A stretch of DNA of 64,000 bases from the IMG/VR virus record IMGVR_UViG_3300042691_037641, positions 1 to 64,000 of that record. One strand, given 5' to 3'. Position 1 is the first letter of the stretch, and each line of letters opens with the position of its first letter. The position numbers and the translations under genes were made by a program. Shown one piece after another: positions 1-64,000 of this stretch. Below the pieces are notes generated by a model that was given only the letters and a program-made list of their open reading frames with translations, made no database searches and was not told the DNA's origin. The stretch is from a virus.

Positions 1-1
1 A

Positions 2-3000
2 TTGATTGCGAGAAACTTGGCACCTTATAATGTGCCGGGTGTTTATTCTCCACCGGCAAATCAATTAACTTATGAATACGACCAATCGGACTTGTCAGTG
101 GTTAATTCACCTGATGAATACATTGCAGAAAATCCATTTGCCAATAAATTGTATCCATTAAATGAATTTGGTCCTGACGGTGGATATAATTTAGACATTA
201 CATATAATGGTCCGCTTTTACCCGTTGACCCAAATCAAGGACCTTATTATCCATTCTCGGTAAGTCCATTAGTATTATCTTCAGAATATTACTTGAATGG
301 GTCGGCATTTGCCCCCAACAATCAAAATAGATATCTACCAGACGATGGATATAAGTTTTTATACAGTACAGAAGACATCCCTTTAAGTTTTAAATATTTT
401 ATTCAATACTGGGAACCACCAAGTTTTGTACCCTCAACTTATTCACCATATCAGATACTATTATCAAACAATCCGACAGGTGACAATGGTCCTTTATCAC
501 AGGACTCATACATTGCTAAACTTGGTGCGGAACAGTTAAAAAAACTGTTTGAAGTTAGAATTAATGCCGAAATATATCAAAACAGTTTAGGTTTAGTTAA
601 TTTACAGGCGTTACAGGACCCATTTGAAGCTAGTTTAGTTGCTTCGGGTAAAGAACCTTTAGTATATCGAAACTACAGGATTACTGTTCCTGAAAATCCC
701 ATATTAAGAACGGTTGATTTAGCGACAAGATTGGCAAGCGCTTATTGGCCCGTATCGCCAATACCCGGTGATTACTTTGAAGAAAATATACCGAATGGAC
801 AATCTCCACAAATATCAAATGCATTAAATGTTGTTAATCAATTAACAGGAGGATTTTTAGGACCAGTATTAAACATCACAAGAAATCCTTCTGAAATTTT
901 CTTAGCAAATACCGGTAACGCTCAAAGGTCGGCTCTATTCAATAATCTTGATTTTAATAGATATCAACCTGCTTATCAAGAACAATTTGGAGGTTTGTTA
1001 GGTATTGCCTCAGGTATTGTAAACGCCGCAGTTGATTTATTGGGAGGAAATAGTTTTGGTCCTGGTTATTATGTTGGTAGTAGAAACGCGGAACCAAGTA
1101 CTATAACATCTCCACCAAATCAAGTGCCGGTAAATCCTTATGGGCAACAGGTCAACGCTCCTGTATTTGGACCTTCTGAACTCGGTATATTATATGAGGG
1201 AAATGAAACTCAAATAAATTTTGGTTTAAAAGCAAAAAATTATTCTGATACTGGAGATATCACGGGGGCATTCGTTTGGACTTCACCAAAATACAAGGGA
1301 GCCGCAGGATATAAACCAACTGTGGGAGGAGGAATTGGAAGTAGAGACGAAGAATTCAATGTTGTAAGTGCCAATTATACAAAAGGAGAATCAACAAATA
1401 TTGATTTTAAGAGAAACTCCATACTTGACAATACCCAAAGAATTATACAATCTGCGGATAACTTACAAGGAATTGCAAAACTAAAACATGTAGGTAACGC
1501 AATTAATCAAGTCAGCAAAGTATTCAACGACGGATATAAAGAAATGACTAAAGGTTCACAAGTTGTTTCATATACGGACAATACAACAGGAGGTGAAGTA
1601 GGAAGAGAATATTGTAGAGTATTCGCTAAAGATACACCTTATTTAACATACGCGGATTTACAAAAAGTGGATGGCATTACCAAATCAGGAAGAAGATTTA
1701 ATAATTCGGTGATGGACAATACTTACAATTTGAATATTGCTCCATTAAGAGGTTCAGGTGATGATAGAATTGGTTCTACAAATTTATTAAAAGGTGCCGA
1801 TGGTAAGATTATTGCTAAAAAATATATGTTTTCTATTGAGAATTTAGCATGGAGGACATCATCAAGACCTGGATTTACATATGATGAGTTACCTGATTGT
1901 GAAAAAGGACCTAATGGAGGTAGAGTTATGTGGTTTCCTCCTTACGACATTAAGTTTAACGAGTCTAGTACACCAAACTGGAACCCAACATCTTTCATCG
2001 GAAGACCCGAACCAATTTACACATATAAAGATACAAGTAGAACGGGTAGTTTGAGTTGGAAAATAATTGTGGATAGTCCTTCGGTAATAAATGCAATCAT
2101 TGAGAAACAATTAAAAGGTCAGAGTAAAGAAAAGGTCAATTCAATAATTGATTCATTCTTTGCTGGTTGTGTAAAATATGATATATACGAACTAGCCAAA
2201 AAGTTTAATACAATACCATCTAAAGATTTATTCACATACCAAGAAATAATTAATAACCCAAGATTAACCCCAGAAGAATTGGCCGGTGTTAAAAGAGAAA
2301 TACCTGTAAACTATCAGGTTGATGTTGAAACAACTGAAGCTGCTGAACCTGTACCAGAAGTAGGTCCTGACCCATCAGTTGCGGCATTTAATTCAAAGTA
2401 CCTTGGGTTTGCGTTTTATTTTGACAATGACGTACCAGGACCAAAAGATAAAAATGTCACAACTACTAGCGAAGATTATCAAAGTGCGTATCAAAGTTAC
2501 ATATCACAAAAATCAACTTATAGTTCAATCGCCGCTTCTACTTTTCCCAGTGGAAGTTTTGAGGTTAACACCGATACTTTTTTCACTAGAATAATCGAAA
2601 ATAATTTTGAAGTAATAAACAAAAAATTTATTACCGATGCTATAGATATCCTATCTAATAAAAAAGGAACTATAAGTATTACTATGGTTGGTTCGGCATC
2701 GGCCAAAGCAAGTACCCAATATAACGACTCTTTGTCTTTAAGACGAATAGACTCCGTTAAAAATTATTTTAGGAATAATGGACTTGGAGATTATCTCGAC
2801 AACCAAACATTTACAATTACATCAGAACAAGGTGCGGGAGAAAGCATCACTATACCACAGTATTCAATAGAAACCACTACAGGTACCACCACCGCTTCAA
2901 CTGAAGACTTAGGAATTCAAACACAAGATTCAATAAATTGTACCACAGATATTAAAGATAAGAATAACAAAGTTACTAATAATTCTCAAACCTACTCAGT

Positions 3001-4972
3001 TAGTGCAATGGCATGTAGAAGGGTACGTATATCAAATATTAATGTGACTGCAATAATACCAGAACAACCTAAACCGGAACCTCCAAAAACGATAAAATCC
3101 AAAGAAACAAGAACATCGGCATCTACCATAACAGAATATCCACCACAACCACAACCAACAGTTGATATTGTTAAAAAATTAAAAGACGGTATTGGTAAAA
3201 AAATATTAAGACAATTATTTTCTGAATGTGATTATTTTGAGGTGATAAAGGAAACCAATCCTTTTATCTATGACTCAATACAAGAAAAAATAAAATACTT
3301 TAATCCTGCGTTTCACTCTATGACACCTGAAGGATTGAATTCAAGATTGACATTCTTGAATCAATGCGTAAGACCAGGTGAAACCATTCCTGTAATTGGT
3401 CCTGATGGAACACCAAAATATAACGATGCTGTTAATACATCATTCGGAGCCCCACCTGTTTTAGTATTAAGAATTGGTGATTTCTTTCATACCAAGATAA
3501 TACCTACAGGGTTACAAATTGGATATGAACCGTTAATGTTCGATTTAAATCCTGAAGGTATTGGAGTACAACCAATGATGGCGAACATAACACTTTCCTT
3601 CAATGTAATAGGAGGACAAGGAATTGCTAAACCTGTTGAACAATTACAGAATGCATTGTCATTTAATTATTATGGTAATACTGAAGTGTATGATGATAGA
3701 GCGGTATTCACTGAAGATACATCGGCATTAGATAAAACGTTGGTTGATGCTGTTTTAGATGGAGAACAACCTGCTACTCCTGCTCAGGTCGATAATCAAC
3801 AACCAAATGATGGTGGAACTACTATTGGTACAATTATAACTAATATACCGGTTGCTAGTGGACAGACAGGTGAGATAGGTTATAAAGACATTATGGATAA
3901 GCTGTATGACGGTACAAAAGATTACTTTACAACTATTGTTAATCAACTCGAAAAAGTTGTATTGATAAATAACTATGGAGTACTCATGATGTTAAATGAT
4001 AGAAGAGAAAATAATCCTGATAGTACCGATTTACCAACTAAGAACGGAGGGGATGATGAAAAAGTATTGATATATGGCAATCCATCAAATTACGAAGGAG
4101 CGGTAAATTCTTTATTTGATTTAAATTATGAAGGGGTCAATGATGAATATAACCCAATAATCGCAGAGTTTATAACTAAACATGGGTCATCATATAGTGG
4201 AATAATTTTAGACAATCTGAAAAATAACTTGAGTAATTATTTAAAGACATCGCAGACTGACTTCTCAAATTCTATCTCAACTATCGTACAAGAAATTACA
4301 ATTTACCAACAGAATTTTTATCAAACTGTGAGAAAGGTTAGTTTAGTTTCACAATCATTGGATGGTAAATTATTATCGGGTAATGTACCAAGAGTTTATA
4401 ATACATCAGGGACTTCAGAAATTTCATCAACAAGTGACCCGGCCACCGCTGATACATTGGTTGAGTTAAAAAATGATTTTGAAAGGTTTATAGATGTTTT
4501 ACCAAGGTTTAATACAGTTGTAAGTGAGGATTATAATATTTTTACGAACAACTATTATGACGGTATGTATGAAACACCATTTACCGATGAATTTGACCCA
4601 ACATATGAAGAATGGGATAAATATTTTTATATTGTCATTTGTAGAATTTTAACTGATAAATCTAAATTAGAACAATTCGAAGAGGCTATCAATAAAGGAT
4701 TTGAGGGTGATAACCAATTAGTAAGAAGAATAAATAGAATTGTTGAAGATGTTGCTGATAGATACAAAAAACAGATAAGAGAAGAGGAAAAATACATGAA
4801 GGACTTTAAGAAAGTTCAAGATTATAAGAAGTTTGTTGATGGTTTAGATGGGGAAATGTATGTAAAAGGAAAACTTAGGAAATTCACGTATGACACAACA
4901 CCAAACTCGGATGTACAAGCAAATGGAGAAAAAATTAAAGACTTATATCTAAATCCATTTAAATTTAAGTGA
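2..4972 (+). CDS. Giant baseplate/tail structural protein with OmpA-like domain (5' incomplete)
   Basis: The reading frame is open to the left edge, so the true start is probably outside the window; the first in-frame start-like codon is TTG at position 2. The 1656 visible residues lack enzyme motifs. Around residues 870-1030 there is an OmpA/MotB-like peptidoglycan-binding pattern: a strand TISITMVGSAS followed by LSLRRIDSVKNYF, matching the family's LSxRRAxxVxxYL helix. Near residue 1160 the text FGAPPVLVLRIGDFF and GVQPMMANITLSFNVIGG resembles phage tail proteins that carry LysM-type or tube-initiator folds, but I cannot name the family firmly. The C-terminus is charged and probably helical. 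The gp53-like gene follows after one base, so this is inferred to be a baseplate or tail-end component that touches the cell wall. Confidence 0.7.
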   Translation: MIARNLAPYNVPGVYSPPANQLTYEYDQSDLSVVNSPDEYIAENPFANKLYPLNEFGPDGGYNLDITYNGPLLPVDPNQGPYYPFSVSPLVLSSEYYLNGSAFAPNNQNRYLPDDGYKFLYSTEDIPLSFKYFIQYWEPPSFVPSTYSPYQILLSNNPTGDNGPLSQDSYIAKLGAEQLKKLFEVRINAEIYQNSLGLVNLQALQDPFEASLVASGKEPLVYRNYRITVPENPILRTVDLATRLASAYWPVSPIPGDYFEENIPNGQSPQISNALNVVNQLTGGFLGPVLNITRNPSEIFLANTGNAQRSALFNNLDFNRYQPAYQEQFGGLLGIASGIVNAAVDLLGGNSFGPGYYVGSRNAEPSTITSPPNQVPVNPYGQQVNAPVFGPSELGILYEGNETQINFGLKAKNYSDTGDITGAFVWTSPKYKGAAGYKPTVGGGIGSRDEEFNVVSANYTKGESTNIDFKRNSILDNTQRIIQSADNLQGIAKLKHVGNAINQVSKVFNDGYKEMTKGSQVVSYTDNTTGGEVGREYCRVFAKDTPYLTYADLQKVDGITKSGRRFNNSVMDNTYNLNIAPLRGSGDDRIGSTNLLKGADGKIIAKKYMFSIENLAWRTSSRPGFTYDELPDCEKGPNGGRVMWFPPYDIKFNESSTPNWNPTSFIGRPEPIYTYKDTSRTGSLSWKIIVDSPSVINAIIEKQLKGQSKEKVNSIIDSFFAGCVKYDIYELAKKFNTIPSKDLFTYQEIINNPRLTPEELAGVKREIPVNYQVDVETTEAAEPVPEVGPDPSVAAFNSKYLGFAFYFDNDVPGPKDKNVTTTSEDYQSAYQSYISQKSTYSSIAASTFPSGSFEVNTDTFFTRIIENNFEVINKKFITDAIDILSNKKGTISITMVGSASAKASTQYNDSLSLRRIDSVKNYFRNNGLGDYLDNQTFTITSEQGAGESITIPQYSIETTTGTTTASTEDLGIQTQDSINCTTDIKDKNNKVTNNSQTYSVSAMACRRVRISNINVTAIIPEQPKPEPPKTIKSKETRTSASTITEYPPQPQPTVDIVKKLKDGIGKKILRQLFSECDYFEVIKETNPFIYDSIQEKIKYFNPAFHSMTPEGLNSRLTFLNQCVRPGETIPVIGPDGTPKYNDAVNTSFGAPPVLVLRIGDFFHTKIIPTGLQIGYEPLMFDLNPEGIGVQPMMANITLSFNVIGGQGIAKPVEQLQNALSFNYYGNTEVYDDRAVFTEDTSALDKTLVDAVLDGEQPATPAQVDNQQPNDGGTTIGTIITNIPVASGQTGEIGYKDIMDKLYDGTKDYFTTIVNQLEKVVLINNYGVLMMLNDRRENNPDSTDLPTKNGGDDEKVLIYGNPSNYEGAVNSLFDLNYEGVNDEYNPIIAEFITKHGSSYSGIILDNLKNNLSNYLKTSQTDFSNSISTIVQEITIYQQNFYQTVRKVSLVSQSLDGKLLSGNVPRVYNTSGTSEISSTSDPATADTLVELKNDFERFIDVLPRFNTVVSEDYNIFTNNYYDGMYETPFTDEFDPTYEEWDKYFYIVICRILTDKSKLEQFEEAINKGFEGDNQLVRRINRIVEDVADRYKKQIREEEKYMKDFKKVQDYKKFVDGLDGEMYVKGKLRKFTYDTTPNSDVQANGEKIKDLYLNPFKFK

Positions 4973-4973
4973 T

Positions 4974-5300
4974 ATGGCCGGAAGACAATATTTTAACAGA
5001 TATAGTAACTTTGTAATTAATGGACAACAAACCGTTGTACCATATGTTAATTTACCAAGTAAATCGACAGATAAAAGATTTATATATAAAATTAGTCAGT
5101 CAAGACTTGATAAAATATCACAACAATATTACGGTACTCCATATTTCGGATGGTTAATTTTAGCGGCTAATCCTAAATATGGCGGACAAGAATGGAACAT
5201 TGCTGACGGGTCAATATTGACTATTCCGTTTCCTTTAGTAGCTTCGTTACAAGACTATAAAAACGCTTTAGACAATCACTTCTTCTACTATGGTAGGTAA
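4974..5300 (+). CDS. 53: Baseplate wedge protein, T4 gp53-like
   Basis: This 108-residue protein has the gp53 layout: an N-terminal segment naming the particle (RQYFNRYSNF), then a LysM-like part in which DKISQQYYGTPYFGWLILAANPKY matches the family pattern of a small protein placing a Y-G-x-P/x-x-x-W-x-x-L/M-x-x-N core, and a C-terminal IPFP segment typical of LysM-containing tail proteins. T4 gp53 joins neighbouring baseplate wedges. The ATG lies one base after the stop of the upstream gene, and the downstream gene starts inside this one, which suggests translational coupling. Length is close to T4 gp53. The LysM-like reading is from motif, not structure. Confidence 0.7.
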   Translation: MAGRQYFNRYSNFVINGQQTVVPYVNLPSKSTDKRFIYKISQSRLDKISQQYYGTPYFGWLILAANPKYGGQEWNIADGSILTIPFPLVASLQDYKNALDNHFFYYGR

Positions 5301-8300
5301 TAACGAGAATATATTAACAGAATTTGATTATAACAACATTACCATAGTTGACCCTAATAAAGTAGTCGATGCTCAAGGTAAAGTTAAAGAAAGATTTGTT
5401 AATCAAGAAGACCTTGTATATTACGTAAATTTAGAATGCAAAATGCTCCCAAGAACCAAATTAGCTTTGGGAGTTGCTAATAATGATGCGATACAAACCG
5501 TATCCATCGCCTCGATTAATTTTTTAAAACCTGGCGACAAAACATTTTTAGATAATTCATATACAGATGAAATAACTGGACAAAATTCATTAAAAGGGGA
5601 AGGAGTTAATCAACCAAAACAGACAGGAATTTCAAATCCTAATAAAAGTAATGACTTTTACATTAGACAAACAATTACGTCGGGAGGCAAACAAGGCTCC
5701 ACCGACAATGGATTATTAGGGGTAAGAAATATAACAGTAAAATTGGACACCTCATTCTATCCCGTAATTACAGTTGAATTAATTGATGTTAAAGGAAGAG
5801 CATTATTTGAAGGCGGAAATAATTCACCTTATGCTGCGTTTTTTAATTTACCATACCCCAAGTTTTTCCTTACACTCAAAGGATTTTATGGAAAGGCAAT
5901 AAGACTAGAGTTAATGTTACAAAGTTTTAATTCTAGATTTGACGCGGGGACCAGTAACTTCGAAATATCTTTGGTTTTCTACACATACAAATACACTATG
6001 TTGGCGGAAATTTCGATGGGTATGTTAATGGCTACACCACACATGTTCAAATCAAGTGTTCAAGTAAAGGCACTAACAAGTGGTGGCGGAGGTACTTCAC
6101 CGATAAATCAAAGTTTTGCGGAAATAGGGTATGAAAAAATAAAAGAAATGTATTCAGAGTATAAATCAAAGGGATTAATTCCTGATGATTTTCCTGAATT
6201 AACAATAGTAGAATTACAATATAGACTCGAAAATTTTATAAAAAATGTGTTGGATAATTTCACAAAAGTTAATATGAACCCATTAACTGATTTGGAAATT
6301 TATCAAAAAACCATCAATGAATATGTGAAAGATGTATATACAGCGCAAGGCGAAACCGCGGGTTCTTGGTTTAACAAGTATATGGATACGACTGCTCCAT
6401 ATATTCTGGCAAATCCATTTAAAACCAAAATATATACATTTAAGAAAAATTTTGACGCTCAGAAAAAACAAGAGGCTATCATCCAACTGAAGGCTTTAAT
6501 TGATAGTTATAATAAAAAATTAAAAGACAATAATACATTAGGTGATAACGGGTCCTATAAAATAGGTACTGAGACTAAAAGGATATCAATTCCGGTTAAG
6601 ATAAATTATGATAAAACTTTTGTAAGAACATTTACAACACCTGATGAAATAGATTTTGTCGAGACATTCAAACTAATAAGTGGCAATACTGAACCTACTG
6701 AATTACAAATTTCAGAACTGAAGTCTGACTTTTCTAAACGAAACTTATTTACCGCATCTGATACCACACTGAAGGATGGACAAATAACAACAGTCTATCA
6801 ATACTTTGCTTTTGACAATAATACAAATGAAATTATAAATAATGTTTCTAATTTCATGGACCCTACTTTTCTTGGTGAGATTGAACAAATGCAAAAAAAG
6901 TTAAAAGCGTTTCAGACTCAAATTGAGGAAGATTTAACAAAGGCGCTAGCCGACCTCCTACAAAATTCAAATAACGGAATTGGGTTTGTCCCCAACATCA
7001 GAAATGTACTAGCGGTAATATATGCCAGTGGTGAGGCATTCATAAGATTAATGGACGACACTCATAGAGAGGCGTGGAATCAAAGAGACCATCCCGACAG
7101 AAAGAGCGCGATTTTCAATAAACAAATTGAAAGCGCCTCACAAGATGCTTTGGACCCTGGATTAAATAATGAAAATCCTGTATATCCGTGGCCTCAGTTT
7201 ATTGTTGAGACCACAGGAGAAAAGGGACAAGAAAAATATGAGATAAAATATCCTGGCGATAGTGACGTAATACAACAAACAAAGGGATATCAATATGACG
7301 TATGGCCTGAAATTGAATTTGAGGAAGAGTTTATCAAAGGATATGTTGAGAGAACACTACCCCCACAAAATCCCAACACTGGATTTAATGAATTAACCGA
7401 CCCAAAGAGAATATCTTTTAATGCGATTGAATTCCCAATAAATAATATTGTTTTTTCAAATAAGGAAGAGGTTAAGTTTTTCTTTGAGATTTATGAAAGA
7501 ATAAATTTTGTGTCGAACTATTCAAAATTATCGAGATGTACAAATTCAATCGCCGAACAGGATAAAATTGTTGATTTATTGGCGGACGCTGAAGCAACAA
7601 ATCTAATTACAAGTTTGGGTAGTACAAATCCATTCTTGTTGGAAAAATTAAAAAATTACGCGTTTGCTTCATCGAGTTATTTACAAACATTGAGGTCATT
7701 TTCTAATGACGGGACTGGACAAAGTTGGCAAAATTATTTGAGGGGAATATATAACACAAATTATATTAGAAATTTAATTACAAATTCAGAATTTGAATTC
7801 ATGGATTTGGCAACATTACTTGCTCCGATATCAGAGCCATTGGTTGGGTTGGAAAAGGAAGAGGATTTGATTAATTTTATAACAGGTGGGTCTTTATCTG
7901 ATGTATTCGATGTGACCGACATTTATCCTTTCATAAGTAATGTATGGGTAAAACAAGGTTTGGCAAATGGACAATCAATATCTGATGCTAAACAAGCTTT
8001 TGCGACCGATAAAGTTTTATCGTTTAATAAAACAAAAAAAGTTATATCTGATTTTTTAGATTCTACAAGTCCTGACCAAAAAAGAATTGTTACTAACTTT
8101 ATATATAAATCAAGTAAGGTCCCTAATGTAAATTCAGAAAACATTAAAACATTCTATGAAAATAGAAAACCAAAGAAACAGTTAGTGACAGAGGGTAATG
8201 TAAATTACTCAAATTATAATGGTATTTTATTAAGTGCTCAAACAACTTCATTGTTGAATACACCATTTTTTGTAAATTCGATATCTGAAGGTGTAGAAAG

Positions 8301-11300
8301 TTTTAGGAAGTCGGACAAACATCCCTACAAAGTTGCGGCTTACTTGTTTTTAAATTCATTACCATTACCAACACTCAGAGAAAAATACCAAACTTTAGAA
8401 ACATCAAATGACGAAGGAGTATTTAGTAAACCACTAAACTATATATTTGCATCCATGAAGAAGTTTGGTGCTATTCATAAAGTACCATACCCTTGGATTT
8501 TAAAAATAGGGTCAATTTGGCATAGATATAAAGAATACAGTGATAAAGGTATTGATATTCTTGACACTTCATGGACGACATTTAACTCGTCACAAAACTT
8601 TGACCCGTTAAATTCAGACCCCACCAGAAATTATGGATTAATTCTGAATGGGGCTCCATTTGACATTGTACTACAAAAAGATACAGTGTTTGGTACCGAA
8701 ACATCATCGCTAATCAATACTGGATTTTACCCAAAAGTTATTAACGATTTTAATGTATTTTACCAAGGGTACAACATAATAGATACTAGTACCGAAATAA
8801 AAGGAACCTGTTCTTCAAATGGGAATGTGTTAACTGTGTTGACTGTAAATCATAATTCATTAACAACGGGATTTATTCTTCAGGGTAGTGGATTAAATGG
8901 GACTCAGATACTATCTCAAACAGACGGAACTCCTGGAGGCCCTGGAAACTATTTGGTTAGTACTTCACAGAATGTTAATAACATAGGATTTACAATAACG
9001 AATGCGTTTAATACTCCATATAGCGACCAATCAATACAGGATAGTTTTATAAAAGGATTAAGCTTAAATTATTCCCAAGACTCAATTATAGATTTTGCGG
9101 AAGGGTTTGACGATGCAAATCCACTTAGAGACTTGAGAATTATAAACTGGAGCGTTCTTGTGGAAGATAAGAATAGAACTAATCAATTTATAATACCATC
9201 CCAAGGCTCAACATATAATCAAACTAAGGACGAATGCTTCAAAGACGGTAAAATAGTTAAAGAAGTTAATGGAAATACCGCAATGTTCAATGGGTCGGTC
9301 AGAATGTTTTGGGCGGCACCCCATTATGGATATTTTGACTTTGAAAATTTATTGAAGCCGACACCGGAAGAGTATTTGAAAACTATATTCATAAATCAAG
9401 AGGAACAAGACCATTTTACGCTTAACGCTTCACCAACATACACAAAGATTAGTGAGATATTTTCGGTTTTCGAGAAGGAAATTTTGGATAAGTTTGAAGA
9501 AGAATTTTTAAGCTTCTCAGTTTGTAAATATGATTATGTTGATAGTGGTTTGATTAAACCGTTATCCATGACCGATTCTTATGCTCAACAAGTCAATCAA
9601 ACTACAACAGCAACTACCGCCACAACATCTACAACACAACAAACTAACCTAGAATCAAGTTTAACAACCAACCTTAGAAATTTTCAAATACTCTTCACCA
9701 CCATGATGACCGTACCAAAAATTACGGGTACTACAGGTGACCAAATTATTTCTTCGGTACAGGATAAACAAACCACGACAATATCGAGTGTATTAAATAA
9801 TTTTTTAACTTTCGATGTGGGATTTAAGTTTGGTAACCCATCAAACTACAATAAAAAATTATTTTATTCTTTTACTCCTTCTATAATTGATGACCCATTC
9901 ACTTGGGAAAGTTATAAAGAAAAAACACCAAACGCGTTACCGACCGCTGGAGGTAGTGTAACATTAATAGACTCGAAGGCGAATTATCCTGATGCGTGGA
10001 AAGCTTTGGAAACATATGTAGGGTTTTCAGACATATCTAGTATTAGTTATTCGGATAATGGGTCATACATTACCGACTTTTTTATTGACTTGAATGTTGC
10101 ATTTAATGAAAATAATATTAAGAATTTATACCCGATTATAAAAATTTATGCCTCACAAAAACTCGCTCAGTTTCAAACAAACTCAACTCCACCAACCTTA
10201 CCCGCAACTCAACCATATGAGGGAGCATTAATCGAAACATACGAATTAGCACCTAACGAAAGAGGAGGTACAAAAGTTTTAATTTTCAAACAAGGACCAA
10301 GAAAATTTGCGGTACTTGTCGGTCAAAATGATGAACCAATATATGTGGGGGAAAAAATATCTATATCGGCAAATCCTGATAGTATAGGAATTGTTAATGA
10401 GGCGTTACAGGCAATTTATGGTAATCAAGCTTCTGCACCCGAAATTACTAATATTATTAAAACCCCCACACCGCAATTTCCGGCAGTACCAGACCCTGTT
10501 GGTAAATGGAGTAAGTCAACGTTATCAAATTCATTGGGTGAATTTGTAAGAAATACTGATGAGTTTCAAAATAAAATATTAGACAGTTTTTTTATCAAAA
10601 TAAGAAAAAAACTACCCGATATTAGTTTAAAATCAGAAGTTTTAAATGAGTCGGTTTTAGAGGGCCCACAACCCAAAGTTGATTTGTGGGAAACATTCAA
10701 AGCAATAAATGATAAATGGATTGCGGGTAATGATTTTAAACAAAAAACATTATTTGAAGATGTTTTATTATTAGATAGAGCTAGTAGGAACATAGGTGAT
10801 GTTGTACTTTGCGACATATATAAATTGAGAAATCAACTTATGACGATTGACCCAACTAACAATATGTTAGGATTTGTTACAACTATACTTGTAGAAAATA
10901 ACTTTGTGGTTATGAATATACCATCTTATGTTAATTTTTATAATGTACAAGAAGCTCAGAAAAACGCTAAACCAAGATTGGATAGTACTTCAGATTTTGC
11001 AAATAATTTGTTTGGTACATTCTTAAATGTGGATTATAGAGACTCAAGCGCTAAAATGGTTTGTTTCTATAGTGGAAAACCAAGTGAGATTGTTGATGTA
11101 AAAGACAACGTTGATTTTAGATTTCGGGATGATGCTTTTGAGATTACAAAGGCTTCAAGTAATCCGCTCGCTGAAAATCAAATTGATAAAACCGATTGGG
11201 ATAAATCAAATAAAGTTGTTGGATTTAGTGTTGACATAGGCCCACAAAATCAATCTATATTTTACGGATTTAACATCAATCAAGGTAACAGTCAGAGTAC

Positions 11301-12294
11301 TGCTGAGGCCTTACAAGTATTAAATCAGATGGCTAATCAGGGAGGTAATAGAGCTGTAGCAACCCAAAACCTTTCTTTATATAATCTTTATAAAAATAGA
11401 AGCTATACTTGCACTGTGAGTTTGATGGGTAACGCTATGATACAACCTACCATGTATTTTAATCTCAGACACGTACCAATGTTTAGTGGTCCTTATATGA
11501 TTACTAAAGTAACCCATACGGTAAATCCTGGAAGTTTCGAAACTATATTGGAAGCGGTAAGACAACCGACAGCGTCCTTACCAAAGATAGACAACTTCTT
11601 ACAAATATTGAAAACAAATCTTTTGAACTCAATAGTGGAAGAAAGTAATAGACAGAAAGAAGCGATTAATAATGAGGCTAAAAAGGCGGAGAATATAAAG
11701 GCTCAACAAAAACAACTAAATGATTTTGTAAGTAGTAACCCAACAAATTCGGCCTCCGCAAATCAATCTTGTACTGCGTCTACTAATTTCGCAGAATTTA
11801 CTTATAAGAAAGCCATTAAAGAAACTTTAACAACAAATCAAATGGTTGGAAAAGTTAAATCTTTAGTGGGAGCGACTACAATAACCGCAAAAGATAAATT
11901 AAATATGTGTGTGTTTGCTGCGGCTTACATTGCTTCAGGAACCCAAACAGGGTTTCAGGCGAATAACAATAATTTTATTGGATTGGATTTACAACAAGAT
12001 TGGAATAAAAATTACATGGAAAAAACATATTTCTGTTCATCAAGTAATGTTCCGTTTGTTTCGTTTGCAACTTCAGATGACTCACTTAAATATTTAGTTG
12101 AGAGATGGAAAGACAGAATGTATAAAGTTGAACAAATTGATGCTAAAACAATTGCTAAATTTTATATTGAACAATTCGCGGCTCAAACACTTAATAGAGA
12201 AGACATATACAATTCATATGACCCAACTCAGTTAAGTAATTTAGAGTCCGAAGTACAAAGTGCCATCAACCTCTTTAATTCATCAAATGCGTAA
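5290..12294 (+). CDS. Giant baseplate hub-like protein with C-terminal degenerate hydrolase-like domain
   Basis: A 2334-residue virion protein that starts 11 bases inside the gp53-like gene. Residues about 150-260 (ITVELIDVKGRALFEGG, FFLTLKGFYGKAIRLELML, FEISLVFYTYKYTMLAEI) read as a beta-rich hub or tube-like domain shared by tail proteins. A Thr/Gln-rich linker lies near residues 1435-1465. A second beta-rich region near 2020-2110 (YTCTVSLMGNAMIQPTMYFNL, then a PGSFET segment) looks like the P2 gpD/T4 gp27 hub type that ends in late beta-barrels. Residues about 2110-2150 are a charged coiled coil. The last 170 residues resemble a FlgJ-type glucosaminidase, but the expected catalytic Glu in the ALESG-like motif is Ala (AYIASG near 2213). 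Role inferred: central hub and cell-wall contact. Family naming is tentative. Confidence 0.6.
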   Translation: MVGNNENILTEFDYNNITIVDPNKVVDAQGKVKERFVNQEDLVYYVNLECKMLPRTKLALGVANNDAIQTVSIASINFLKPGDKTFLDNSYTDEITGQNSLKGEGVNQPKQTGISNPNKSNDFYIRQTITSGGKQGSTDNGLLGVRNITVKLDTSFYPVITVELIDVKGRALFEGGNNSPYAAFFNLPYPKFFLTLKGFYGKAIRLELMLQSFNSRFDAGTSNFEISLVFYTYKYTMLAEISMGMLMATPHMFKSSVQVKALTSGGGGTSPINQSFAEIGYEKIKEMYSEYKSKGLIPDDFPELTIVELQYRLENFIKNVLDNFTKVNMNPLTDLEIYQKTINEYVKDVYTAQGETAGSWFNKYMDTTAPYILANPFKTKIYTFKKNFDAQKKQEAIIQLKALIDSYNKKLKDNNTLGDNGSYKIGTETKRISIPVKINYDKTFVRTFTTPDEIDFVETFKLISGNTEPTELQISELKSDFSKRNLFTASDTTLKDGQITTVYQYFAFDNNTNEIINNVSNFMDPTFLGEIEQMQKKLKAFQTQIEEDLTKALADLLQNSNNGIGFVPNIRNVLAVIYASGEAFIRLMDDTHREAWNQRDHPDRKSAIFNKQIESASQDALDPGLNNENPVYPWPQFIVETTGEKGQEKYEIKYPGDSDVIQQTKGYQYDVWPEIEFEEEFIKGYVERTLPPQNPNTGFNELTDPKRISFNAIEFPINNIVFSNKEEVKFFFEIYERINFVSNYSKLSRCTNSIAEQDKIVDLLADAEATNLITSLGSTNPFLLEKLKNYAFASSSYLQTLRSFSNDGTGQSWQNYLRGIYNTNYIRNLITNSEFEFMDLATLLAPISEPLVGLEKEEDLINFITGGSLSDVFDVTDIYPFISNVWVKQGLANGQSISDAKQAFATDKVLSFNKTKKVISDFLDSTSPDQKRIVTNFIYKSSKVPNVNSENIKTFYENRKPKKQLVTEGNVNYSNYNGILLSAQTTSLLNTPFFVNSISEGVESFRKSDKHPYKVAAYLFLNSLPLPTLREKYQTLETSNDEGVFSKPLNYIFASMKKFGAIHKVPYPWILKIGSIWHRYKEYSDKGIDILDTSWTTFNSSQNFDPLNSDPTRNYGLILNGAPFDIVLQKDTVFGTETSSLINTGFYPKVINDFNVFYQGYNIIDTSTEIKGTCSSNGNVLTVLTVNHNSLTTGFILQGSGLNGTQILSQTDGTPGGPGNYLVSTSQNVNNIGFTITNAFNTPYSDQSIQDSFIKGLSLNYSQDSIIDFAEGFDDANPLRDLRIINWSVLVEDKNRTNQFIIPSQGSTYNQTKDECFKDGKIVKEVNGNTAMFNGSVRMFWAAPHYGYFDFENLLKPTPEEYLKTIFINQEEQDHFTLNASPTYTKISEIFSVFEKEILDKFEEEFLSFSVCKYDYVDSGLIKPLSMTDSYAQQVNQTTTATTATTSTTQQTNLESSLTTNLRNFQILFTTMMTVPKITGTTGDQIISSVQDKQTTTISSVLNNFLTFDVGFKFGNPSNYNKKLFYSFTPSIIDDPFTWESYKEKTPNALPTAGGSVTLIDSKANYPDAWKALETYVGFSDISSISYSDNGSYITDFFIDLNVAFNENNIKNLYPIIKIYASQKLAQFQTNSTPPTLPATQPYEGALIETYELAPNERGGTKVLIFKQGPRKFAVLVGQNDEPIYVGEKISISANPDSIGIVNEALQAIYGNQASAPEITNIIKTPTPQFPAVPDPVGKWSKSTLSNSLGEFVRNTDEFQNKILDSFFIKIRKKLPDISLKSEVLNESVLEGPQPKVDLWETFKAINDKWIAGNDFKQKTLFEDVLLLDRASRNIGDVVLCDIYKLRNQLMTIDPTNNMLGFVTTILVENNFVVMNIPSYVNFYNVQEAQKNAKPRLDSTSDFANNLFGTFLNVDYRDSSAKMVCFYSGKPSEIVDVKDNVDFRFRDDAFEITKASSNPLAENQIDKTDWDKSNKVVGFSVDIGPQNQSIFYGFNINQGNSQSTAEALQVLNQMANQGGNRAVATQNLSLYNLYKNRSYTCTVSLMGNAMIQPTMYFNLRHVPMFSGPYMITKVTHTVNPGSFETILEAVRQPTASLPKIDNFLQILKTNLLNSIVEESNRQKEAINNEAKKAENIKAQQKQLNDFVSSNPTNSASANQSCTASTNFAEFTYKKAIKETLTTNQMVGKVKSLVGATTITAKDKLNMCVFAAAYIASGTQTGFQANNNNFIGLDLQQDWNKNYMEKTYFCSSSNVPFVSFATSDDSLKYLVERWKDRMYKVEQIDAKTIAKFYIEQFAAQTLNREDIYNSYDPTQLSNLESEVQSAINLFNSSNA

Positions 12295-12312
12295 TTTTTC
12301 TACATTAAATAA

Positions 12313-12320
12313 TATTTATA
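12313..12320 (+). promoter_or_regulatory. TATTTATA box before the 74-residue ORF
   Basis: Exact TATTTATA 11 bases before the ATG at 12332; here it is part of the palindrome TATTTATAAATA, so the T4 late consensus TATAAATA (12317-12324) is also present. This octamer, or TATTTAT plus another base, occurs in nine of the fifteen intergenic gaps of 12 bases or more. It may be a phage late-promoter element or a leader element; function is not shown by sequence alone. Confidence 0.45.
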
Positions 12321-12331
12321 AATAAAATACT

Positions 12332-12556
12332 ATGAACACGAAAGAAGTTTTGGATAGATACTTGGGTAAGAATACTCGTATCACCGAAAAAGAAACAGGA
12401 AACGGTTACAAAGAAGTTTGTGACTTGGATACAGGGGAATGTTATACTTTAAGAATGAAAGATGGATTGATTGAAAGAGTAGACAATACCATGAAACAAA
12501 ATAAAAAAATTCAAGTCGAAACAATGACTGGAGTTAAACAACTTTTAAACGGTTAA
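12332..12556 (+). CDS. Small hypothetical protein
   Basis: A 74-residue charged protein with no family that I recognise. It has a central YKEVCDLDTGECYTLRMKDG segment with two cysteines spaced like a small beta hairpin. It follows a 37-base AT-rich gap holding the TATTTATA box and ends three bases before the next ATG, so the two genes are probably cotranscribed. Its position between hub and scaffold-like genes suggests a virion or assembly accessory role, but nothing in the residues proves this. Confidence 0.6.
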   Translation: MNTKEVLDRYLGKNTRITEKETGNGYKEVCDLDTGECYTLRMKDGLIERVDNTMKQNKKIQVETMTGVKQLLNG

Positions 12557-12559
12557 ACC

Positions 12560-13255
12560 ATGTCCATAGATAAGAAAATTTTAGAAGAAATTCAAAGACA
12601 CAAAAAAATCAATCAGTATATTACTGAACAAGATGTACCACCATTACCAGGTGAAGAAGGTGCTCTACCACCTCCTCCTGAAGCTGGTGCGGCATTACCA
12701 CCTCCTCCAGGAGAACCGGCACCGGCCCCTGAAGCAGGAGCGGCTCCACCACCAGCACCACCTGCTGCGGGAGCGGCTCCACAACCTGTAGATGTTGAGA
12801 AAGACCCTGACGTTGAAAAAGTTGGTGATGAAAAAGAAAAAAGAGAAGAGTTGGAGATTACCGACTTGGTACAATCACAACAAAATGCTGAGAAAAAACA
12901 AGAAGAATATTTTGACAATCTATTCAAGCATTTAGAGGATTTAGAGTCTAAATTAGGTAACATGGATAGTATTGTACAAAAGTTAAATGACTTGGAACAA
13001 AAAGTTGAAAAATATAGACCAAAAAGTCCTGAAGAAAAACTGGAGTTAAGAAGTTTAGACTCAGGACCTTTCAATCAAAAACTATCTCAATTCTTCGAAG
13101 ACAAACAAGAAGAACTTGAAAAGACGGGAAAGAATGAGTATGTTTTAACTTCAGACGAAGTAGAAGGATTTTCACCCAACGACATTAAAAAAAGTTTCAG
13201 AAACTTTGATGATGAAAATGAGGATGGAATACAGGACTTCAAAGAAGTTAGGTAA
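12560..13255 (+). CDS. Pro/Ala-rich coiled-coil protein with a C-terminal calcium-loop-like motif
   Basis: A 231-residue protein in three parts. Residues 1-25 are a helical start (KKILEEIQRHKKINQYI). Residues about 26-77 are a disordered Pro/Ala/Gly linker (PPPPEAGAALPPPPGEPAPAPE). Residues 80-175 are highly charged and heptad-like, probably a coiled coil. The last 16 residues contain DENEDGIQDFKE, which matches the D-x-N-x-D-G-I-x-D-x-x-E pattern of thrombospondin type 3 or EF-hand-like calcium loops. No enzyme motif. Inferred to be a virion or scaffold accessory protein. A long antisense frame over the Pro/Ala part is a composition artefact. Confidence 0.6.
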   Translation: MSIDKKILEEIQRHKKINQYITEQDVPPLPGEEGALPPPPEAGAALPPPPGEPAPAPEAGAAPPPAPPAAGAAPQPVDVEKDPDVEKVGDEKEKREELEITDLVQSQQNAEKKQEEYFDNLFKHLEDLESKLGNMDSIVQKLNDLEQKVEKYRPKSPEEKLELRSLDSGPFNQKLSQFFEDKQEELEKTGKNEYVLTSDEVEGFSPNDIKKSFRNFDDENEDGIQDFKEVR

Positions 13256-13275
13256 GAAAAACAATTTGTTTTATA

Positions 13276-13307
13276 TTTGACAACACTACGGCTGACACTT
13301 ATATTTT
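13276..13307 (+). promoter_or_regulatory. Strong host-type promoter for the gp32 gene
   Basis: TTGACA at 13277-13282, a 17-base spacer, and TATATT at 13300-13305 form a near-consensus sigma70-type promoter. Read by Bacteroidetes rules, TTTG (13276-13279), 20 bases, and TATATTTT (13300-13307) fit the TTTG-N19-21-TAnnTTTG pattern except for the last base. Transcription would start near 13312, about 20 bases before the ATG at 13332. It is the only clear promoter of this kind that I saw, and it sits at the front of the replication module. Confidence 0.7.
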
Positions 13308-13331
13308 AGTAAATTATTAATTTTATATATT

Positions 13332-14177
13332 ATGGCGACAAACACTTTAGATTCAGTTTTGGCTCAATATGAGAGTTCAAAACAAGGTGGTTCATCTAAC
13401 ACCTCAAAAATGTCTCAAGATGAAAGAATGAAAAAGTATTTCGCGGCAATTCTCAAAGACAGCGAAAAACAAGGTCAAAAGCGACTTCGTATCCTACCTA
13501 CAAAAGACGGAAGCTCTCCGTTCAAAGAGGTATGGTATCACGAAGTTCAAGTTGATGGTAAGTGGAATAAAATCTACGACCCAGGTAAAAATGACAATGA
13601 GCGTTCTCCATTGACGGAAGTTTATGACGAGCTCATGGCAACCGGCAGAGAGGCTGACAAAGAACTGGCAAAACAATATAAGCCACGTAAGTTTTATATT
13701 GTAAAAGTTATCGACCGTGATAACGAGCAAGACGGAGTTAAATTCTGGCGTTTCAAGCACAACTACAAGAACGAAGGTATTCTTGATAAGATTATCCCGA
13801 TTTGGAGAGCAAAAGGTGATATCACCGACCCTGATAAAGGACGTGACATCATTCTTGAAATGACCAAAGCTAAAACCCCAAAAGGGGCAACATACACGGT
13901 TATTCAAACAATTATGTATGATGACCCAACTCCTGTTCATGAAGACAAAGCAACCGCCGACTCTTGGGTTAAGGATGAGCTTTCTTGGGCTGATGTATAT
14001 TCTAAAAAGCCTGTTGAATATTTGGAGGCAATTGCTCGTGGTGAAACTCCACGTTGGGACTCTGACGCTGGCAAATATGTCTATGGAAATTCTGAAGCAT
14101 CAGAAATGTCTATGGGTGGAAAAACCTACGAGGACCCACAAGTCAATGACGAACCCGATGGTGATTTACCATTCTAA
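13332..14177 (+). CDS. 32: Single-stranded DNA-binding protein, T4 gp32-like
   Basis: This 281-residue protein would coat single-stranded DNA at replication forks and work with UvsX and the gp41 helicase. The N-terminal third has the basic and aromatic pattern of gp32 cores (KRLRILPTKDG, then VWYHEVQVDGKW, FYIVKVIDRDNEQDGVKFWRF). The C-terminal 30 residues are acidic and end in DGDLPF, like the protein-binding tip of bacterial SSB (DDDIPF). The protein has no cysteine, so it cannot have the His-Cys3 zinc site of T4 gp32. It follows the host-type promoter and is closed by a hairpin terminator, which fits high expression as its own transcript. Arginine codon CGT is common here and rare in the structural genes. 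Confidence 0.8.
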   Translation: MATNTLDSVLAQYESSKQGGSSNTSKMSQDERMKKYFAAILKDSEKQGQKRLRILPTKDGSSPFKEVWYHEVQVDGKWNKIYDPGKNDNERSPLTEVYDELMATGREADKELAKQYKPRKFYIVKVIDRDNEQDGVKFWRFKHNYKNEGILDKIIPIWRAKGDITDPDKGRDIILEMTKAKTPKGATYTVIQTIMYDDPTPVHEDKATADSWVKDELSWADVYSKKPVEYLEAIARGETPRWDSDAGKYVYGNSEASEMSMGGKTYEDPQVNDEPDGDLPF

Positions 14178-14185
14178 TTAATACG

Positions 14186-14223
14186 GCATGGACACTTATT
14201 CACGGAGTGTCCATGCTTTTTTT
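14186..14223 (+). terminator. Rho-independent terminator after gp32
   Basis: A perfect 10-bp stem (GCATGGACAC at 14186-14195 pairing with GTGTCCATGC at 14207-14216), an 11-base loop and a run of seven T from 14217. It lies directly after the gp32 stop and before the TATTTATA box of the next gene. Confidence 0.85.
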
Positions 14224-14237
14224 ATTATTTAAAAATT

Positions 14238-14245
14238 TATTTATA
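14238..14245 (+). promoter_or_regulatory. TATTTATA box overlapping a start codon
   Basis: Exact octamer whose last base is the A of the ATG at 14245. As a -10 element it would be too close to make a leader for this ORF; the box may serve the next start (uvsX, 14459) or mark something other than a promoter. Confidence 0.35.
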
Positions 14246-14469
14246 TGAAAATTGCTGAAAGTATGTTGAAGGCGCTCACAAAGAGATATGAGGCCGACAT
14301 CGCGGAGGCGGAAACCTCACTCTTAATTTATTTTAACAACCCTGTTGGCATTGGAGAACATCCCCAACACTTGGAAGAAATGGACAAAATGTTGGATAAG
14401 TATGCCAACGCAAAAGACAAATTAGAAATAATTCAAGCTCTTATCAAAATTGAACCAAATGGCAATTAA
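14245..14469 (+). CDS. Small helical protein upstream of uvsX
   Basis: A 74-residue, probably all-helical acidic protein (KRYEADIAEAETSLLIYF, then a EMDKMLDKYANAKDKLEIIQ helix). The family is not recognised. Its end overlaps the uvsX start by 11 bases in another frame, which indicates translational coupling and a role linked to recombination or replication. It sits between the gp32 terminator and uvsX. Confidence 0.65.
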   Translation: MKIAESMLKALTKRYEADIAEAETSLLIYFNNPVGIGEHPQHLEEMDKMLDKYANAKDKLEIIQALIKIEPNGN

Positions 14470-15457
14470 GAAAAAAGAAGTGGGTTTGGACTCAATCAAG
14501 TCTAAATTCTCATCGAAAACAAAGTACAAAGAAGAGAATTACTACAATTGTGGTGAGGCTTTCTTGGAGGCTTGCGGATTACCAGGCCCTGTTATGGGTG
14601 GTATTAGTATGTTTTTGGGTCACTCGAATTCATCAAAAACCACAGCAATGATTTTGGCTGCGGTTGATGCTCAGAAAAAGGGTCACCTACCTGTTTTTAT
14701 CATTACGGAAAAAAAATGGTCTTGGACACACGCTGTTGAGTTAGGATTGGTTGCTTCCCAAAACTCGGATGGAGAGTGGGATGGAGATTTTATCTTTAAC
14801 GATAGTTTTGATTATATCGAACAAGCAACTGATTTTATTAATGAAGTATTAGACGCTCAAGAAAAAGGCGACCTACCATATAATCTATTGTTCTTATGGG
14901 ACTCTGTTGGTAGCATTCCTTGTAAAATGACATTTGAAGGTAAGGGTGGCAAGATGCACAACGCATCGGCCTTAGCCGATAAGATTGGTATGGGAGTTCA
15001 TTCAAGGATTAGTAAGTCTAAAAAAGAGGAATACCCATATTATAATACCATGGTTGTTGTTAATCAGCCTTGGGTTGATTTACCCGACAATCCTTTTGGT
15101 CAACCTGAAATTAAAGCAAAAGGTGGTGAGGCTCTTTGGTTAGCGTCGGCTCTTGTGTTCTTATTTGGTAATCAAAAGAAAGCCGGTATTAATCATATTA
15201 CGGCAACTAAAAATGGAAGAACGGTTCGTTACGCAATTAGAACTAAAATCTCTATTTTGAAAAATCACGTAAATGGTTTAGGATATTCTGACGGTAAAAT
15301 TATCGCTGTCCCACAAGGATATATTCCTGATACAAAAGAAGCTCTTGAAAAGTATAAGAAAGAGTATTCACAGTACTGGAACGCAGTTCTAACGGGGACT
15401 GGTGAAATTCTACTTGATGAGGAAGTAGTTGAAGAAGTTGATGGGTCGGACCTATAA
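14459..15457 (+). CDS. uvsX: UvsX-type RecA-like recombinase
   Basis: A 332-residue RecA-fold ATPase that pairs homologous strands in T4-like recombination-dependent replication. Walker A is GHSNSSKTT (residues 54-62), with Ser in place of the second Gly; T4 UvsX has the same kind of change. Walker B is LLFLWDSVGS near residue 145. A later MVVVNQPW and KAKGGEALWLAS segment matches the DNA-binding loop and downstream strand of RecA/UvsX. I chose the ATG at 14459; an in-frame TTG nine bases earlier is less likely. The gene overlaps the preceding small ORF and is followed after 10 bases by the FEN-type nuclease, so the cassette is probably one operon. Confidence 0.88.
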   Translation: MAIKKKEVGLDSIKSKFSSKTKYKEENYYNCGEAFLEACGLPGPVMGGISMFLGHSNSSKTTAMILAAVDAQKKGHLPVFIITEKKWSWTHAVELGLVASQNSDGEWDGDFIFNDSFDYIEQATDFINEVLDAQEKGDLPYNLLFLWDSVGSIPCKMTFEGKGGKMHNASALADKIGMGVHSRISKSKKEEYPYYNTMVVVNQPWVDLPDNPFGQPEIKAKGGEALWLASALVFLFGNQKKAGINHITATKNGRTVRYAIRTKISILKNHVNGLGYSDGKIIAVPQGYIPDTKEALEKYKKEYSQYWNAVLTGTGEILLDEEVVEEVDGSDL

Positions 15458-15467
15458 AAAAAATTAA

Positions 15468-16472
15468 GTGATTAAAACATTATTAATTGATGGTAATAAC
15501 CTACTGAAGATTGGCTTTCACGGTGTGAAGGACTTTTTTCACGAAGGAAGACACGTTGGGGGTATTTGGCATTTTCTAAATACTACCCGACGTTTTATTG
15601 AGGAAGAAAACTTTGATAAGGTTGTTGTGTTTTGGGATGGAGAGGGTAGTTCTTTAACCCGTAAAATAATCTACCCCCAATATAAGGAAAACAGAAAACC
15701 AGGTTACGACTTTAAGGAGGAGTCATTCTATGAACAAAAAAACAGGGTTAAACAATACCTTGAGGAGATGTTCATTCGTCAAGTAGATATCGATAACAAC
15801 GAAGCGGACGACCTAATAGCTTATTATTGTCAAATTGCTAACGACGAGAATATAACCATATTTTCAAGTGATAAAGACCTCACACAACTCATATCCGATA
15901 ATGTATCAATTTACTCCCCAAGTAAACGACTAACGTTTAAGAAAGGGGATTATATCAAATTACAAGATGCGGAAATCCCCCACTATAATGTAAAAACATA
16001 CAAGATTATATCTGGTGATAAGTCAGATAATATTGATGGTATCTATTACTTGGGTGAAAAAACTTTAATCAAATTATTTCCTGAAATCCTTGACAGGGAG
16101 GTAACATTTAACGATATTTTGAACAGAGCCGAGGTATTATTAACTGAGGACAAAGAAAACAAAGCGTTACAAAACTTACTTTCAGGTAAAACAAAAACAG
16201 GAATTTATGGGAATGAATTTTTCGAGATTAACAACAAAATCGTGGATTTATCTAATCCGTTAATCACAGAGGAAGGTAAGGAATTAGTCAAACTTTATTA
16301 TAGTGAAACATTAGACCCCGAAGGTAGAGGACATAGAAACCTAATCCGTATGATGATGGATGATGGGTTCTTTAAGTTCCTCCCAAAACACGACGAAGCA
16401 TGGGTAAATTTCGTCAAGCCATTTATGAAACTAACAAGAAAAGAAAAAAAACAATTTAAAACAAAACAGTAA
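15468..16472 (+). CDS. rnh: RNase H / 5'-3' flap nuclease, T4 Rnh-like
   Basis: A 334-residue FEN/PIN-type nuclease that would remove RNA primers from lagging strands. Metal-binding residues visible: LLIDGNN (Asp8), VFWDGEG (Asp57), NEADDLIAYYC (112-115), SSDKDLTQLI (Asp135, Asp137), and the helix-hairpin-helix GDKSDNIDGIYYLG (about 181). This is the full set expected for active T4 RNase H and related 5' nucleases. The start is GTG at 15468, and length is close to T4 Rnh. Ten bases separate it from uvsX. Confidence 0.85.
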   Translation: MIKTLLIDGNNLLKIGFHGVKDFFHEGRHVGGIWHFLNTTRRFIEEENFDKVVVFWDGEGSSLTRKIIYPQYKENRKPGYDFKEESFYEQKNRVKQYLEEMFIRQVDIDNNEADDLIAYYCQIANDENITIFSSDKDLTQLISDNVSIYSPSKRLTFKKGDYIKLQDAEIPHYNVKTYKIISGDKSDNIDGIYYLGEKTLIKLFPEILDREVTFNDILNRAEVLLTEDKENKALQNLLSGKTKTGIYGNEFFEINNKIVDLSNPLITEEGKELVKLYYSETLDPEGRGHRNLIRMMMDDGFFKFLPKHDEAWVNFVKPFMKLTRKEKKQFKTKQ

Positions 16473-16478
16473 TTTTTT

Positions 16479-16931
16479 ATGAAAGAGCAAGATTCAACAA
16501 AATTGGAGTTCTTGATGATGGTTAATGATAACATCATCGTCCAAAGATTTTTTAATGTGAGAGATTATAATCCTTCAGCCAAATTTTCGGCCGAGTTGAT
16601 TGAGTATCTCGCCGAGTTCAAAGGTATGTTCACACATCAATTGAAGATGAAAACAATTGATTATATGCTTGAGCATTCTTATGAAATTCAGAGTAATCCG
16701 GCAGTGTTAGACACGTCATATACTGATGGTCCCGAGCACTTTAACATCTTTATTAAGCAAGGTGATATGACAATTTGTCAGCATCAGATTGATGCCAAAG
16801 TTTTCCCTCCTAAAATAAGATACACCGTAGATATCCGTCCGCACATAAAAACTTTGCTTTCGACTCTTACTGACATTTTTTCGTCAAGAAAATTATCTTA
16901 TGAGTACGCCGGAATTACTTTGAAGTCCTAA
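16479..16931 (+). CDS. Conserved-looking hypothetical protein in the replication module
   Basis: A 150-residue protein I cannot assign. The N-terminal half is helical (FSAELIEYLAEFKGMFTHQL), the C-terminal half alternates strands (HFNIFIKQGDMTICQHQI, then RYTVDIRPHIKTLLSTL). No catalytic motif. It sits between the flap nuclease and helicase, where T4-like phages keep replication accessories such as loaders, so that is a guess for its role. Confidence 0.55.
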   Translation: MKEQDSTKLEFLMMVNDNIIVQRFFNVRDYNPSAKFSAELIEYLAEFKGMFTHQLKMKTIDYMLEHSYEIQSNPAVLDTSYTDGPEHFNIFIKQGDMTICQHQIDAKVFPPKIRYTVDIRPHIKTLLSTLTDIFSSRKLSYEYAGITLKS

Positions 16932-16939
16932 TATTTATC
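16932..16939 (+). promoter_or_regulatory. TATTTATC box before the gp41 gene
   Basis: One-base variant of the recurring octamer, 21 bases before the helicase ATG at 16961 and inside the gap after the preceding stop. This spacing would suit an ordinary promoter -10. Confidence 0.4.
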
Positions 16940-16960
16940 TAACACAACAATACATTTTTC

Positions 16961-18343
16961 ATGGCGTCAAACAAAAATTTCGATTATTTAGGGTCTTCCT
17001 TTCAAGTTCAATTATTAAATCAAATTATCATAGATAAGGATTTCGGAAGGTCTATCATTGACGTTATCGAACAACAGTATTTCGAAAACAAATACTTCAA
17101 AATCATTATACAGATGATTAAGGAGTATCACTCAAAGTATGAACACGTTCCTACTTTTGATACGTTAGAACAAATAACAAAGGCGGAGTTACAACAAGAG
17201 CTGGCGGCCAAAATTGTCCTCGACACAATTACCAAAGTCAAAGAAGTTCAGATTGAGGGTTCTCAATTTGTACAAGAAAAGGCTCTCAAATTTTGTAAGC
17301 AACAAGAATTACAAAAGGCGATTACAAAGGCTCAAAAAGTAATTGACGGTGGTGAGTTTGAGAGTTATGACAAACTTGAAGAATTGGTTCGTGAGGCTTT
17401 ACAAGTCGGTGAAAGAGAGGATGGAATGGCCGATGTATTCTCTAACCTAGATGATGTCCTAAATGAAGATTATCGTCACCCAATTCCGATGGGAATACCA
17501 GGAATTGACAGATTGTTAAAAGGTGGTTTGGCAAAAGGGGAATTAGGTGTTATATTAGCACCCACAGGTGTTGGTAAATCAACATTCTTGACCAAAATAT
17601 CAAACCACGCATTTAATTTGGGATACAACGTACTTCAAATATTCTTCGAGGATAATCCAAAAATTATTCAAAGAAAACACATCACATTATGGACCAAAGT
17701 TCATCCTGATGAGTTATCAAACAAGAAGGATGAAGTTATGGATAAGGTTAGGGATATACAAGGAAAGATGGAAAATAGACTAGTATTGAAGAAGCTACCA
17801 TCAGATACCCTTACCATCCTTCAAATCAAAAACCAACTCAGAAAAATGATAGCCGATGGTGTTAAGTTAGATATGGTTGTTTTAGATTATATCGACTGTA
17901 TCGTTCCTGATAAGAATTTGGGTGATGAATGGAAGAGTGAAGGTTCGGTTATGAGAGGATTTGAGGCGATGTGTCACGAATTAAATCTTGTAGGATGGAC
18001 GGCAACTCAAGGTAACAGAAGCTCAATATCATCAGAAGTTGTAACAACCGACCAAATGGGAGGGTCAATCAAAAAAGCTCAAGTTGGCCACGTTATTATA
18101 TCGGTGGCAAAGACATTACAACAGAAAGAGATGAAACTGGCCACCATTGCGATAACCAAGTCAAGAATTGGTGATGACGGAATTGTATTTGAAAACTGTA
18201 AGTTCGATAATGGTATGTTAGAAATTGATACCGAAAGTTCGGTAACATTCTTGGGACTTGAAGAACAGAAGGAAGAAAACAACAGACAGCGAATTAAAGA
18301 TTTGCTGGACAAAAGAAAACAACGAGAACAACAAAATAATTAA
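16961..18343 (+). CDS. 41: Replicative DNA helicase, T4 gp41 / DnaB type
   Basis: A 460-residue hexameric helicase. The N-terminal part is the DnaB helical domain. The RecA-like motor starts near residue 175 with [19 protein letters not shown]; Walker A is APTGVGKST (200-208) and Walker B is [10 protein letters not shown] near 305. The later TATQGNRSS segment is the H3 motif and [14 protein letters not shown] the connecting helices. It drives fork unwinding with the gp32-like protein and UvsX. The C-terminal tail is charged and helical. NrdB starts five bases downstream. Confidence 0.9.
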
Positions 18344-18348
18344 TTAAT

Positions 18349-19296
18349 ATGGAAAAGATTTTAGTAGAAAACCCAAATAGGTTTGTAATATTTCCTATCG
18401 AACATAACGATATTTGGGAGTATTATAAGATGCACCAAGCGGCTTTTTGGACCGCAGAGGAAGTAGATTTATCCGGTGACATCCGTGATTGGGAAAATCT
18501 ATCAGAAAATGAACAATACTTTGTTAAGAACGTACTATCGTTTTTTGCGGCATCAGACGGTATTGTTAATGAAAACTTGGCAGAAAACTTCTATCGAGAA
18601 GTTCAATATCCTGAGGCCAAATTTTTCTATGGAATACAACTTGCTATGGAAAATATCCATAGTTTAATGTACTCACTTTTGATTGATACTTATGTGTCAA
18701 ACCCAAAAGAAAAGGATGAGTGTTTTCACGCAATTGATAGATTGCCGGCAGTACAAAAGAAAGCAAAGTGGGCACTAGAATGGATTACAAACGCATCGTT
18801 TCAAGAACGTCTTGTGGCGTTTGCGGCGGTTGAAGGAATATTCTTTTCAGGGTCATTTTGTTCAATCTTTTGGTTAAAGTCAAGAGGACTGATGCAAGGG
18901 TTGTGTAATGCTAACTCACTCATCTTCAAAGATGAAAACCTACACTGCGACTTCGCAATTCATTTGTTGAATAATCACTGTGAAGAAAAACCAAGTGAGA
19001 AAAGAATTAAAGAAATCCTTTTGTCAGCACTTGAGATTGAAAAAGAATTTATCACCGAGTCACTTCCTGTTTCTTTAATTGGAATGAATTCAAACTTGAT
19101 GAAACAATATCTTGAGTTTGTGGTGGATGGTCTCTTGGTTAAGTTGGGATGTAAAAAACAATTTAACGTTGAGCAACCATTTAAGTTTATGGAACAAATT
19201 GCGGTTGAAACCAAAGGTAACTTCTTTGAGTCACGTACCGTCGAATACCAAAAAGCAAAGTTGAACGAAACTTTGTCCTTTACAGAGGACTTTTAA
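18349..19296 (+). CDS. nrdB: Class I ribonucleotide reductase small (beta) subunit
   Basis: A 315-residue R2 protein holding the diiron-tyrosyl radical centre. All ligands are present: Asp40 (EEVDLS), Glu in VNENLAENF, Glu101 and His104 (ENIHSLMY), Glu in [12 protein letters not shown], and Glu/His in [10 protein letters not shown]. The radical tyrosine is Tyr108. The C-terminus ends FTEDF, the tail by which R2 docks to R1. The sequence is markedly closer in pattern to eukaryotic and Bacteroidetes-type R2 ([36 protein letters not shown]) than to E. coli NrdB. It forms an operon with nrdA 19 bases downstream. Confidence 0.93.
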
Positions 19297-19315
19297 TTTG
19301 TTATTTTTATAAACT

Positions 19316-21748
19316 ATGATGTCACTAAAAATTAAAAAAAGAGGTGGGGAAGACGCGTCTTTTAACCCACAGAAAATATATAACCGAATTAAAAGGTCCG
19401 CAAAAGGTTTGAATGTAAATTCAGACGAAATTTTTATTAAAGTAATCACTTCAGTACCAACTGAAGGTGAGATTACCACCAAGGAGCTTGATAAGTTGGT
19501 TTATGAAATCGCCGCGGCTTATACAGGAAGTCACCACGACTACTCAAGACTAGCATCATCGGTAGCAATATCCTCATATCATAAAGAGACGAGCCCAAGT
19601 TTTTCAAATACCATGCACACGTTACATGTTGATGGTATTGTAAATGATAAACTTATGGAGATTATCGAGACCTATGGACCTAGCAATATTGATGAGGTTA
19701 TTAATCACGATAATGACTATAATTTTGACTACTTTGCTTGGCGTTCATTACAAGAGATGTATCTTTTGAAGTTACCTAACGGTCAAACTATCGAAAGACC
19801 ACAGCACATGTATATGAGAGTTGCTCTTTGGGTTACAAAATCATTTGAAGAGGCTGTTGAATATTACAAATCATTATCAAACCAGCTTATATCACCCGCA
19901 ACACCAATCATGATTAATGCTGGAACAAAGGTCCCACAACTGGCATCTTGTGTTCTACATTACAATGACTCCGACTCAAGAGAGGGCCTTTTGAATACGA
20001 TGAGAGACATCTCAACCTACTCATCCGACGCGGCAGGTATTGGACTTTCTATGTCAAATATTCGTAGTAAAGAAAGTCGTATCACATCTTCGGGTGGATA
20101 TGCGGGAGGACTATTGAAGTACTTAAAGATTGTAAATGAGTCACTCCGTTTCTTCAATCAACAAGGAAGAAGACCTGGCTCGGCGGCGATTTATTTAGAG
20201 CCATGGCACAAAGACATATTTGACCTACTTGATATCAAAAAGAACACAGGAGCTGAAGAATTAAGAGCTCGTGATTTATTCACCGCTCTTTGGTTACCTG
20301 ATAACTTTATGAACGCTGTTAAAAACAACGACGATTGGTATCTTTTCTGTCCTAATGATATTAAAAAGGCGGGTATCAAACCACTACAAGAAAGTTTCGG
20401 AAATGAGTATGAGGAAAACTACAAATTAGCCGTGAATATGGGACTTGGTAAAAAGGTAAAGGCACAAGAAGTTTGGAGTAAGATTATCGAGTCGCAAATT
20501 GAAACAGGAGTACCATACTTATGTTCAAAGGATAGTGCTAATAATAAAACCAATCACCAAAATATTGGAGTTATTAAACAATCAAACCTTTGTAATGAGA
20601 TTTACCAATACACAGACGAGAAAACAACTGCAATTTGTACCTTGTCATCAATGGTATTAAAGAACTTTGTTAAAGATGGAGAATTTAATCACCAACTATT
20701 ATATGAAGAAACTCGTAAGGTGGTTAGAGCTCTAAACAAAGTTGTAGATATCAATAACTACTCAACTGAAAAAGGTAAGAAAGGTGGTCTCGAACAAAGA
20801 GCAATAGCAATCGGAACACAAGGACTTGCCGATGTATTCTATTTAATGGATTATATCTTCACATCAGACGAAGCTCGTAAATTAAACAAAGAAATTTTTG
20901 AAACAATTTACTACGCGGCAATTACCGAAAGTTGTTCACTTTGTAAGTCAGGAGAATACTTTCCGTATGAATTTTTCGGAGGCTCACCAATGTCAAAGGG
21001 ACAGTTTCAATTTGATATGTGGGGATTAACTGAATCTGAACTTTCAGGTAGATGGAACTGGAATTCATTAAAAGAAGAAGTTAAAGATTATGGTGTTTGT
21101 AACTCTTTATTCACCGCTCAAATGCCTGTTGCTTCGTCGGCCAAAATCACAGGGTCATATGAAATGACAGAACCGGCTCACTCGGCAATATTTAATCGTC
21201 GTGTAGTTGGAGGAGAGATTATGATTGTGAATAAGTACCTCATCAATGACTTTGAAAAGTTGGGTATTTGGTGTGAAGACCTAAAGAATGAAATTATATT
21301 AAACGAGGGGTCAATTCAAGCAATTAATTTTAACAATTATTTGGACCCTGAAGACAGAAACTACAATAAGAAAGTTAAAAGAATTGAACACCTAATCCCA
21401 AAGTACAAAACAATTTGGGAGATATCTCAAAAATCATTGATTGAAATGGCGGCAGACAGAGGACCATTTATTGACCAATCACAGTCGATGAATATCTACA
21501 TGGGTAATCCATCTTTATCAAAGATATCATCTTCTCACTTCTACAGTTGGGAAAAAGGATTAAAGACACTTTGTTACTATGTTAGAACAAAGGCAATCTC
21601 AACGGGGGCTAAACACTTGGCGGTTGATATATCTAAAGTATCAAAACCAAATGTAACACCCGAACCACCAAAGGTAGATTATAGTCATATGAATTTACCA
21701 CCAAAACCTGAGAACTCCGATTTTGAATGTTTCGGATGTTCATCATAA
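19316..21748 (+). CDS. nrdA: Class I ribonucleotide reductase large (alpha) subunit
   Basis: An 810-residue R1 that makes deoxynucleotides with NrdB. An ATP-cone occupies residues about 1-95 (IKKRGGEDASFNPQKIYNRI). The substrate-site cysteines are Cys212 (ASCVLH) and Cys441 (ICTLSSM). The thiyl Cys426 and Glu428 lie in SNLCNEI. The loop PGSAAIYLEPWH and conserved LWLPDNFM match R1. The C-terminal CFGC is the redox pair that reloads the active site. Length and motif order are complete. Two consecutive ATG codons start the gene. The preceding gap has a TTATTTTTATAA stretch but no exact octamer. A strong terminator follows. Confidence 0.95.
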   Translation: MMSLKIKKRGGEDASFNPQKIYNRIKRSAKGLNVNSDEIFIKVITSVPTEGEITTKELDKLVYEIAAAYTGSHHDYSRLASSVAISSYHKETSPSFSNTMHTLHVDGIVNDKLMEIIETYGPSNIDEVINHDNDYNFDYFAWRSLQEMYLLKLPNGQTIERPQHMYMRVALWVTKSFEEAVEYYKSLSNQLISPATPIMINAGTKVPQLASCVLHYNDSDSREGLLNTMRDISTYSSDAAGIGLSMSNIRSKESRITSSGGYAGGLLKYLKIVNESLRFFNQQGRRPGSAAIYLEPWHKDIFDLLDIKKNTGAEELRARDLFTALWLPDNFMNAVKNNDDWYLFCPNDIKKAGIKPLQESFGNEYEENYKLAVNMGLGKKVKAQEVWSKIIESQIETGVPYLCSKDSANNKTNHQNIGVIKQSNLCNEIYQYTDEKTTAICTLSSMVLKNFVKDGEFNHQLLYEETRKVVRALNKVVDINNYSTEKGKKGGLEQRAIAIGTQGLADVFYLMDYIFTSDEARKLNKEIFETIYYAAITESCSLCKSGEYFPYEFFGGSPMSKGQFQFDMWGLTESELSGRWNWNSLKEEVKDYGVCNSLFTAQMPVASSAKITGSYEMTEPAHSAIFNRRVVGGEIMIVNKYLINDFEKLGIWCEDLKNEIILNEGSIQAINFNNYLDPEDRNYNKKVKRIEHLIPKYKTIWEISQKSLIEMAADRGPFIDQSQSMNIYMGNPSLSKISSSHFYSWEKGLKTLCYYVRTKAISTGAKHLAVDISKVSKPNVTPEPPKVDYSHMNLPPKPENSDFECFGCSS

Positions 21749-21752
21749 AATT

Positions 21753-21779
21753 AAATCCCGAGAAATCGGGATTTTTTTA
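21753..21779 (+). terminator. Rho-independent terminator after nrdA
   Basis: AAATCCCGA (21753-21761), loop GAAA, TCGGGATTT (21766-21774) form a perfect 9-bp stem capped by a tetraloop and followed by a T run to 21778. It closes the replication and nucleotide operon. Confidence 0.9.
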
Positions 21780-21785
21780 TTTAGA

Positions 21786-21793
21786 TATTTATA
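21786..21793 (+). promoter_or_regulatory. TATTTATA box after the nrdA terminator
   Basis: Exact octamer three bases before the ATG at 21797. The nrdA terminator should stop readthrough, so a promoter is needed here; the box is the only candidate. It would imply an essentially leaderless transcript. Confidence 0.45.
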
Positions 21794-21796
21794 GAT

Positions 21797-22420
21797 ATGC
21801 CTGTGTATAATGAAAATATAGATTTGTTTAAATGTTTGGTTAGAGTTTCTCACTTTACAAAAAATCCTGAAGATGATAATAAATTTCACAAGGCATATGC
21901 TTTCGGAATACAATCAATTGCGGGTAAAATACTCACCTTTCATATTATGACCGATTATGGTATGTTAAGGTCAAGAGTACCATTATCAGAAATATTCATG
22001 AAAGAACCCGAGAACGATATACCCTTTCACTTTAAGCAACTATGGGATTGTTTTTCAGAGAATGTTACAGTTACAACTTTCAATTATTTATATGAAAAAA
22101 GGTGTGAAGTTGTATTGAGAGACGGTAGTAAAGTTTGGGCAACTTATTTAATGACTGTGGATTGGTATAATAATTCTTATTCAGATGAACCATCGGATTA
22201 TAAATGTGGACATATATTAATTGCGGATGACGGATATTTAATGTGTCAACCAAACAACAGAATATATTGGAGGGACTCAAATTGGATTACAAACAAATTC
22301 CCAATTGAACCAAAACAAATAAAAGTGGATACAGATTTACCATCAGTTGAAACTTTGTCAGACAGGTGGGTTGCTGAAGATGGTGATAGTTACTACTATA
22401 ACATAAACGAAATAAAGTAG
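21797..22420 (+). CDS. Hypothetical protein at the front of the baseplate module
   Basis: A 207-residue protein with no family I recognise. It is rich in aromatic residues and in strands (FGIQSIAGKILTFHIMTDYG, then HILIADDGYLMCQPNNRIYW), with an acidic middle and no signal peptide or membrane helix. It is the first gene after the replication terminator and is followed by gp25, so it is probably a late structural or assembly protein. Confidence 0.55.
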   Translation: MPVYNENIDLFKCLVRVSHFTKNPEDDNKFHKAYAFGIQSIAGKILTFHIMTDYGMLRSRVPLSEIFMKEPENDIPFHFKQLWDCFSENVTVTTFNYLYEKRCEVVLRDGSKVWATYLMTVDWYNNSYSDEPSDYKCGHILIADDGYLMCQPNNRIYWRDSNWITNKFPIEPKQIKVDTDLPSVETLSDRWVAEDGDSYYYNINEIK

Positions 22421-22428
22421 TATTTATA
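22421..22428 (+). promoter_or_regulatory. TATTTATA box before the gp25 gene
   Basis: Exact octamer four bases upstream of the gp25 ATG at 22433. The short 12-base gap consists almost wholly of this motif. Confidence 0.45.
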
Positions 22429-22432
22429 TTAA

Positions 22433-22891
22433 ATGGCCTTAGGAACTACATATGGTATTAATTTTCCTTTCGCGGACTCACAGACCGGCAAGTATTTATT
22501 TTTAACTCAAACCGCAGATGAGGAAATAAGAACGGATTTAATTCACCTTCTTCTAACAAGAAAGGGGTCGAGATATTTTTTACCTGATTTTGGTACTCGT
22601 TTATATGAATTTATTTTTGAACCACTTGACGGTCCTACATTTTCAGAGATTGAGGCCGAGATTAGAGAGTCCGTTGCAGAGTATTTACCAAATTTAACCA
22701 TAACAAAAATATCGGTTAAAGCCGCTTCCGAAGGTGAAGAAGGTAAGGGTGAGTATGTAAATGACGATGGTCAGAAGGTGTATCGAGTACCTGGTATAGG
22801 TCAAATGGAGCACACAGCGGTCGTAAGAATTGACTACACAATAACAGATAGTGTTTTTAATAGTAGTGATTTTGTTATAATTAATATTTAA
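22433..22891 (+). CDS. 25: Baseplate wedge protein gp25
   Basis: A 152-residue gp25-family protein, the wedge component at the base of the sheath. RKGSRYFLPDFGTRLYEFIFEPLD matches the family motif where T4 has TTRKGSRPF and then a P-E-F-G stretch. The short ASEGEEGKGEYVNDDGQKVYR insert is an added loop. It is followed by the gp6-like gene seven bases downstream, as in many contractile systems. Confidence 0.88.
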   Translation: MALGTTYGINFPFADSQTGKYLFLTQTADEEIRTDLIHLLLTRKGSRYFLPDFGTRLYEFIFEPLDGPTFSEIEAEIRESVAEYLPNLTITKISVKAASEGEEGKGEYVNDDGQKVYRVPGIGQMEHTAVVRIDYTITDSVFNSSDFVIINI

Positions 22892-22897
22892 TAGTAC

Positions 22898-24736
22898 ATG
22901 GCAAATAAGAAAATATCATATACCACCCGTGACTTCGAAGCGATAAGGACCGAACTCATCAATTTTACAAGAACGTATTATCCTGACCTCATTGACAACG
23001 TTAATGACGCTGCCGTGTTCTCGGTTTTATTAGATTTAAACGCGGCTGTCACTGACAACCTACACTTCAACATAGATAGGAGTATTCAAGAAACAGTATT
23101 ACAGTATGCCCAACAAAGGTCATCAATATATAACATCGCTCGAACTTACGGGCTAAAAGTACCAGGTCAAAGACCATCGGTTGCTTTGGTTGATTTGTCA
23201 ATTACGGTACCGGCATTTGGAGATAAAGAGGATTTGAGATATTGTGGTATATTGAGAAGAGGGTCACAAGTAAATGGGGCCGGTCAAGTATTCGAAACCG
23301 TGTATGATATAGATTTTTCATCGGCGGTTAATGCTGAAGGGGCTCCGAATAGATTAGTTATACCAAATTTTGACTCAAACAATATTCTTTTGAACTATAC
23401 AATTGTTAAACGAGAGACGGTTGTTAACGGTATTACAAAAGTATTTAAAAGAGTTATAACACCTAATGATGTAAAACCTTTCTTAGAGATATTCTTACCT
23501 GAAAAAAATGTATTAGGTGTTACAAGTGTATTATTGAAAGATGGAACACAATACGCTAGCGTACCGTCAACACAAGAATTTTTAGGTTTAGATAATAGAT
23601 GGTATGAAGTACAAGCTCTTGCTCAAGATAGAGTGTTTGTCGAAGACCCAACCAAAACATCAGACTCACCTGGAATAAAAGTAGGTAAATATATTACAAC
23701 ATCGAATAAATTTATTACAGAATTCACACCTGAAGGTTATATGAAAGTAACTTTTGGAGGAGGAAGTCAATCCGCGGATGAACAATTAAGGGAGTTTGCA
23801 AGAAACGGAATGAGTTTGGATTTATATAAATACTCAAATAATTTTGCGCTAGGTAGTACGTTAAAATCTAATTCTACATTGTTTATTCAATATAGAATTG
23901 GTGGAGGTTTAAGTAGCAATGTTGGTGTTAATGTTATAACTCAAATCGGTACGGTTTCTTTTTATGTAAACGGACCATCATCATCAGTTAATACAAGTGT
24001 GGTTAATTCATTGAGGTGTAATAATGTAACCGCTGCAATTGGAGGGGCTAACATACCAACCATTGAAGAGGTTAGGAATTTAGTATCATTTAACTTTGCG
24101 GCTCAAAACAGAGCGGTTACGGTTAATGATTATGACTCAATTATCAGAACAATGCCATCACAATTTGGGGCACCGGCCAAAGTTGCCATCACTGAAGAGA
24201 ATAACAAAATTAAAATTCAAATGCTGGCTTACGATGAGACAGGTAAATTAACTGAAGTTATATCTAACACTTTGAAAAATAATGTGGCTAATTACCTATC
24301 AAATTACAGAATGTTGAATGACTATATATCGGTTATGTCGGCAAATGTAATCGACCTTTCTCTAATAATTGAGGTTGTATTGGATAGTAGTCAAAATCAA
24401 GGGGCTTTAATATCACAAGTAATTAATATAGTAACAAACTTCTTTAGCCCTTTGAACAGACAAATGGGGGAAAACGTTTATGTGTCAGAATTAAGAAGAC
24501 AAATTCAGAATGAAAATGGAGTGATAACTTTGGCAAATATAACATTCTATAATTTGGTTGGAGGACAATATTCCTCATCACAAACCTCACAAAGATATTC
24601 TGACCCCGAGACAAGACAAATCGAATTAATCGATGACACTTTATTCGCCGAACCAAATCAAACCTATCAAATCAGGTTCCCTGGTAAAGACATTACTGTA
24701 AGAGTTAAAAACTTCAAGACAGTCAATTTCTCTTGA
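22898..24736 (+). CDS. 6: Baseplate wedge protein gp6 / J-like
   Basis: A 612-residue protein of the gp6/Baseplate J family, the wedge protein that forms the inner baseplate ring. The opening KKISYTTRDFEAIRTELINF and DAAVFSVLLDLNAAVTDNLHFNIDRSIQETVL matches gp6, and AAQNRAVTVNDYDSIIRTMP is the family's typical internal block (T4 has a comparable RAVTxxDY). The C-terminal SVFVSELRRQIQNENGVI-type block ends the fold. The order gp25 then gp6 supports the call. Confidence 0.88.
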   Translation: MANKKISYTTRDFEAIRTELINFTRTYYPDLIDNVNDAAVFSVLLDLNAAVTDNLHFNIDRSIQETVLQYAQQRSSIYNIARTYGLKVPGQRPSVALVDLSITVPAFGDKEDLRYCGILRRGSQVNGAGQVFETVYDIDFSSAVNAEGAPNRLVIPNFDSNNILLNYTIVKRETVVNGITKVFKRVITPNDVKPFLEIFLPEKNVLGVTSVLLKDGTQYASVPSTQEFLGLDNRWYEVQALAQDRVFVEDPTKTSDSPGIKVGKYITTSNKFITEFTPEGYMKVTFGGGSQSADEQLREFARNGMSLDLYKYSNNFALGSTLKSNSTLFIQYRIGGGLSSNVGVNVITQIGTVSFYVNGPSSSVNTSVVNSLRCNNVTAAIGGANIPTIEEVRNLVSFNFAAQNRAVTVNDYDSIIRTMPSQFGAPAKVAITEENNKIKIQMLAYDETGKLTEVISNTLKNNVANYLSNYRMLNDYISVMSANVIDLSLIIEVVLDSSQNQGALISQVINIVTNFFSPLNRQMGENVYVSELRRQIQNENGVITLANITFYNLVGGQYSSSQTSQRYSDPETRQIELIDDTLFAEPNQTYQIRFPGKDITVRVKNFKTVNFS

Positions 24737-24786
24737 TAATTTATTTTATTAGTATCTCCTCTATCTTTTGAAAATAGACAATAAAC

Positions 24787-24794
24787 TATTTATT
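24787..24794 (+). promoter_or_regulatory. TATTTATT box and weak hairpin before the giant wedge gene
   Basis: The variant octamer lies 16 bases before the ATG at 24811 in a 74-base gap. The same gap holds an imperfect AT-rich hairpin, with CTCTATCTTTT (24759-24769) against AAAAAATAGAG (24795-24805), that could form in the leader. The hairpin lacks a GC core and a following T run, so it is not called a terminator. Confidence 0.3.
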
Positions 24795-24810
24795 AAAAAA
24801 TAGAGTAGTA

Positions 24811-27800
24811 ATGCCAAAATCATATAGGATTAGGACCGAAGTAGGGAAAGACAAATCAATAAAGGTACAGTTAGAACAAGACTTCGAGTCCTTAGAAATC
24901 TTATCACTAAAAATACTACAAAGTGACATATATAATCGAGTTTGTGCTGATTATGGAGTTGTTGTAGGTAGAATTAGTGCGAATAATGGACTAGGACTAC
25001 CTAATTGTAAGGTTTCGGTTTTTATACCACTGACGGCACAAGATGAGGAAAATCCTATCATATCAGAATTATATCCTTACAAAACACTAGATGATGTTAA
25101 TGACGAAGGATATCGATACAATTTACTACCATATATAAAATCACATGGAGGGCATACCCCTACAGGGACTTTCTTCACAAGAAAAGATGTATTAACTAAT
25201 CCTACGCTAATAGAAGTTTATGACAAGTATTACAAATTCACCGCAAAGACGAATGATAGTGGTGACTTTATGTTATTCGGTGTCCCACTCGGAAGTCAAA
25301 CAATACATGTAGATATTGATTTATCGGATATTGGTGAATTTTCATTATCCCCCCAAGACCTAATTCGAATAGGTGTTGCAACTGAGAATCAAATATCAGG
25401 ATTGAATTTTAATCAGTCATCAAATCTAGATAGTTTACCCCAATTATTAAGTTTTAATAGAGTAATTGAAGTATATCCTTTATGGGGACAACCCGAGGTA
25501 TGTGAATTAGGGATTACAAGAACTGATTTTGATTTAATAAAAGAGGCGGGAATTACTATTTTACCCGCGGCCATATTCATGGGGTCGATTTTATCAAATG
25601 AAGATAAAAGAGCCGTTAAAAAACGGTGTAAAGTTAACAGAAAGTTAGGTAATCTATGTACACTTACAACAGGACCTGGTGAAATTTTAGCAATTAGACA
25701 AACTATCGATATCGATACGGACGGTTATCCCATATTAGAGGAATATCAATTAGAAGAAGGGGGGAAAGTAATTGATGAAAACGGAACTTGGTTAATTGAT
25801 GTTCCCATGAATTTAGATTTTGTTTACACCAATGAATTCGGAGAAAGAACATTCTCAAATGACCCCAAAAAAGGAGTACCAACAAGAGCGAGATATAGGT
25901 TTAAAGTTAAATGGGAACAACCTGCGACACTTACAGCACCTGTAAAAAGAGGGACTTTTTTAGTACCTAATATTAAAGAGTGGGGGTGGAATACTTCATC
26001 TGACGACCCGGCAACACTTGATGATACTGACGAAGTGGGGTGCAGAGCTCCAAATCCGCTAGATTATAACGATTCAAACTATAAAAAAGTATTAGCTTCA
26101 TATGCATTTAGTTTAAACTGGAAAGATTATGGGGAAACCAGTGGAGGAATTTTGACCCCAGTCGGACTCCAAATGGTGCAAGAGGCTGTCGATTGTAATG
26201 ATAGATTTTATGAGATGAAGTATAATAAAGTTTATACAGTGTCTCAATTGTTAACTGAATACCGTGCTAGTAGCGGAAATAAAAAATTTATAGCAATTAG
26301 AGATATATTAGAAGATACTTGTGAAAGCACGACCAATCCATTTCCTTTCAATGACGGACAGTTTCAATTTGATATTTTATATTTGTTATTCAAAATAATT
26401 GCCCTAATAGCAATTCCTATTTTAATTGCGGTGATTGTTATTAAACACATCGTGGCTAAGATAGTTTGCTTATTAGCGTCCATATTATGTAAAAAAGGTA
26501 TTAAAGCTATTATCGGAAAAAGACCTTGTAACGAGTGGAAAAATAAATGTGAAAATCAAGTAATGAATTTACCGGCTCTAACTTATCCTGATTGTGAATT
26601 ATGTGATTGTGCAACACCAACAACCCAACAGTTCAACCCTGCGACTTTTCCTGGACAAGAAGATACCGCACAGTCAAATATCGAAGATGGTGATTATACT
26701 GAAACTATTGAATATCAAAATTTACGATATACTGGTCTAACTCTAAATTTTAGCGGCCTTACAACAGTACCACAGACTGAGACTGCCAACGTTGGTCCAG
26801 GTGGACAAATTTCAGATTTATATCGTAGTTTCACTTTTAGTTTACCATTTTCAGAGAAATTAAACTTATTCAGTACAAAGGCTAAATATTTTAATCAAGT
26901 AGGTAATTTAAATCCGGGAGGAGGTGCTAATAGAATTAAAGTTCAATTTAATTTTGATAATAACCCAAATGAATATCACTTAGATAATGTTGTGGCAATA
27001 GTTTTTGACCCAGATACAGGATATAATCTTAGTCCAGGACAAATGTTCACATTCACTCAACAGTTCACCAATAGTGACCCAAATGTGACCGCATTCACCT
27101 CAACTATTAACCAATATGGAACACAGGGTATTACTGGTACACCCGTAGGGTCACCAATAGTATTAGTACCGCCAGCAGGAGGAAACCCAACAACTGTTTA
27201 TCAATCTTTTGTTACATTAGACTATGCTAACCCTGATATAACACCTGGACAACCACAGTCTTTATCTGCAACATATCAAATAAGAACAAGTGGGGACGAC
27301 GGTAGATTTGCAAAATTCCCTATAGACCAAGAATATTTTCAAATAATATATTCAGGTACAGTGAGTGAAGTTTTAACTCAAAGTAATAGTGCTTCCGCAT
27401 CCCCTAATTCATTTGCTCATCGTTATTTAAATGGGGGCGTTAGAGTAATTACAAACAAACTTGATGTTTCTAACATACCCGAAATTGAACAACAATATAA
27501 TAACGAAATTTTAACACCAATTGAATGTATATCAGGTTTTTCTAATTACATTGTAACTTTTATGGTAAGAGGTGTTGACCCAAATTCAACTAGAACTAGA
27601 TGTAGATATGATTTATCGGCATTATTTGGATACACTTTGGCAAGTGGACCAACATTTAATGCCGCTAATACCGTGACCATAGACAATGCGAAACTAAATA
27701 TTCCGATACAACCAGGTATAAGGAATGTAAAACATAATATATCATCGAGTGATTTAACTGACTCATATACAGGAAATAAACTGTTTTTTAAGTCTTTCGC

Positions 27801-30084
27801 ATTCAAACCAGACCCAACCATCTTCATTCCCTTTCAAAGTACAAAGCCATCTTTTTATTCAAGTTTAGATGTTACAAATCCAAACGGAGCTAATGTTTTA
27901 CCAGGATATTATTCCTCTGTGGTAGTACCGGGAGGTGGAGGGGGAGATAGTACTATTATTGTTGATGATGATAATGATTATACTCGGGAATTATGGTATG
28001 ACACTAATACAAACGGGTTGACAGGACCATTATTACCTAATGATGCCGTATTATATTATGACCCTAGTGCTGGAGTTGCGGACAACAACAGATTTAACAC
28101 GACTAGTAATCTAAGAAATAGAGGTTATTTTAAAGATGAAATAGTTGAGGGGGGCTCTTTATTTGCAATATCTGCAGGGGCTGGAGGTCAAAGATATGAT
28201 GTGAATTTGAGTGTACTTGGCATATACACACCAAGTCCTCTTGGGGCGGCACCTAGTTTCACCGATACTTTTGTAAATTACTTTTTTTCACAAAGATATC
28301 CTGAAACATTAATGGATATAGTTTTAGGTGACGACGAAAGACAAATTGTTATGAGGTCAGATAGATTACCAATGTCTAACACACCTATAGATGGGTTGGT
28401 TGCACCACCAGCACCATCTCTACAATATAGTCTCCCGATGATGAGTAATTTCAGACTCTCACTTTATCCTATGCCGGATGAGGGTTTGAGTATAAATGTT
28501 ACTGCTGGCACGGCAACAATAACTATTGGGGAGGGAAATAATGAAGTAAACCAAGAGGCGTTAAATACTAATCCTGCAATATCAACTGGAGGTATTGCAA
28601 GTACTTATTCGTGTGAAGGTTTGGTACCATTAGAGTGTTATTATGTAAATTCTGACGGTTTTGTTTTTGTGAGACCTCCAGGACATGCATGTTATACCAA
28701 CGGGGGATGGGGTAGTGGACCCGCTTTTCCTTATCAAGATGGACAAAAAATACTAGTCAACGGGTGCTACAAATTGGTTACGGTACCTTTAAAAACCATT
28801 AAAGTTGATTTGTATTTAATGTTTGAGTGGATGTTAAGGATGAAAATAAGTTTTGCCGCCTGTAGAAATGTGTTCGGACATATTTTTACAAATCAATGGA
28901 TAAACGGTACATTATTTGCATTCCCTTTCCAAAATCAAACAAGGTATACAAGTCCAGGGATTGACCCTAATGACCCAACATCGTTAGGTCCAAATCAACC
29001 ATTCACATGTGCTTGTAAGCATGTGATATTTTTAGACCATAAAACTAATAATTTATATTATAGAGTTTCTCCTTATTCCGAGACACAAGGATACATAGGA
29101 AGAAATGCTCGAAATGGGGGGTATAATGGGAATGAGAGAAATTTAAATTTCCCAACTACCATGATGGATTTGGGACCTAGAAATGATTACATGGATGAGT
29201 TATCTTACAGTGATGAATTTCAAGGGTATGTTGCAAATAGATTGAGCACAACTTCATTTCAAGACACAGACGAGTTATTGAACCTATTCATAACATCAAG
29301 AATGGTTAGCGGAAGTATCAAAGATACCATCAAAGATGCTGCCAGATTGGGGTTAGCTAATGACCCGGTAAAAAGATTTTTTTCTAGAAATAATAATAAA
29401 ATTGATGGGGACTACGCTCAAATGGGAGCCATTAATTCTCAAATAGGAGTTGTACCATATGACAGTACAGTTTATGAAGACCCAAATGATATATTCTTCA
29501 ACAGGGCAGACTCCGATTCAAACGTATTTGGAGTTGCATTTTCAGCGGATAGCCAAGTTAGGGATTGGTTGTCACCTAAAAGAACAATAGTTTCTCCTGG
29601 TTCAGACCCTTTATTTGATTGTACATTCGATGAATTCCCAATATTTTCTCAAGAAATACCAATGTATTTGTGGGAAATAAAACCTAATTCGGACGGTAGT
29701 AATGAAGATAGTATTTTCGGAGACCAAAAAAATGATTGGTATACTACAACGTTACCTATTCCGATTGGAGGAGGGTTTACGAATCAGTTCAACCACGTAA
29801 GATATCAAAGTATCGACAGAATTGATGACACAATTCCATTTGGCTCAAGAATGATGATACCAACTGACACAAGTTCTGAAGCAAACTTTAAAGGGTATAT
29901 TTATAATGTTGTAGCCGGAGCTGTGGATTTTTCATATCCAAACAACTCACCGGCAACACAACCAACAGATAGAAAAATAAACAATTCAGCTCCTTTCTAT
30001 TTTTACTTTGGTCTCACAAAAGGGGCGAGTGCATTTGACAGATTTTTGGTAAAATGGGTCAAATCTGATAATAATATATTCTAA
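24811..30084 (+). CDS. Giant baseplate/wedge-associated structural protein with a membrane-like helix
   Basis: A 1757-residue virion protein in the position after gp6. Residues about 45-190 read as a carboxypeptidase-regulatory-like beta sandwich (VVVGRISANNGLGLPNCKVS, then GDFMLFGVPLGSQTIHVDI). Residues about 521-570 are strikingly hydrophobic (FDILYLLFKIIALIAIPI, then LIAVIVIKHIVAKIVCLLAS), followed by a Cys-rich stretch CNEWKNKCENQ and CELCDCATP. The remainder is beta-rich with Gly/Pro/Asn loops. T4 gp7 and gp10 occupy this zone, but I see no convincing match to either; the gpI/gp7-like candidate is the gene at 34733. No stop or frameshift interrupts it. Confidence 0.6.
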   Translation: MPKSYRIRTEVGKDKSIKVQLEQDFESLEILSLKILQSDIYNRVCADYGVVVGRISANNGLGLPNCKVSVFIPLTAQDEENPIISELYPYKTLDDVNDEGYRYNLLPYIKSHGGHTPTGTFFTRKDVLTNPTLIEVYDKYYKFTAKTNDSGDFMLFGVPLGSQTIHVDIDLSDIGEFSLSPQDLIRIGVATENQISGLNFNQSSNLDSLPQLLSFNRVIEVYPLWGQPEVCELGITRTDFDLIKEAGITILPAAIFMGSILSNEDKRAVKKRCKVNRKLGNLCTLTTGPGEILAIRQTIDIDTDGYPILEEYQLEEGGKVIDENGTWLIDVPMNLDFVYTNEFGERTFSNDPKKGVPTRARYRFKVKWEQPATLTAPVKRGTFLVPNIKEWGWNTSSDDPATLDDTDEVGCRAPNPLDYNDSNYKKVLASYAFSLNWKDYGETSGGILTPVGLQMVQEAVDCNDRFYEMKYNKVYTVSQLLTEYRASSGNKKFIAIRDILEDTCESTTNPFPFNDGQFQFDILYLLFKIIALIAIPILIAVIVIKHIVAKIVCLLASILCKKGIKAIIGKRPCNEWKNKCENQVMNLPALTYPDCELCDCATPTTQQFNPATFPGQEDTAQSNIEDGDYTETIEYQNLRYTGLTLNFSGLTTVPQTETANVGPGGQISDLYRSFTFSLPFSEKLNLFSTKAKYFNQVGNLNPGGGANRIKVQFNFDNNPNEYHLDNVVAIVFDPDTGYNLSPGQMFTFTQQFTNSDPNVTAFTSTINQYGTQGITGTPVGSPIVLVPPAGGNPTTVYQSFVTLDYANPDITPGQPQSLSATYQIRTSGDDGRFAKFPIDQEYFQIIYSGTVSEVLTQSNSASASPNSFAHRYLNGGVRVITNKLDVSNIPEIEQQYNNEILTPIECISGFSNYIVTFMVRGVDPNSTRTRCRYDLSALFGYTLASGPTFNAANTVTIDNAKLNIPIQPGIRNVKHNISSSDLTDSYTGNKLFFKSFAFKPDPTIFIPFQSTKPSFYSSLDVTNPNGANVLPGYYSSVVVPGGGGGDSTIIVDDDNDYTRELWYDTNTNGLTGPLLPNDAVLYYDPSAGVADNNRFNTTSNLRNRGYFKDEIVEGGSLFAISAGAGGQRYDVNLSVLGIYTPSPLGAAPSFTDTFVNYFFSQRYPETLMDIVLGDDERQIVMRSDRLPMSNTPIDGLVAPPAPSLQYSLPMMSNFRLSLYPMPDEGLSINVTAGTATITIGEGNNEVNQEALNTNPAISTGGIASTYSCEGLVPLECYYVNSDGFVFVRPPGHACYTNGGWGSGPAFPYQDGQKILVNGCYKLVTVPLKTIKVDLYLMFEWMLRMKISFAACRNVFGHIFTNQWINGTLFAFPFQNQTRYTSPGIDPNDPTSLGPNQPFTCACKHVIFLDHKTNNLYYRVSPYSETQGYIGRNARNGGYNGNERNLNFPTTMMDLGPRNDYMDELSYSDEFQGYVANRLSTTSFQDTDELLNLFITSRMVSGSIKDTIKDAARLGLANDPVKRFFSRNNNKIDGDYAQMGAINSQIGVVPYDSTVYEDPNDIFFNRADSDSNVFGVAFSADSQVRDWLSPKRTIVSPGSDPLFDCTFDEFPIFSQEIPMYLWEIKPNSDGSNEDSIFGDQKNDWYTTTLPIPIGGGFTNQFNHVRYQSIDRIDDTIPFGSRMMIPTDTSSEANFKGYIYNVVAGAVDFSYPNNSPATQPTDRKINNSAPFYFYFGLTKGASAFDRFLVKWVKSDNNIF

Positions 30085-30085
30085 A

Positions 30086-31855
30086 ATGGGAAATATTAAC
30101 GATACTAGAATAATATTGGGGTCATTGAGATATAAATCCGCCCCTGATATTGATGTCGGAATAAAAGTGCCATTTGTACAAACTAGTAAACTTTTAACGG
30201 AATATGATAGAAGTGCGGATATAAGTCTTGAACAGGTATTTGATGATGAAAGACAAAAATCAACACTGTTTAGACCTGTGGCTAAATACAGTATAATATT
30301 TCAAAATTCTTATACAGGATATTCGACATATACACCATTTATTAACAATCTGTATTATTTAAATGCTGAACAGGCGGCGGCTGAAGCTTGTTTAGGAAAT
30401 CCAACTACGTGGATTGGATTACCCCAATACAATGAATTTGATTTTATCCGAAATGATTTCAACCAACCATATTATACTCAAACTCCAGACCAACATTTTA
30501 TTTTTAAACCCAAAGATGTTGCAAAATATAATTGGAGTTTTTGTATGACATATGCCTATGAAAATAATACAACTCAACCTATGAGTGCGACATTTTTGAT
30601 ACCAGGTGTTGCGGGTAATCAAAATATAAGTTGGGTTGTATCTGATGGTATTCCTTTTGTGACCAAGTTGACCACTAATGGAGGTCTAAAAATAATACAA
30701 TTGTGGTCACCTATAAAACATGGAATGTCAGTAGGCGAGTTTGTAAAATTTAAAACCCCGTTTAATTTAGGGGGTATTGATTTTTTTGAAGTTTATTCTT
30801 TAGGTAATGGAACTGTGGGTAGTGATGAATACGCGATTAATATTTTGGACCCAGGATTTACAACAATTTCAACCGGTCTTAAATCGACTTATAAAAGAGT
30901 AATTTTGAGAGAAAATCAAAATGAAACTACCTCTGAATATTACGTTAGAAGACATCGAGTTTTAACACCACCAAATGCTCCGGTGATGGTTAATTGTGGT
31001 TACGAACAGAACATATTCAAAACAAATGCAAAACTTGAAAGAGAACCATTCACACCAAATCAATATGAAAGAATCTCAGTAAAAGAAGGTTCTCAAACAT
31101 ATACTTTATCTTTCAACAGTGACACTGATATAAACAATTTAGTGGACAACCAAGGTAGACCTGTCACTAAATTATTCTATACGACAATTTGGAAAGGTTA
31201 TTTTGGTTGGACTAAAAGCTTAAAGCAGGGGTGGGAATTCAATTTACAACCCGACCCTACTTTACTTACACCTACAACATGGTGGATTGATAGTAACGTT
31301 GCCTCAAATACAAATCTAACAACTAGTTCTTACACAGTACCACCACCATTGGGTACAAGTCCATTAGGGGGACCATTCAATTTTATATACACCAATACAC
31401 CCAATGTCGGGGATATTATTGACGGTGATTTGTGTCAATGGAATGACTATGAACAGACGGAATATGAAGTTGCAACATATTATCATAAAATTAGATTCAA
31501 TAGTTTGATATTCAATACATCCGCCGGTATCGCTAATAACCCATTTGGATACTATTACCAACCACACTTTGGTGTCACTTTGAGAGATTATTCGGATTAT
31601 TTAGAGGAAGCGGAGCCAAAAAATACTGTAGGAATACCTGACTATGCGTATTTTTCTCAGAATAGAAACGTATTTGTTTGGAGAGATTTATATGATTATG
31701 GTTATATAGATAGTACCGGAGTTGGTACTAATTGGCCATTCATGAATGGCAGGCATCACATATATAAAAATATAATATTCAGAATTATACCCGAGGGAAG
31801 TAATTATAGAGAATATAACACAACACAATTTATGTTTATAGATGGCTGCGAATAA
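30086..31855 (+). CDS. Structural protein of the baseplate/fibre module
   Basis: A 589-residue protein that starts two bases after the preceding gene ends and overlaps the next by 14 bases. It is beta-rich with many Tyr, Asn and Pro (for example RHRVLTPPNAPVMVNCGYE, then FYTTIWKGYFGWTKSLKQGW). No enzyme or transmembrane motif. Its place in the operon argues for a baseplate or fibre component; I cannot name the family. Confidence 0.55.
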   Translation: MGNINDTRIILGSLRYKSAPDIDVGIKVPFVQTSKLLTEYDRSADISLEQVFDDERQKSTLFRPVAKYSIIFQNSYTGYSTYTPFINNLYYLNAEQAAAEACLGNPTTWIGLPQYNEFDFIRNDFNQPYYTQTPDQHFIFKPKDVAKYNWSFCMTYAYENNTTQPMSATFLIPGVAGNQNISWVVSDGIPFVTKLTTNGGLKIIQLWSPIKHGMSVGEFVKFKTPFNLGGIDFFEVYSLGNGTVGSDEYAINILDPGFTTISTGLKSTYKRVILRENQNETTSEYYVRRHRVLTPPNAPVMVNCGYEQNIFKTNAKLEREPFTPNQYERISVKEGSQTYTLSFNSDTDINNLVDNQGRPVTKLFYTTIWKGYFGWTKSLKQGWEFNLQPDPTLLTPTTWWIDSNVASNTNLTTSSYTVPPPLGTSPLGGPFNFIYTNTPNVGDIIDGDLCQWNDYEQTEYEVATYYHKIRFNSLIFNTSAGIANNPFGYYYQPHFGVTLRDYSDYLEEAEPKNTVGIPDYAYFSQNRNVFVWRDLYDYGYIDSTGVGTNWPFMNGRHHIYKNIIFRIIPEGSNYREYNTTQFMFIDGCE

Positions 31856-32624
31856 CAAATATCTCTTTACCATACCCGTAGGTACCAAGGCAATTCAATT
31901 ACCAATAGAATTGAAATGGGATAATTATGGACAAAGTGAAAGTATAGAAATTTGGGAAAAAAATGCAATCACTGAAGTAATTGGGTTAGCTAAAGATTTT
32001 GACATATTAAGATTTGGTCATGATGAGTATGGTAGTAATCAACAAAGCGCGATTAATTACAAATTTTATTTTTTCAATGACTTAACATCTACTTGGGATA
32101 ATGATTATCAGGCCGAAGGTTTCACCACTGAAGAAAATTATTATATAAGTGATGGATTTGAAAGGTCCTTTTTCAAGTTAGATTTTTACGATACAACAGA
32201 TACCAACACACAAACAATTTATTTTACGGCAATATTACCAATACAAACAGGAGAAGAGATTTCGGTATCCATAAGCCCATATTTACCAAACGTATTGGTA
32301 GAAAGACCTGAGTTTGTGTTAGACTATACTAAAAATAGAGAAGGGTTTTTCTTATACTGGATGAGAGACAAAAAGTTTTTAAATTTAGATACATTTTATA
32401 TGACTGCTAAATTTTTTGATGCAAAACAAGGAGTTTTTGTAAGAATGATGACAGTTAATCCATCATCATTACCCGACCCAACCTCGTTTGACACTGGTAA
32501 GTATTTTTATAGGAAAGTAGAATTAAATTATAATAATTACACGTACAAAATATTCAATTCAAGTGGAGCAAGAATAGGTATAGGGTCACCCATAAATTGG
32601 TACGAATATATTAATCCATCATAA
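31842..32624 (+). CDS. Structural protein, baseplate/fibre module
   Basis: A 260-residue beta-rich protein with aromatic and acidic strands (YLFTIPVGTKAIQLPIEL, then REGFFLYWMRDKKFLNLDTF). The start lies inside the previous gene and the stop TAA overlaps the next ATG as TAATG, so translation is coupled on both sides. The family is not recognised. Confidence 0.55.
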   Translation: MAANNKYLFTIPVGTKAIQLPIELKWDNYGQSESIEIWEKNAITEVIGLAKDFDILRFGHDEYGSNQQSAINYKFYFFNDLTSTWDNDYQAEGFTTEENYYISDGFERSFFKLDFYDTTDTNTQTIYFTAILPIQTGEEISVSISPYLPNVLVERPEFVLDYTKNREGFFLYWMRDKKFLNLDTFYMTAKFFDAKQGVFVRMMTVNPSSLPDPTSFDTGKYFYRKVELNYNNYTYKIFNSSGARIGIGSPINWYEYINPS

Positions 32625-33772
32625 TGCAGGATAGGATATACAATATTAAAATTTCACCTGAAGTTATTAGTAATAAAATATTTCCTAAAATATTTTATCA
32701 GAGTTATAACTTCCCCAAAGCTCAAAATCCGTGTTGTGACGAACCGATACCCCCTCTAACAGGAGAAACCCCATCAACGGTCTATGTTTATTCATCCATG
32801 ACCGAAATTGTATCTGCCGACAATGGAAATTCAATTTTGAACATCACAATCCCTGTTTTTTTAACTGAAAATACGGTAGATGTCGGATATTACAGTGTAT
32901 TTGACGGTATGGTTACACAGCAAAATACTATGATGAATTTTTTATTTGAATCTAGTATTGCGTTTCCTTATACCTACTCATTTTATAATACCTCAGATAA
33001 ACAATTTAAAAGGTATTTGAAGTTTGCTGATTATAAGATTGATTGGGGAGATGGTACTGTTAGCGAAACTGTAAATTCGACCGCACCAACACCATATGTT
33101 CATACTTACGCCTCTGATGGGGAGTTTGAAATAACCATGTCCGGATTTAGTCCATGGGGATTTAATGTTATAAAGAAAAAAGTTTACACTCCATATACTG
33201 ACATTGTGGCAAGTAACCCAAATGGAGAAGCGTTCTTTATCGCTGCCGGTGGTAATTGGTCGGCAACACCAATTTCGTACAATTATATAACGCAATATGA
33301 TGCTGAATGTGAAACAAATAATCCTTGTTGTGAATTTCAGTCAGTACCATTCCTTATAACAGGTTTTAGTACATCTTCGTTATCTGAAGTTGAATTATAT
33401 GGACCGACTAAATTTAGAATAGACCAAAAAATCACAGGAGCGTCTGGAACTGTTGCGGTATTTAAAGGGGTTGCCGCAAATAATTCATTCACCGCATATA
33501 CCATCAATGATATTGAATATCGTGATTATCCTGATGGTAAAACCACTTTTAGTGTATATTCATCAGGATGTACAGAGTCATTAATTTGTTCGGCAACCAC
33601 TAAAGACGAAGCTCTTCTTAATGTAATAAGTGAGCCTGAAATATTATCTAATGTGTTTATTGAAAGGGGTAAAAATACTGCTTTGGAACAAATACAGAGA
33701 TTGGGTGAAGTGTCAACTTTTGGCGATTTAAGAAACTACGGATATAAATACTTTACGATAAAAACCCAATAA
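32624..33772 (+). CDS. Tail protein with PKD-like domain
   Basis: A 382-residue protein. Residues about 120-185 contain the PKD-like core DYKIDWGDGTVSE, then PYVHTYASDGEFEITMSG, the WGDGT/HTY pattern of this immunoglobulin-like fold that mediates surface contacts. The N-terminus has a Cys pair in NPCCDEPIPPL, and another ETNNPCCEFQ lies near residue 228. The protein starts on a TAATG overlap. Role inferred: fibre or decoration protein. Confidence 0.62.
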   Translation: MQDRIYNIKISPEVISNKIFPKIFYQSYNFPKAQNPCCDEPIPPLTGETPSTVYVYSSMTEIVSADNGNSILNITIPVFLTENTVDVGYYSVFDGMVTQQNTMMNFLFESSIAFPYTYSFYNTSDKQFKRYLKFADYKIDWGDGTVSETVNSTAPTPYVHTYASDGEFEITMSGFSPWGFNVIKKKVYTPYTDIVASNPNGEAFFIAAGGNWSATPISYNYITQYDAECETNNPCCEFQSVPFLITGFSTSSLSEVELYGPTKFRIDQKITGASGTVAVFKGVAANNSFTAYTINDIEYRDYPDGKTTFSVYSSGCTESLICSATTKDEALLNVISEPEILSNVFIERGKNTALEQIQRLGEVSTFGDLRNYGYKYFTIKTQ

Positions 33773-33789
33773 TAAAAACCAACTTTTCA

Positions 33790-33797
33790 TATTTATG
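33790..33797 (+). promoter_or_regulatory. TATTTATG box before the 302-residue structural gene
   Basis: Variant octamer 27 bases before the ATG at 33825, in a 52-base A-rich gap. This spacing would allow a normal leader. No terminator is visible before it. Confidence 0.35.
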
Positions 33798-33824
33798 TAT
33801 AAGGACTAAAAAAAATAAAAAACT

Positions 33825-34733
33825 ATGGCAACAGGAACATATGGTACTATAAGACCGGCAGACGTTAGTCCCGAGGACGTGGAAGTAATTTTAAATTATA
33901 CCCCATCAAGAGATGAGACTGATAATTTTTTACTTACAAAATTAGACTCTGCGGCAGTTTTAAAACCTTATTTTTGTAATGATGATACTGGAGGTAATCC
34001 TGGTATTGAAATTTTGGGGGGTCTTTATAATCTGACTTTACCGGCCGACACGTTTAATAAAATAGGTATCTACACGGTATATTTGAGACCGACACAAATT
34101 AGGGCGACAATACTTGACTGTGGCGTTTTATCCGCACTACCAAACGTTAGAGGGTTAATAATAGATTTGAATTCAGTACCTTCAGATTATAGAAATAAAT
34201 TCGTTGACCAAGGTTTGGTTGGGTTCAGAGTCGAATACTTAAATTCGGATGGTACAAAAATCCCAAATTTCTTCAGAATAATTACGTCATCATTCTTTTG
34301 TGAGCCGGTTATTCAAAATTTAACAAACACATCACAAAAGGCAATTAGGTATCGATACACAGATACAAATACAAATTTAATTTTTTGTACCCTAACACCC
34401 TCATCCTCACCAACTAACAAACCAAACGCTATACCGTATATTGGACAACCAAACCAAAATATAATTGTAACTAATACATTTTTTAATCCGGTCACTTTAG
34501 ATATTGAAATTGCGGAACATGATTTCTCAACTCTTGCAATTGCTTTATTTGGTAATCAAACCAAATCTATCGACGATGGAATTTATACAATGTACGATAC
34601 ATCTAACAACATTTACAAACAATACAACTTATATGAAGTACGTGACCAATTCAATGAGTTGTTATTTGAGGTTAGGGAAGATAGAGGTAATAACATTGAT
34701 TTTAGTAAAAACTTCACAAATATAACATCTTAA
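33825..34733 (+). CDS. Structural protein upstream of the gp7/gpI-like gene
   Basis: A 302-residue protein of beta-rich composition with Pro/Asn-rich loops (TLTPSSSPTNKPNAIPYIGQ). No recognised family. The A-rich leader and TATTTATG precede it, and its last base overlaps the next ATG as TTAATG. Presumably a baseplate or fibre subunit. Confidence 0.55.
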   Translation: MATGTYGTIRPADVSPEDVEVILNYTPSRDETDNFLLTKLDSAAVLKPYFCNDDTGGNPGIEILGGLYNLTLPADTFNKIGIYTVYLRPTQIRATILDCGVLSALPNVRGLIIDLNSVPSDYRNKFVDQGLVGFRVEYLNSDGTKIPNFFRIITSSFFCEPVIQNLTNTSQKAIRYRYTDTNTNLIFCTLTPSSSPTNKPNAIPYIGQPNQNIIVTNTFFNPVTLDIEIAEHDFSTLAIALFGNQTKSIDDGIYTMYDTSNNIYKQYNLYEVRDQFNELLFEVREDRGNNIDFSKNFTNITS

Positions 34734-37700
34734 TGGCGATAAAGAAATTTACTTGTCCTCCCCAAGCTTCAGGTCAGGGTAGTTTTTCTGACAATCTCGT
34801 AGGTTTTCAATTAACCACGGGAGGAGGATTAACGCAAGCGAATTTTGAGTTTTCAACTAATGTTGTAGAAAAAGTTAACAGAACATTTAATACAGGTACG
34901 TTTTCAGACCCAGTTAGTTTAGATGCTTTAGGTATAGGGTCAGTAAACCAATCTAAGTTAATATTTGAGAATAATTTTAAAGTATATCCTAACTTTGATT
35001 TATCCCAAATAACAAACTTTGTTCAGTATGGTTCGATGTCCAAAAGGATGTCGGCATCAATTACCACGATTATAAGTAAGTTCCCAGCTGGTATTGAAGT
35101 TAATAAACTAGGTAAAGATTATAGTGACGGTGTTACCGCATTTAATGTTATATATTACCCAACCGATAATCAAAGTAGTATTGAAATATCGGTTGCTAAA
35201 ATGGCAAATCCATTTGGTGTTGACTTTACAGTAAATGCCACTCGTAACCTACAATTGAAAGAAGTCCAAGTTTCACCACTCAGAAACATGACAGTGGAGT
35301 ATGCGAAGTATTCATTGTATGTTAATGGGGTTGGGTATAACATCAAAAGAATTATTCCTACAGATAGTTTATCAACAGGGGTATTGAAAATATTTGTTGA
35401 GGGTAGACCATTCATAGGTACTTCTGAAATTTTTGATACTTTAATATTGAGACCAAACGACCAAGAAGTATCAAGAGTATTTAACGAGGATTTGGATGAA
35501 GTAGAAAATTTCTTATTGAATAGAAATATAAGTCCCATATATACGGCGGCATTCAAAGTACCATTAGAAAGTGATGATGGTAGATTTTATGTTGCAACAC
35601 AAAATATCACTTGGATGTTAGATGGTAAATGGAATTTGGATATTAGGACGCCGAATTTCACAAACTATATTGAAAAAGTTGGTGAGGCGAGTGAGAATTT
35701 TGATGGGTATTTAACCAATTTGGTAAGTAGATTTTTGGTAACAGGAGCATTCAAAGATTTTGACACCCAAGGACAAAAAGTTGAAAAAATATTACAAATA
35801 TTTGGTAGAAGTTTTGATGACACCAAGAAGTATATTACGGCTTTGGGTTTTATGAATTCCGTAAATTATAATACCGGAAATGATATACCCTCACAGTTAC
35901 TAAAAAATCTTGCTCAGACCTTAGGTTTCAATACTGATATATCCCCAATAACAAATTCAGATTTTCTCAGTTCGGTATTTGGTCAAAAGAATAACGATAA
36001 ATCTAGCTTTGCCGGTGTTTCAGTACAACAAACTCCTGATGAATTAAATTACCAATATTATAGAAACTTATGTTTAAACGCAGCGTTTCTATTCAAGTCA
36101 AAAGGGACACGTAAATCAATTGAGGTCTTAATGAGACTGATTGGGGCACCTGATGCTCTTGTGGATTTTAATGAGTATGTGTATGTCGCCGACCAAAAAA
36201 TTAAGTTGAGTCAATTCAATAAAAAGTTCGCACTAATATCAGGTGGTACTTATTTAGAACAAGGTTCGGTTTTAGACCCCACAGATATTTTCTCTATTTT
36301 TGGAGTTCAATATACAGGATTTACCACCAACTTTATAATAGATGATGTTAATATTGGTATTGGGGCTTACCCAATCGACGGACAAGGGTATCCCATAGCA
36401 CCAGACGATACCGAAAATTACTTCTTTCAAATTGGTAGTGGATGGTTTGAATCAACACCAAAACACAGGTCACCCGCCCAACCTAATCTAACGAATAGTG
36501 TATTCACAGGTGCAAACCCAAACTATCAAACAAGTTTAATACCTTATACATATGGTCAAATTTATTTAGATAGATATAGAAACTTCCCATATATGAACAT
36601 GGGTTTCAAATTAACTCAAATACCTGACAACAATAAGAGTTGGACCAATGATGAAATTGGACTTAGAGAAAATTTAGATGGTAATTTTAATGCAAGATAT
36701 TATGTTGACAATGAAAAACTAGTATTGAACGCAAAGAACATAGACCTATTCATGAACCCTGGTCAAGGGTTGTTATATGATGTATGGTACATGTCAAGAC
36801 AGTTCAATTATCCAATCCCAAATCAGGGTCTTGCTTGGGTTCAACCAACAAGATGCAATCCTGAACCATACTCAATGTACCCAAGTAGAGATGGGGTCGA
36901 TTGGACGGTTATCAATCCACAACCAAGACAGAAAACATTTTTTGAGTTTGCTCAAACATTTTGGCAAAATACAATCAATGTTAGAAACAGACAATACTTC
37001 GGAGCTTACCCAACACTAGAATCAATCTATTGGAGATATCTTGAGTCACAGAAAAACGCCGGTATTGAAAACAACAACTTCAACTACCAAAGTATGATGG
37101 AATATGTTCAAGGAATGGGGGATTATTGGATACGTCTTGTTGAACAAATGATACCGGCAACCACCTTATGGAATACAGGTATTAAATATGAAAATTCAAT
37201 TTTTCATAGACAAAAATATGTTTGGAGAAGACAAGCTGGTTGTCAATTAGTTGCGGTACCTTGTAAACCTTGCAGGGTTACTGATAACATATATAGTGAT
37301 GATTGTCCTGTTCAGACTGCGAATTGTTCATTATTCCCTTGGAATTCTACGTCAACTATACAAAGTTTTGATGCTATATTAGGTAATCTTGTAAATAAGT
37401 ATTTAGAGCAAAATAATTTAACTTTTGGGCAATGTGTTTCGGATAGTATTAATTCAGCATGGTTTGTTGATATAAGATTACAAGGAATACAAATTATACA
37501 ATATCCGTTTTTTAATGGTGTAGGGTATAATTCTTCAGGATTGAGTTACCCTAGTAATTCACAATGGTATGATGGTATAAATGAAGCCCTCATGTCTTTA
37601 TCTAATTTTGGTTATAGTTACTATTTAACAGAAGATAATACCGTTGTTATAATCAATAACGTGTGTTCTTTGAATAGTAGTGGTATCATATTCGAAATAA

Positions 37701-37735
37701 ATGTTGGAATAGATTTTACAATAAGTTGTAGTTAA
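34733..37735 (+). CDS. Baseplate wedge protein, gpI / T4 gp7-like
   Basis: A 1000-residue protein. Residues about 345-485 fit the P2 gpI / TssG / T4 gp7 core: VEKILQIFGRSFDDTKKYIT, then NTGNDIPSQLLKNLAQTLG and CLNAAFLFKSKGTRKSIEVL and MRLIGAPDALVDFNEYVY. The GTRKSIE and G-A-P pattern recurs in gpI-type tail proteins. The N-terminal 340 residues are a beta-rich part, and the C-terminal part from about 490 is an added region with Cys-rich CKPCRVTDNIYSDDCP. Together with gp6 (22898) and gp25 it would complete the wedge. The assignment is from motif recall and is moderate. Confidence 0.6.
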   Translation: MAIKKFTCPPQASGQGSFSDNLVGFQLTTGGGLTQANFEFSTNVVEKVNRTFNTGTFSDPVSLDALGIGSVNQSKLIFENNFKVYPNFDLSQITNFVQYGSMSKRMSASITTIISKFPAGIEVNKLGKDYSDGVTAFNVIYYPTDNQSSIEISVAKMANPFGVDFTVNATRNLQLKEVQVSPLRNMTVEYAKYSLYVNGVGYNIKRIIPTDSLSTGVLKIFVEGRPFIGTSEIFDTLILRPNDQEVSRVFNEDLDEVENFLLNRNISPIYTAAFKVPLESDDGRFYVATQNITWMLDGKWNLDIRTPNFTNYIEKVGEASENFDGYLTNLVSRFLVTGAFKDFDTQGQKVEKILQIFGRSFDDTKKYITALGFMNSVNYNTGNDIPSQLLKNLAQTLGFNTDISPITNSDFLSSVFGQKNNDKSSFAGVSVQQTPDELNYQYYRNLCLNAAFLFKSKGTRKSIEVLMRLIGAPDALVDFNEYVYVADQKIKLSQFNKKFALISGGTYLEQGSVLDPTDIFSIFGVQYTGFTTNFIIDDVNIGIGAYPIDGQGYPIAPDDTENYFFQIGSGWFESTPKHRSPAQPNLTNSVFTGANPNYQTSLIPYTYGQIYLDRYRNFPYMNMGFKLTQIPDNNKSWTNDEIGLRENLDGNFNARYYVDNEKLVLNAKNIDLFMNPGQGLLYDVWYMSRQFNYPIPNQGLAWVQPTRCNPEPYSMYPSRDGVDWTVINPQPRQKTFFEFAQTFWQNTINVRNRQYFGAYPTLESIYWRYLESQKNAGIENNNFNYQSMMEYVQGMGDYWIRLVEQMIPATTLWNTGIKYENSIFHRQKYVWRRQAGCQLVAVPCKPCRVTDNIYSDDCPVQTANCSLFPWNSTSTIQSFDAILGNLVNKYLEQNNLTFGQCVSDSINSAWFVDIRLQGIQIIQYPFFNGVGYNSSGLSYPSNSQWYDGINEALMSLSNFGYSYYLTEDNTVVIINNVCSLNSSGIIFEINVGIDFTISCS

Positions 37736-40700
37736 TGGCGGTATGTTCTTTAAGATATAGTGTTTCAGTTACTGGTGATTGCCTCAACACTGGAGTTGGC
37801 GCATTTACGGTTTCTATTACGGGCACAACACCACCATTTTATTATCAGTTTATATCTCCTTTTGATGACCCAATACCTGTTGCTTTAGGTAATGGGGTAA
37901 CTTCATTAACAAGAACAAATCTAACACCAAACACATATACACTTGTTTTATTTGATAGTTGCTCACCACCAACACAAGTAATTATTAATGCTGTAGTATC
38001 TGATGGAGTTTGTGTATCACTATTAACACATGAAAATACCACTTGCGGATTACCAAATGGGTCAATTACCGCGACAACCGATAATAATTTAATTTCTACT
38101 CAGTATTTTCTTTATGAGAATACTAGAGGTTTAGTAAATTCTGGCTCATCTGTTTTAGATTATTTTATTTTTAATAATTTATCAGCCGGAACCTATTATG
38201 TAACAGTAAATGATGGAGGGGGGTGTAGCGGTAAATCAGAGAGTTGTATCATAAAACCGTCAACCGAGTTTGATTATGGTTTTTATGTTGTTGATGACTC
38301 AACCTGCACAAGTGAGGCGGGTAAAGTTTTTATTACGGGATTAACGGGATTTGCACCATATACTTATTCTTGGAGTAATGGAACATTTCAGTCATCAATT
38401 TCAGGACTAAGTAGTGGAATTTACAGTGTAAATGTTACTGACTCAACCGGATGTTTAGTATCTAAAAATGTAGTAGTTGGTACGGTGCCACAAGTAGGAT
38501 TTGCTGAGATTATAACAATTGCTCCAAGTTGCTTTGGTAATGATGGTCAAATAACAGTAGTTGTCACCGGAGGTACTGCACCATATTATTATCAAGCCAG
38601 TAACGGACAAAGTTTAATTACATTTAGTGAAACATATACTCTTTCAGGGTTAGCTTCTAATAACTATGTTATAACAGTCACTGACGCCGCTTTATGCACA
38701 CAGACAATTACACAACCATTAACACCCCCAAATGGGTTTACAATATTGAATGTCGGTATTATAAACTCAACCTGTAATAATTCGTCGGGGGCTATATCAC
38801 CCATTACAATTTTGGGAGGTACCCCACCGTTTGTGTATAATTTAACTTATCCATCAGGTAACTCCATAGAACAAACGGTAAATGGATTCTCTAATCAATT
38901 TCAAGGGTTATCGGCAGGTACATATACATTAACTATATCTAATGGGCCTTGTATATTCTCAAACACATATACCATAAATAACACTGAAAAATATACTATA
39001 ACAACCTCATCAACAGGGACTACTTGCCAAGGTAGTAATGGAAGAATTTCGGTTGCAGTATCATCTGGAGCAACATTACCACTAACATACCAATTAACAG
39101 GACAGCCAACTATAAGTAATACTTCACAAACTGCGGTGACTTTTAATAATTTGTTTAGTGGTAATTATCAATTAACAGTTACTGACGCTCAATCTTGTAC
39201 CCAAACTCAAACTATAAATGTTACAGCCATTGATAGTATTGATTTTTCATTAGTGGGAACAAATTTGACAGGATTTAACAATGGAACAATACAATTATAT
39301 ATAACTGAAGGCCCCGCCCCTTACACAATTCAATGGAGCAATAATGTTAATGGTCAAACGGGAACAAGTATCAGTAATTTATCTGCCGGAACATATGGGG
39401 TACTAGTTACCGATTCAAATGGATGTCAATTGTCAAGAGAAATTACACTCCAAGGTTACAATAACAGAGGAAGTTATGAGATTTATAATTACTGTCAATC
39501 AGAATTCGTATCCAACGGATTAACCATATTGAAAAAAACACAACAAATGTTTTTGGAGGGTTATTATGACTTATTATCAGGTGAAACGAATTGTGTTTTA
39601 AATGAGGCGACATTTATTGCTGAGGTGATAGTGGATGGTAATTCAATACAACAACAATTTTATGTTAGTAATAGTCTATCTGATTACCCAACAGACGAAA
39701 TTTGGATTGATACAATAGAGGGTATGTTATTGTCTTTCGAAGCGATTGGTAACGTAATAATAAACACCATAGATAATCAAATAACTATCGAAAGTAGCTG
39801 TAGTGATTTAGGATTATCTTTAAGTAACGCGGAAGTACAGGTAAACTTGAGAATTGAGTACGATGTTTCATGTGTTTGCTCAATTGAACCTACCCCTGGA
39901 CCCGCGGTTGAGGAGTGTGATATGTTGTACATTAATGGCTCTAGTGAATTTTATATTTACACATTTTCATCTAATACAAGTACTTTGTTGACCGTGGACC
40001 AATATGATTTTAATAGCAATAGTATTGCCTTTACAACGAGTAAGTTGTGGGCTTATTTTGACAATGGTGTTTCTACAACGATAAGAGAATGGTATATATC
40101 TACTTCACAGTTTACTTCTATATTCAATAGACAAATATTCATACCATTTTTACTTGGTGATGCGATATATGCTAAAAATGATAACTTACTAGTCGGTGTT
40201 AACGCTTCGGTTTCCCCAAATAGATTTGTTGAAATTGACATTACTGGTTTATCACCTGTAGTTACAAATAAAACTTATTTGGGAACAAATAGAAGTGTTT
40301 TAGGTAGTATTGCTAACAATGAAAACGGGCAATTTTTAATATTGCAAACAGACACTACGTTTGCCCCATTCAATGAGTACTATATAAGTTTGATTGATTC
40401 AGATAATTACAATAATTTATTTGATATCAACATAACTTTATCCATATTTGGAGAACCTGCCGGTGTGTTCATGGACGGCTCTCAATATTATTTAGTTGAT
40501 GACATTTCGAACATATACACAATATCTAATACACCTCCATATACTGTTACTCTTGACTCTACAGTTGGAGGAGCCAGCATCATAAATAGCTTAACACAGT
40601 TAAGTAGATGTTTTACAGAAATAATGGAATTACCTTCAATAGTTTGTGGTGAGTCACCTGCGGTTTTATTGGCTACAGGGGATTTAGACGGAATATACGA

Positions 40701-41220
40701 TACATACTTGGACTTAGGAGAGTCAACTGGAAATGTAGAAATAACATTTAACACAATTTTTGACCAAACTCCGGTAAGATACCAAATAATTTGGAATGGT
40801 AATATAGTTGCGGACTCATTATTCTTAGGAGAATTTATTTCCTCAAATCAAAATATGGTCGATGAAGTTTTAAATACCACAACTTTGAATAAATATGTGT
40901 ACTATAATGGTAACGGTAACGCATCAACCGTACAACTTACCACAGATTGGTATACTAACGGACAAGAAATAAATGTTAACTATACATTATCTAATATTGC
41001 CGGTAATGAAGCTAGAGGAAATGGTGGTTCCCCAGGTCAAATAGGTGTTGTTCCCGATTATCCATTTGTAAATTCACCCGCATTTACACCTGATATTAAA
41101 TTAGGATTTAATAAAACCTCAGCGGAGCCTAGATATGTAACAATAAGAGCAATAGGACTAAGTAGTGTTTCAGAAGGATTTAATTTTGCTTTTCAATTTG
41201 GAGTTACACTCTGCCCATGA
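37735..41220 (+). CDS. Surface fibre/adhesin-like protein with SprB-like repeats and propeller-like module
   Basis: An 1161-residue protein. Residues 1-570 hold about seven SprB-like repeats of 70-90 residues. Typical copies contain G-x-P-P-F/Y-x-Y, then GLSAGTYTLTISNGPC or GLSSGIYSVNVTDSTGC, each usually starting with a Cys and a G-S/N-I motif such as CGLPNGSITAT. SprB repeats come from gliding-motility adhesins of Bacteroidetes. Residues about 725-970 are a propeller-like module, ECDMLYINGSSEFYIYTF, related to modules in the minus-strand 3407-residue protein. The C-terminal 190 residues are a separate beta-rich end. The ATG overlaps the previous stop (TTAATGG). Inferred long fibre binding host surface. 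Confidence 0.72.
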   Translation: MAVCSLRYSVSVTGDCLNTGVGAFTVSITGTTPPFYYQFISPFDDPIPVALGNGVTSLTRTNLTPNTYTLVLFDSCSPPTQVIINAVVSDGVCVSLLTHENTTCGLPNGSITATTDNNLISTQYFLYENTRGLVNSGSSVLDYFIFNNLSAGTYYVTVNDGGGCSGKSESCIIKPSTEFDYGFYVVDDSTCTSEAGKVFITGLTGFAPYTYSWSNGTFQSSISGLSSGIYSVNVTDSTGCLVSKNVVVGTVPQVGFAEIITIAPSCFGNDGQITVVVTGGTAPYYYQASNGQSLITFSETYTLSGLASNNYVITVTDAALCTQTITQPLTPPNGFTILNVGIINSTCNNSSGAISPITILGGTPPFVYNLTYPSGNSIEQTVNGFSNQFQGLSAGTYTLTISNGPCIFSNTYTINNTEKYTITTSSTGTTCQGSNGRISVAVSSGATLPLTYQLTGQPTISNTSQTAVTFNNLFSGNYQLTVTDAQSCTQTQTINVTAIDSIDFSLVGTNLTGFNNGTIQLYITEGPAPYTIQWSNNVNGQTGTSISNLSAGTYGVLVTDSNGCQLSREITLQGYNNRGSYEIYNYCQSEFVSNGLTILKKTQQMFLEGYYDLLSGETNCVLNEATFIAEVIVDGNSIQQQFYVSNSLSDYPTDEIWIDTIEGMLLSFEAIGNVIINTIDNQITIESSCSDLGLSLSNAEVQVNLRIEYDVSCVCSIEPTPGPAVEECDMLYINGSSEFYIYTFSSNTSTLLTVDQYDFNSNSIAFTTSKLWAYFDNGVSTTIREWYISTSQFTSIFNRQIFIPFLLGDAIYAKNDNLLVGVNASVSPNRFVEIDITGLSPVVTNKTYLGTNRSVLGSIANNENGQFLILQTDTTFAPFNEYYISLIDSDNYNNLFDINITLSIFGEPAGVFMDGSQYYLVDDISNIYTISNTPPYTVTLDSTVGGASIINSLTQLSRCFTEIMELPSIVCGESPAVLLATGDLDGIYDTYLDLGESTGNVEITFNTIFDQTPVRYQIIWNGNIVADSLFLGEFISSNQNMVDEVLNTTTLNKYVYYNGNGNASTVQLTTDWYTNGQEINVNYTLSNIAGNEARGNGGSPGQIGVVPDYPFVNSPAFTPDIKLGFNKTSAEPRYVTIRAIGLSSVSEGFNFAFQFGVTLCP
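39910..40640 (+). repeat. Propeller-like module on the plus strand
   Basis: Within the 1161-residue protein: ECDMLYINGSSEFYIYTF, TTSKLWAYFD, DAIYAKNDNLLVGVN and GQFLILQTDTTFAP. It shares start, strand order and loop positions with copies 1-5 on the opposite strand. Confidence 0.6.
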
Positions 41221-41250
41221 TAAAAAAATAAAATTGCAATAAATAATTAA

Positions 41251-43686
41251 ATGTCATTAACATATTACAATTTTGAAGTTTGTTGTCCAAATTTAGGAAC
41301 AACTTTTTCGATACCGGGCATAGATGGGACAGGTTTTATTGCTGGAGAAACATTCTATGTTGAATTATCCGTTTTTTCGGGGTGTGCGTATGCAATTAAT
41401 AGTTCTTATATAGGGACGGGTGATTTATTCTATAATGAAACTGATTACACATTAACACCGTATAGTAGTTGTGGAGCGTGTACTGGAGCGACTGGAAGTT
41501 GTTTTCCTCCCGTACCAACCCCAACACCGACAATTTACTATAGTTCTGACACAAGATGTGGTGATAATATCCTCAAAAGAAATGAATGTGACCCGATTGT
41601 GATATTCCCTATGGGTGTTCAGTGCATTGGGACCAACCCAACGCTGAGTACAATACCAAATGGTTCATTATCTCTTTTAATTACTGGAGGTACACCACCA
41701 TATACAATAAGTTGGAGCACTGGAGGAAATGGACTTTTTTTAACTGATTTGGCAGTAGGTAGTTACAGCTCAATAGTCGTTGATTTTTACGGTGATTTTA
41801 CCGCCTATACAACTTGCACTTTGACAGCCCCAACACCCGTACCCACAGAAACTAGACTTACTAACACACCTACAGTAACACAAACCGTCACCCCAACCTC
41901 AGACCCAAACTATCCATCATTTTGTCTTACTCTTACTATTGGTACTCCATCACAAACTGTTAATATGTATTTTACATATTCAGGTACCCTATTAAACAGT
42001 ATGCCTCAGTATTTTAGTAACAATGATTATTACCTTTATTGGTCCACAGAATTATATCCGAATAGTTGGGTTTTGGACGGACCATTGAGTGATGGTAATA
42101 TTGTAAATTACAATAATACAATTACACCTTTAAGTGATTGGACATTTTTGAACCCTAATAATCAAGGCGCAATAAACGGAGTTTTAGGGGAATGTGCCGC
42201 TTACGATAATTTGTGTTTTTTCTATAGACAAATCAAGGGTCCGGGTAACCCGACATATGAGGGTAATGTGGAATTATTTTATAATGGTATGGTAAATGGA
42301 TATCCATCTTGGCAATCGTCGGATGGAACATTTATACTTTCATGGAATATCGCAAATAACAGATGGGTTTTGGATTTTACAACTAATCCTTCGTATGTTG
42401 ACCCAATAAATAATAGTACAACAATACCACCTTTAACTGGGTGGCAACAACCTGGTATGGTACCACCAAGTATCGCCGGTGCTTATATCGGTAATTGTAC
42501 ACCTACCACTACAAGTACTGCTGATGTATTGGGAGGAGGGTCAACAAGTACAGGAGGGGTTTCAACTGGAGGGGGGTTAGGAGGGTCAACATCAACTAAT
42601 AATCCGTCTTCGGGTAACGTACCATTCACCGATGCTGTTGAAGACGGAAGAACTGGTAGTGGTGATAACACTTCAAATGTTAATCAGTGCGAATGTATTG
42701 CTGTAAGAACGATAAGCACGTATCCTGGAACTGCTTTTTATACAGATTGTGACGGTAACCCAGCTCAAATTTCGGTACCTGGAGGGTCTGGTATAAATTC
42801 TAGGGCTTGTATATGTAGACGAATAGGTACAATTGTAAGTGGTGGTGTATATGAGGAGCCGTGTCAATCGGTACAAGGTTCGAGCGGTGGTGCTACAATT
42901 ACCAATAATTGTTTGGATATATTAGGTACGTGTGTTCAAAATGTCACAGGCGGAGGAACTAGAAGTGCTATTACTACTGCTCAAGATACTGGTATAATTA
43001 ATGACGGCAATATTACACTTAGAGCAACTGGAGGGTATCCACCATATCAATACTCAATAGATGGTGGATTAACTTATAAAAGTACCCCTTTGTTTAATAA
43101 ATTGGGTGCTGGAAGTTATACTACAGTCATAAAAGACTCATCGGGTAATACCTTTACAAGTAGAGTTGTATTGTTAGCTCCACCAAGTCCTACAATTTAC
43201 CAAGTATCATTACAAACAACTAATGTAATTCCAAGAAGTGGGATAAATACGACTAGCCGACAATTTACATCCACAATAAAAGTAACGCCAGAATTACCCG
43301 ATGGAGTTCAGATAACTTTTGATTTAATACATACGAATACCTTCAAAAGAGCGCCAATATTAAGTGCGGCCACTTTGGTAACCAATACGTTGTTGAAGAA
43401 AAATTCTTTAAACTATAGTGCTAATACTATCAATTCATCTACCGCAACCACACAAAATACAGTTTCAGGTTGTCAACAAAAAACAATATATATAAGTAAT
43501 TTGACTGAGACTTGGTCATCAGTCAAACTAGTTAATTCGGACACTTTATCTTTAAATACTTCAACTACAGTCACAAGAAATTCTATAGATAAATGTTATG
43601 TGGGCGAATCAATTGACGACTTTATACTAACTAATTTAACAATAAGCGGGTGTACAAATTGCGGCGTTGCAAACATTACAGTATAA
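41251..43686 (+). CDS. Modular fibre-like protein with Cys-rich, SprB-like and duplicated domains
   Basis: An 811-residue mosaic. Residues 1-90 (EVCCPNLGTTFSIPGIDG, then GETFYVELSVFSGCAY) resemble the GCCFPYP module of the minus-strand giants. Residues 110-190 have a SprB-like GGTPPYTISWSTGG and a GSYSSIVVD strand. A short TPT linker follows (195-225). Next come two tandem copies of one domain with NSWVLDGPL and NRWVLDFTT endings. A Ser/Thr/Gly linker leads to the Cys module CECIAVRTIS and FYTDCDGN. A final SprB-like GGYPPYQYSIDGG copy and C-terminal beta region finish it. The gap before it has AATAAATAATTA but no exact octamer. Inferred surface fibre. Confidence 0.65.
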   Translation: MSLTYYNFEVCCPNLGTTFSIPGIDGTGFIAGETFYVELSVFSGCAYAINSSYIGTGDLFYNETDYTLTPYSSCGACTGATGSCFPPVPTPTPTIYYSSDTRCGDNILKRNECDPIVIFPMGVQCIGTNPTLSTIPNGSLSLLITGGTPPYTISWSTGGNGLFLTDLAVGSYSSIVVDFYGDFTAYTTCTLTAPTPVPTETRLTNTPTVTQTVTPTSDPNYPSFCLTLTIGTPSQTVNMYFTYSGTLLNSMPQYFSNNDYYLYWSTELYPNSWVLDGPLSDGNIVNYNNTITPLSDWTFLNPNNQGAINGVLGECAAYDNLCFFYRQIKGPGNPTYEGNVELFYNGMVNGYPSWQSSDGTFILSWNIANNRWVLDFTTNPSYVDPINNSTTIPPLTGWQQPGMVPPSIAGAYIGNCTPTTTSTADVLGGGSTSTGGVSTGGGLGGSTSTNNPSSGNVPFTDAVEDGRTGSGDNTSNVNQCECIAVRTISTYPGTAFYTDCDGNPAQISVPGGSGINSRACICRRIGTIVSGGVYEEPCQSVQGSSGGATITNNCLDILGTCVQNVTGGGTRSAITTAQDTGIINDGNITLRATGGYPPYQYSIDGGLTYKSTPLFNKLGAGSYTTVIKDSSGNTFTSRVVLLAPPSPTIYQVSLQTTNVIPRSGINTTSRQFTSTIKVTPELPDGVQITFDLIHTNTFKRAPILSAATLVTNTLLKKNSLNYSANTINSSTATTQNTVSGCQQKTIYISNLTETWSSVKLVNSDTLSLNTSTTVTRNSIDKCYVGESIDDFILTNLTISGCTNCGVANITV

Positions 43687-43700
43687 AAAAAGTTTTTCTA

Positions 43701-43708
43701 TATTTATA
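43701..43708 (+). promoter_or_regulatory. TATTTATA box before the 796-residue fibre gene
   Basis: Exact octamer four bases before the ATG at 43713, in a 26-base gap. Confidence 0.45.
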
Positions 43709-43712
43709 GACA

Positions 43713-46103
43713 ATGGGATATATACTCAAAAATACGTCAGGACTAATAAATACCAAACTAACTGACGCTGGAAGAAGAAAATTATCACAAGGTAAATTCA
43801 ATATCTCCTACTTTCAAATAGGTGATAGTGAAGTTTCTTATAATGGTCTTGCCGATTTTTATAATCAGTATGATACAAATATTCTTGAAGCTGGATTTAA
43901 TGACCAAAATAGTTCAGGTGTTCCGCAATCAAACAAACAATATGTAAAATACCCATACTATGTGGATGGTAATGGAGGTAATACTTATGGAATACCTTAC
44001 ATGGACTCTATTGTAAGTCCGGTATTCAATACCGCAGTTATAAGAGGTTTTTTTACTGACGGACCTCCATATTCGGTGTTAACGAATGGACAGTATGTTG
44101 TTAATTCTAATTATGTTACAAACATGTCAACTATAGTTGGTACTGATAGAATTACAATTCAATATAGAGGATGTAATACAAATACAACAAGATTACCACA
44201 AGAGGGGGATTTGGTTACAATATATTATGATGGAGCCGGTTTCTCAAATTGTGAGTGTAATCCGGTACAATTTCCTCCTGCCGCAACACCGGCCCCTTCA
44301 CCATCAGCCTCAGCTGCGGTACCTGAACCATTCCCTTGTTTAGTTACACCAACACCCAGTCCCACAAACCCACCGTGTCCTGAGCCCACACCTGTTCCTT
44401 TGTGTCCCCCTGAACCGGCCCCTAATTGTTCTATGACAATGTCAAGTTGTTATCATATTTTAACTTATCGTATTATTGCGGTTTGTGGGACTGAAATACA
44501 ACTTGATAGACCGGCACCGGATTTTACAACATTCAATAGCTCATGTTATGCTAGATTGTTGATTTATCCTCCTAATATGACTGAGATTTATGACAGTTAT
44601 ACACCCCAAGCTCATTGGAACGATGATGTAATTAATTTTGAATCGATATGTGGTTATGACCAATTCGACGTTAAGATATGGAACATGAATATTCCTTGGT
44701 CAGAAGACCCCGCTGGACTAATACCATCTTTGTATAGAGGGTATTCGTACTTCAATTCAAGAAGTTATGTAGGGTCAAAAGAATTTTTTGGATATATGTC
44801 GGATAGTGGACAGACCGATAGTAGCTCGGTGTATTTTTATAATTCTTTTGACGATAGGATTACGGTAACACCACAAGAACAGAAAGCAATTGCAATTGTT
44901 CATTACACGAATAAAACAATAGATTTATTTTATGGTGAAAAATTTGCAATGGAGGCCACTGACCCAGATAATCCCGTAGAAACCACAGGACAGGCTAGGA
45001 ACTTCAAAGTACATTTACCTTGGATTATGTGGCACAAAAATCCTGATTGTTGCAACGGACAAATTTTTTATGTTGACCCTCCTGGATTTGATGGATTAAA
45101 CTTATTTCAAGTACAGTATCTTACATCAAATAAGAACGAGGATATGAATGACCCTGGAATGAGATATTATCACTTGTGGGATACTAACGCTAATGATGAC
45201 GGGTATCCAAGCCGAGTTGGTAAGGTATTCCCTGACCACAAATTGGTTATTTTTGATGACGATGAGATAATTGCTGCTATGTCATACAAATCTAACAGAA
45301 ACTGGACATTACCCTCACCAAGGGTTTCATTAGTGGCACCCAACACTTGTGGAGATGACAATTCCTCAACCACTGGTATATTATCAGGTAGTAACCAAAC
45401 TATGTATATAACCTATAGATTTACAAATGAAAATGGGTTTACTAATTCTTTACACTGTAATTACTATATAAAACAACAAGGTCCTAATTTAGATTGTGGT
45501 AATCCTATATCACAAAATGTAAGTGTTAGATTTGGTCCTGAGTTTCCGTGTTTGTCTTGTGTAGGGTGTGAAACAGGATGCGCGATGACTTCGGGATTTT
45601 TCGCAGAAAGTATAGAAATTATTTGTCAGATAGTTGAAGGTAATCAAAGACCAATTCCTGATGAATGGAAGATTATTGATTATACATCACAGATAAGTAA
45701 TACAATAGTTGATGGATGTATTTTACAAAGTGGTTTAACTGCTTCAACATTTGTTATAACACAAGAATTGTATGACGCAGCAGATTATTACAATTTGAAT
45801 GATTATATACCTATGGTTACTTTAAATCCTTCAGGACAAACTTTAAATTTTGGTGATGAATATTATTTTTATGGAAACATAGAAACGGATATTCAGGCGA
45901 CAATATATGAGATGAGGTATAAGGTAAATCTAAGTTTTTCTGAGTTTTTATCACCATCTAATCCCACATATAGAGGTGGTTCAAGTTACATAACCGACAT
46001 TGGTCTTTACGATAATGAAAAAAATCTTATGATTATATCAAAAATGCAGTCACCTGTATTGAGACAGGGTATTCAGCAGTTTTTGGTAAAATTTGATTTT
46101 TAA
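43713..46103 (+). CDS. Baseplate/fibre-associated protein with Pro/Ser linker
   Basis: A 796-residue protein. The N-terminus LKNTSGLINTKLTDAGRRKL, then SQGKFNISYFQIGDSEVSY resembles the start of baseplate-linked proteins in other T4-like and marine phages that open with a TKLTxxGRxKLAxG/IGDSE block. Residues about 187-236 form a Pro/Ser/Ala linker (PAATPAPSPSASAAVPEP). The rest is a beta-rich domain with a Cys-rich LSCVGCETGC segment near residue 610. The TATTTATA box precedes it, and the resolvase starts three bases after its stop. Confidence 0.6.
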   Translation: MGYILKNTSGLINTKLTDAGRRKLSQGKFNISYFQIGDSEVSYNGLADFYNQYDTNILEAGFNDQNSSGVPQSNKQYVKYPYYVDGNGGNTYGIPYMDSIVSPVFNTAVIRGFFTDGPPYSVLTNGQYVVNSNYVTNMSTIVGTDRITIQYRGCNTNTTRLPQEGDLVTIYYDGAGFSNCECNPVQFPPAATPAPSPSASAAVPEPFPCLVTPTPSPTNPPCPEPTPVPLCPPEPAPNCSMTMSSCYHILTYRIIAVCGTEIQLDRPAPDFTTFNSSCYARLLIYPPNMTEIYDSYTPQAHWNDDVINFESICGYDQFDVKIWNMNIPWSEDPAGLIPSLYRGYSYFNSRSYVGSKEFFGYMSDSGQTDSSSVYFYNSFDDRITVTPQEQKAIAIVHYTNKTIDLFYGEKFAMEATDPDNPVETTGQARNFKVHLPWIMWHKNPDCCNGQIFYVDPPGFDGLNLFQVQYLTSNKNEDMNDPGMRYYHLWDTNANDDGYPSRVGKVFPDHKLVIFDDDEIIAAMSYKSNRNWTLPSPRVSLVAPNTCGDDNSSTTGILSGSNQTMYITYRFTNENGFTNSLHCNYYIKQQGPNLDCGNPISQNVSVRFGPEFPCLSCVGCETGCAMTSGFFAESIEIICQIVEGNQRPIPDEWKIIDYTSQISNTIVDGCILQSGLTASTFVITQELYDAADYYNLNDYIPMVTLNPSGQTLNFGDEYYFYGNIETDIQATIYEMRYKVNLSFSEFLSPSNPTYRGGSSYITDIGLYDNEKNLMIISKMQSPVLRQGIQQFLVKFDF

Positions 46104-46106
46104 TTT

Positions 46107-46706
46107 ATGAAACAAACATTAAAGGAAAGTCCAAAAGTACTCGGACTTGATGTGAGCACGAAAACAATAGGGTGGGCGTTGTTTGATATTCAGACAAGAC
46201 AATTATTAGAGTTAACTCATATCTCACCAATCCCAAAACCCAAGGAAGAAAATAAAATCAAAGAACTACTTTTGAAGAGTGAAATCTTCAGAACAAAATT
46301 AGAAAAATATAGAGGTCTCGGAATTACAAAGGTAGTTATTGAGGAACCATTATTAAATTCTAATAATGTCTATACCATTCAAACACTATTGAGATATAAT
46401 ACACTTATTACAAAAGAGATATATGATGTGTTGGGTATTGTACCCGAATTCATATCAACATATAACTCACGTAAAAACGCTTTTCCTGAACTTGTTAAAC
46501 AAAATGATAAAAACAAGTATGTTCTATTTGGGGGTTATCCTAAGGACTGTGATAAGAAACAAATAATTTGGGATTTAGTTGCCAAAAGAGAACCACAAAT
46601 TCAGTGGCAATACACAAGAAATAATACGCTTAAAAAGGAAAATTTTGACCAATCTGATGCTTATTGTTGTGTGTTAGGATACATGAAACAAGAAACTATT
46701 TGGTGA
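46107..46706 (+). CDS. RuvC-like Holliday junction resolvase
   Basis: A 199-residue RNase H-fold nuclease that would cut branched DNA intermediates before packaging. It has the RuvC layout: VLGLDVSTKTIGWALFD (Asp15), TKVVIEEPLL (Glu79/80), and a C-terminal DQSDAYCCVLGY pair of Asp near 183-186. These correspond to the D-E-D-D set of RuvC. T4 uses the unrelated endonuclease VII, so this phage has a different resolvase. The stop TGA is immediately followed by the TAA complement of the next minus-strand gene. Confidence 0.75.
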   Translation: MKQTLKESPKVLGLDVSTKTIGWALFDIQTRQLLELTHISPIPKPKEENKIKELLLKSEIFRTKLEKYRGLGITKVVIEEPLLNSNNVYTIQTLLRYNTLITKEIYDVLGIVPEFISTYNSRKNAFPELVKQNDKNKYVLFGGYPKDCDKKQIIWDLVAKREPQIQWQYTRNNTLKKENFDQSDAYCCVLGYMKQETIW

Positions 46707-47813
46707 TTAAAATGCGGATAATGGTAGTCCGTACCATACTGCGGCATTTATTTTCAGATACAAATTATTATTATCGTAGCAAATATCTCCAGTTGCTCCC
46801 TCAGGCTCAACCCCACCAGGTTTGGGTGTATACGGAGTCCTCAATCTTAGTTGACTGTAACCCGCAATCCCTGATACTGCACCAACACCACTTATATCCA
46901 TAAGACTAGTAGGTAAAACATTGTTTTGACCAAATCCTATAAACCCTTTAGTTGGGTCTTCACCACTTATAAAAATTTCAGGTTCACCATTTTTAACTTC
47001 ATAATCACCATTTACATAAAATGCGATAAAACCGGAGTCGTTTGTATCATTCGTTGAAACTATGTTTAGTCCATTAGATGGGCCAACTTTTGCTAAAAAT
47101 GAATCACGAGCAATACCGAATGGGGCAACACCTGAGGTTGTACCACCAGGGTCAATATTACCCATCAAAAGACCACCGCCTCCATCACTCAAAACCCCAA
47201 TTGCGGTAGATATTAGAAAACCTGAAGAAAGCATAATAACTTCTTGAAAATCGTTAAATAGGGTTCCACTTAAATTATTGAGATTGTCATAGTATCTTAT
47301 TTCACTTTGTGCATTTACCGAAAAAAATTGAAAAGTTGACCGACCGTTTACAGACGGAGTGTTTACCCCTAATTTAGTTATTTGAAAAGCACTACCATTA
47401 CCTGACTCGGTGTGAGTGACAACCATTTGAGAATGTTCCCCATCTTCTCCAAAAATAGTGGATTGAGTTGATTCCCCTGTTGCAATAGGTTGTATAAAAA
47501 TATGTTGTACACATGGGTATATGTCATTAACATAAAGATTATTTATACAATTGACAGAACCACCTGAAAATATCGGAAAATCGGTAACTTCAACACCCAA
47601 AGTACCTGATACCCCAAATAAACTTAAAGTTTGGTTTTCATAATTATAGATTCCACTTGATAAACAACAATCGTTAGCATCTATTAATTGAGCAATAGTT
47701 ACTTTATAAGACGAACCATTATCACTTTGACTTAAATCTTCAGGTCTTGCTATGTGAACAAAATCTGTTAAATTTAAATAAGGTGCTGGTATTTGGTCAG
47801 TTAGAATAGGCAT
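46707..47813 (-). CDS. Fibre-like protein, paralogue A
   Basis: A 368-residue protein paralogous to the neighbouring 342-residue protein. Shared landmarks: an N-terminal DFVHI/DYIHI followed by ANDCCLSSG, then VNCINNLYVNDIYPCV, and the C-terminal block MDISG...GYSQLRLRTPY ending near GDICYDNNNLYLKI. The middle is Gly/Ser/Asn-rich and beta-like, typical of fibre shafts or tips. The stop codon abuts the resolvase stop on the other strand. Confidence 0.65.
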   Translation of the reverse strand: MPILTDQIPAPYLNLTDFVHIARPEDLSQSDNGSSYKVTIAQLIDANDCCLSSGIYNYENQTLSLFGVSGTLGVEVTDFPIFSGGSVNCINNLYVNDIYPCVQHIFIQPIATGESTQSTIFGEDGEHSQMVVTHTESGNGSAFQITKLGVNTPSVNGRSTFQFFSVNAQSEIRYYDNLNNLSGTLFNDFQEVIMLSSGFLISTAIGVLSDGGGGLLMGNIDPGGTTSGVAPFGIARDSFLAKVGPSNGLNIVSTNDTNDSGFIAFYVNGDYEVKNGEPEIFISGEDPTKGFIGFGQNNVLPTSLMDISGVGAVSGIAGYSQLRLRTPYTPKPGGVEPEGATGDICYDNNNLYLKINAAVWYGLPLSAF

Positions 47814-47835
47814 AAATTATTAGTAATTTTGATTA

Positions 47836-48864
47836 TTATGGTATTACACTTAATTGAGCTCTCCTCCATCCCGAGCCGGTTTTAACGTATATGTAAGGTA
47901 CTGAACTTGCATTAATTCCCCAACAAATATCGCCTTCCTCACCATTAGTATCGGCACTGCCACTTGGATTATATGGTGTTCGTAACCTTAATTGATTGTA
48001 ACCTGTCGCTCCGCTTATATCAACTAATGAAGTTGGGTCGACATTTCCCTGACCAATACCCATAAAACCTTGATTAGCGCCATCGCCATCTATATGAATA
48101 TGGGGGTTTTCATTTGACGCTTGAACATCGGTACCGGCATAAAATCTAATATATTCTGGGAAAGGACCCGCTCCTACAGCGTATTGAGTTATTATATTTA
48201 ATCCTCTTGCATTCGTTGATGAATAAAGACAAGTATCTCCTTGAGCTCCAATTTTTTCATAGGTAGTATTGTTATTACCTCTAACATTCAAAATTAATCC
48301 GGCACTTCCCCCTTCTGAAAAAGCACCAACACCTGCAACGATTGTATCGTCACCTAATAATGTTACCGTATGTAGTCCATTGGCATTTTCATCATAGTAA
48401 AATCTTGACCTACCATCATAACTAAAAAAATCAAAAGTATGTTCAGGTGTTTCTGTGTTTAATCCTATCCTTGTAGAACCAGGGTCACTAGTATGGTCAA
48501 CTGTGAAACCACTGAATATACCGAAATAAGTATTTCCTGAACTTAAAGGTTGTATTCTTATATTAGTTACACATGGATATATTTCGTTGACGTACAATTG
48601 ATTAATACAGTTACCTGAACCACCAGTGAAATTAAAACCTGATACAGAAAATGCAACATTTCCCGATGAATTTATAAAAGTCAAAGTACCATCCGAAACA
48701 GTACCTGCAGTTAAACAACAATCTGATGTTAGCTCGAATATTTGAGAAATTTGAGCTTTGAATGAGTCACCTGCGGCATTTGTAACGGTAGATGCGGTAT
48801 TCACTATGTGAATATAATCAGTTGGATTTACACTTACCGCTTGTTGTCTTTGTGTTAGAAACAT
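47836..48864 (-). CDS. Fibre-like protein, paralogue B
   Basis: A 342-residue protein with the same organisation as the 368-residue neighbour: PTDYIHIVNTA at the start, TSDCCLTAG, then GNCINQLYVNEIYPCV, and DISGATGYNQLRLRTPYNP near the end followed by GDICWGI. The divergent middle carries the differences. A gene duplication with variable centres is the simplest reading and fits receptor-binding proteins. No box or hairpin is seen in the 24-base gap upstream. Confidence 0.65.
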   Translation of the reverse strand: MFLTQRQQAVSVNPTDYIHIVNTASTVTNAAGDSFKAQISQIFELTSDCCLTAGTVSDGTLTFINSSGNVAFSVSGFNFTGGSGNCINQLYVNEIYPCVTNIRIQPLSSGNTYFGIFSGFTVDHTSDPGSTRIGLNTETPEHTFDFFSYDGRSRFYYDENANGLHTVTLLGDDTIVAGVGAFSEGGSAGLILNVRGNNNTTYEKIGAQGDTCLYSSTNARGLNIITQYAVGAGPFPEYIRFYAGTDVQASNENPHIHIDGDGANQGFMGIGQGNVDPTSLVDISGATGYNQLRLRTPYNPSGSADTNGEEGDICWGINASSVPYIYVKTGSGWRRAQLSVIP

Positions 48865-48888
48865 ATTAGTTAATTATTTTATATATCT

Positions 48889-49209
48889 TTATTGTGGTTG
48901 GTCTTGAAAGTAATATGACTCATAATCCTGAAATTCAAAACATAATCCATGTTGAAATTGTTTATAGTCACAACATATTATTGTTATGTAAAGACAACAA
49001 GCTGAGTTTGGGTCTCTTAATAGTATTACAGTTGTACCATCGGGTATGCCTGTAAGAACAAAAGGACATTCATTACCTGTTATCGCTGATAAAGGTATTG
49101 TTGCAAAAAAATCAGTATAATCATCAATATTTGCATACGCAAGTATGGTTGCATCTGGCAACATGGTTTCGCCAGTCACGGTCATACATGTTAATGCGGA
49201 AAATGACAT
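48889..49209 (-). CDS. Small Cys-rich protein, minus-strand module
   Basis: A 106-residue protein with a Cys-rich second half (ACCLYITIICCDYKQF) and an aromatic, acidic C-terminus (FEFQDYESYYFQDQPQ). The family is not recognised. It is preceded by a TATTTATA box on its own strand and lies between the giant protein and the paralogous fibres, so it may be an accessory of fibre assembly. Confidence 0.55.
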   Translation of the reverse strand: MSFSALTCMTVTGETMLPDATILAYANIDDYTDFFATIPLSAITGNECPFVLTGIPDGTTVILLRDPNSACCLYITIICCDYKQFQHGLCFEFQDYESYYFQDQPQ

Positions 49210-49225
49210 ATTTTTATATTATTTC

Positions 49226-49233
49226 TATAAATA
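49226..49233 (-). promoter_or_regulatory. TATTTATA box on the minus strand
   Basis: Read on the minus strand this is an exact TATTTATA, 16 bases before the ATG at 49209, in the 38-base gap after the 3407-residue gene. It shows that the motif follows gene orientation. Confidence 0.45.
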
Positions 49234-49247
49234 CTTTTAATTTATTT

Positions 49248-52200
49248 TTATGGTGGGTTAAAATTTATATTTATTGTTTCAGGTGGTTGTGCTACACCAT
49301 TAATGTTGTATAATAAAGGTGCCGAAGACAGTGGGGTAATTGTGTAAGGAGAGTTAAGACTAAATGAATTAACACCCTTAATATTTTGTATGTTATTTTG
49401 CATACCATACATAGTTGAGCCACTTGTAAATAATGCCAAATTTTGAGAAGATGGAACAAATCTTAATTCCTCAACTCCTGTTGCGTAATCATATTGTATT
49501 ATAACTCTATTATTTTGAACACCACCTGAATATGCGCTTATTATTAATTTACCGGTGTTTGTGTAAATCATATCAGGTAAAACAAGATAAGTATTTGGTA
49601 AAGTAAATTTAACGGTAGGAATTGCGGTAGTTGCTGAAATATTTAATTCTATTATGGTGCTGGTGGTTGAGCCACTATTAACTATTAAATAATCGACACC
49701 ACCCGAGGACCTCACAGCGAGACCTTGTCCTATAGTAAATCCAACATTAAGAGTCCTTTGGATAGTGGATGCTGAAAAAGGATTTGCAATATAGTTATAT
49801 TCTCTAATGACAGCCCCACTTCCGGCTGACGATAACCAAAGTTTTGAAGTGGTACAAGCAACATCCGTATTATAAAAACTTATACTCAAATTCAAAATCT
49901 GAAAGGTATTTGTAGAAACATTGTATCTTGACAGAACACCCACTGAACTTCCTGTTGTTCCAACCATGAAAGGTAAAGAATATTCGGATAAATCTACACT
50001 TGTAGAAGTTGGAGTATTGGTTATTGTTGGTGTAATTGTAGTTGTTGGTGTTATGGACATAGTAGGGGTCTGTGTTGATGTTCTTGTTGGTGTTACTGAC
50101 ATAGTCGGTGTTACACTTCTAGTTAATGTAACAGTTGTTGTTGGTGTTACTGACATAGTCGGTGTTACACTTCTAGTTAATGTAACAGTTGTTGTTGGTG
50201 TTACCGTTATCGTTGGAGTTACACTTCTAGTTAAAGTAATCGTAGCTGTATTAGTTGGTGTAACTGTCATTGTTGAAGTAATTGTTGGCGTTTGAGTGTT
50301 AGTTGGAGTTGGGGTAGGTGTTGTCGGGATAAATTCAACATCTATACATTGTGGTGATTGTGACATATCCCTTACTATAGTTATAAGACTTTTTGAAGAT
50401 ACCAAACTAAATGAGTATGGTGAACTCAAATTAACTTGAACAATTTGACCATTTATCGAGCTGGACGGAACTATGTAAAAATTACCAGAATTAATAAAAA
50501 TTGAAAACCCTTGTGGGTTTGTTGAAGGTCCTCCTGAAGGTGGGGCATACTGGATGTCCACCTCAACATTACCGGATAAATCGTATTGAGTTATATAATT
50601 TCTCAATAATACATTATCATAAGTACATGTAATTATTTTACCTGTTTGAGTCAATATTAAATCGTTCGATTCTCGTCTATTTGAGTTAAATAAATCAAAT
50701 AATTTTGTTCTTACTCCTGTATTAGTATTTAAAGTTATTACTGAACGAGAAGCTCCTGTTCCTGAAAATAATAACAAAGTAGAATCATCAATGGCAAATA
50801 AACCATTGTTAGTTGCAAAAGTACCTGGGGGTGATGGGATTGTTCTAAAATATGTTGATGTGAAAGGTGACAGTGTTATATTATATTCCAAAATAACGCC
50901 GGTGCCACCCGTAACTCCCCATATCCACATTTTATTCGAGGTATTTGCTAAACCATCTGGCTGATTGTCTGAATTTCTACTTATAGGTATTGGAATAGAA
51001 ATATTAGTTGAAAAATCATAACTATATACCAAACTACTTATTCCGGTAATTTGTGGTCTACTTAAATAAAATGTTGTACAAGCGTCAAAATTTAGAGATG
51101 GGCAAGATACCGTACAATCACCAAGTTGATATATTACACCTATTTGAGTCGTTGCGGTATATTGAGGACTTGTTGGGTCCCCCAAAACACAAAGTTGAGC
51201 GTATGACGCTCCTGTTATAGTGACATTATTAAATACACCATTACAATCATAATATTCTACAGAACCGCTACTCGTTGTATTATTAAAGAAATTGTAACAT
51301 GTGCATGCTGATAAATTAGATGTTTGACTCGGAGTTATAGTTACAGTTGGGGTTTGTGTGGTTGTATTTGTTGGAGTTTGTGTATTAGTAGGAGTTTGAG
51401 TTCTTGTATTAGTAGGAGTTTGTGTATTAGTAGGAGTTTGAGTTGATGTATTAGTAGGAGTTTGAGTTGATGTATTAGTAGGAGTTAAAGTATTAGTAGG
51501 AGTTTGTGTTCTCGTATTTGTTGGAGTCAAAGTGTTAGTTGGAGTTTGTGTGGTTGTATTAGTTGGAGTTTGTGTGGTTGTATTAGTTGGAGTTTGTGTG
51601 GTTGTATTAGTTGGTGTTTGGGTATTAGTTGGAGTTTGTGTGGTTGTATTAGTCGGAGTTTGAGTATTAGTAGGAGTATTAGTAGGAGTTTGAGTCGATG
51701 TATTAGTCGGTGTTTGGGTTGATGTATTAGTTGGAGTTTGAGTGGTAGTTGATGTAACGGTAGGAGTTGGGGTATTTGTAGGGGTGTTTGTCGGTGTTGG
51801 AGTTACTTTTATAAAATTAACATCTAAACAAACCAAAGGTTGCGCCATACCATTGTTTGTTATTGGCATGTCAGATAAAAGAGTAGAAGAATAAGGAAAT
51901 TCTAAATTGAAGAATCTTCTTGTTTTTGCAGTTGAGTCACAAAATGCTACATAAATACTATCGTTATAAATATAGAAAGAATACCCATTTCCTGCATTAC
52001 CAAACACAAAATCCAATTCTAAATTACCTGAAGAATCATATTGACTAAAATATGATTGAGGTGACGTTCCACCAGTGTATGTATGCATTATGAACTTTCC
52101 TGTATTGGTATAAATCAAATCACCTCGTAAAGCTCTTCCCGAAGGTAATAATGAAAACAAATGTGTAATTACGGCGTTATTTGACGATATATTAATATTA

Positions 52201-55200
52201 ACAATCGAGTTTTGAGAAGCACCTGTTGATGATACTAAATTATTATTATCAATGACCGCTAAACCATTTGAAGTAAGAGTTGAAGGACTTGTAGACCCTG
52301 TGAATAAGATATCTCTTGAGAAAGATATTGTGAAAGGATTATTCGTGAATACAAATTCTTTTAATAAAAACGTAGTTGCAAAAGTACCTAACACCCAAAG
52401 GTAGCTATCGTTAGTTGCAATATCAACAATAGACGAGGCTCCTAAAGTTATTGGTAAAGGAAACGCGGTGTTTGTGATTGGGTCGTAGTTATAAATTATT
52501 CTGTTAGAAAAACCTAATGTGAATACATCACAAGATTGTCTTGATACCACAGGACAACTCACACTACAATCACCATTATAATAAACAACAGTTATTTGTG
52601 CTGAAGTTGTGTAAGCACTATTACGGAGACATACACTCGCGTAGTCACCATTTGAAACATTCAATGAAGACGAAATTCCATTACAATCAGTGTAATTTAC
52701 TGTACCTGTTTGTGAAGTTGAAGTATTGAAGAATGTGAAACAATTACAATTATTAGAAGTTGGGGTAACCGTAGGAGTTGGGGTGTTAGTTGGTGTTTCT
52801 GTAGATGTTGGGGTGTTAGTTGGAGTTTCAGTGGATGTTGGCGTTATAGTAGTTGTTGAAGTTTGAGTATTAGTTGGTGTTATAGTAGTTGTTGAAGTTT
52901 GAGTATTAGTTGGTGTAACAGTGTTAGTTGGAGTTTCAGTTACAGTAGGCGTTTGAGTATTTGTTGGCGTTTGAGTATTTGTAGGAGTTACAGTTGAAGT
53001 TGGTGTTTCAGTTACAGTTGGAGTCTGAGTATTAGTCGGTGTCTGAGTATTTGTTGGGGTTGGTGTTAAACTTGGGCAAGGATAATTTTCTGAACATCCT
53101 GAGCAACTAGTTTGTGCAGTAAGTCCTACATAAAGATATGCATTTGGAGCTTCTGTCTGCTCTATAACTTCAGCACAACCTACAAAACCAATTGAATCAA
53201 CATAAAGTGTATCGCCTGTAGTAATTGTTGATGCAATTTCACCAGGAATTGTAAATAATTCGAATATTTGATATGGGAAGCAGCATCCACTAAACCATAA
53301 TTGAGCTGGTGGATAATAAGTCTTCGTTGGAGTTACAGTTGGTGTATTAGTTGGTGTTTCAGTATTTGTCGGAGTAATTGTTGGTGTTACAGTATTAGTT
53401 GGGGTAACGGTATTCGTTGGTGTTTCCGTATTTGTAGGAGTAATGGTATTAGTTGGGGTAACAGTATTCGTAGGAGTTTCTGTATTAGTTGGAGTTGAAG
53501 TAATTGTTTGTGTTGGGGTTACGGTATTAGTTGGGGTTTCAGTTATAGTAGGTGTTATAGTATTAGTTGGGGTTACGGTATTAGTTGGGGTTTCAGTTAC
53601 AGTGGGTGTCAATGTTGGAGTTTGAGTGTTTGTTGGGGTTGGAGATGGTGTCGGTAACTGTAATGATAAAGTAATACATTCGGCTAATTGAGACATGTCA
53701 GTAACACCACCTAGAACGCTACCGGCTAAAGTTAATGTATATGGTTCGGATAAACCAACTTGATAATATTCACCAGTTGCGTCACTTGTTATATATAAAT
53801 TACCACCTGACTGAAAAATACCGGTCCACCCGCCAGTAATATTTGGTAAAGAAATATCAACTTCAGGAATACTCGATGATGATGAATAATCAAACTGGGA
53901 TAACCACATAATCTCAGTCGGAGCACTTTGGAAACCGCTAATAATCAAAACTTTATTATTTGTGGTTAAAACAATGTCCTCAATCCTTCTAAATGTTGGT
54001 AATGAAAATTTGAAAGTGGGTATCGGAGGAGTTACGGATATATTTAATTCAAATACTTCGTCTTGTGTTACACTTGTATTCCTTCTTCCTAATAACAATG
54101 TATTATTATCTATCGCAAAAAGACCGAATGATGAATTCCAAGGTAAATTTATCGTTCTTATAACTGGACTTATACTATAATTACATAAAGTTAAATCATA
54201 TTCTTTTATTTCTCTACTTGTGACCGGTTGTCTGCTTAACCATAGTTTGGTTGAAGTATGAGCAAGACCACCAACAACCCAACCTGGATTAGTAATTGGT
54301 AAAAGATATCTTACGTTACCTGAAATATCATAAAAATACAAATTATTCGAACCCCAGTATAGCAAATCACAATTATCAATACAAACCGATTGTGTGGAGG
54401 TTGGAGTAGATGTTAATGTCTCAGTTACTGTTGGTGTTACGGTCACCGTAGGGGTGTTTGTCGGTGTTTCCGTATTTGAAGGTGTTATTGTAGAGGTTTG
54501 TGTAGGTGTGGGAGTTGTTGTTCTTGTTTGTATAGGAGTAGGTAATTGTACCCAACAAGTATCAACATCTTCAGGAGATAATAAAGTGTCGGGTGTTGAG
54601 GTGGCAAACCAAGTGACACCGTCATTTAATGAGTAAAATGCGAAAGGTGTTTCTACACTACTTTGGACTCCGTACCAGATGTTATTAATACCATCATATT
54701 GTACTTGCTCGATTGTGCTTGAAATATCAAATGAAACTAAATTCGATTGAGTCCAATTAATACCATCATTTGAATAATACAAATCATCAATTGACTCAAA
54801 CCCAATAACAAAATTGTTCTGACCAAAATTTACACATCTGACTATCCTAATTTCGGATAAAACTAAGGTAGACAAACTCCAATTTATACCATCATATGAG
54901 TATGATACAGGAGTAGTTGAAGTGTCAGAGGTTGATTTTACCCAAACACCATTACCGAATGATATCCTCGGTGAATTACTACCGGCAGTTATACCTGACC
55001 AATTAATACCATCATATGATATTACTTGATTATATCCCCCAAGTAAAGGTTGAAAACATTGAATCCATAAGTGGTTGAAATTATTATCCCAACCATAGAC
55101 TAATGTATCATTTTTAAGATTATTCGAAGAATTTGCCCAACCATCTACCGCAGGGTTATATATATTAGACTGAGTCCATGATGTCAAATCATAAGAATAA

Positions 55201-58200
55201 TACATTGAATAACTAACACCATCATAACCAAATAATTGCCAGATGTAGTTATCTGATACGTCCCTACCAAATGAAAGTTGTATACTATCAGTTAAAGTAA
55301 GAGAAGTGGATATGATGTACCAAATTTGACCATTGTAACTATAATGAACATTAGAATTATTAACAAAAACATAAACTGATTCACCGTTTAAATACCCTCT
55401 AGTCATATTAGTGACATCGTTGATGTTAATTGTTGGGAAATCATAAACTATTTGCCAATTTTGACCTGAATTGGTAGTCATGGCGACAGATAATGTGGCA
55501 GGTAGTTGACTATTACCAAAAGCAATTGGGTAACAATAATAAGTTGTTGTTGTTGGTGTTATTGAAGGAGTTTGGGTATTTGTTGGTGTATTAGTCGGTG
55601 TTTCTGTATTAGTCGGTGTTATCGTTGGAGTTACGGTAGAAGTTGGTGTGTTAGTAGGGGTGTTAGTAGGGGTATTGGTTGGAGTTTCTGTGTTTGTAGG
55701 AGTAACGGTATTTGTAGGTGTTTCCGTATTTGTAGGAGTAACGGTATTTGTAGGTGTTTCCGTATTTGTAGGGGTAGGTGTTTCTGTGACGGTATTAGTT
55801 GGAGTTTCGGTTACCGTCGGAGTTGGGGTGTTGGTTGGGGTTTCAGTATTGGTTGGAGTTACTGATTCAGTGGGGGTAATTGTTGGAGTAGGTGTAGGAG
55901 TTGGAGTTCTAGTTGCACATACACATGCCGGGTCAGGAGTTGCGGTACCAAAGCCCGAAACTACCTCAACATTATATGAACATATAACTGTTGAAGTTTC
56001 ACCAAGATTTAAATTTACAGGATAAGTAGTCCCATCACAATCAAAAACTCGGAATAAAGTACTTGACTCATATATGTTATAAATTATTGAATTAAAAATG
56101 CTCCCTAAATCAATTGTTAAAGATGGGGTAAATGTTAATATGTAGGACGAATTTATAGGGCTAAACGTAGCAGTTAAAATTGTAAAATATTGGGGTGGCA
56201 AAGAAGGGTTAACACTAATCAATTCCAAAACTTGACCAACTAGAACGATTGGAGACGGTACATTAGTTGGTATAAATGCAAAATCATCTCCTACTCTTAA
56301 AGGTGGTTTAATAACAAACCCATTATCAATTTGGGCGCCAAACCCACCAACTAATTCCCAAGATGTACAACATAAAGTTTCAGTTGGTGTAGGAGTAACG
56401 GTATTAGTTGGAGTTTCAGTTGGTGTTTCTGTATTCGTAGGTGTGACAGTATTAGTCGGAGTTTCTGTATTTGTTGGGGTTACAGTATTAGTCGGAGTTT
56501 CTGTATTTGTTGGGGTTACAGTATTCGTAGGCGTTTCAGTCACCGATGGAGTTACAGTATTTGTAGGTGTTTCCGTATTTGTAGGGGTAACAGTATTAGT
56601 CGGAGTTTCAGTAGTTGTTGGAGTTACGGTATTAGTCGGAGTTTCAGTAGTTGTTGGAGTTACGGTATTAGTCGGAGTTTCAGTAGTTGTTGGAGTTACA
56701 GTGTTTGTAGGAGTTTCTGTATTTGTAGGAGTTACAGTATTAGTCGGAGTTTCAGTGTTAGTTGGGGTTTCAGTGACTGTAGGTGTTTGAGTATTTGTTG
56801 GTGTTACAGTTATGGTTGGAGTGACGGTATTTGTTGGAGTTGGAGTTAAACTTGGGCAAGGATAATTTTCTGAACATCCTGAGCAACTAGTTTGGGCGGT
56901 AAATCCTACATAAAGATATGCATTTGGAGCTTCTGTCTGTTCTATAACTTCAGCACATCCTACAAAACCAATTGAATCAACATAAAGTGTATCTCCGGTA
57001 ATAATTGTCACAGCAATCTCACCAGGAATTGTAAATACTTCGAATATCGGATACGGAAAGCAACATCCGCTAAACCATCTTATCGATGGTGGATAATAAG
57101 TCTTTGTTGGAGTTACAGTTGGTGTATTAGTTGGTGTTTCGGTATTTGTCGGAGTAATTGTTGGTGTAACTGTATTTGTGGGTGTTTCAGTATTTGTTGG
57201 CGTAACAGTATTCGTGGGCGTTTCTGTATTCGTAGGGGTAACAGTATTAGTAGGAGTTTCAGTATTTGTTGGCGTTATAGTATTAGTAGGAGTTTCAGTA
57301 TTTGTTGGCGTTATAGTATTAGTCGGAGTTTCCGTATTCGTAGGTGTGACAGTATTAGTTGGTGTTTCAGTCACTGTTGGAGTAACAGTATTCGTAGGTG
57401 TTTCTGTATTTGTAGGAGTATTAGTTGGGGTTTCTGTATTTGTAGGAGTAACGGTGTTAGTTGGAGTTTCTGTATTTGTTGGCGTAGGGGTATTAGTCGG
57501 GGTTTCAGTGTTAGTTGGTGTTGGCGTTGCGGTTTGTGTTGGTGTTGGAGTTGGAGTTACTTGATTGAAATTTATTGGGAGGCAAGACAATAATTGTGTT
57601 GTTCCTTTGACCGCACCGGTATAAGTTAATTGATTGAAAGCGGTTGTTGATAACCCCCATGGAGAGTCGAGGGTTGCTAAATATATAAAACCTGATGTAT
57701 CTACTGCATAAATCGAACCACCAAATTCAAAGAAACCGGCAATTATTTGGGTAACCTGAAATAAAACTTCTCTTACACCTGTCGAATAATCATATTGTAA
57801 AATGTAATTATTCAAACCTCGGTACATCGAGACTATAAGTTTATTAGTAGTTGTGAGAATAAAATCACCTCTAACGAGCCAACCTAATTCTAATGGGAAT
57901 TTAACAGTTACGGTATTTGCTGCGAAATTTAATTCTTGAACAACTTCTTGAGACGGGTCAGAGGTATTTGTTATAATTAAAGTATTGTCATCTATTGCAA
58001 AAAGAGCATCACCTAAATTTATTCTTGTGATTTCGTCTAAGAAAGTTACAGAGAATGGACAAATTGAAAAATTATATCTTCTTATTCTATTTGAGGATGA
58101 TATGAAAAGTTTGGTTGAACTATGGGCGATATCATTGAATGGTGTACCTGGTATGGGGACTAATGTTGAGGTTTGAGTTACATTATTATAGGCGAAAACA

Positions 58201-59471
58201 AAAGAACGACTATCAATATATAAAGCGTCACAAGTTTCAATACAAAATGGAGTTGAAGTTGGAGTGGGTGTGTTTGTTGGTGTTTCAGTATTGGTTGGGG
58301 TTACTGTTTCAGTTGGTGTTTCCGTATTTGTAGGGGTAACAGTATTAGTCGGAGTTTCCGTATTTGTAGGTGTAACAGTATTAGTCGGAGTTTCAGTAGT
58401 TGTTGGAGTTACTGTTTCAGTAGGGGTATTAGTCGGAGTTTCAGTAGTTGTTGGAGTCACCGTTTCAGTAGGTGTTACTGTATTGGTTGGTGTTTCAGTA
58501 GTTGTTGGAGTGACGGTATTTGTAGGGGTTTCAGTATTTGTGGGGGTTACTGTTTCAGTTGGAGTATTCGTAGGTGTTTCTGTATTTGTAGGAGTGACAG
58601 TATTAGTCGGAGTTTCAGTATTTGTAGGGGTTATGGTAATAGTTGGAGTTATAGTACTAGTTGGAGTTGGTGTTTCAGTCGGAGTATTAGTAGGGGTTTC
58701 AGTATTTGTGGCAGTTATGGTGGGGGTAATTGTATTCGTAGGTGTTTGAGTATTAGTAGGAGTTGGAGTTGGAGTAGCGCATTGACCATTGATACAAGAA
58801 CCTAAATTTGCAACTTGAACCGCGGTATTTGCGGTGAACCCACTATTTTCTAAACAAACCCTGAGAGGTCTTGACAATGACACTAATTCAACCTCAACCA
58901 CACCACCTGAACCACATTTGGTGTAAAAAACCGGATATGAGTCTCCTAAAACTGTAAATAAGAAACATTCGCAAGTAACAGGCGATACTGTAGGAGTAAC
59001 AGTTAACGTAGGTGTTACAGTGTTAGTTACCGTAGATGTATTTGTGGGGGTTACAGTGTTTGTAGGTGTTTCTGTATTAGTTGGAGTATTAGTCGGAGTT
59101 ATGGTTGCTGTTTCAGTTGTTGTGTTTGTAGGAGTTAAAGTATTAGTTGAAGTTATTGTATTTGTTGGAGTAACAGTATTAGTTGGTGTTTCCGTATTAG
59201 TTGGAGTTACAGTTACGGTTTCAGTAGGGGTGTTTGTTGGTGTTTGAGTCTGTGTTGGAGTTGGAGTATTGGATGGTGCTGGCAAAGTGAAATTACAACA
59301 AATATCAAATGATGTAAAACAAACCTGATATTCACCATATACATACTCATTTACATAATAAAAAGGTATTAACTGAATACCAACCGAAATGGTACCACCA
59401 GTTTGAGGGTAAAACGTGATATCCCCAAGTTGACCTGTGTAATTTATTGATTCTATGAGTACTGTTGGCAT
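49248..59471 (-). CDS. Giant modular fibre/surface protein with Thr-Pro tracts (3407 residues)
   Basis: An uninterrupted 3407-residue frame. Folded modules alternate with about ten Thr-Pro tracts of 6-residue period TPTNTx (x is mainly E, V, P, Q or I). Modules from N to C: short beta domain; Cys-rich module; propeller-like module; GCCFPYP module; unique beta domain; Asp-box propeller; propeller-like; GCCFPYP; Cys-rich; two more propeller-like with a Cys-rich between; final propeller-like C-terminus. No signal peptide or membrane helix is seen. It has no SprB-like repeat that I could find. Tracts are probably extended linkers, so the protein may form a very long flexible fibre. Position beside the paralogous fibre genes supports a cell-contact role; no enzyme motif is complete. 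Confidence 0.7.
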   Translation of the reverse strand: MPTVLIESINYTGQLGDITFYPQTGGTISVGIQLIPFYYVNEYVYGEYQVCFTSFDICCNFTLPAPSNTPTPTQTQTPTNTPTETVTVTPTNTETPTNTVTPTNTITSTNTLTPTNTTTETATITPTNTPTNTETPTNTVTPTNTSTVTNTVTPTLTVTPTVSPVTCECFLFTVLGDSYPVFYTKCGSGGVVEVELVSLSRPLRVCLENSGFTANTAVQVANLGSCINGQCATPTPTPTNTQTPTNTITPTITATNTETPTNTPTETPTPTSTITPTITITPTNTETPTNTVTPTNTETPTNTPTETVTPTNTETPTNTVTPTTTETPTNTVTPTETVTPTTTETPTNTPTETVTPTTTETPTNTVTPTNTETPTNTVTPTNTETPTETVTPTNTETPTNTPTPTSTPFCIETCDALYIDSRSFVFAYNNVTQTSTLVPIPGTPFNDIAHSSTKLFISSSNRIRRYNFSICPFSVTFLDEITRINLGDALFAIDDNTLIITNTSDPSQEVVQELNFAANTVTVKFPLELGWLVRGDFILTTTNKLIVSMYRGLNNYILQYDYSTGVREVLFQVTQIIAGFFEFGGSIYAVDTSGFIYLATLDSPWGLSTTAFNQLTYTGAVKGTTQLLSCLPINFNQVTPTPTPTQTATPTPTNTETPTNTPTPTNTETPTNTVTPTNTETPTNTPTNTETPTNTVTPTVTETPTNTVTPTNTETPTNTITPTNTETPTNTITPTNTETPTNTVTPTNTETPTNTVTPTNTETPTNTVTPTITPTNTETPTNTPTVTPTKTYYPPSIRWFSGCCFPYPIFEVFTIPGEIAVTIITGDTLYVDSIGFVGCAEVIEQTEAPNAYLYVGFTAQTSCSGCSENYPCPSLTPTPTNTVTPTITVTPTNTQTPTVTETPTNTETPTNTVTPTNTETPTNTVTPTTTETPTNTVTPTTTETPTNTVTPTTTETPTNTVTPTNTETPTNTVTPSVTETPTNTVTPTNTETPTNTVTPTNTETPTNTVTPTNTETPTETPTNTVTPTPTETLCCTSWELVGGFGAQIDNGFVIKPPLRVGDDFAFIPTNVPSPIVLVGQVLELISVNPSLPPQYFTILTATFSPINSSYILTFTPSLTIDLGSIFNSIIYNIYESSTLFRVFDCDGTTYPVNLNLGETSTVICSYNVEVVSGFGTATPDPACVCATRTPTPTPTPTITPTESVTPTNTETPTNTPTPTVTETPTNTVTETPTPTNTETPTNTVTPTNTETPTNTVTPTNTETPTNTPTNTPTNTPTSTVTPTITPTNTETPTNTPTNTQTPSITPTTTTYYCYPIAFGNSQLPATLSVAMTTNSGQNWQIVYDFPTININDVTNMTRGYLNGESVYVFVNNSNVHYSYNGQIWYIISTSLTLTDSIQLSFGRDVSDNYIWQLFGYDGVSYSMYYSYDLTSWTQSNIYNPAVDGWANSSNNLKNDTLVYGWDNNFNHLWIQCFQPLLGGYNQVISYDGINWSGITAGSNSPRISFGNGVWVKSTSDTSTTPVSYSYDGINWSLSTLVLSEIRIVRCVNFGQNNFVIGFESIDDLYYSNDGINWTQSNLVSFDISSTIEQVQYDGINNIWYGVQSSVETPFAFYSLNDGVTWFATSTPDTLLSPEDVDTCWVQLPTPIQTRTTTPTPTQTSTITPSNTETPTNTPTVTVTPTVTETLTSTPTSTQSVCIDNCDLLYWGSNNLYFYDISGNVRYLLPITNPGWVVGGLAHTSTKLWLSRQPVTSREIKEYDLTLCNYSISPVIRTINLPWNSSFGLFAIDNNTLLLGRRNTSVTQDEVFELNISVTPPIPTFKFSLPTFRRIEDIVLTTNNKVLIISGFQSAPTEIMWLSQFDYSSSSSIPEVDISLPNITGGWTGIFQSGGNLYITSDATGEYYQVGLSEPYTLTLAGSVLGGVTDMSQLAECITLSLQLPTPSPTPTNTQTPTLTPTVTETPTNTVTPTNTITPTITETPTNTVTPTQTITSTPTNTETPTNTVTPTNTITPTNTETPTNTVTPTNTVTPTITPTNTETPTNTPTVTPTKTYYPPAQLWFSGCCFPYQIFELFTIPGEIASTITTGDTLYVDSIGFVGCAEVIEQTEAPNAYLYVGLTAQTSCSGCSENYPCPSLTPTPTNTQTPTNTQTPTVTETPTSTVTPTNTQTPTNTQTPTVTETPTNTVTPTNTQTSTTTITPTNTQTSTTTITPTSTETPTNTPTSTETPTNTPTPTVTPTSNNCNCFTFFNTSTSQTGTVNYTDCNGISSSLNVSNGDYASVCLRNSAYTTSAQITVVYYNGDCSVSCPVVSRQSCDVFTLGFSNRIIYNYDPITNTAFPLPITLGASSIVDIATNDSYLWVLGTFATTFLLKEFVFTNNPFTISFSRDILFTGSTSPSTLTSNGLAVIDNNNLVSSTGASQNSIVNINISSNNAVITHLFSLLPSGRALRGDLIYTNTGKFIMHTYTGGTSPQSYFSQYDSSGNLELDFVFGNAGNGYSFYIYNDSIYVAFCDSTAKTRRFFNLEFPYSSTLLSDMPITNNGMAQPLVCLDVNFIKVTPTPTNTPTNTPTPTVTSTTTQTPTNTSTQTPTNTSTQTPTNTPTNTQTPTNTTTQTPTNTQTPTNTTTQTPTNTTTQTPTNTTTQTPTNTLTPTNTRTQTPTNTLTPTNTSTQTPTNTSTQTPTNTQTPTNTRTQTPTNTQTPTNTTTQTPTVTITPSQTSNLSACTCYNFFNNTTSSGSVEYYDCNGVFNNVTITGASYAQLCVLGDPTSPQYTATTQIGVIYQLGDCTVSCPSLNFDACTTFYLSRPQITGISSLVYSYDFSTNISIPIPISRNSDNQPDGLANTSNKMWIWGVTGGTGVILEYNITLSPFTSTYFRTIPSPPGTFATNNGLFAIDDSTLLLFSGTGASRSVITLNTNTGVRTKLFDLFNSNRRESNDLILTQTGKIITCTYDNVLLRNYITQYDLSGNVEVDIQYAPPSGGPSTNPQGFSIFINSGNFYIVPSSSINGQIVQVNLSSPYSFSLVSSKSLITIVRDMSQSPQCIDVEFIPTTPTPTPTNTQTPTITSTMTVTPTNTATITLTRSVTPTITVTPTTTVTLTRSVTPTMSVTPTTTVTLTRSVTPTMSVTPTRTSTQTPTMSITPTTTITPTITNTPTSTSVDLSEYSLPFMVGTTGSSVGVLSRYNVSTNTFQILNLSISFYNTDVACTTSKLWLSSAGSGAVIREYNYIANPFSASTIQRTLNVGFTIGQGLAVRSSGGVDYLIVNSGSTTSTIIELNISATTAIPTVKFTLPNTYLVLPDMIYTNTGKLIISAYSGGVQNNRVIIQYDYATGVEELRFVPSSQNLALFTSGSTMYGMQNNIQNIKGVNSFSLNSPYTITPLSSAPLLYNINGVAQPPETININFNPP
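49251..49990 (-). repeat. Propeller-like module, copy 1
   Basis: The C-terminal 245 residues of the giant protein. It shares with the other copies a LWLSSAG step, YNPF-like IANPFSAST, a LxVR/GxDYL segment, the DMIYTNTGKLIISAY strand and the IIQYDYATG strand. Beta-propeller identity is inferred from repeated strand pattern, not proven. Confidence 0.55.
50000..50320 (-). repeat. Thr-Pro/Thr-rich tract
   Basis: A more diverged tract (TPTNTATITLTRSVTPT, TPTMSVTPT) between propeller-like copies 1 and 2. A Val/Arg-Ser variant unit repeats almost identically three times around 50100-50240, giving local near-perfect DNA repeats of about 72 bases. Confidence 0.7.
50325..51095 (-). repeat. Propeller-like module, copy 2
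   Basis: Starts at ACTTFYLSRPQ, contains NTSNKMWIWG, NGLFAIDDSTLLLFSG, DLILTQTGKIITCTYD and DMSQSPQCIDVEF. Same strand order as copies 1, 3, 4 and 5. Confidence 0.6.
51100..51315 (-). repeat. Cys-rich module, copy 1
   Basis: ACTCYNFFNNTTSSGSVEYYDC, with a GVIYQLGDCTVSCP end; pattern C-x-C-F/Y-x-F...Y-x-D-C-x-G...C...C-x-x-x-C. Related copies at 52545, 58775, 61858, 62885, 63250 and in the 811-residue plus-strand protein. Confidence 0.6.
51335..51785 (-). repeat. Thr-Pro tract ([12 protein letters not shown] type)
   Basis: About 75 repeat-unit bases per four units, dominated by [14 protein letters not shown] and TPTNTR. Units differ mainly at codon third positions, so the protein repeat is stricter than the DNA repeat. 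Confidence 0.85.
51800..52540 (-). repeat. Propeller-like module, copy 3
   Basis: Starts at CDVFTLGFSNRI, contains NDSYLWVLG, NGLAVIDNNNLVSSTG, DLIYTNTGKFIMHTYTGG and FYNIYNDSIYVA-like strands, ends MAQPLVCLDVNF. Confidence 0.6.
52545..52760 (-). repeat. Cys-rich module, copy 2
   Basis: CNCFTFFNTSTSQTGTVNYTDC, then CLRNSAYTTSAQITVVYYNG, followed by CSVSCP. Very similar to copy 1. Confidence 0.65.
52760..53060 (-). repeat. Thr-Pro tract
   Basis: [14 protein letters not shown] and [12 protein letters not shown] units between Cys-rich copy 2 and GCCFPYP copy 1. Confidence 0.8.
53068..53320 (-). repeat. GCCFPYP module, copy 1
   Basis: About 84 residues, from [17 protein letters not shown] to [12 protein letters not shown]. 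It has the core [20 protein letters not shown], then [20 protein letters not shown]. Almost identical at DNA level to the copies at 56848 and 60317; the copy at 61502 is diverged. Confidence 0.85.
53335..53640 (-). repeat. Thr-Pro tract
   Basis: [12 protein letters not shown] and TPTNTITP units; linker between GCCFPYP copy 1 and propeller-like copy 4. Confidence 0.85.
53650..54385 (-). repeat. Propeller-like module, copy 4
   Basis: Begins CDLLYWGSNNLYFYDISG, then AHTSTKLWLSRQ, FGLFAIDNNTLLLGRR, DIVLTTNNKVLIISGF and MSQLAECITLSL. Shows most clearly the ECD/CD-LLY start shared with the plus-strand 1161-residue protein. Confidence 0.6.
54400..54530 (-). repeat. Short Thr-Pro tract
   Basis: [19 protein letters not shown] units between propeller-like copy 4 and the Asp-box propeller. 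Confidence 0.75.
54536..55545 (-). other. Asp-box (BNR-like) propeller domain
   Basis: About 335 residues with at least five Asp-box-like motifs S-x-D/N-x-G-x-x-W: YSYNGQIWY, YSYDLTSWT, SYDGINWSG, YSYDGINWS, YSNDGINWT and SLNDGVTWF. Asp boxes mark blades of sialidase-type and related propellers. No sialidase catalytic Arg triad could be confirmed by eye, so a binding role is as likely as glycosidase activity. This is distinct from the propeller-like modules. Confidence 0.65.
55560..55905 (-). repeat. Thr-Pro tract
   Basis: [11 protein letters not shown] and TPTNTVTETP units between the unique beta domain and the Asp-box propeller. Confidence 0.85.
56385..56845 (-). repeat. Long Thr-Pro tract
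   Basis: Nearly uninterrupted [12 protein letters not shown] and [12 protein letters not shown] alternation over about 150 residues; the unit period is 6 residues (18 bases), often doubled to 36 bases. Antisense frames here give only Val-Gly-Val low complexity. Confidence 0.9.
56848..57100 (-). repeat. GCCFPYP module, copy 2
   Basis: [20 protein letters not shown], then [20 protein letters not shown], near-identical to copies 1 and 3. Confidence 0.9.
57110..57555 (-). repeat. Long Thr-Pro tract
   Basis: [18 protein letters not shown]-type units over about 145 residues, between GCCFPYP copy 2 and propeller-like copy 5. Confidence 0.9.
57568..58245 (-). repeat. Propeller-like module, copy 5
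   Basis: Starts CDALYIDSRSFVFAYNN, contains AHSSTKLFISSS, DALFAIDDNTLIITNT, DFILTTTNKLIVSMYRG and TTQLLSCLPINF. It is the closest-looking minus-strand relative of the plus-strand copy in the 1161-residue protein (39910-40640). Confidence 0.65.
58255..58770 (-). repeat. Long Thr-Pro tract
   Basis: About 170 residues of [21 protein letters not shown] and related units following the N-terminal Cys-rich module. Confidence 0.9.
58775..58985 (-). repeat. Cys-rich module, copy 3
   Basis: CECFLFTVLGDSYPVFYTKC, then RVCLENSGFTANTAVQVANL and GSCINGQC. Diverged member of the same family as copies 1 and 2. Confidence 0.55.
58990..59270 (-). repeat. N-terminal Thr-Pro tract of the giant protein
   Basis: [19 protein letters not shown] and TPTNTITSTNT units follow the 70-residue N-terminal domain. 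Confidence 0.85.
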
Positions 59472-59484
59472 CCTACTATATATA

Positions 59485-60180
59485 TTAACATCCTGGTGTT
59501 ACAATACCCAAAGAATTTAAAGTGGAGATAATCAAATTATAATAATATGATGGAGTATCTCCGTTGTTTATACCTAATTGGTAATTGAAATTTGTTAAAT
59601 AATAATCACTTACATTGTTAGGTGGTGAGTAGATACCGGCGTCTACAAAAGTTGTTTGTACTAAGGTTTGGAATGTAGGATATAATTCGTTATTTACTGC
59701 GAAAACGACCCCCTTAAATCCGTATGTTAAAGATGGTAATAAACTTCTCAAATTTGCGGTATCTATTGCATATTCTGAATCTATTGGAGGAATTGATGGG
59801 TCAAAGTTATTACCACTTGTATAAACACCCGAGCTTTCATCTTGGAATATTAAGTTTATCACTAAACTAACATCGGTATCTACTAATCTATTGAAATTTC
59901 TTGGAGTTGCTAAACACTTTACAAATCTTTCGTTATAATTCCATGAACCAGGAGTATTCATCTCCAGTATTTTTACTCTTTCATTATAAAGAACAGGGTC
60001 ATTGTTATAAACTCCTATTAAACAAGTCTCAAATTGACCACCAGGTGCAACCATAACTTCTAAAGGATTTTTTGTAGAATCCATAGAACCTGAGTTATCA
60101 AACCAAATATTAATTTCAGTATTTGCATTTATTGATTCAGTACTTATAAATGTTACCACTAAATCACATGGTGGCGGTGA
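59485..60180 (-). other. C-terminal von Willebrand factor A-like domain
   Basis: [20 protein letters not shown], then [16 protein letters not shown]-x-S-x-S of a MIDAS metal site after a beta strand, as in VWA domains (T4-like phages rarely carry them). Downstream [15 protein letters not shown] and [15 protein letters not shown] could be other VWA strands. The third MIDAS residues could not be placed with certainty, so the call is moderate. Confidence 0.6.
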
Positions 60181-63100
60181 TGTTTTTGATGGAGTTATTG
60201 TTGGAGTCTCAGTAGGAGTTTGAGTATTTGTAGGGGTTACAGTTGAAGTTGGTGTTTCAGTTACCGTTGGGGTTTGAGTCTCGGTAGGGGTCTGAGTATT
60301 TGTTGGAGTTGGAGTTAAACTCGGGCAAGGATAATTTTCTGAACATCCTGAGCAACTAGTTTGGGCAGTAAATCCTACATATAAATAAGCGTTAGGGGCT
60401 TCTGTCTGTTCTATAACTTCAGCGCACCCTACAAAACCAATTGAATCAACATAAAGTGTATCACCTGTTGTTATCGTTACAGCAATCTCACCAGGAATTG
60501 TAAATACTTCGAATATTGGGTATGGGAAGCAACATCCGCTAAACCATCTTATTGCTGGAGGATAATAAGTTTTAGTTGGAGTTACAGTTGGTGTATTAGT
60601 AGGAGTTTCGGTATTTGTTGGGGTGATAGTTGGAGTTACAGTGTTTGTAGGTGTTTGAGTCGTGGTTGTAGTATTAGTTGGGGTATTCGTTGGGGTTCTA
60701 GTAATACTTGGAGTTGGACCACAGTCAAAAATATATGTGTATCCTGACTCACCACAATCTTGACAAAATATACCCGAAGGAGTTATGGTGGGAGTTACAG
60801 ATGGAGTGACTGTATTAGTTGGGGTGATTGTTGCTGTCGGAGTAATTGTTGGGGTGTTAGTTGGTGTTTCAGTATTAGTTGGTGTGACTGTATTAGTTGG
60901 TGTGACTGTAGGGCTGTTAGTTGGTGTTTGACTATTAGTCGGAGTTACCGTAGGTGTTACGGTCGGCGTTCTAGTTACTGAAGGAGATGGGCCACAATCA
61001 AAAATATAGGTATAACCTGATTCACTACAATCAATACAAATTAAAGGTGATGGTGTTACTGTCGGGGTATTTGTGGGTGTTACTGTCGGGGTATTTGTGG
61101 GTGTTTCGGTATTTGTAGGGGTTGGACTTTCAGTAGGGGTTACTGTATTTGTTGGGGTTTCAGTATTAGTTGGTGTAACGGTGTTAGTTGGAGTTTCACT
61201 ATTTGTTGGAGTAACAGTACTTGTTGGAGTTTCACTATTTGTTGGAGTGTTAGTTAACGTTTCAGTTACGGTTGGAGTATTTGTTGAAGTTTCAGTCGAG
61301 GTAATGGTTGGTGTATTAGTTGGAGTTTCTGTTACAGTAGGAGTGTTGGTTGATGTTTCAGTATTAGTTGGAGTAATGGTATTAGTTGGTGTTACAGTAT
61401 TTGTAGGAGTTTCTGTGTTAGTTGGTGTTACAGTATTTGTAGGAGTAACGGTATTTGTAGGAGTTTCTGTTGGGGTTACGGTAGATGTTGGAGTAGGAGT
61501 TAGACTTGGGCAAGGATTTGTTGAAGAGCAGGACTCACAGTCAAACTCAGGGGTTATATTTGTAAATAAATAACTTGGAACAAACCCTACTTCATTGATA
61601 CTTGTTACACACCCCACAAACCCCTCAGTTTCAATAAAATAGACATCGCCAGGTATTATATTTACAGCAATTTCACCAGGAATATTGAAAACTTCAAAAA
61701 CTTGATAAGGGAAGCAACATCCGCTAAACCATCTTATTGCTGGAGGATAATAAGTTTTAGTTGGAGTTACGGTCGGAGTATTAGTCGGGGTTTCGGTATT
61801 TGTTGGTGTTGGTGTATTAGTCGGGGTTTCTGTTGTTGTAGGAGTTGGTGTTGGAGTAGGACAAAAACCATCAATACAAGAGCCAAAACTGGACACAACA
61901 ATAGAGCCGCCTATTGTATAAATTTCATTTGAAACACAGACTCTGATTGATGACTGAGGTCCTGAGCTATTTAAAAATATAGGTCCGACCTGTATTTGAT
62001 TACAGTCGGTATATGTTACAATACCAGACCCACCAACAGCAGTGAAAAGAAAACAGTTACATTGATATGAAGTTGGTGTTAACGTTGGAGTTGGAGTGTT
62101 AGTTGGTGTTTCAGTTACAGTTGGAGTGTTAGTTGAAGTTTCGGTCGGAGTATTAGTCGGAGTGTTGGTAGAAGTTTTAGTTGGTGTATTGGTAGGTGTT
62201 TCAGTATTAGTTGGTGTGACTGTATTAGTCGGAGTAGCAGTCTCTGTTGTTGTAGGAGTTTGTGTATTTGTAGGAGTTGGACTTTCACCTGGTGTTGGGC
62301 TCGATGTGTTAGTAGGTGTTTCAGTTGGAGTAACTGTATTAGTAGGTGTATTTGTTGAGGTATTGGTCGGGGTTATTGTTTGAGTATTTGTTTGTGTCTG
62401 AGTATTGGTTGGGGTTGCGGTTTCAGTGGTTGTGGGTGTGTTTGTTGATGTATTAGTTGGAGTTATCGTTTGTGTATTAGTTGGAGTTACAGTCCTTGTA
62501 TTTGTAGGAGTATTAGTTGGAGTTACGGTATTTGTAGGTGTTGCTGACTCAGTGGTGGTGGGGGTTGGTGTTACCGTAGGTGTTGCGGACTCGGTCGTTG
62601 TATTTGTAGGAGTTACTGTATTTGTAGGCGTATTAGTTGGAGTTTGAGTCGGACTTTCAATAGGGGTGGTTGTAGGAGTTACTGTATTTGTGGGAGTGTT
62701 AGTTGGGGTTACGGTATTTGTTGCCGTTCTTGTTGCAAATGCTGTTGGTGTTGTTGTATTTGTTGGAGTTATAGTTGGGGTTACTGTTGGTGTTTGAGTT
62801 GGTGTAGAGGTATTTGTTGGTGTAATAGTGGTAGTCGCGGTAGGTGTTTTGGTTTGAGTAGGAGTTGGAGTGTTACTAGGTAAAACACAGTCACCATTTT
62901 GACCACAATTGATATTATCTGTGGTAAAATAAGAATGAATTACATCATTTTTATTATTATATGACTCATTGTTTTGGGAATAGGATATTAAAACGTAAAT
63001 CCCCAAAGTAGTAAAAGACTCTGAAGCATTGATACATAAAGCGACCCAACCTGACGTTGTGACATTTACCCTTGTCAAACCTTCAAGACAACTAACATAT

Positions 63101-64000
63101 AAAATTGTTACAACACCATCATTACTTGGGTCAGTATTACCAAAAGAGTTGTCAATGTCTGTTTGTGAAACATATACAAAATAACAAAAGCAACCGTTAT
63201 TTGTTGGAGTTGGAGTGGGGGTTGGTGTAGGTGTATTACTTGGAAGTATACAATCACCATTTACTGCACATGATGAATTATCTGAAAAGAAAGTACTACT
63301 TACAAATAAAGGGTCTACTAAATTACTATAATTTTCATCATCCTGTGTGTATGATATTAAAACATTTATGTTGAAAGTTTCACTTGTTTCGGAAGCTTTA
63401 TTACAAATGTTATAAATTCCGGATGATGTTATTGCGCTAGTGATAACCCCTTCAATACAGTCGTAATATACTACATTTACTACACCATCTAAATTACTAT
63501 CAGTGTTTCCTGAGGCGCTTTGAATGTCATTTTCTGTAATAGTAACAAAATAACAGAAACAACCATTTCCTGTCTGAGTTGGGGTCATGGTTGCTGTTTG
63601 GGTTACTGTAGGAGTATTAGTTGGTGTTTCAGTTGGTGTTTGAGTTACTGTTCGAGTATTGGTTGGTGTTTGAGTTACTGTTTGAGTATTTGTTGGTGTT
63701 TGAGTGACAGTTGGAGTTGGAGTGTTAGTTAAAGAAGTTGGGGAATTGGTTGGAGTTATTGTTGGTGTAATTGTATTAGTTGGGGTAGGGCTGGCGATTA
63801 TATCACATAATACCGTTTCAAATCTTTCACAACCATCAGATGTAACAATTTTAACACCTACTGCAGATACTTCATCAAATACTGATGGTACGGTAATAGT
63901 TATAGATGGCGGTACGAAATCAACCACCTGTAAAACCTCAATACAATCACCACCTAATACGTCACATATATATACAATAAAAGGAGGGTTTACTCCTGTT
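59485..64000 (-). CDS. Second giant Thr-Pro modular protein with C-terminal VWA-like domain (5' incomplete)
   Basis: The frame has no stop from its end at 59485 to the right edge at 64000, so the start lies outside the window; a GTG at 63927 is an internal codon. About 1505 residues are visible. Order from the N-terminal side: beta start, Thr-Pro tract, two Cys-rich modules, a long tract, Cys-rich, diverged GCCFPYP copy, tract with two short [15 protein letters not shown]-like insertions, GCCFPYP copy 3, tract, then a VWA-like C-terminus. The next gene starts 13 bases after its stop, so both giants are probably cotranscribed. Inferred fibre/surface protein; no catalytic set seen. Confidence 0.7.
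60185..60310 (-). repeat. Short Thr-Pro tract
   Basis: [18 protein letters not shown] units between the VWA-like domain and GCCFPYP copy 3. Confidence 0.75.
60317..60569 (-). repeat. GCCFPYP module, copy 3
   Basis: [20 protein letters not shown] and [20 protein letters not shown]; near-identical to copies 1 and 2 although it lies in a different gene. Confidence 0.9.
60590..61500 (-). repeat. Thr-Pro tract with two short Cys-containing insertions
   Basis: [13 protein letters not shown] units over roughly 300 residues. Two insertions of about 20 residues ([17 protein letters not shown] near 60715-60775; [17 protein letters not shown] near 60985-61045) are nearly identical to each other and interrupt the tract. 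Confidence 0.8.
61502..61753 (-). repeat. GCCFPYP module, diverged copy 4
   Basis: [20 protein letters not shown], then [20 protein letters not shown]; the FSGCCFPY core and G-F-V-G-C are kept, the middle differs. Confidence 0.7.
61755..61860 (-). repeat. Short Thr-Pro tract
   Basis: [18 protein letters not shown] units between GCCFPYP copy 4 and a Cys-rich module. Confidence 0.75.
61858..62065 (-). repeat. Cys-rich module, copy 4
   Basis: [20 protein letters not shown], then [28 protein letters not shown]. Most like copy 3. Confidence 0.55.
62075..62880 (-). repeat. Longest Thr-Pro tract
   Basis: About 268 residues of TPTNT-based units, many with Ser/Ala variants ([25 protein letters not shown]). 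This is the longest unbroken tract in the window. Confidence 0.9.
62885..63200 (-). repeat. Cys-rich module, copy 5
   Basis: [20 protein letters not shown], then a Cys near INASESFTT, and [13 protein letters not shown]. It is a larger relative of the Cys-rich family and a near duplicate of copy 6. Confidence 0.6.
63250..63565 (-). repeat. Cys-rich module, copy 6
   Basis: [34 protein letters not shown], and [13 protein letters not shown]; tandem duplicate of copy 5 across a short Thr-Pro linker (63200-63245). Confidence 0.6.
63560..63795 (-). repeat. Thr-Pro tract
   Basis: [19 protein letters not shown]-like units before Cys-rich copy 6. Confidence 0.85.

Follow-up and report, generated by a model that had tools for sequence, protein, structure and literature searches.

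The 1161-aa protein under study, encoded in a 64,000-nucleotide stretch of viral DNA (hereafter the window), carries an array of seven SprB repeats whose number is fixed in a family of related phages. Its gene lies in the baseplate cassette of a contractile-tailed phage, the domain that follows its array is shared with the product of the gene directly upstream, and its C-terminal end varies from one relative to the next. The explanation that we regard, with reasonable confidence, as the probable one is that this array forms a fixed-length baseplate rod with host-contact domains, in a phage whose host belongs to the Bacteroidota.

The two open reading frames concerned, of 1161 aa (37735-41220) and 811 aa (41251-43686), are both on the + strand and lie where the earlier note had placed them. 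In the window, a gp25-like and a gp6-like gene are followed by genes for five more proteins, then by those for the 1000-aa protein, the array protein, the protein with two repeats and finally one of 796 aa. The features are as follows:

22433..22891, +: gp25-like baseplate wedge subunit (phrog_261, E 8.4e-16)
22898..24736, +: gp6-like baseplate wedge subunit (phrog_219, E 4.3e-25; relatives in Flavobacterium phage immuto)
34733..37735, +: 1000-aa protein, encoded immediately 5' of the array protein; residues 882-1000, its C-terminal domain, are common to both (homology, synteny)
37735..41220, +: SprB-array protein gene, 1161 aa, with seven repeats, shared alpha/beta domain and variable end piece (profiles; AF2 model of residues 1-725)
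37744..37998, +: SprB repeat 1, residues 4-88 (family profile i-E 4.3e-14)
38008..38262, +: SprB repeat 2, residues 92-176 (family profile i-E 3.7e-17)
38269..38490, +: SprB repeat 3, residues 179-252 (family profile i-E 3.6e-16; PF13573 6.3e-7)
38494..38733, +: SprB repeat 4, residues 254-333 (family profile i-E 2e-20; PF13573 5.1e-12)
38737..38988, +: SprB repeat 5, residues 335-418 (family profile i-E 4.8e-17)
38989..39234, +: SprB repeat 6, residues 419-500 (family profile i-E 2e-17)
39235..39462, +: SprB repeat 7, residues 501-576 (family profile i-E 1.8e-19; PF13573 1.2e-6)
39463..39879, +: conserved alpha/beta domain 3' of the array, residues 577-715 (family conservation; homology to the C-terminus of the 1000-aa protein)
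39880..41217, +: variable end piece, residues 716-1161 (a module at residues 716-975 is also present five times in a 3407-aa protein)
41251..43686, +: second protein, 811 aa, with two SprB-type repeats at residues 121-198 and 570-645 (profiles; homologue in locus L008)
43713..46103, +: 796-aa protein, last of the cassette (same position occupied in L008)

The earlier note had recognised SprB-like repeats in both proteins, and the profile search that it proposed bears this reading out. Against the Pfam SprB family (PF13573, gathering cut-off 28 bits), the 1161-aa protein scored 64.5 bits (E 6.7e-18) and the 811-aa protein 35 bits (E 1.1e-8); a six-frame scan of the 68-kb record returned seven matches, five in the former and two in the latter, and none outside these two proteins. 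The phage-family profile resolved seven full-length repeats over residues 4-576 of the array protein, every one with an i-E below 1e-13, and the two repeats of the 811-aa protein with i-E values of 2.6e-8 and 3.1e-11, respectively. The SprB assignment of the 1161-aa protein is far beyond chance; that of the 811-aa protein, closer to the Pfam threshold, rests partly on its likeness to the 1161-aa protein. Among related phages, SprB was matched in all 45 members scanned (best E 2e-28), being at once the top Pfam family in the 1161-aa protein and the sole family common to these 45 relatives. The beads are about 80 aa long and arranged in tandem, with paired cysteines at 78 and 82% of 771 phage repeats versus 92 and 96% of 1559 bacterial repeats, and the phage and bacterial consensus sequences are nearly identical over their full length, with the cysteines at the same two positions. 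Matches to Por_Secre_tail, CarboxypepD_reg, Y_Y_Y and BiPBP_C were dismissed as cross-hits of Ig-like beads. Neither protein had a PHROG or NCBIfam match, so that neither falls in a known fibre or baseplate family.

Structure prediction (AF2, residues 1-725) yielded seven beta-sandwich beads with a mean pLDDT of 83.8 and a pTM of 0.35, the latter meaning that the arrangement of the beads relative to each other is not fixed by the model. The structure comparison, likewise proposed in the earlier note, gave as best solved match (Foldseek, E 1.1e-18) fragments of GhpA, the cell-surface grappling hook protein of the Bacteroidota genus Aureispira, but VIA-align placed GhpA level with fibronectin and many other Ig-like chains, a tie which indicates that the fold by itself is general. 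GhpA was also the best match of the sequence profile in the PDB (E 5e-5), with neck and decoration proteins of phages ranking next (E 2e-4 to 2e-3). Among viral structures, the best Foldseek match was A0A6J5LD72, a protein of 714 aa (E 2.0e-64, 33% identity over 724 columns).

The VIA-align tie and the weak profile matches of neck and decoration proteins would both be expected if the repeats were a generic phage Ig-like domain that resembles SprB without any special relation to Bacteroidota, and coliphage T5 adds to them one PF13573 match, partial and at the cut-off (27.5 bits by itself, 28.2 when its neighbours are included). We nevertheless consider this reading improbable, and largely disfavoured by the data: the T5 match spans only 19 of 37 positions, SprB is the only Pfam family matched by every scanned relative, and the full-length repeats and their cysteine pair fit the bacterial consensus. 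Moreover, judged by record title, 79 of the 80 loci with the best cellular relatives belong to Bacteroidota, and the remaining one to a MAG labelled Rickettsiales. The repeats are therefore unlikely to be merely a general immunoglobulin-like phage family, and their Bacteroidota affinity largely holds as far as sequence relationships can tell. The attribution of SprB repeats to gliding adhesins of Flavobacterium, as first put forward, was too narrow, the closest cellular relatives being mainly Chitinophagales, Saprospirales and other Bacteroidota, with few Flavobacterium. Neither is a single SprB hit diagnostic of Bacteroidota. The marginal match in T5 deprives lone marginal PF13573 hits of value as evidence, and PF13573 had no match in the seven cultured phages of Bacteroidota that were scanned (immuto, pT24, phiST, Larrie, crAss001, FCL-2 and phiSM), which indicates that the array marks this phage group rather than Bacteroidota phages generally, and leaves the group without a known laboratory relative.

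A single-sequence search of viral contigs with the array protein recovered one close relative, L008, at 65% identity and with repeats aligning one to one. The same kind of search with the 811-aa protein recovered none, although L008 encodes one. Larger sets were obtained with the 1000-aa upstream protein (at least 136 relatives in viral contigs) and with the array alignment as query (at least 491), and the best 80 loci of each set were examined, some contigs being in both; more distant members could differ. Exactly seven repeats, spanning 566-591 aa, were found in 88 of 89 distinct complete phage proteins, and the remaining one (L147) had six, with about 90 extra residues N-terminal to them. 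With the same profile, the count in bacterial relatives ranged from 6 to 48. Across genomes, repeats at the same position matched each other with mean median scores of 63-99 bits, versus 43-55 bits for the best other position; that each repeat matches its own position best indicates that the repeats are old and not undergoing homogenisation. Conservation by position-wise score was highest in repeats 1-3. Rather than a recent capture of host sequence that varies between genomes, the array is thus an ancient core with a fixed set of seven repeats, orthologous by position.

Family-wide, median identity to the window protein was 39% over residues 577-720 and fell to about 10% or less beyond residue 720. 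The domain following the array and the C-terminus of the 1000-aa protein are homologues (hhalign probability 93%, E 3.5e-7; hmmsearch i-E 3.6e-4), and the predicted models of both domains present the same order of elements, H-E-E-H-E-E-E. The model of the upstream protein had a mean pLDDT of 46 and was mostly poor, the C-terminal domain being its only long confident stretch, and a fold search with this model gave no significant match. The end pieces that follow the domain in the array proteins measure less than 60 aa in 24 of the 89 family proteins, about a quarter, and reach up to about 790 aa in the others. Unrelated ends were found on arrays 79-83% identical to each other (L017 versus L022, L024 and L026, at 82-83%; L136 versus L131), and the five further copies of the module at residues 716-975 of the window protein lie in the threonine/proline-rich 3407-aa protein, encoded on the opposite strand. 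Such comparisons establish, at the level of sequence, a modular exchange of end pieces. These pieces would bind hosts, and the shared domain together with the exchangeable ends marks a probable site of specificity swapping. With 24 of 89 proteins deprived of an end piece of 60 aa or more, a receptor-binding tip on the array protein is dispensable.

An adhesive role towards polysaccharide or mucus has been proposed for Ig-like domains in other phages. The beads could accordingly be adhesive themselves, fastening the phage to the mucus, polysaccharide or biofilm matrix that surrounds its host rather than serving mainly as a spacer, and the retention of all seven in the relatives that have no substantial end piece fits this reading, as do the beads borne by the 811-aa protein and the nature of SprB itself, a surface adhesin (PMC9870892). 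We nonetheless see it as unlikely, if the most serious of the alternatives, since a count fixed at seven and conserved position by position fits a part of set length, in contrast to the bacterial avidity arrays, which vary from 6 to 48 repeats.

The gene context places the array protein in the baseplate cassette of a contractile-tailed phage. In almost every locus retrieved, whichever of the two queries was used, the 1000-aa gene has the array gene as its immediate 3' neighbour, and in seven long relatives of 177-322 kb both a tail sheath and a gp6-like gene were found in all seven, identifying them as large contractile-tailed phages. Terminase matches (phrog_2) in these long relatives were weak or absent. 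From its gene position, the array protein would be present in the virion. The suggestion that phage tail fibres had acquired, or mimic, host adhesin folds stands as regards the repeat family, and the best solved fold match is a Bacteroidota hook; as regards the direction of transfer, acquisition from the host is plausible, and we infer that the repeats originate from Bacteroidota adhesin-type proteins. The term tail fibre holds to the extent that the gene lies inside the baseplate cassette, the label itself being drawn from that context.

The same context bears on whether the protein could be a secreted adhesin of the host type, encoded by a moron gene and exposed on the infected cell instead of being part of the virion. 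Such a protein has a clear example in megaphage LR756502 (1670 aa, 13 repeats), but for the window protein this reading is scarcely credible: its N-terminus (MAVCSLRYSVSVTGDC...) showed no visible signal peptide on inspection of the sequence, no type IX sorting family or NCBIfam domain was matched above cut-off, the sole sorting-domain match (Por_Secre_tail, residues 215-247) is below cut-off and lies within repeat 3, and the gene is inside the baseplate cassette family-wide. A type IX C-terminal domain is the means by which SprB is exported and carried. With the sorting domain and the variable repeat number both absent, the array protein is not a gliding adhesin. It is also highly unlikely that it mimics one, with the array engaging the SprB carrier or track, or competing with SprB, to move or to reach a receptor: the protein has no type IX C-terminal domain of the SprB kind, and the identity between its repeats and the host proteins found is only about 30%, even though they belong to the same family as the host adhesin and gliding adhesins have been suggested as Bacteroidota phage receptors (PMC13288928). 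We give little credence to a related possibility, that of an ancient exaptation of a host adhesin rod which engages a conserved Bacteroidota surface partner (gliding track, adhesin carrier or adhesin); if true, this jumbo phage group would ride or hook onto the gliding machinery before injection.

The repeats had served as the main host clue of the earlier note, and a Bacteroidota host is supported by evidence independent of SprB. Bacteroidota largely lack Shine-Dalgarno sites, and Shine-Dalgarno-like motifs were absent before all 25 window genes examined and present before 2 of 96 genes from relatives, compared with 0-4% in three Bacteroidota phages, 34% in a Microcystis phage and 81% in T4. 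The ribonucleotide reductase NrdA was 45-47% identical to that of Bacteroidota genomes, about 40% to that of Cellulophaga and Tenacibaculum phages and about 30% or less to that of the other listed phages with known hosts. The Shine-Dalgarno absence and the NrdA affinity together make a Bacteroidota host likely. Relatives of the wedge protein occurred in a Flavobacterium phage and also in a Microcystis phage. Counts of a Bacteroidota promoter motif were rejected as a host marker, being equally enriched in the Microcystis phage and hence not discriminating. The upstream-gene profile had no match among 84,980 bacterial and archaeal species genomes, and hence offered no direct host link. Taken together, the array phages are probably a widespread uncultivated group of large, contractile-tailed, Bacteroidota-infecting phages.

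In the rod model that we prefer, the 1161-aa protein would be a structural baseplate appendage whose N-terminal 576 residues form a rod of seven Ig-like (PKD/FN3-like) SprB beads, each usually with a cysteine pair, with the N-terminus probably proximal. The rod would terminate in the alpha/beta domain also found C-terminally in the upstream-encoded protein, and the exchangeable end piece present in most members most likely contacts the host or a host surface polymer. How far the appendage reaches from the baseplate would thereby depend on the fixed bead count, and its specificity on the exchangeable end. A repeat family that is variable in bacteria and held at seven in phages offers a natural test of whether particle geometry sets the length of an appendage. 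As a calibration for host prediction, lone SprB hits are not diagnostic, whereas an array of seven beads is when its gene is linked to the upstream one, and this linked pair is a usable host marker for widespread uncultivated large phages.

In the literature searched, no paper was found describing the seven-bead array family, and SprB repeats and phages came together only in work on bacterial toxins. New findings are the constancy of the seven-bead array, the almost strict link between its gene and the baseplate cassette, the domain in common with the upstream protein, and end pieces that can be exchanged. The closest named protein, A0A6J5LD72 (UniProt/BFVD, uncultured Caudovirales phage), resembles the array family, to which the window protein adds a C-terminal end piece, and is very probably a tip-less member of it. 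Its name, "SprB repeat", was already in UniProt, automatically assigned, and the tables used gave neither context nor function for it. In Flavobacterium phage immuto, gp25-like and gp6-like genes are likewise followed by fibre genes and the wedge protein is about 26% identical, but SprB repeats are absent genome-wide and the fibres are of other kinds. The T5 decoration protein and the neck whiskers gp24 also display a bead-like Ig fold outside the virion, with weak profile similarity to the array, but as one domain or a partial match against the seven beads of the phage array. Megaphage LR756502, of freshwater origin (PMC9723777), shares SprB repeats in a phage protein, but its thirteen repeats are framed by a signal-like N-terminus and a gliding-motility-type C-terminus (both read by eye), as in a host-type secreted adhesin; no homologue of the 1000-aa upstream gene was found in its record. 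It is a good contrast because the window protein shows no such secretion features. SprB of Flavobacterium johnsoniae, located at the cell surface, is 6497 aa long (PMC9870892) and is exported through type IX secretion (PMC12635249). It and the other SprB-repeat proteins of Bacteroidota share with the phage array the PF13573 family, the bead length and the cysteine pair, but the phage protein differs from SprB: it has seven beads, lacks a sorting domain and shows no visible signal peptide. GhpA of Aureispira (Bacteroidota; PDB 9flp, 9fly, 9flw and others) is likewise a rod of similar beads; it is a bacterial hook of 5898 aa, and the alpha/beta domain and the baseplate linkage set the phage array apart from it.

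Departures from the seven SprB repeats (PF13573) of the array proteins, the relatives of the 1161-aa window protein, were restricted to two loci, the shortened frame of the second possibly reflecting a frameshift:

L147, 10004-13138: array protein, six repeats detected, ~90 additional N-terminal residues
L161, 10751-12226: array protein, four repeats, reading frame shortened

PF13573 alone is not specific to Bacteroidota, since coliphage T5 (AY543070) carries a single match, at cut-off (103803-103859). Among the best 80 cellular loci with relatives of the array, the sole non-Bacteroidota label was that of a Rickettsiales-labelled MAG encoding a SprB-type protein (L186), possibly a mislabelled bin. 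The 642-kb megaphage LR756502 carries a host-type SprB adhesin gene (L009:13684-18696; 514-519 kb region) with 13 repeats and, as judged by eye, a signal-like N-terminus and a gliding-type C-terminal domain, and a SprB-like match was also detected in LR745206.

The module opening the variable end piece of the window's array protein was found in five copies in the larger of two Thr-rich proteins (25-27% Thr), both matching phrog_15511 (function unknown):

49248-59471, minus strand: very large Thr/Pro-rich protein, 3407 aa
59485-63927, minus strand: very large Thr/Pro-rich protein, 1480 aa

Two other window proteins displayed domain resemblances, and no Pfam match to the PKD-like stretch of the first was found:

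32624-33772: baseplate cassette protein, 382 aa, with a PKD-like stretch (DWGDGTVSETVNSTAPTPYVHTYASDG) judged by eye
2-4972: 1656-aa protein resembling OmpA weakly over residues 880-937, with a score under the cut-off

Finally, the appendage proteins of the window phage (37735-49209) were poor in Lys/Arg but Cys-rich, at 1.4-3.2% Cys, with 6.6% in a 106-aa protein of this region, whereas Cys made up 0.65% in the baseplate/fibre genes of T4 and 0.36% in those of the Flavobacterium phage immuto.
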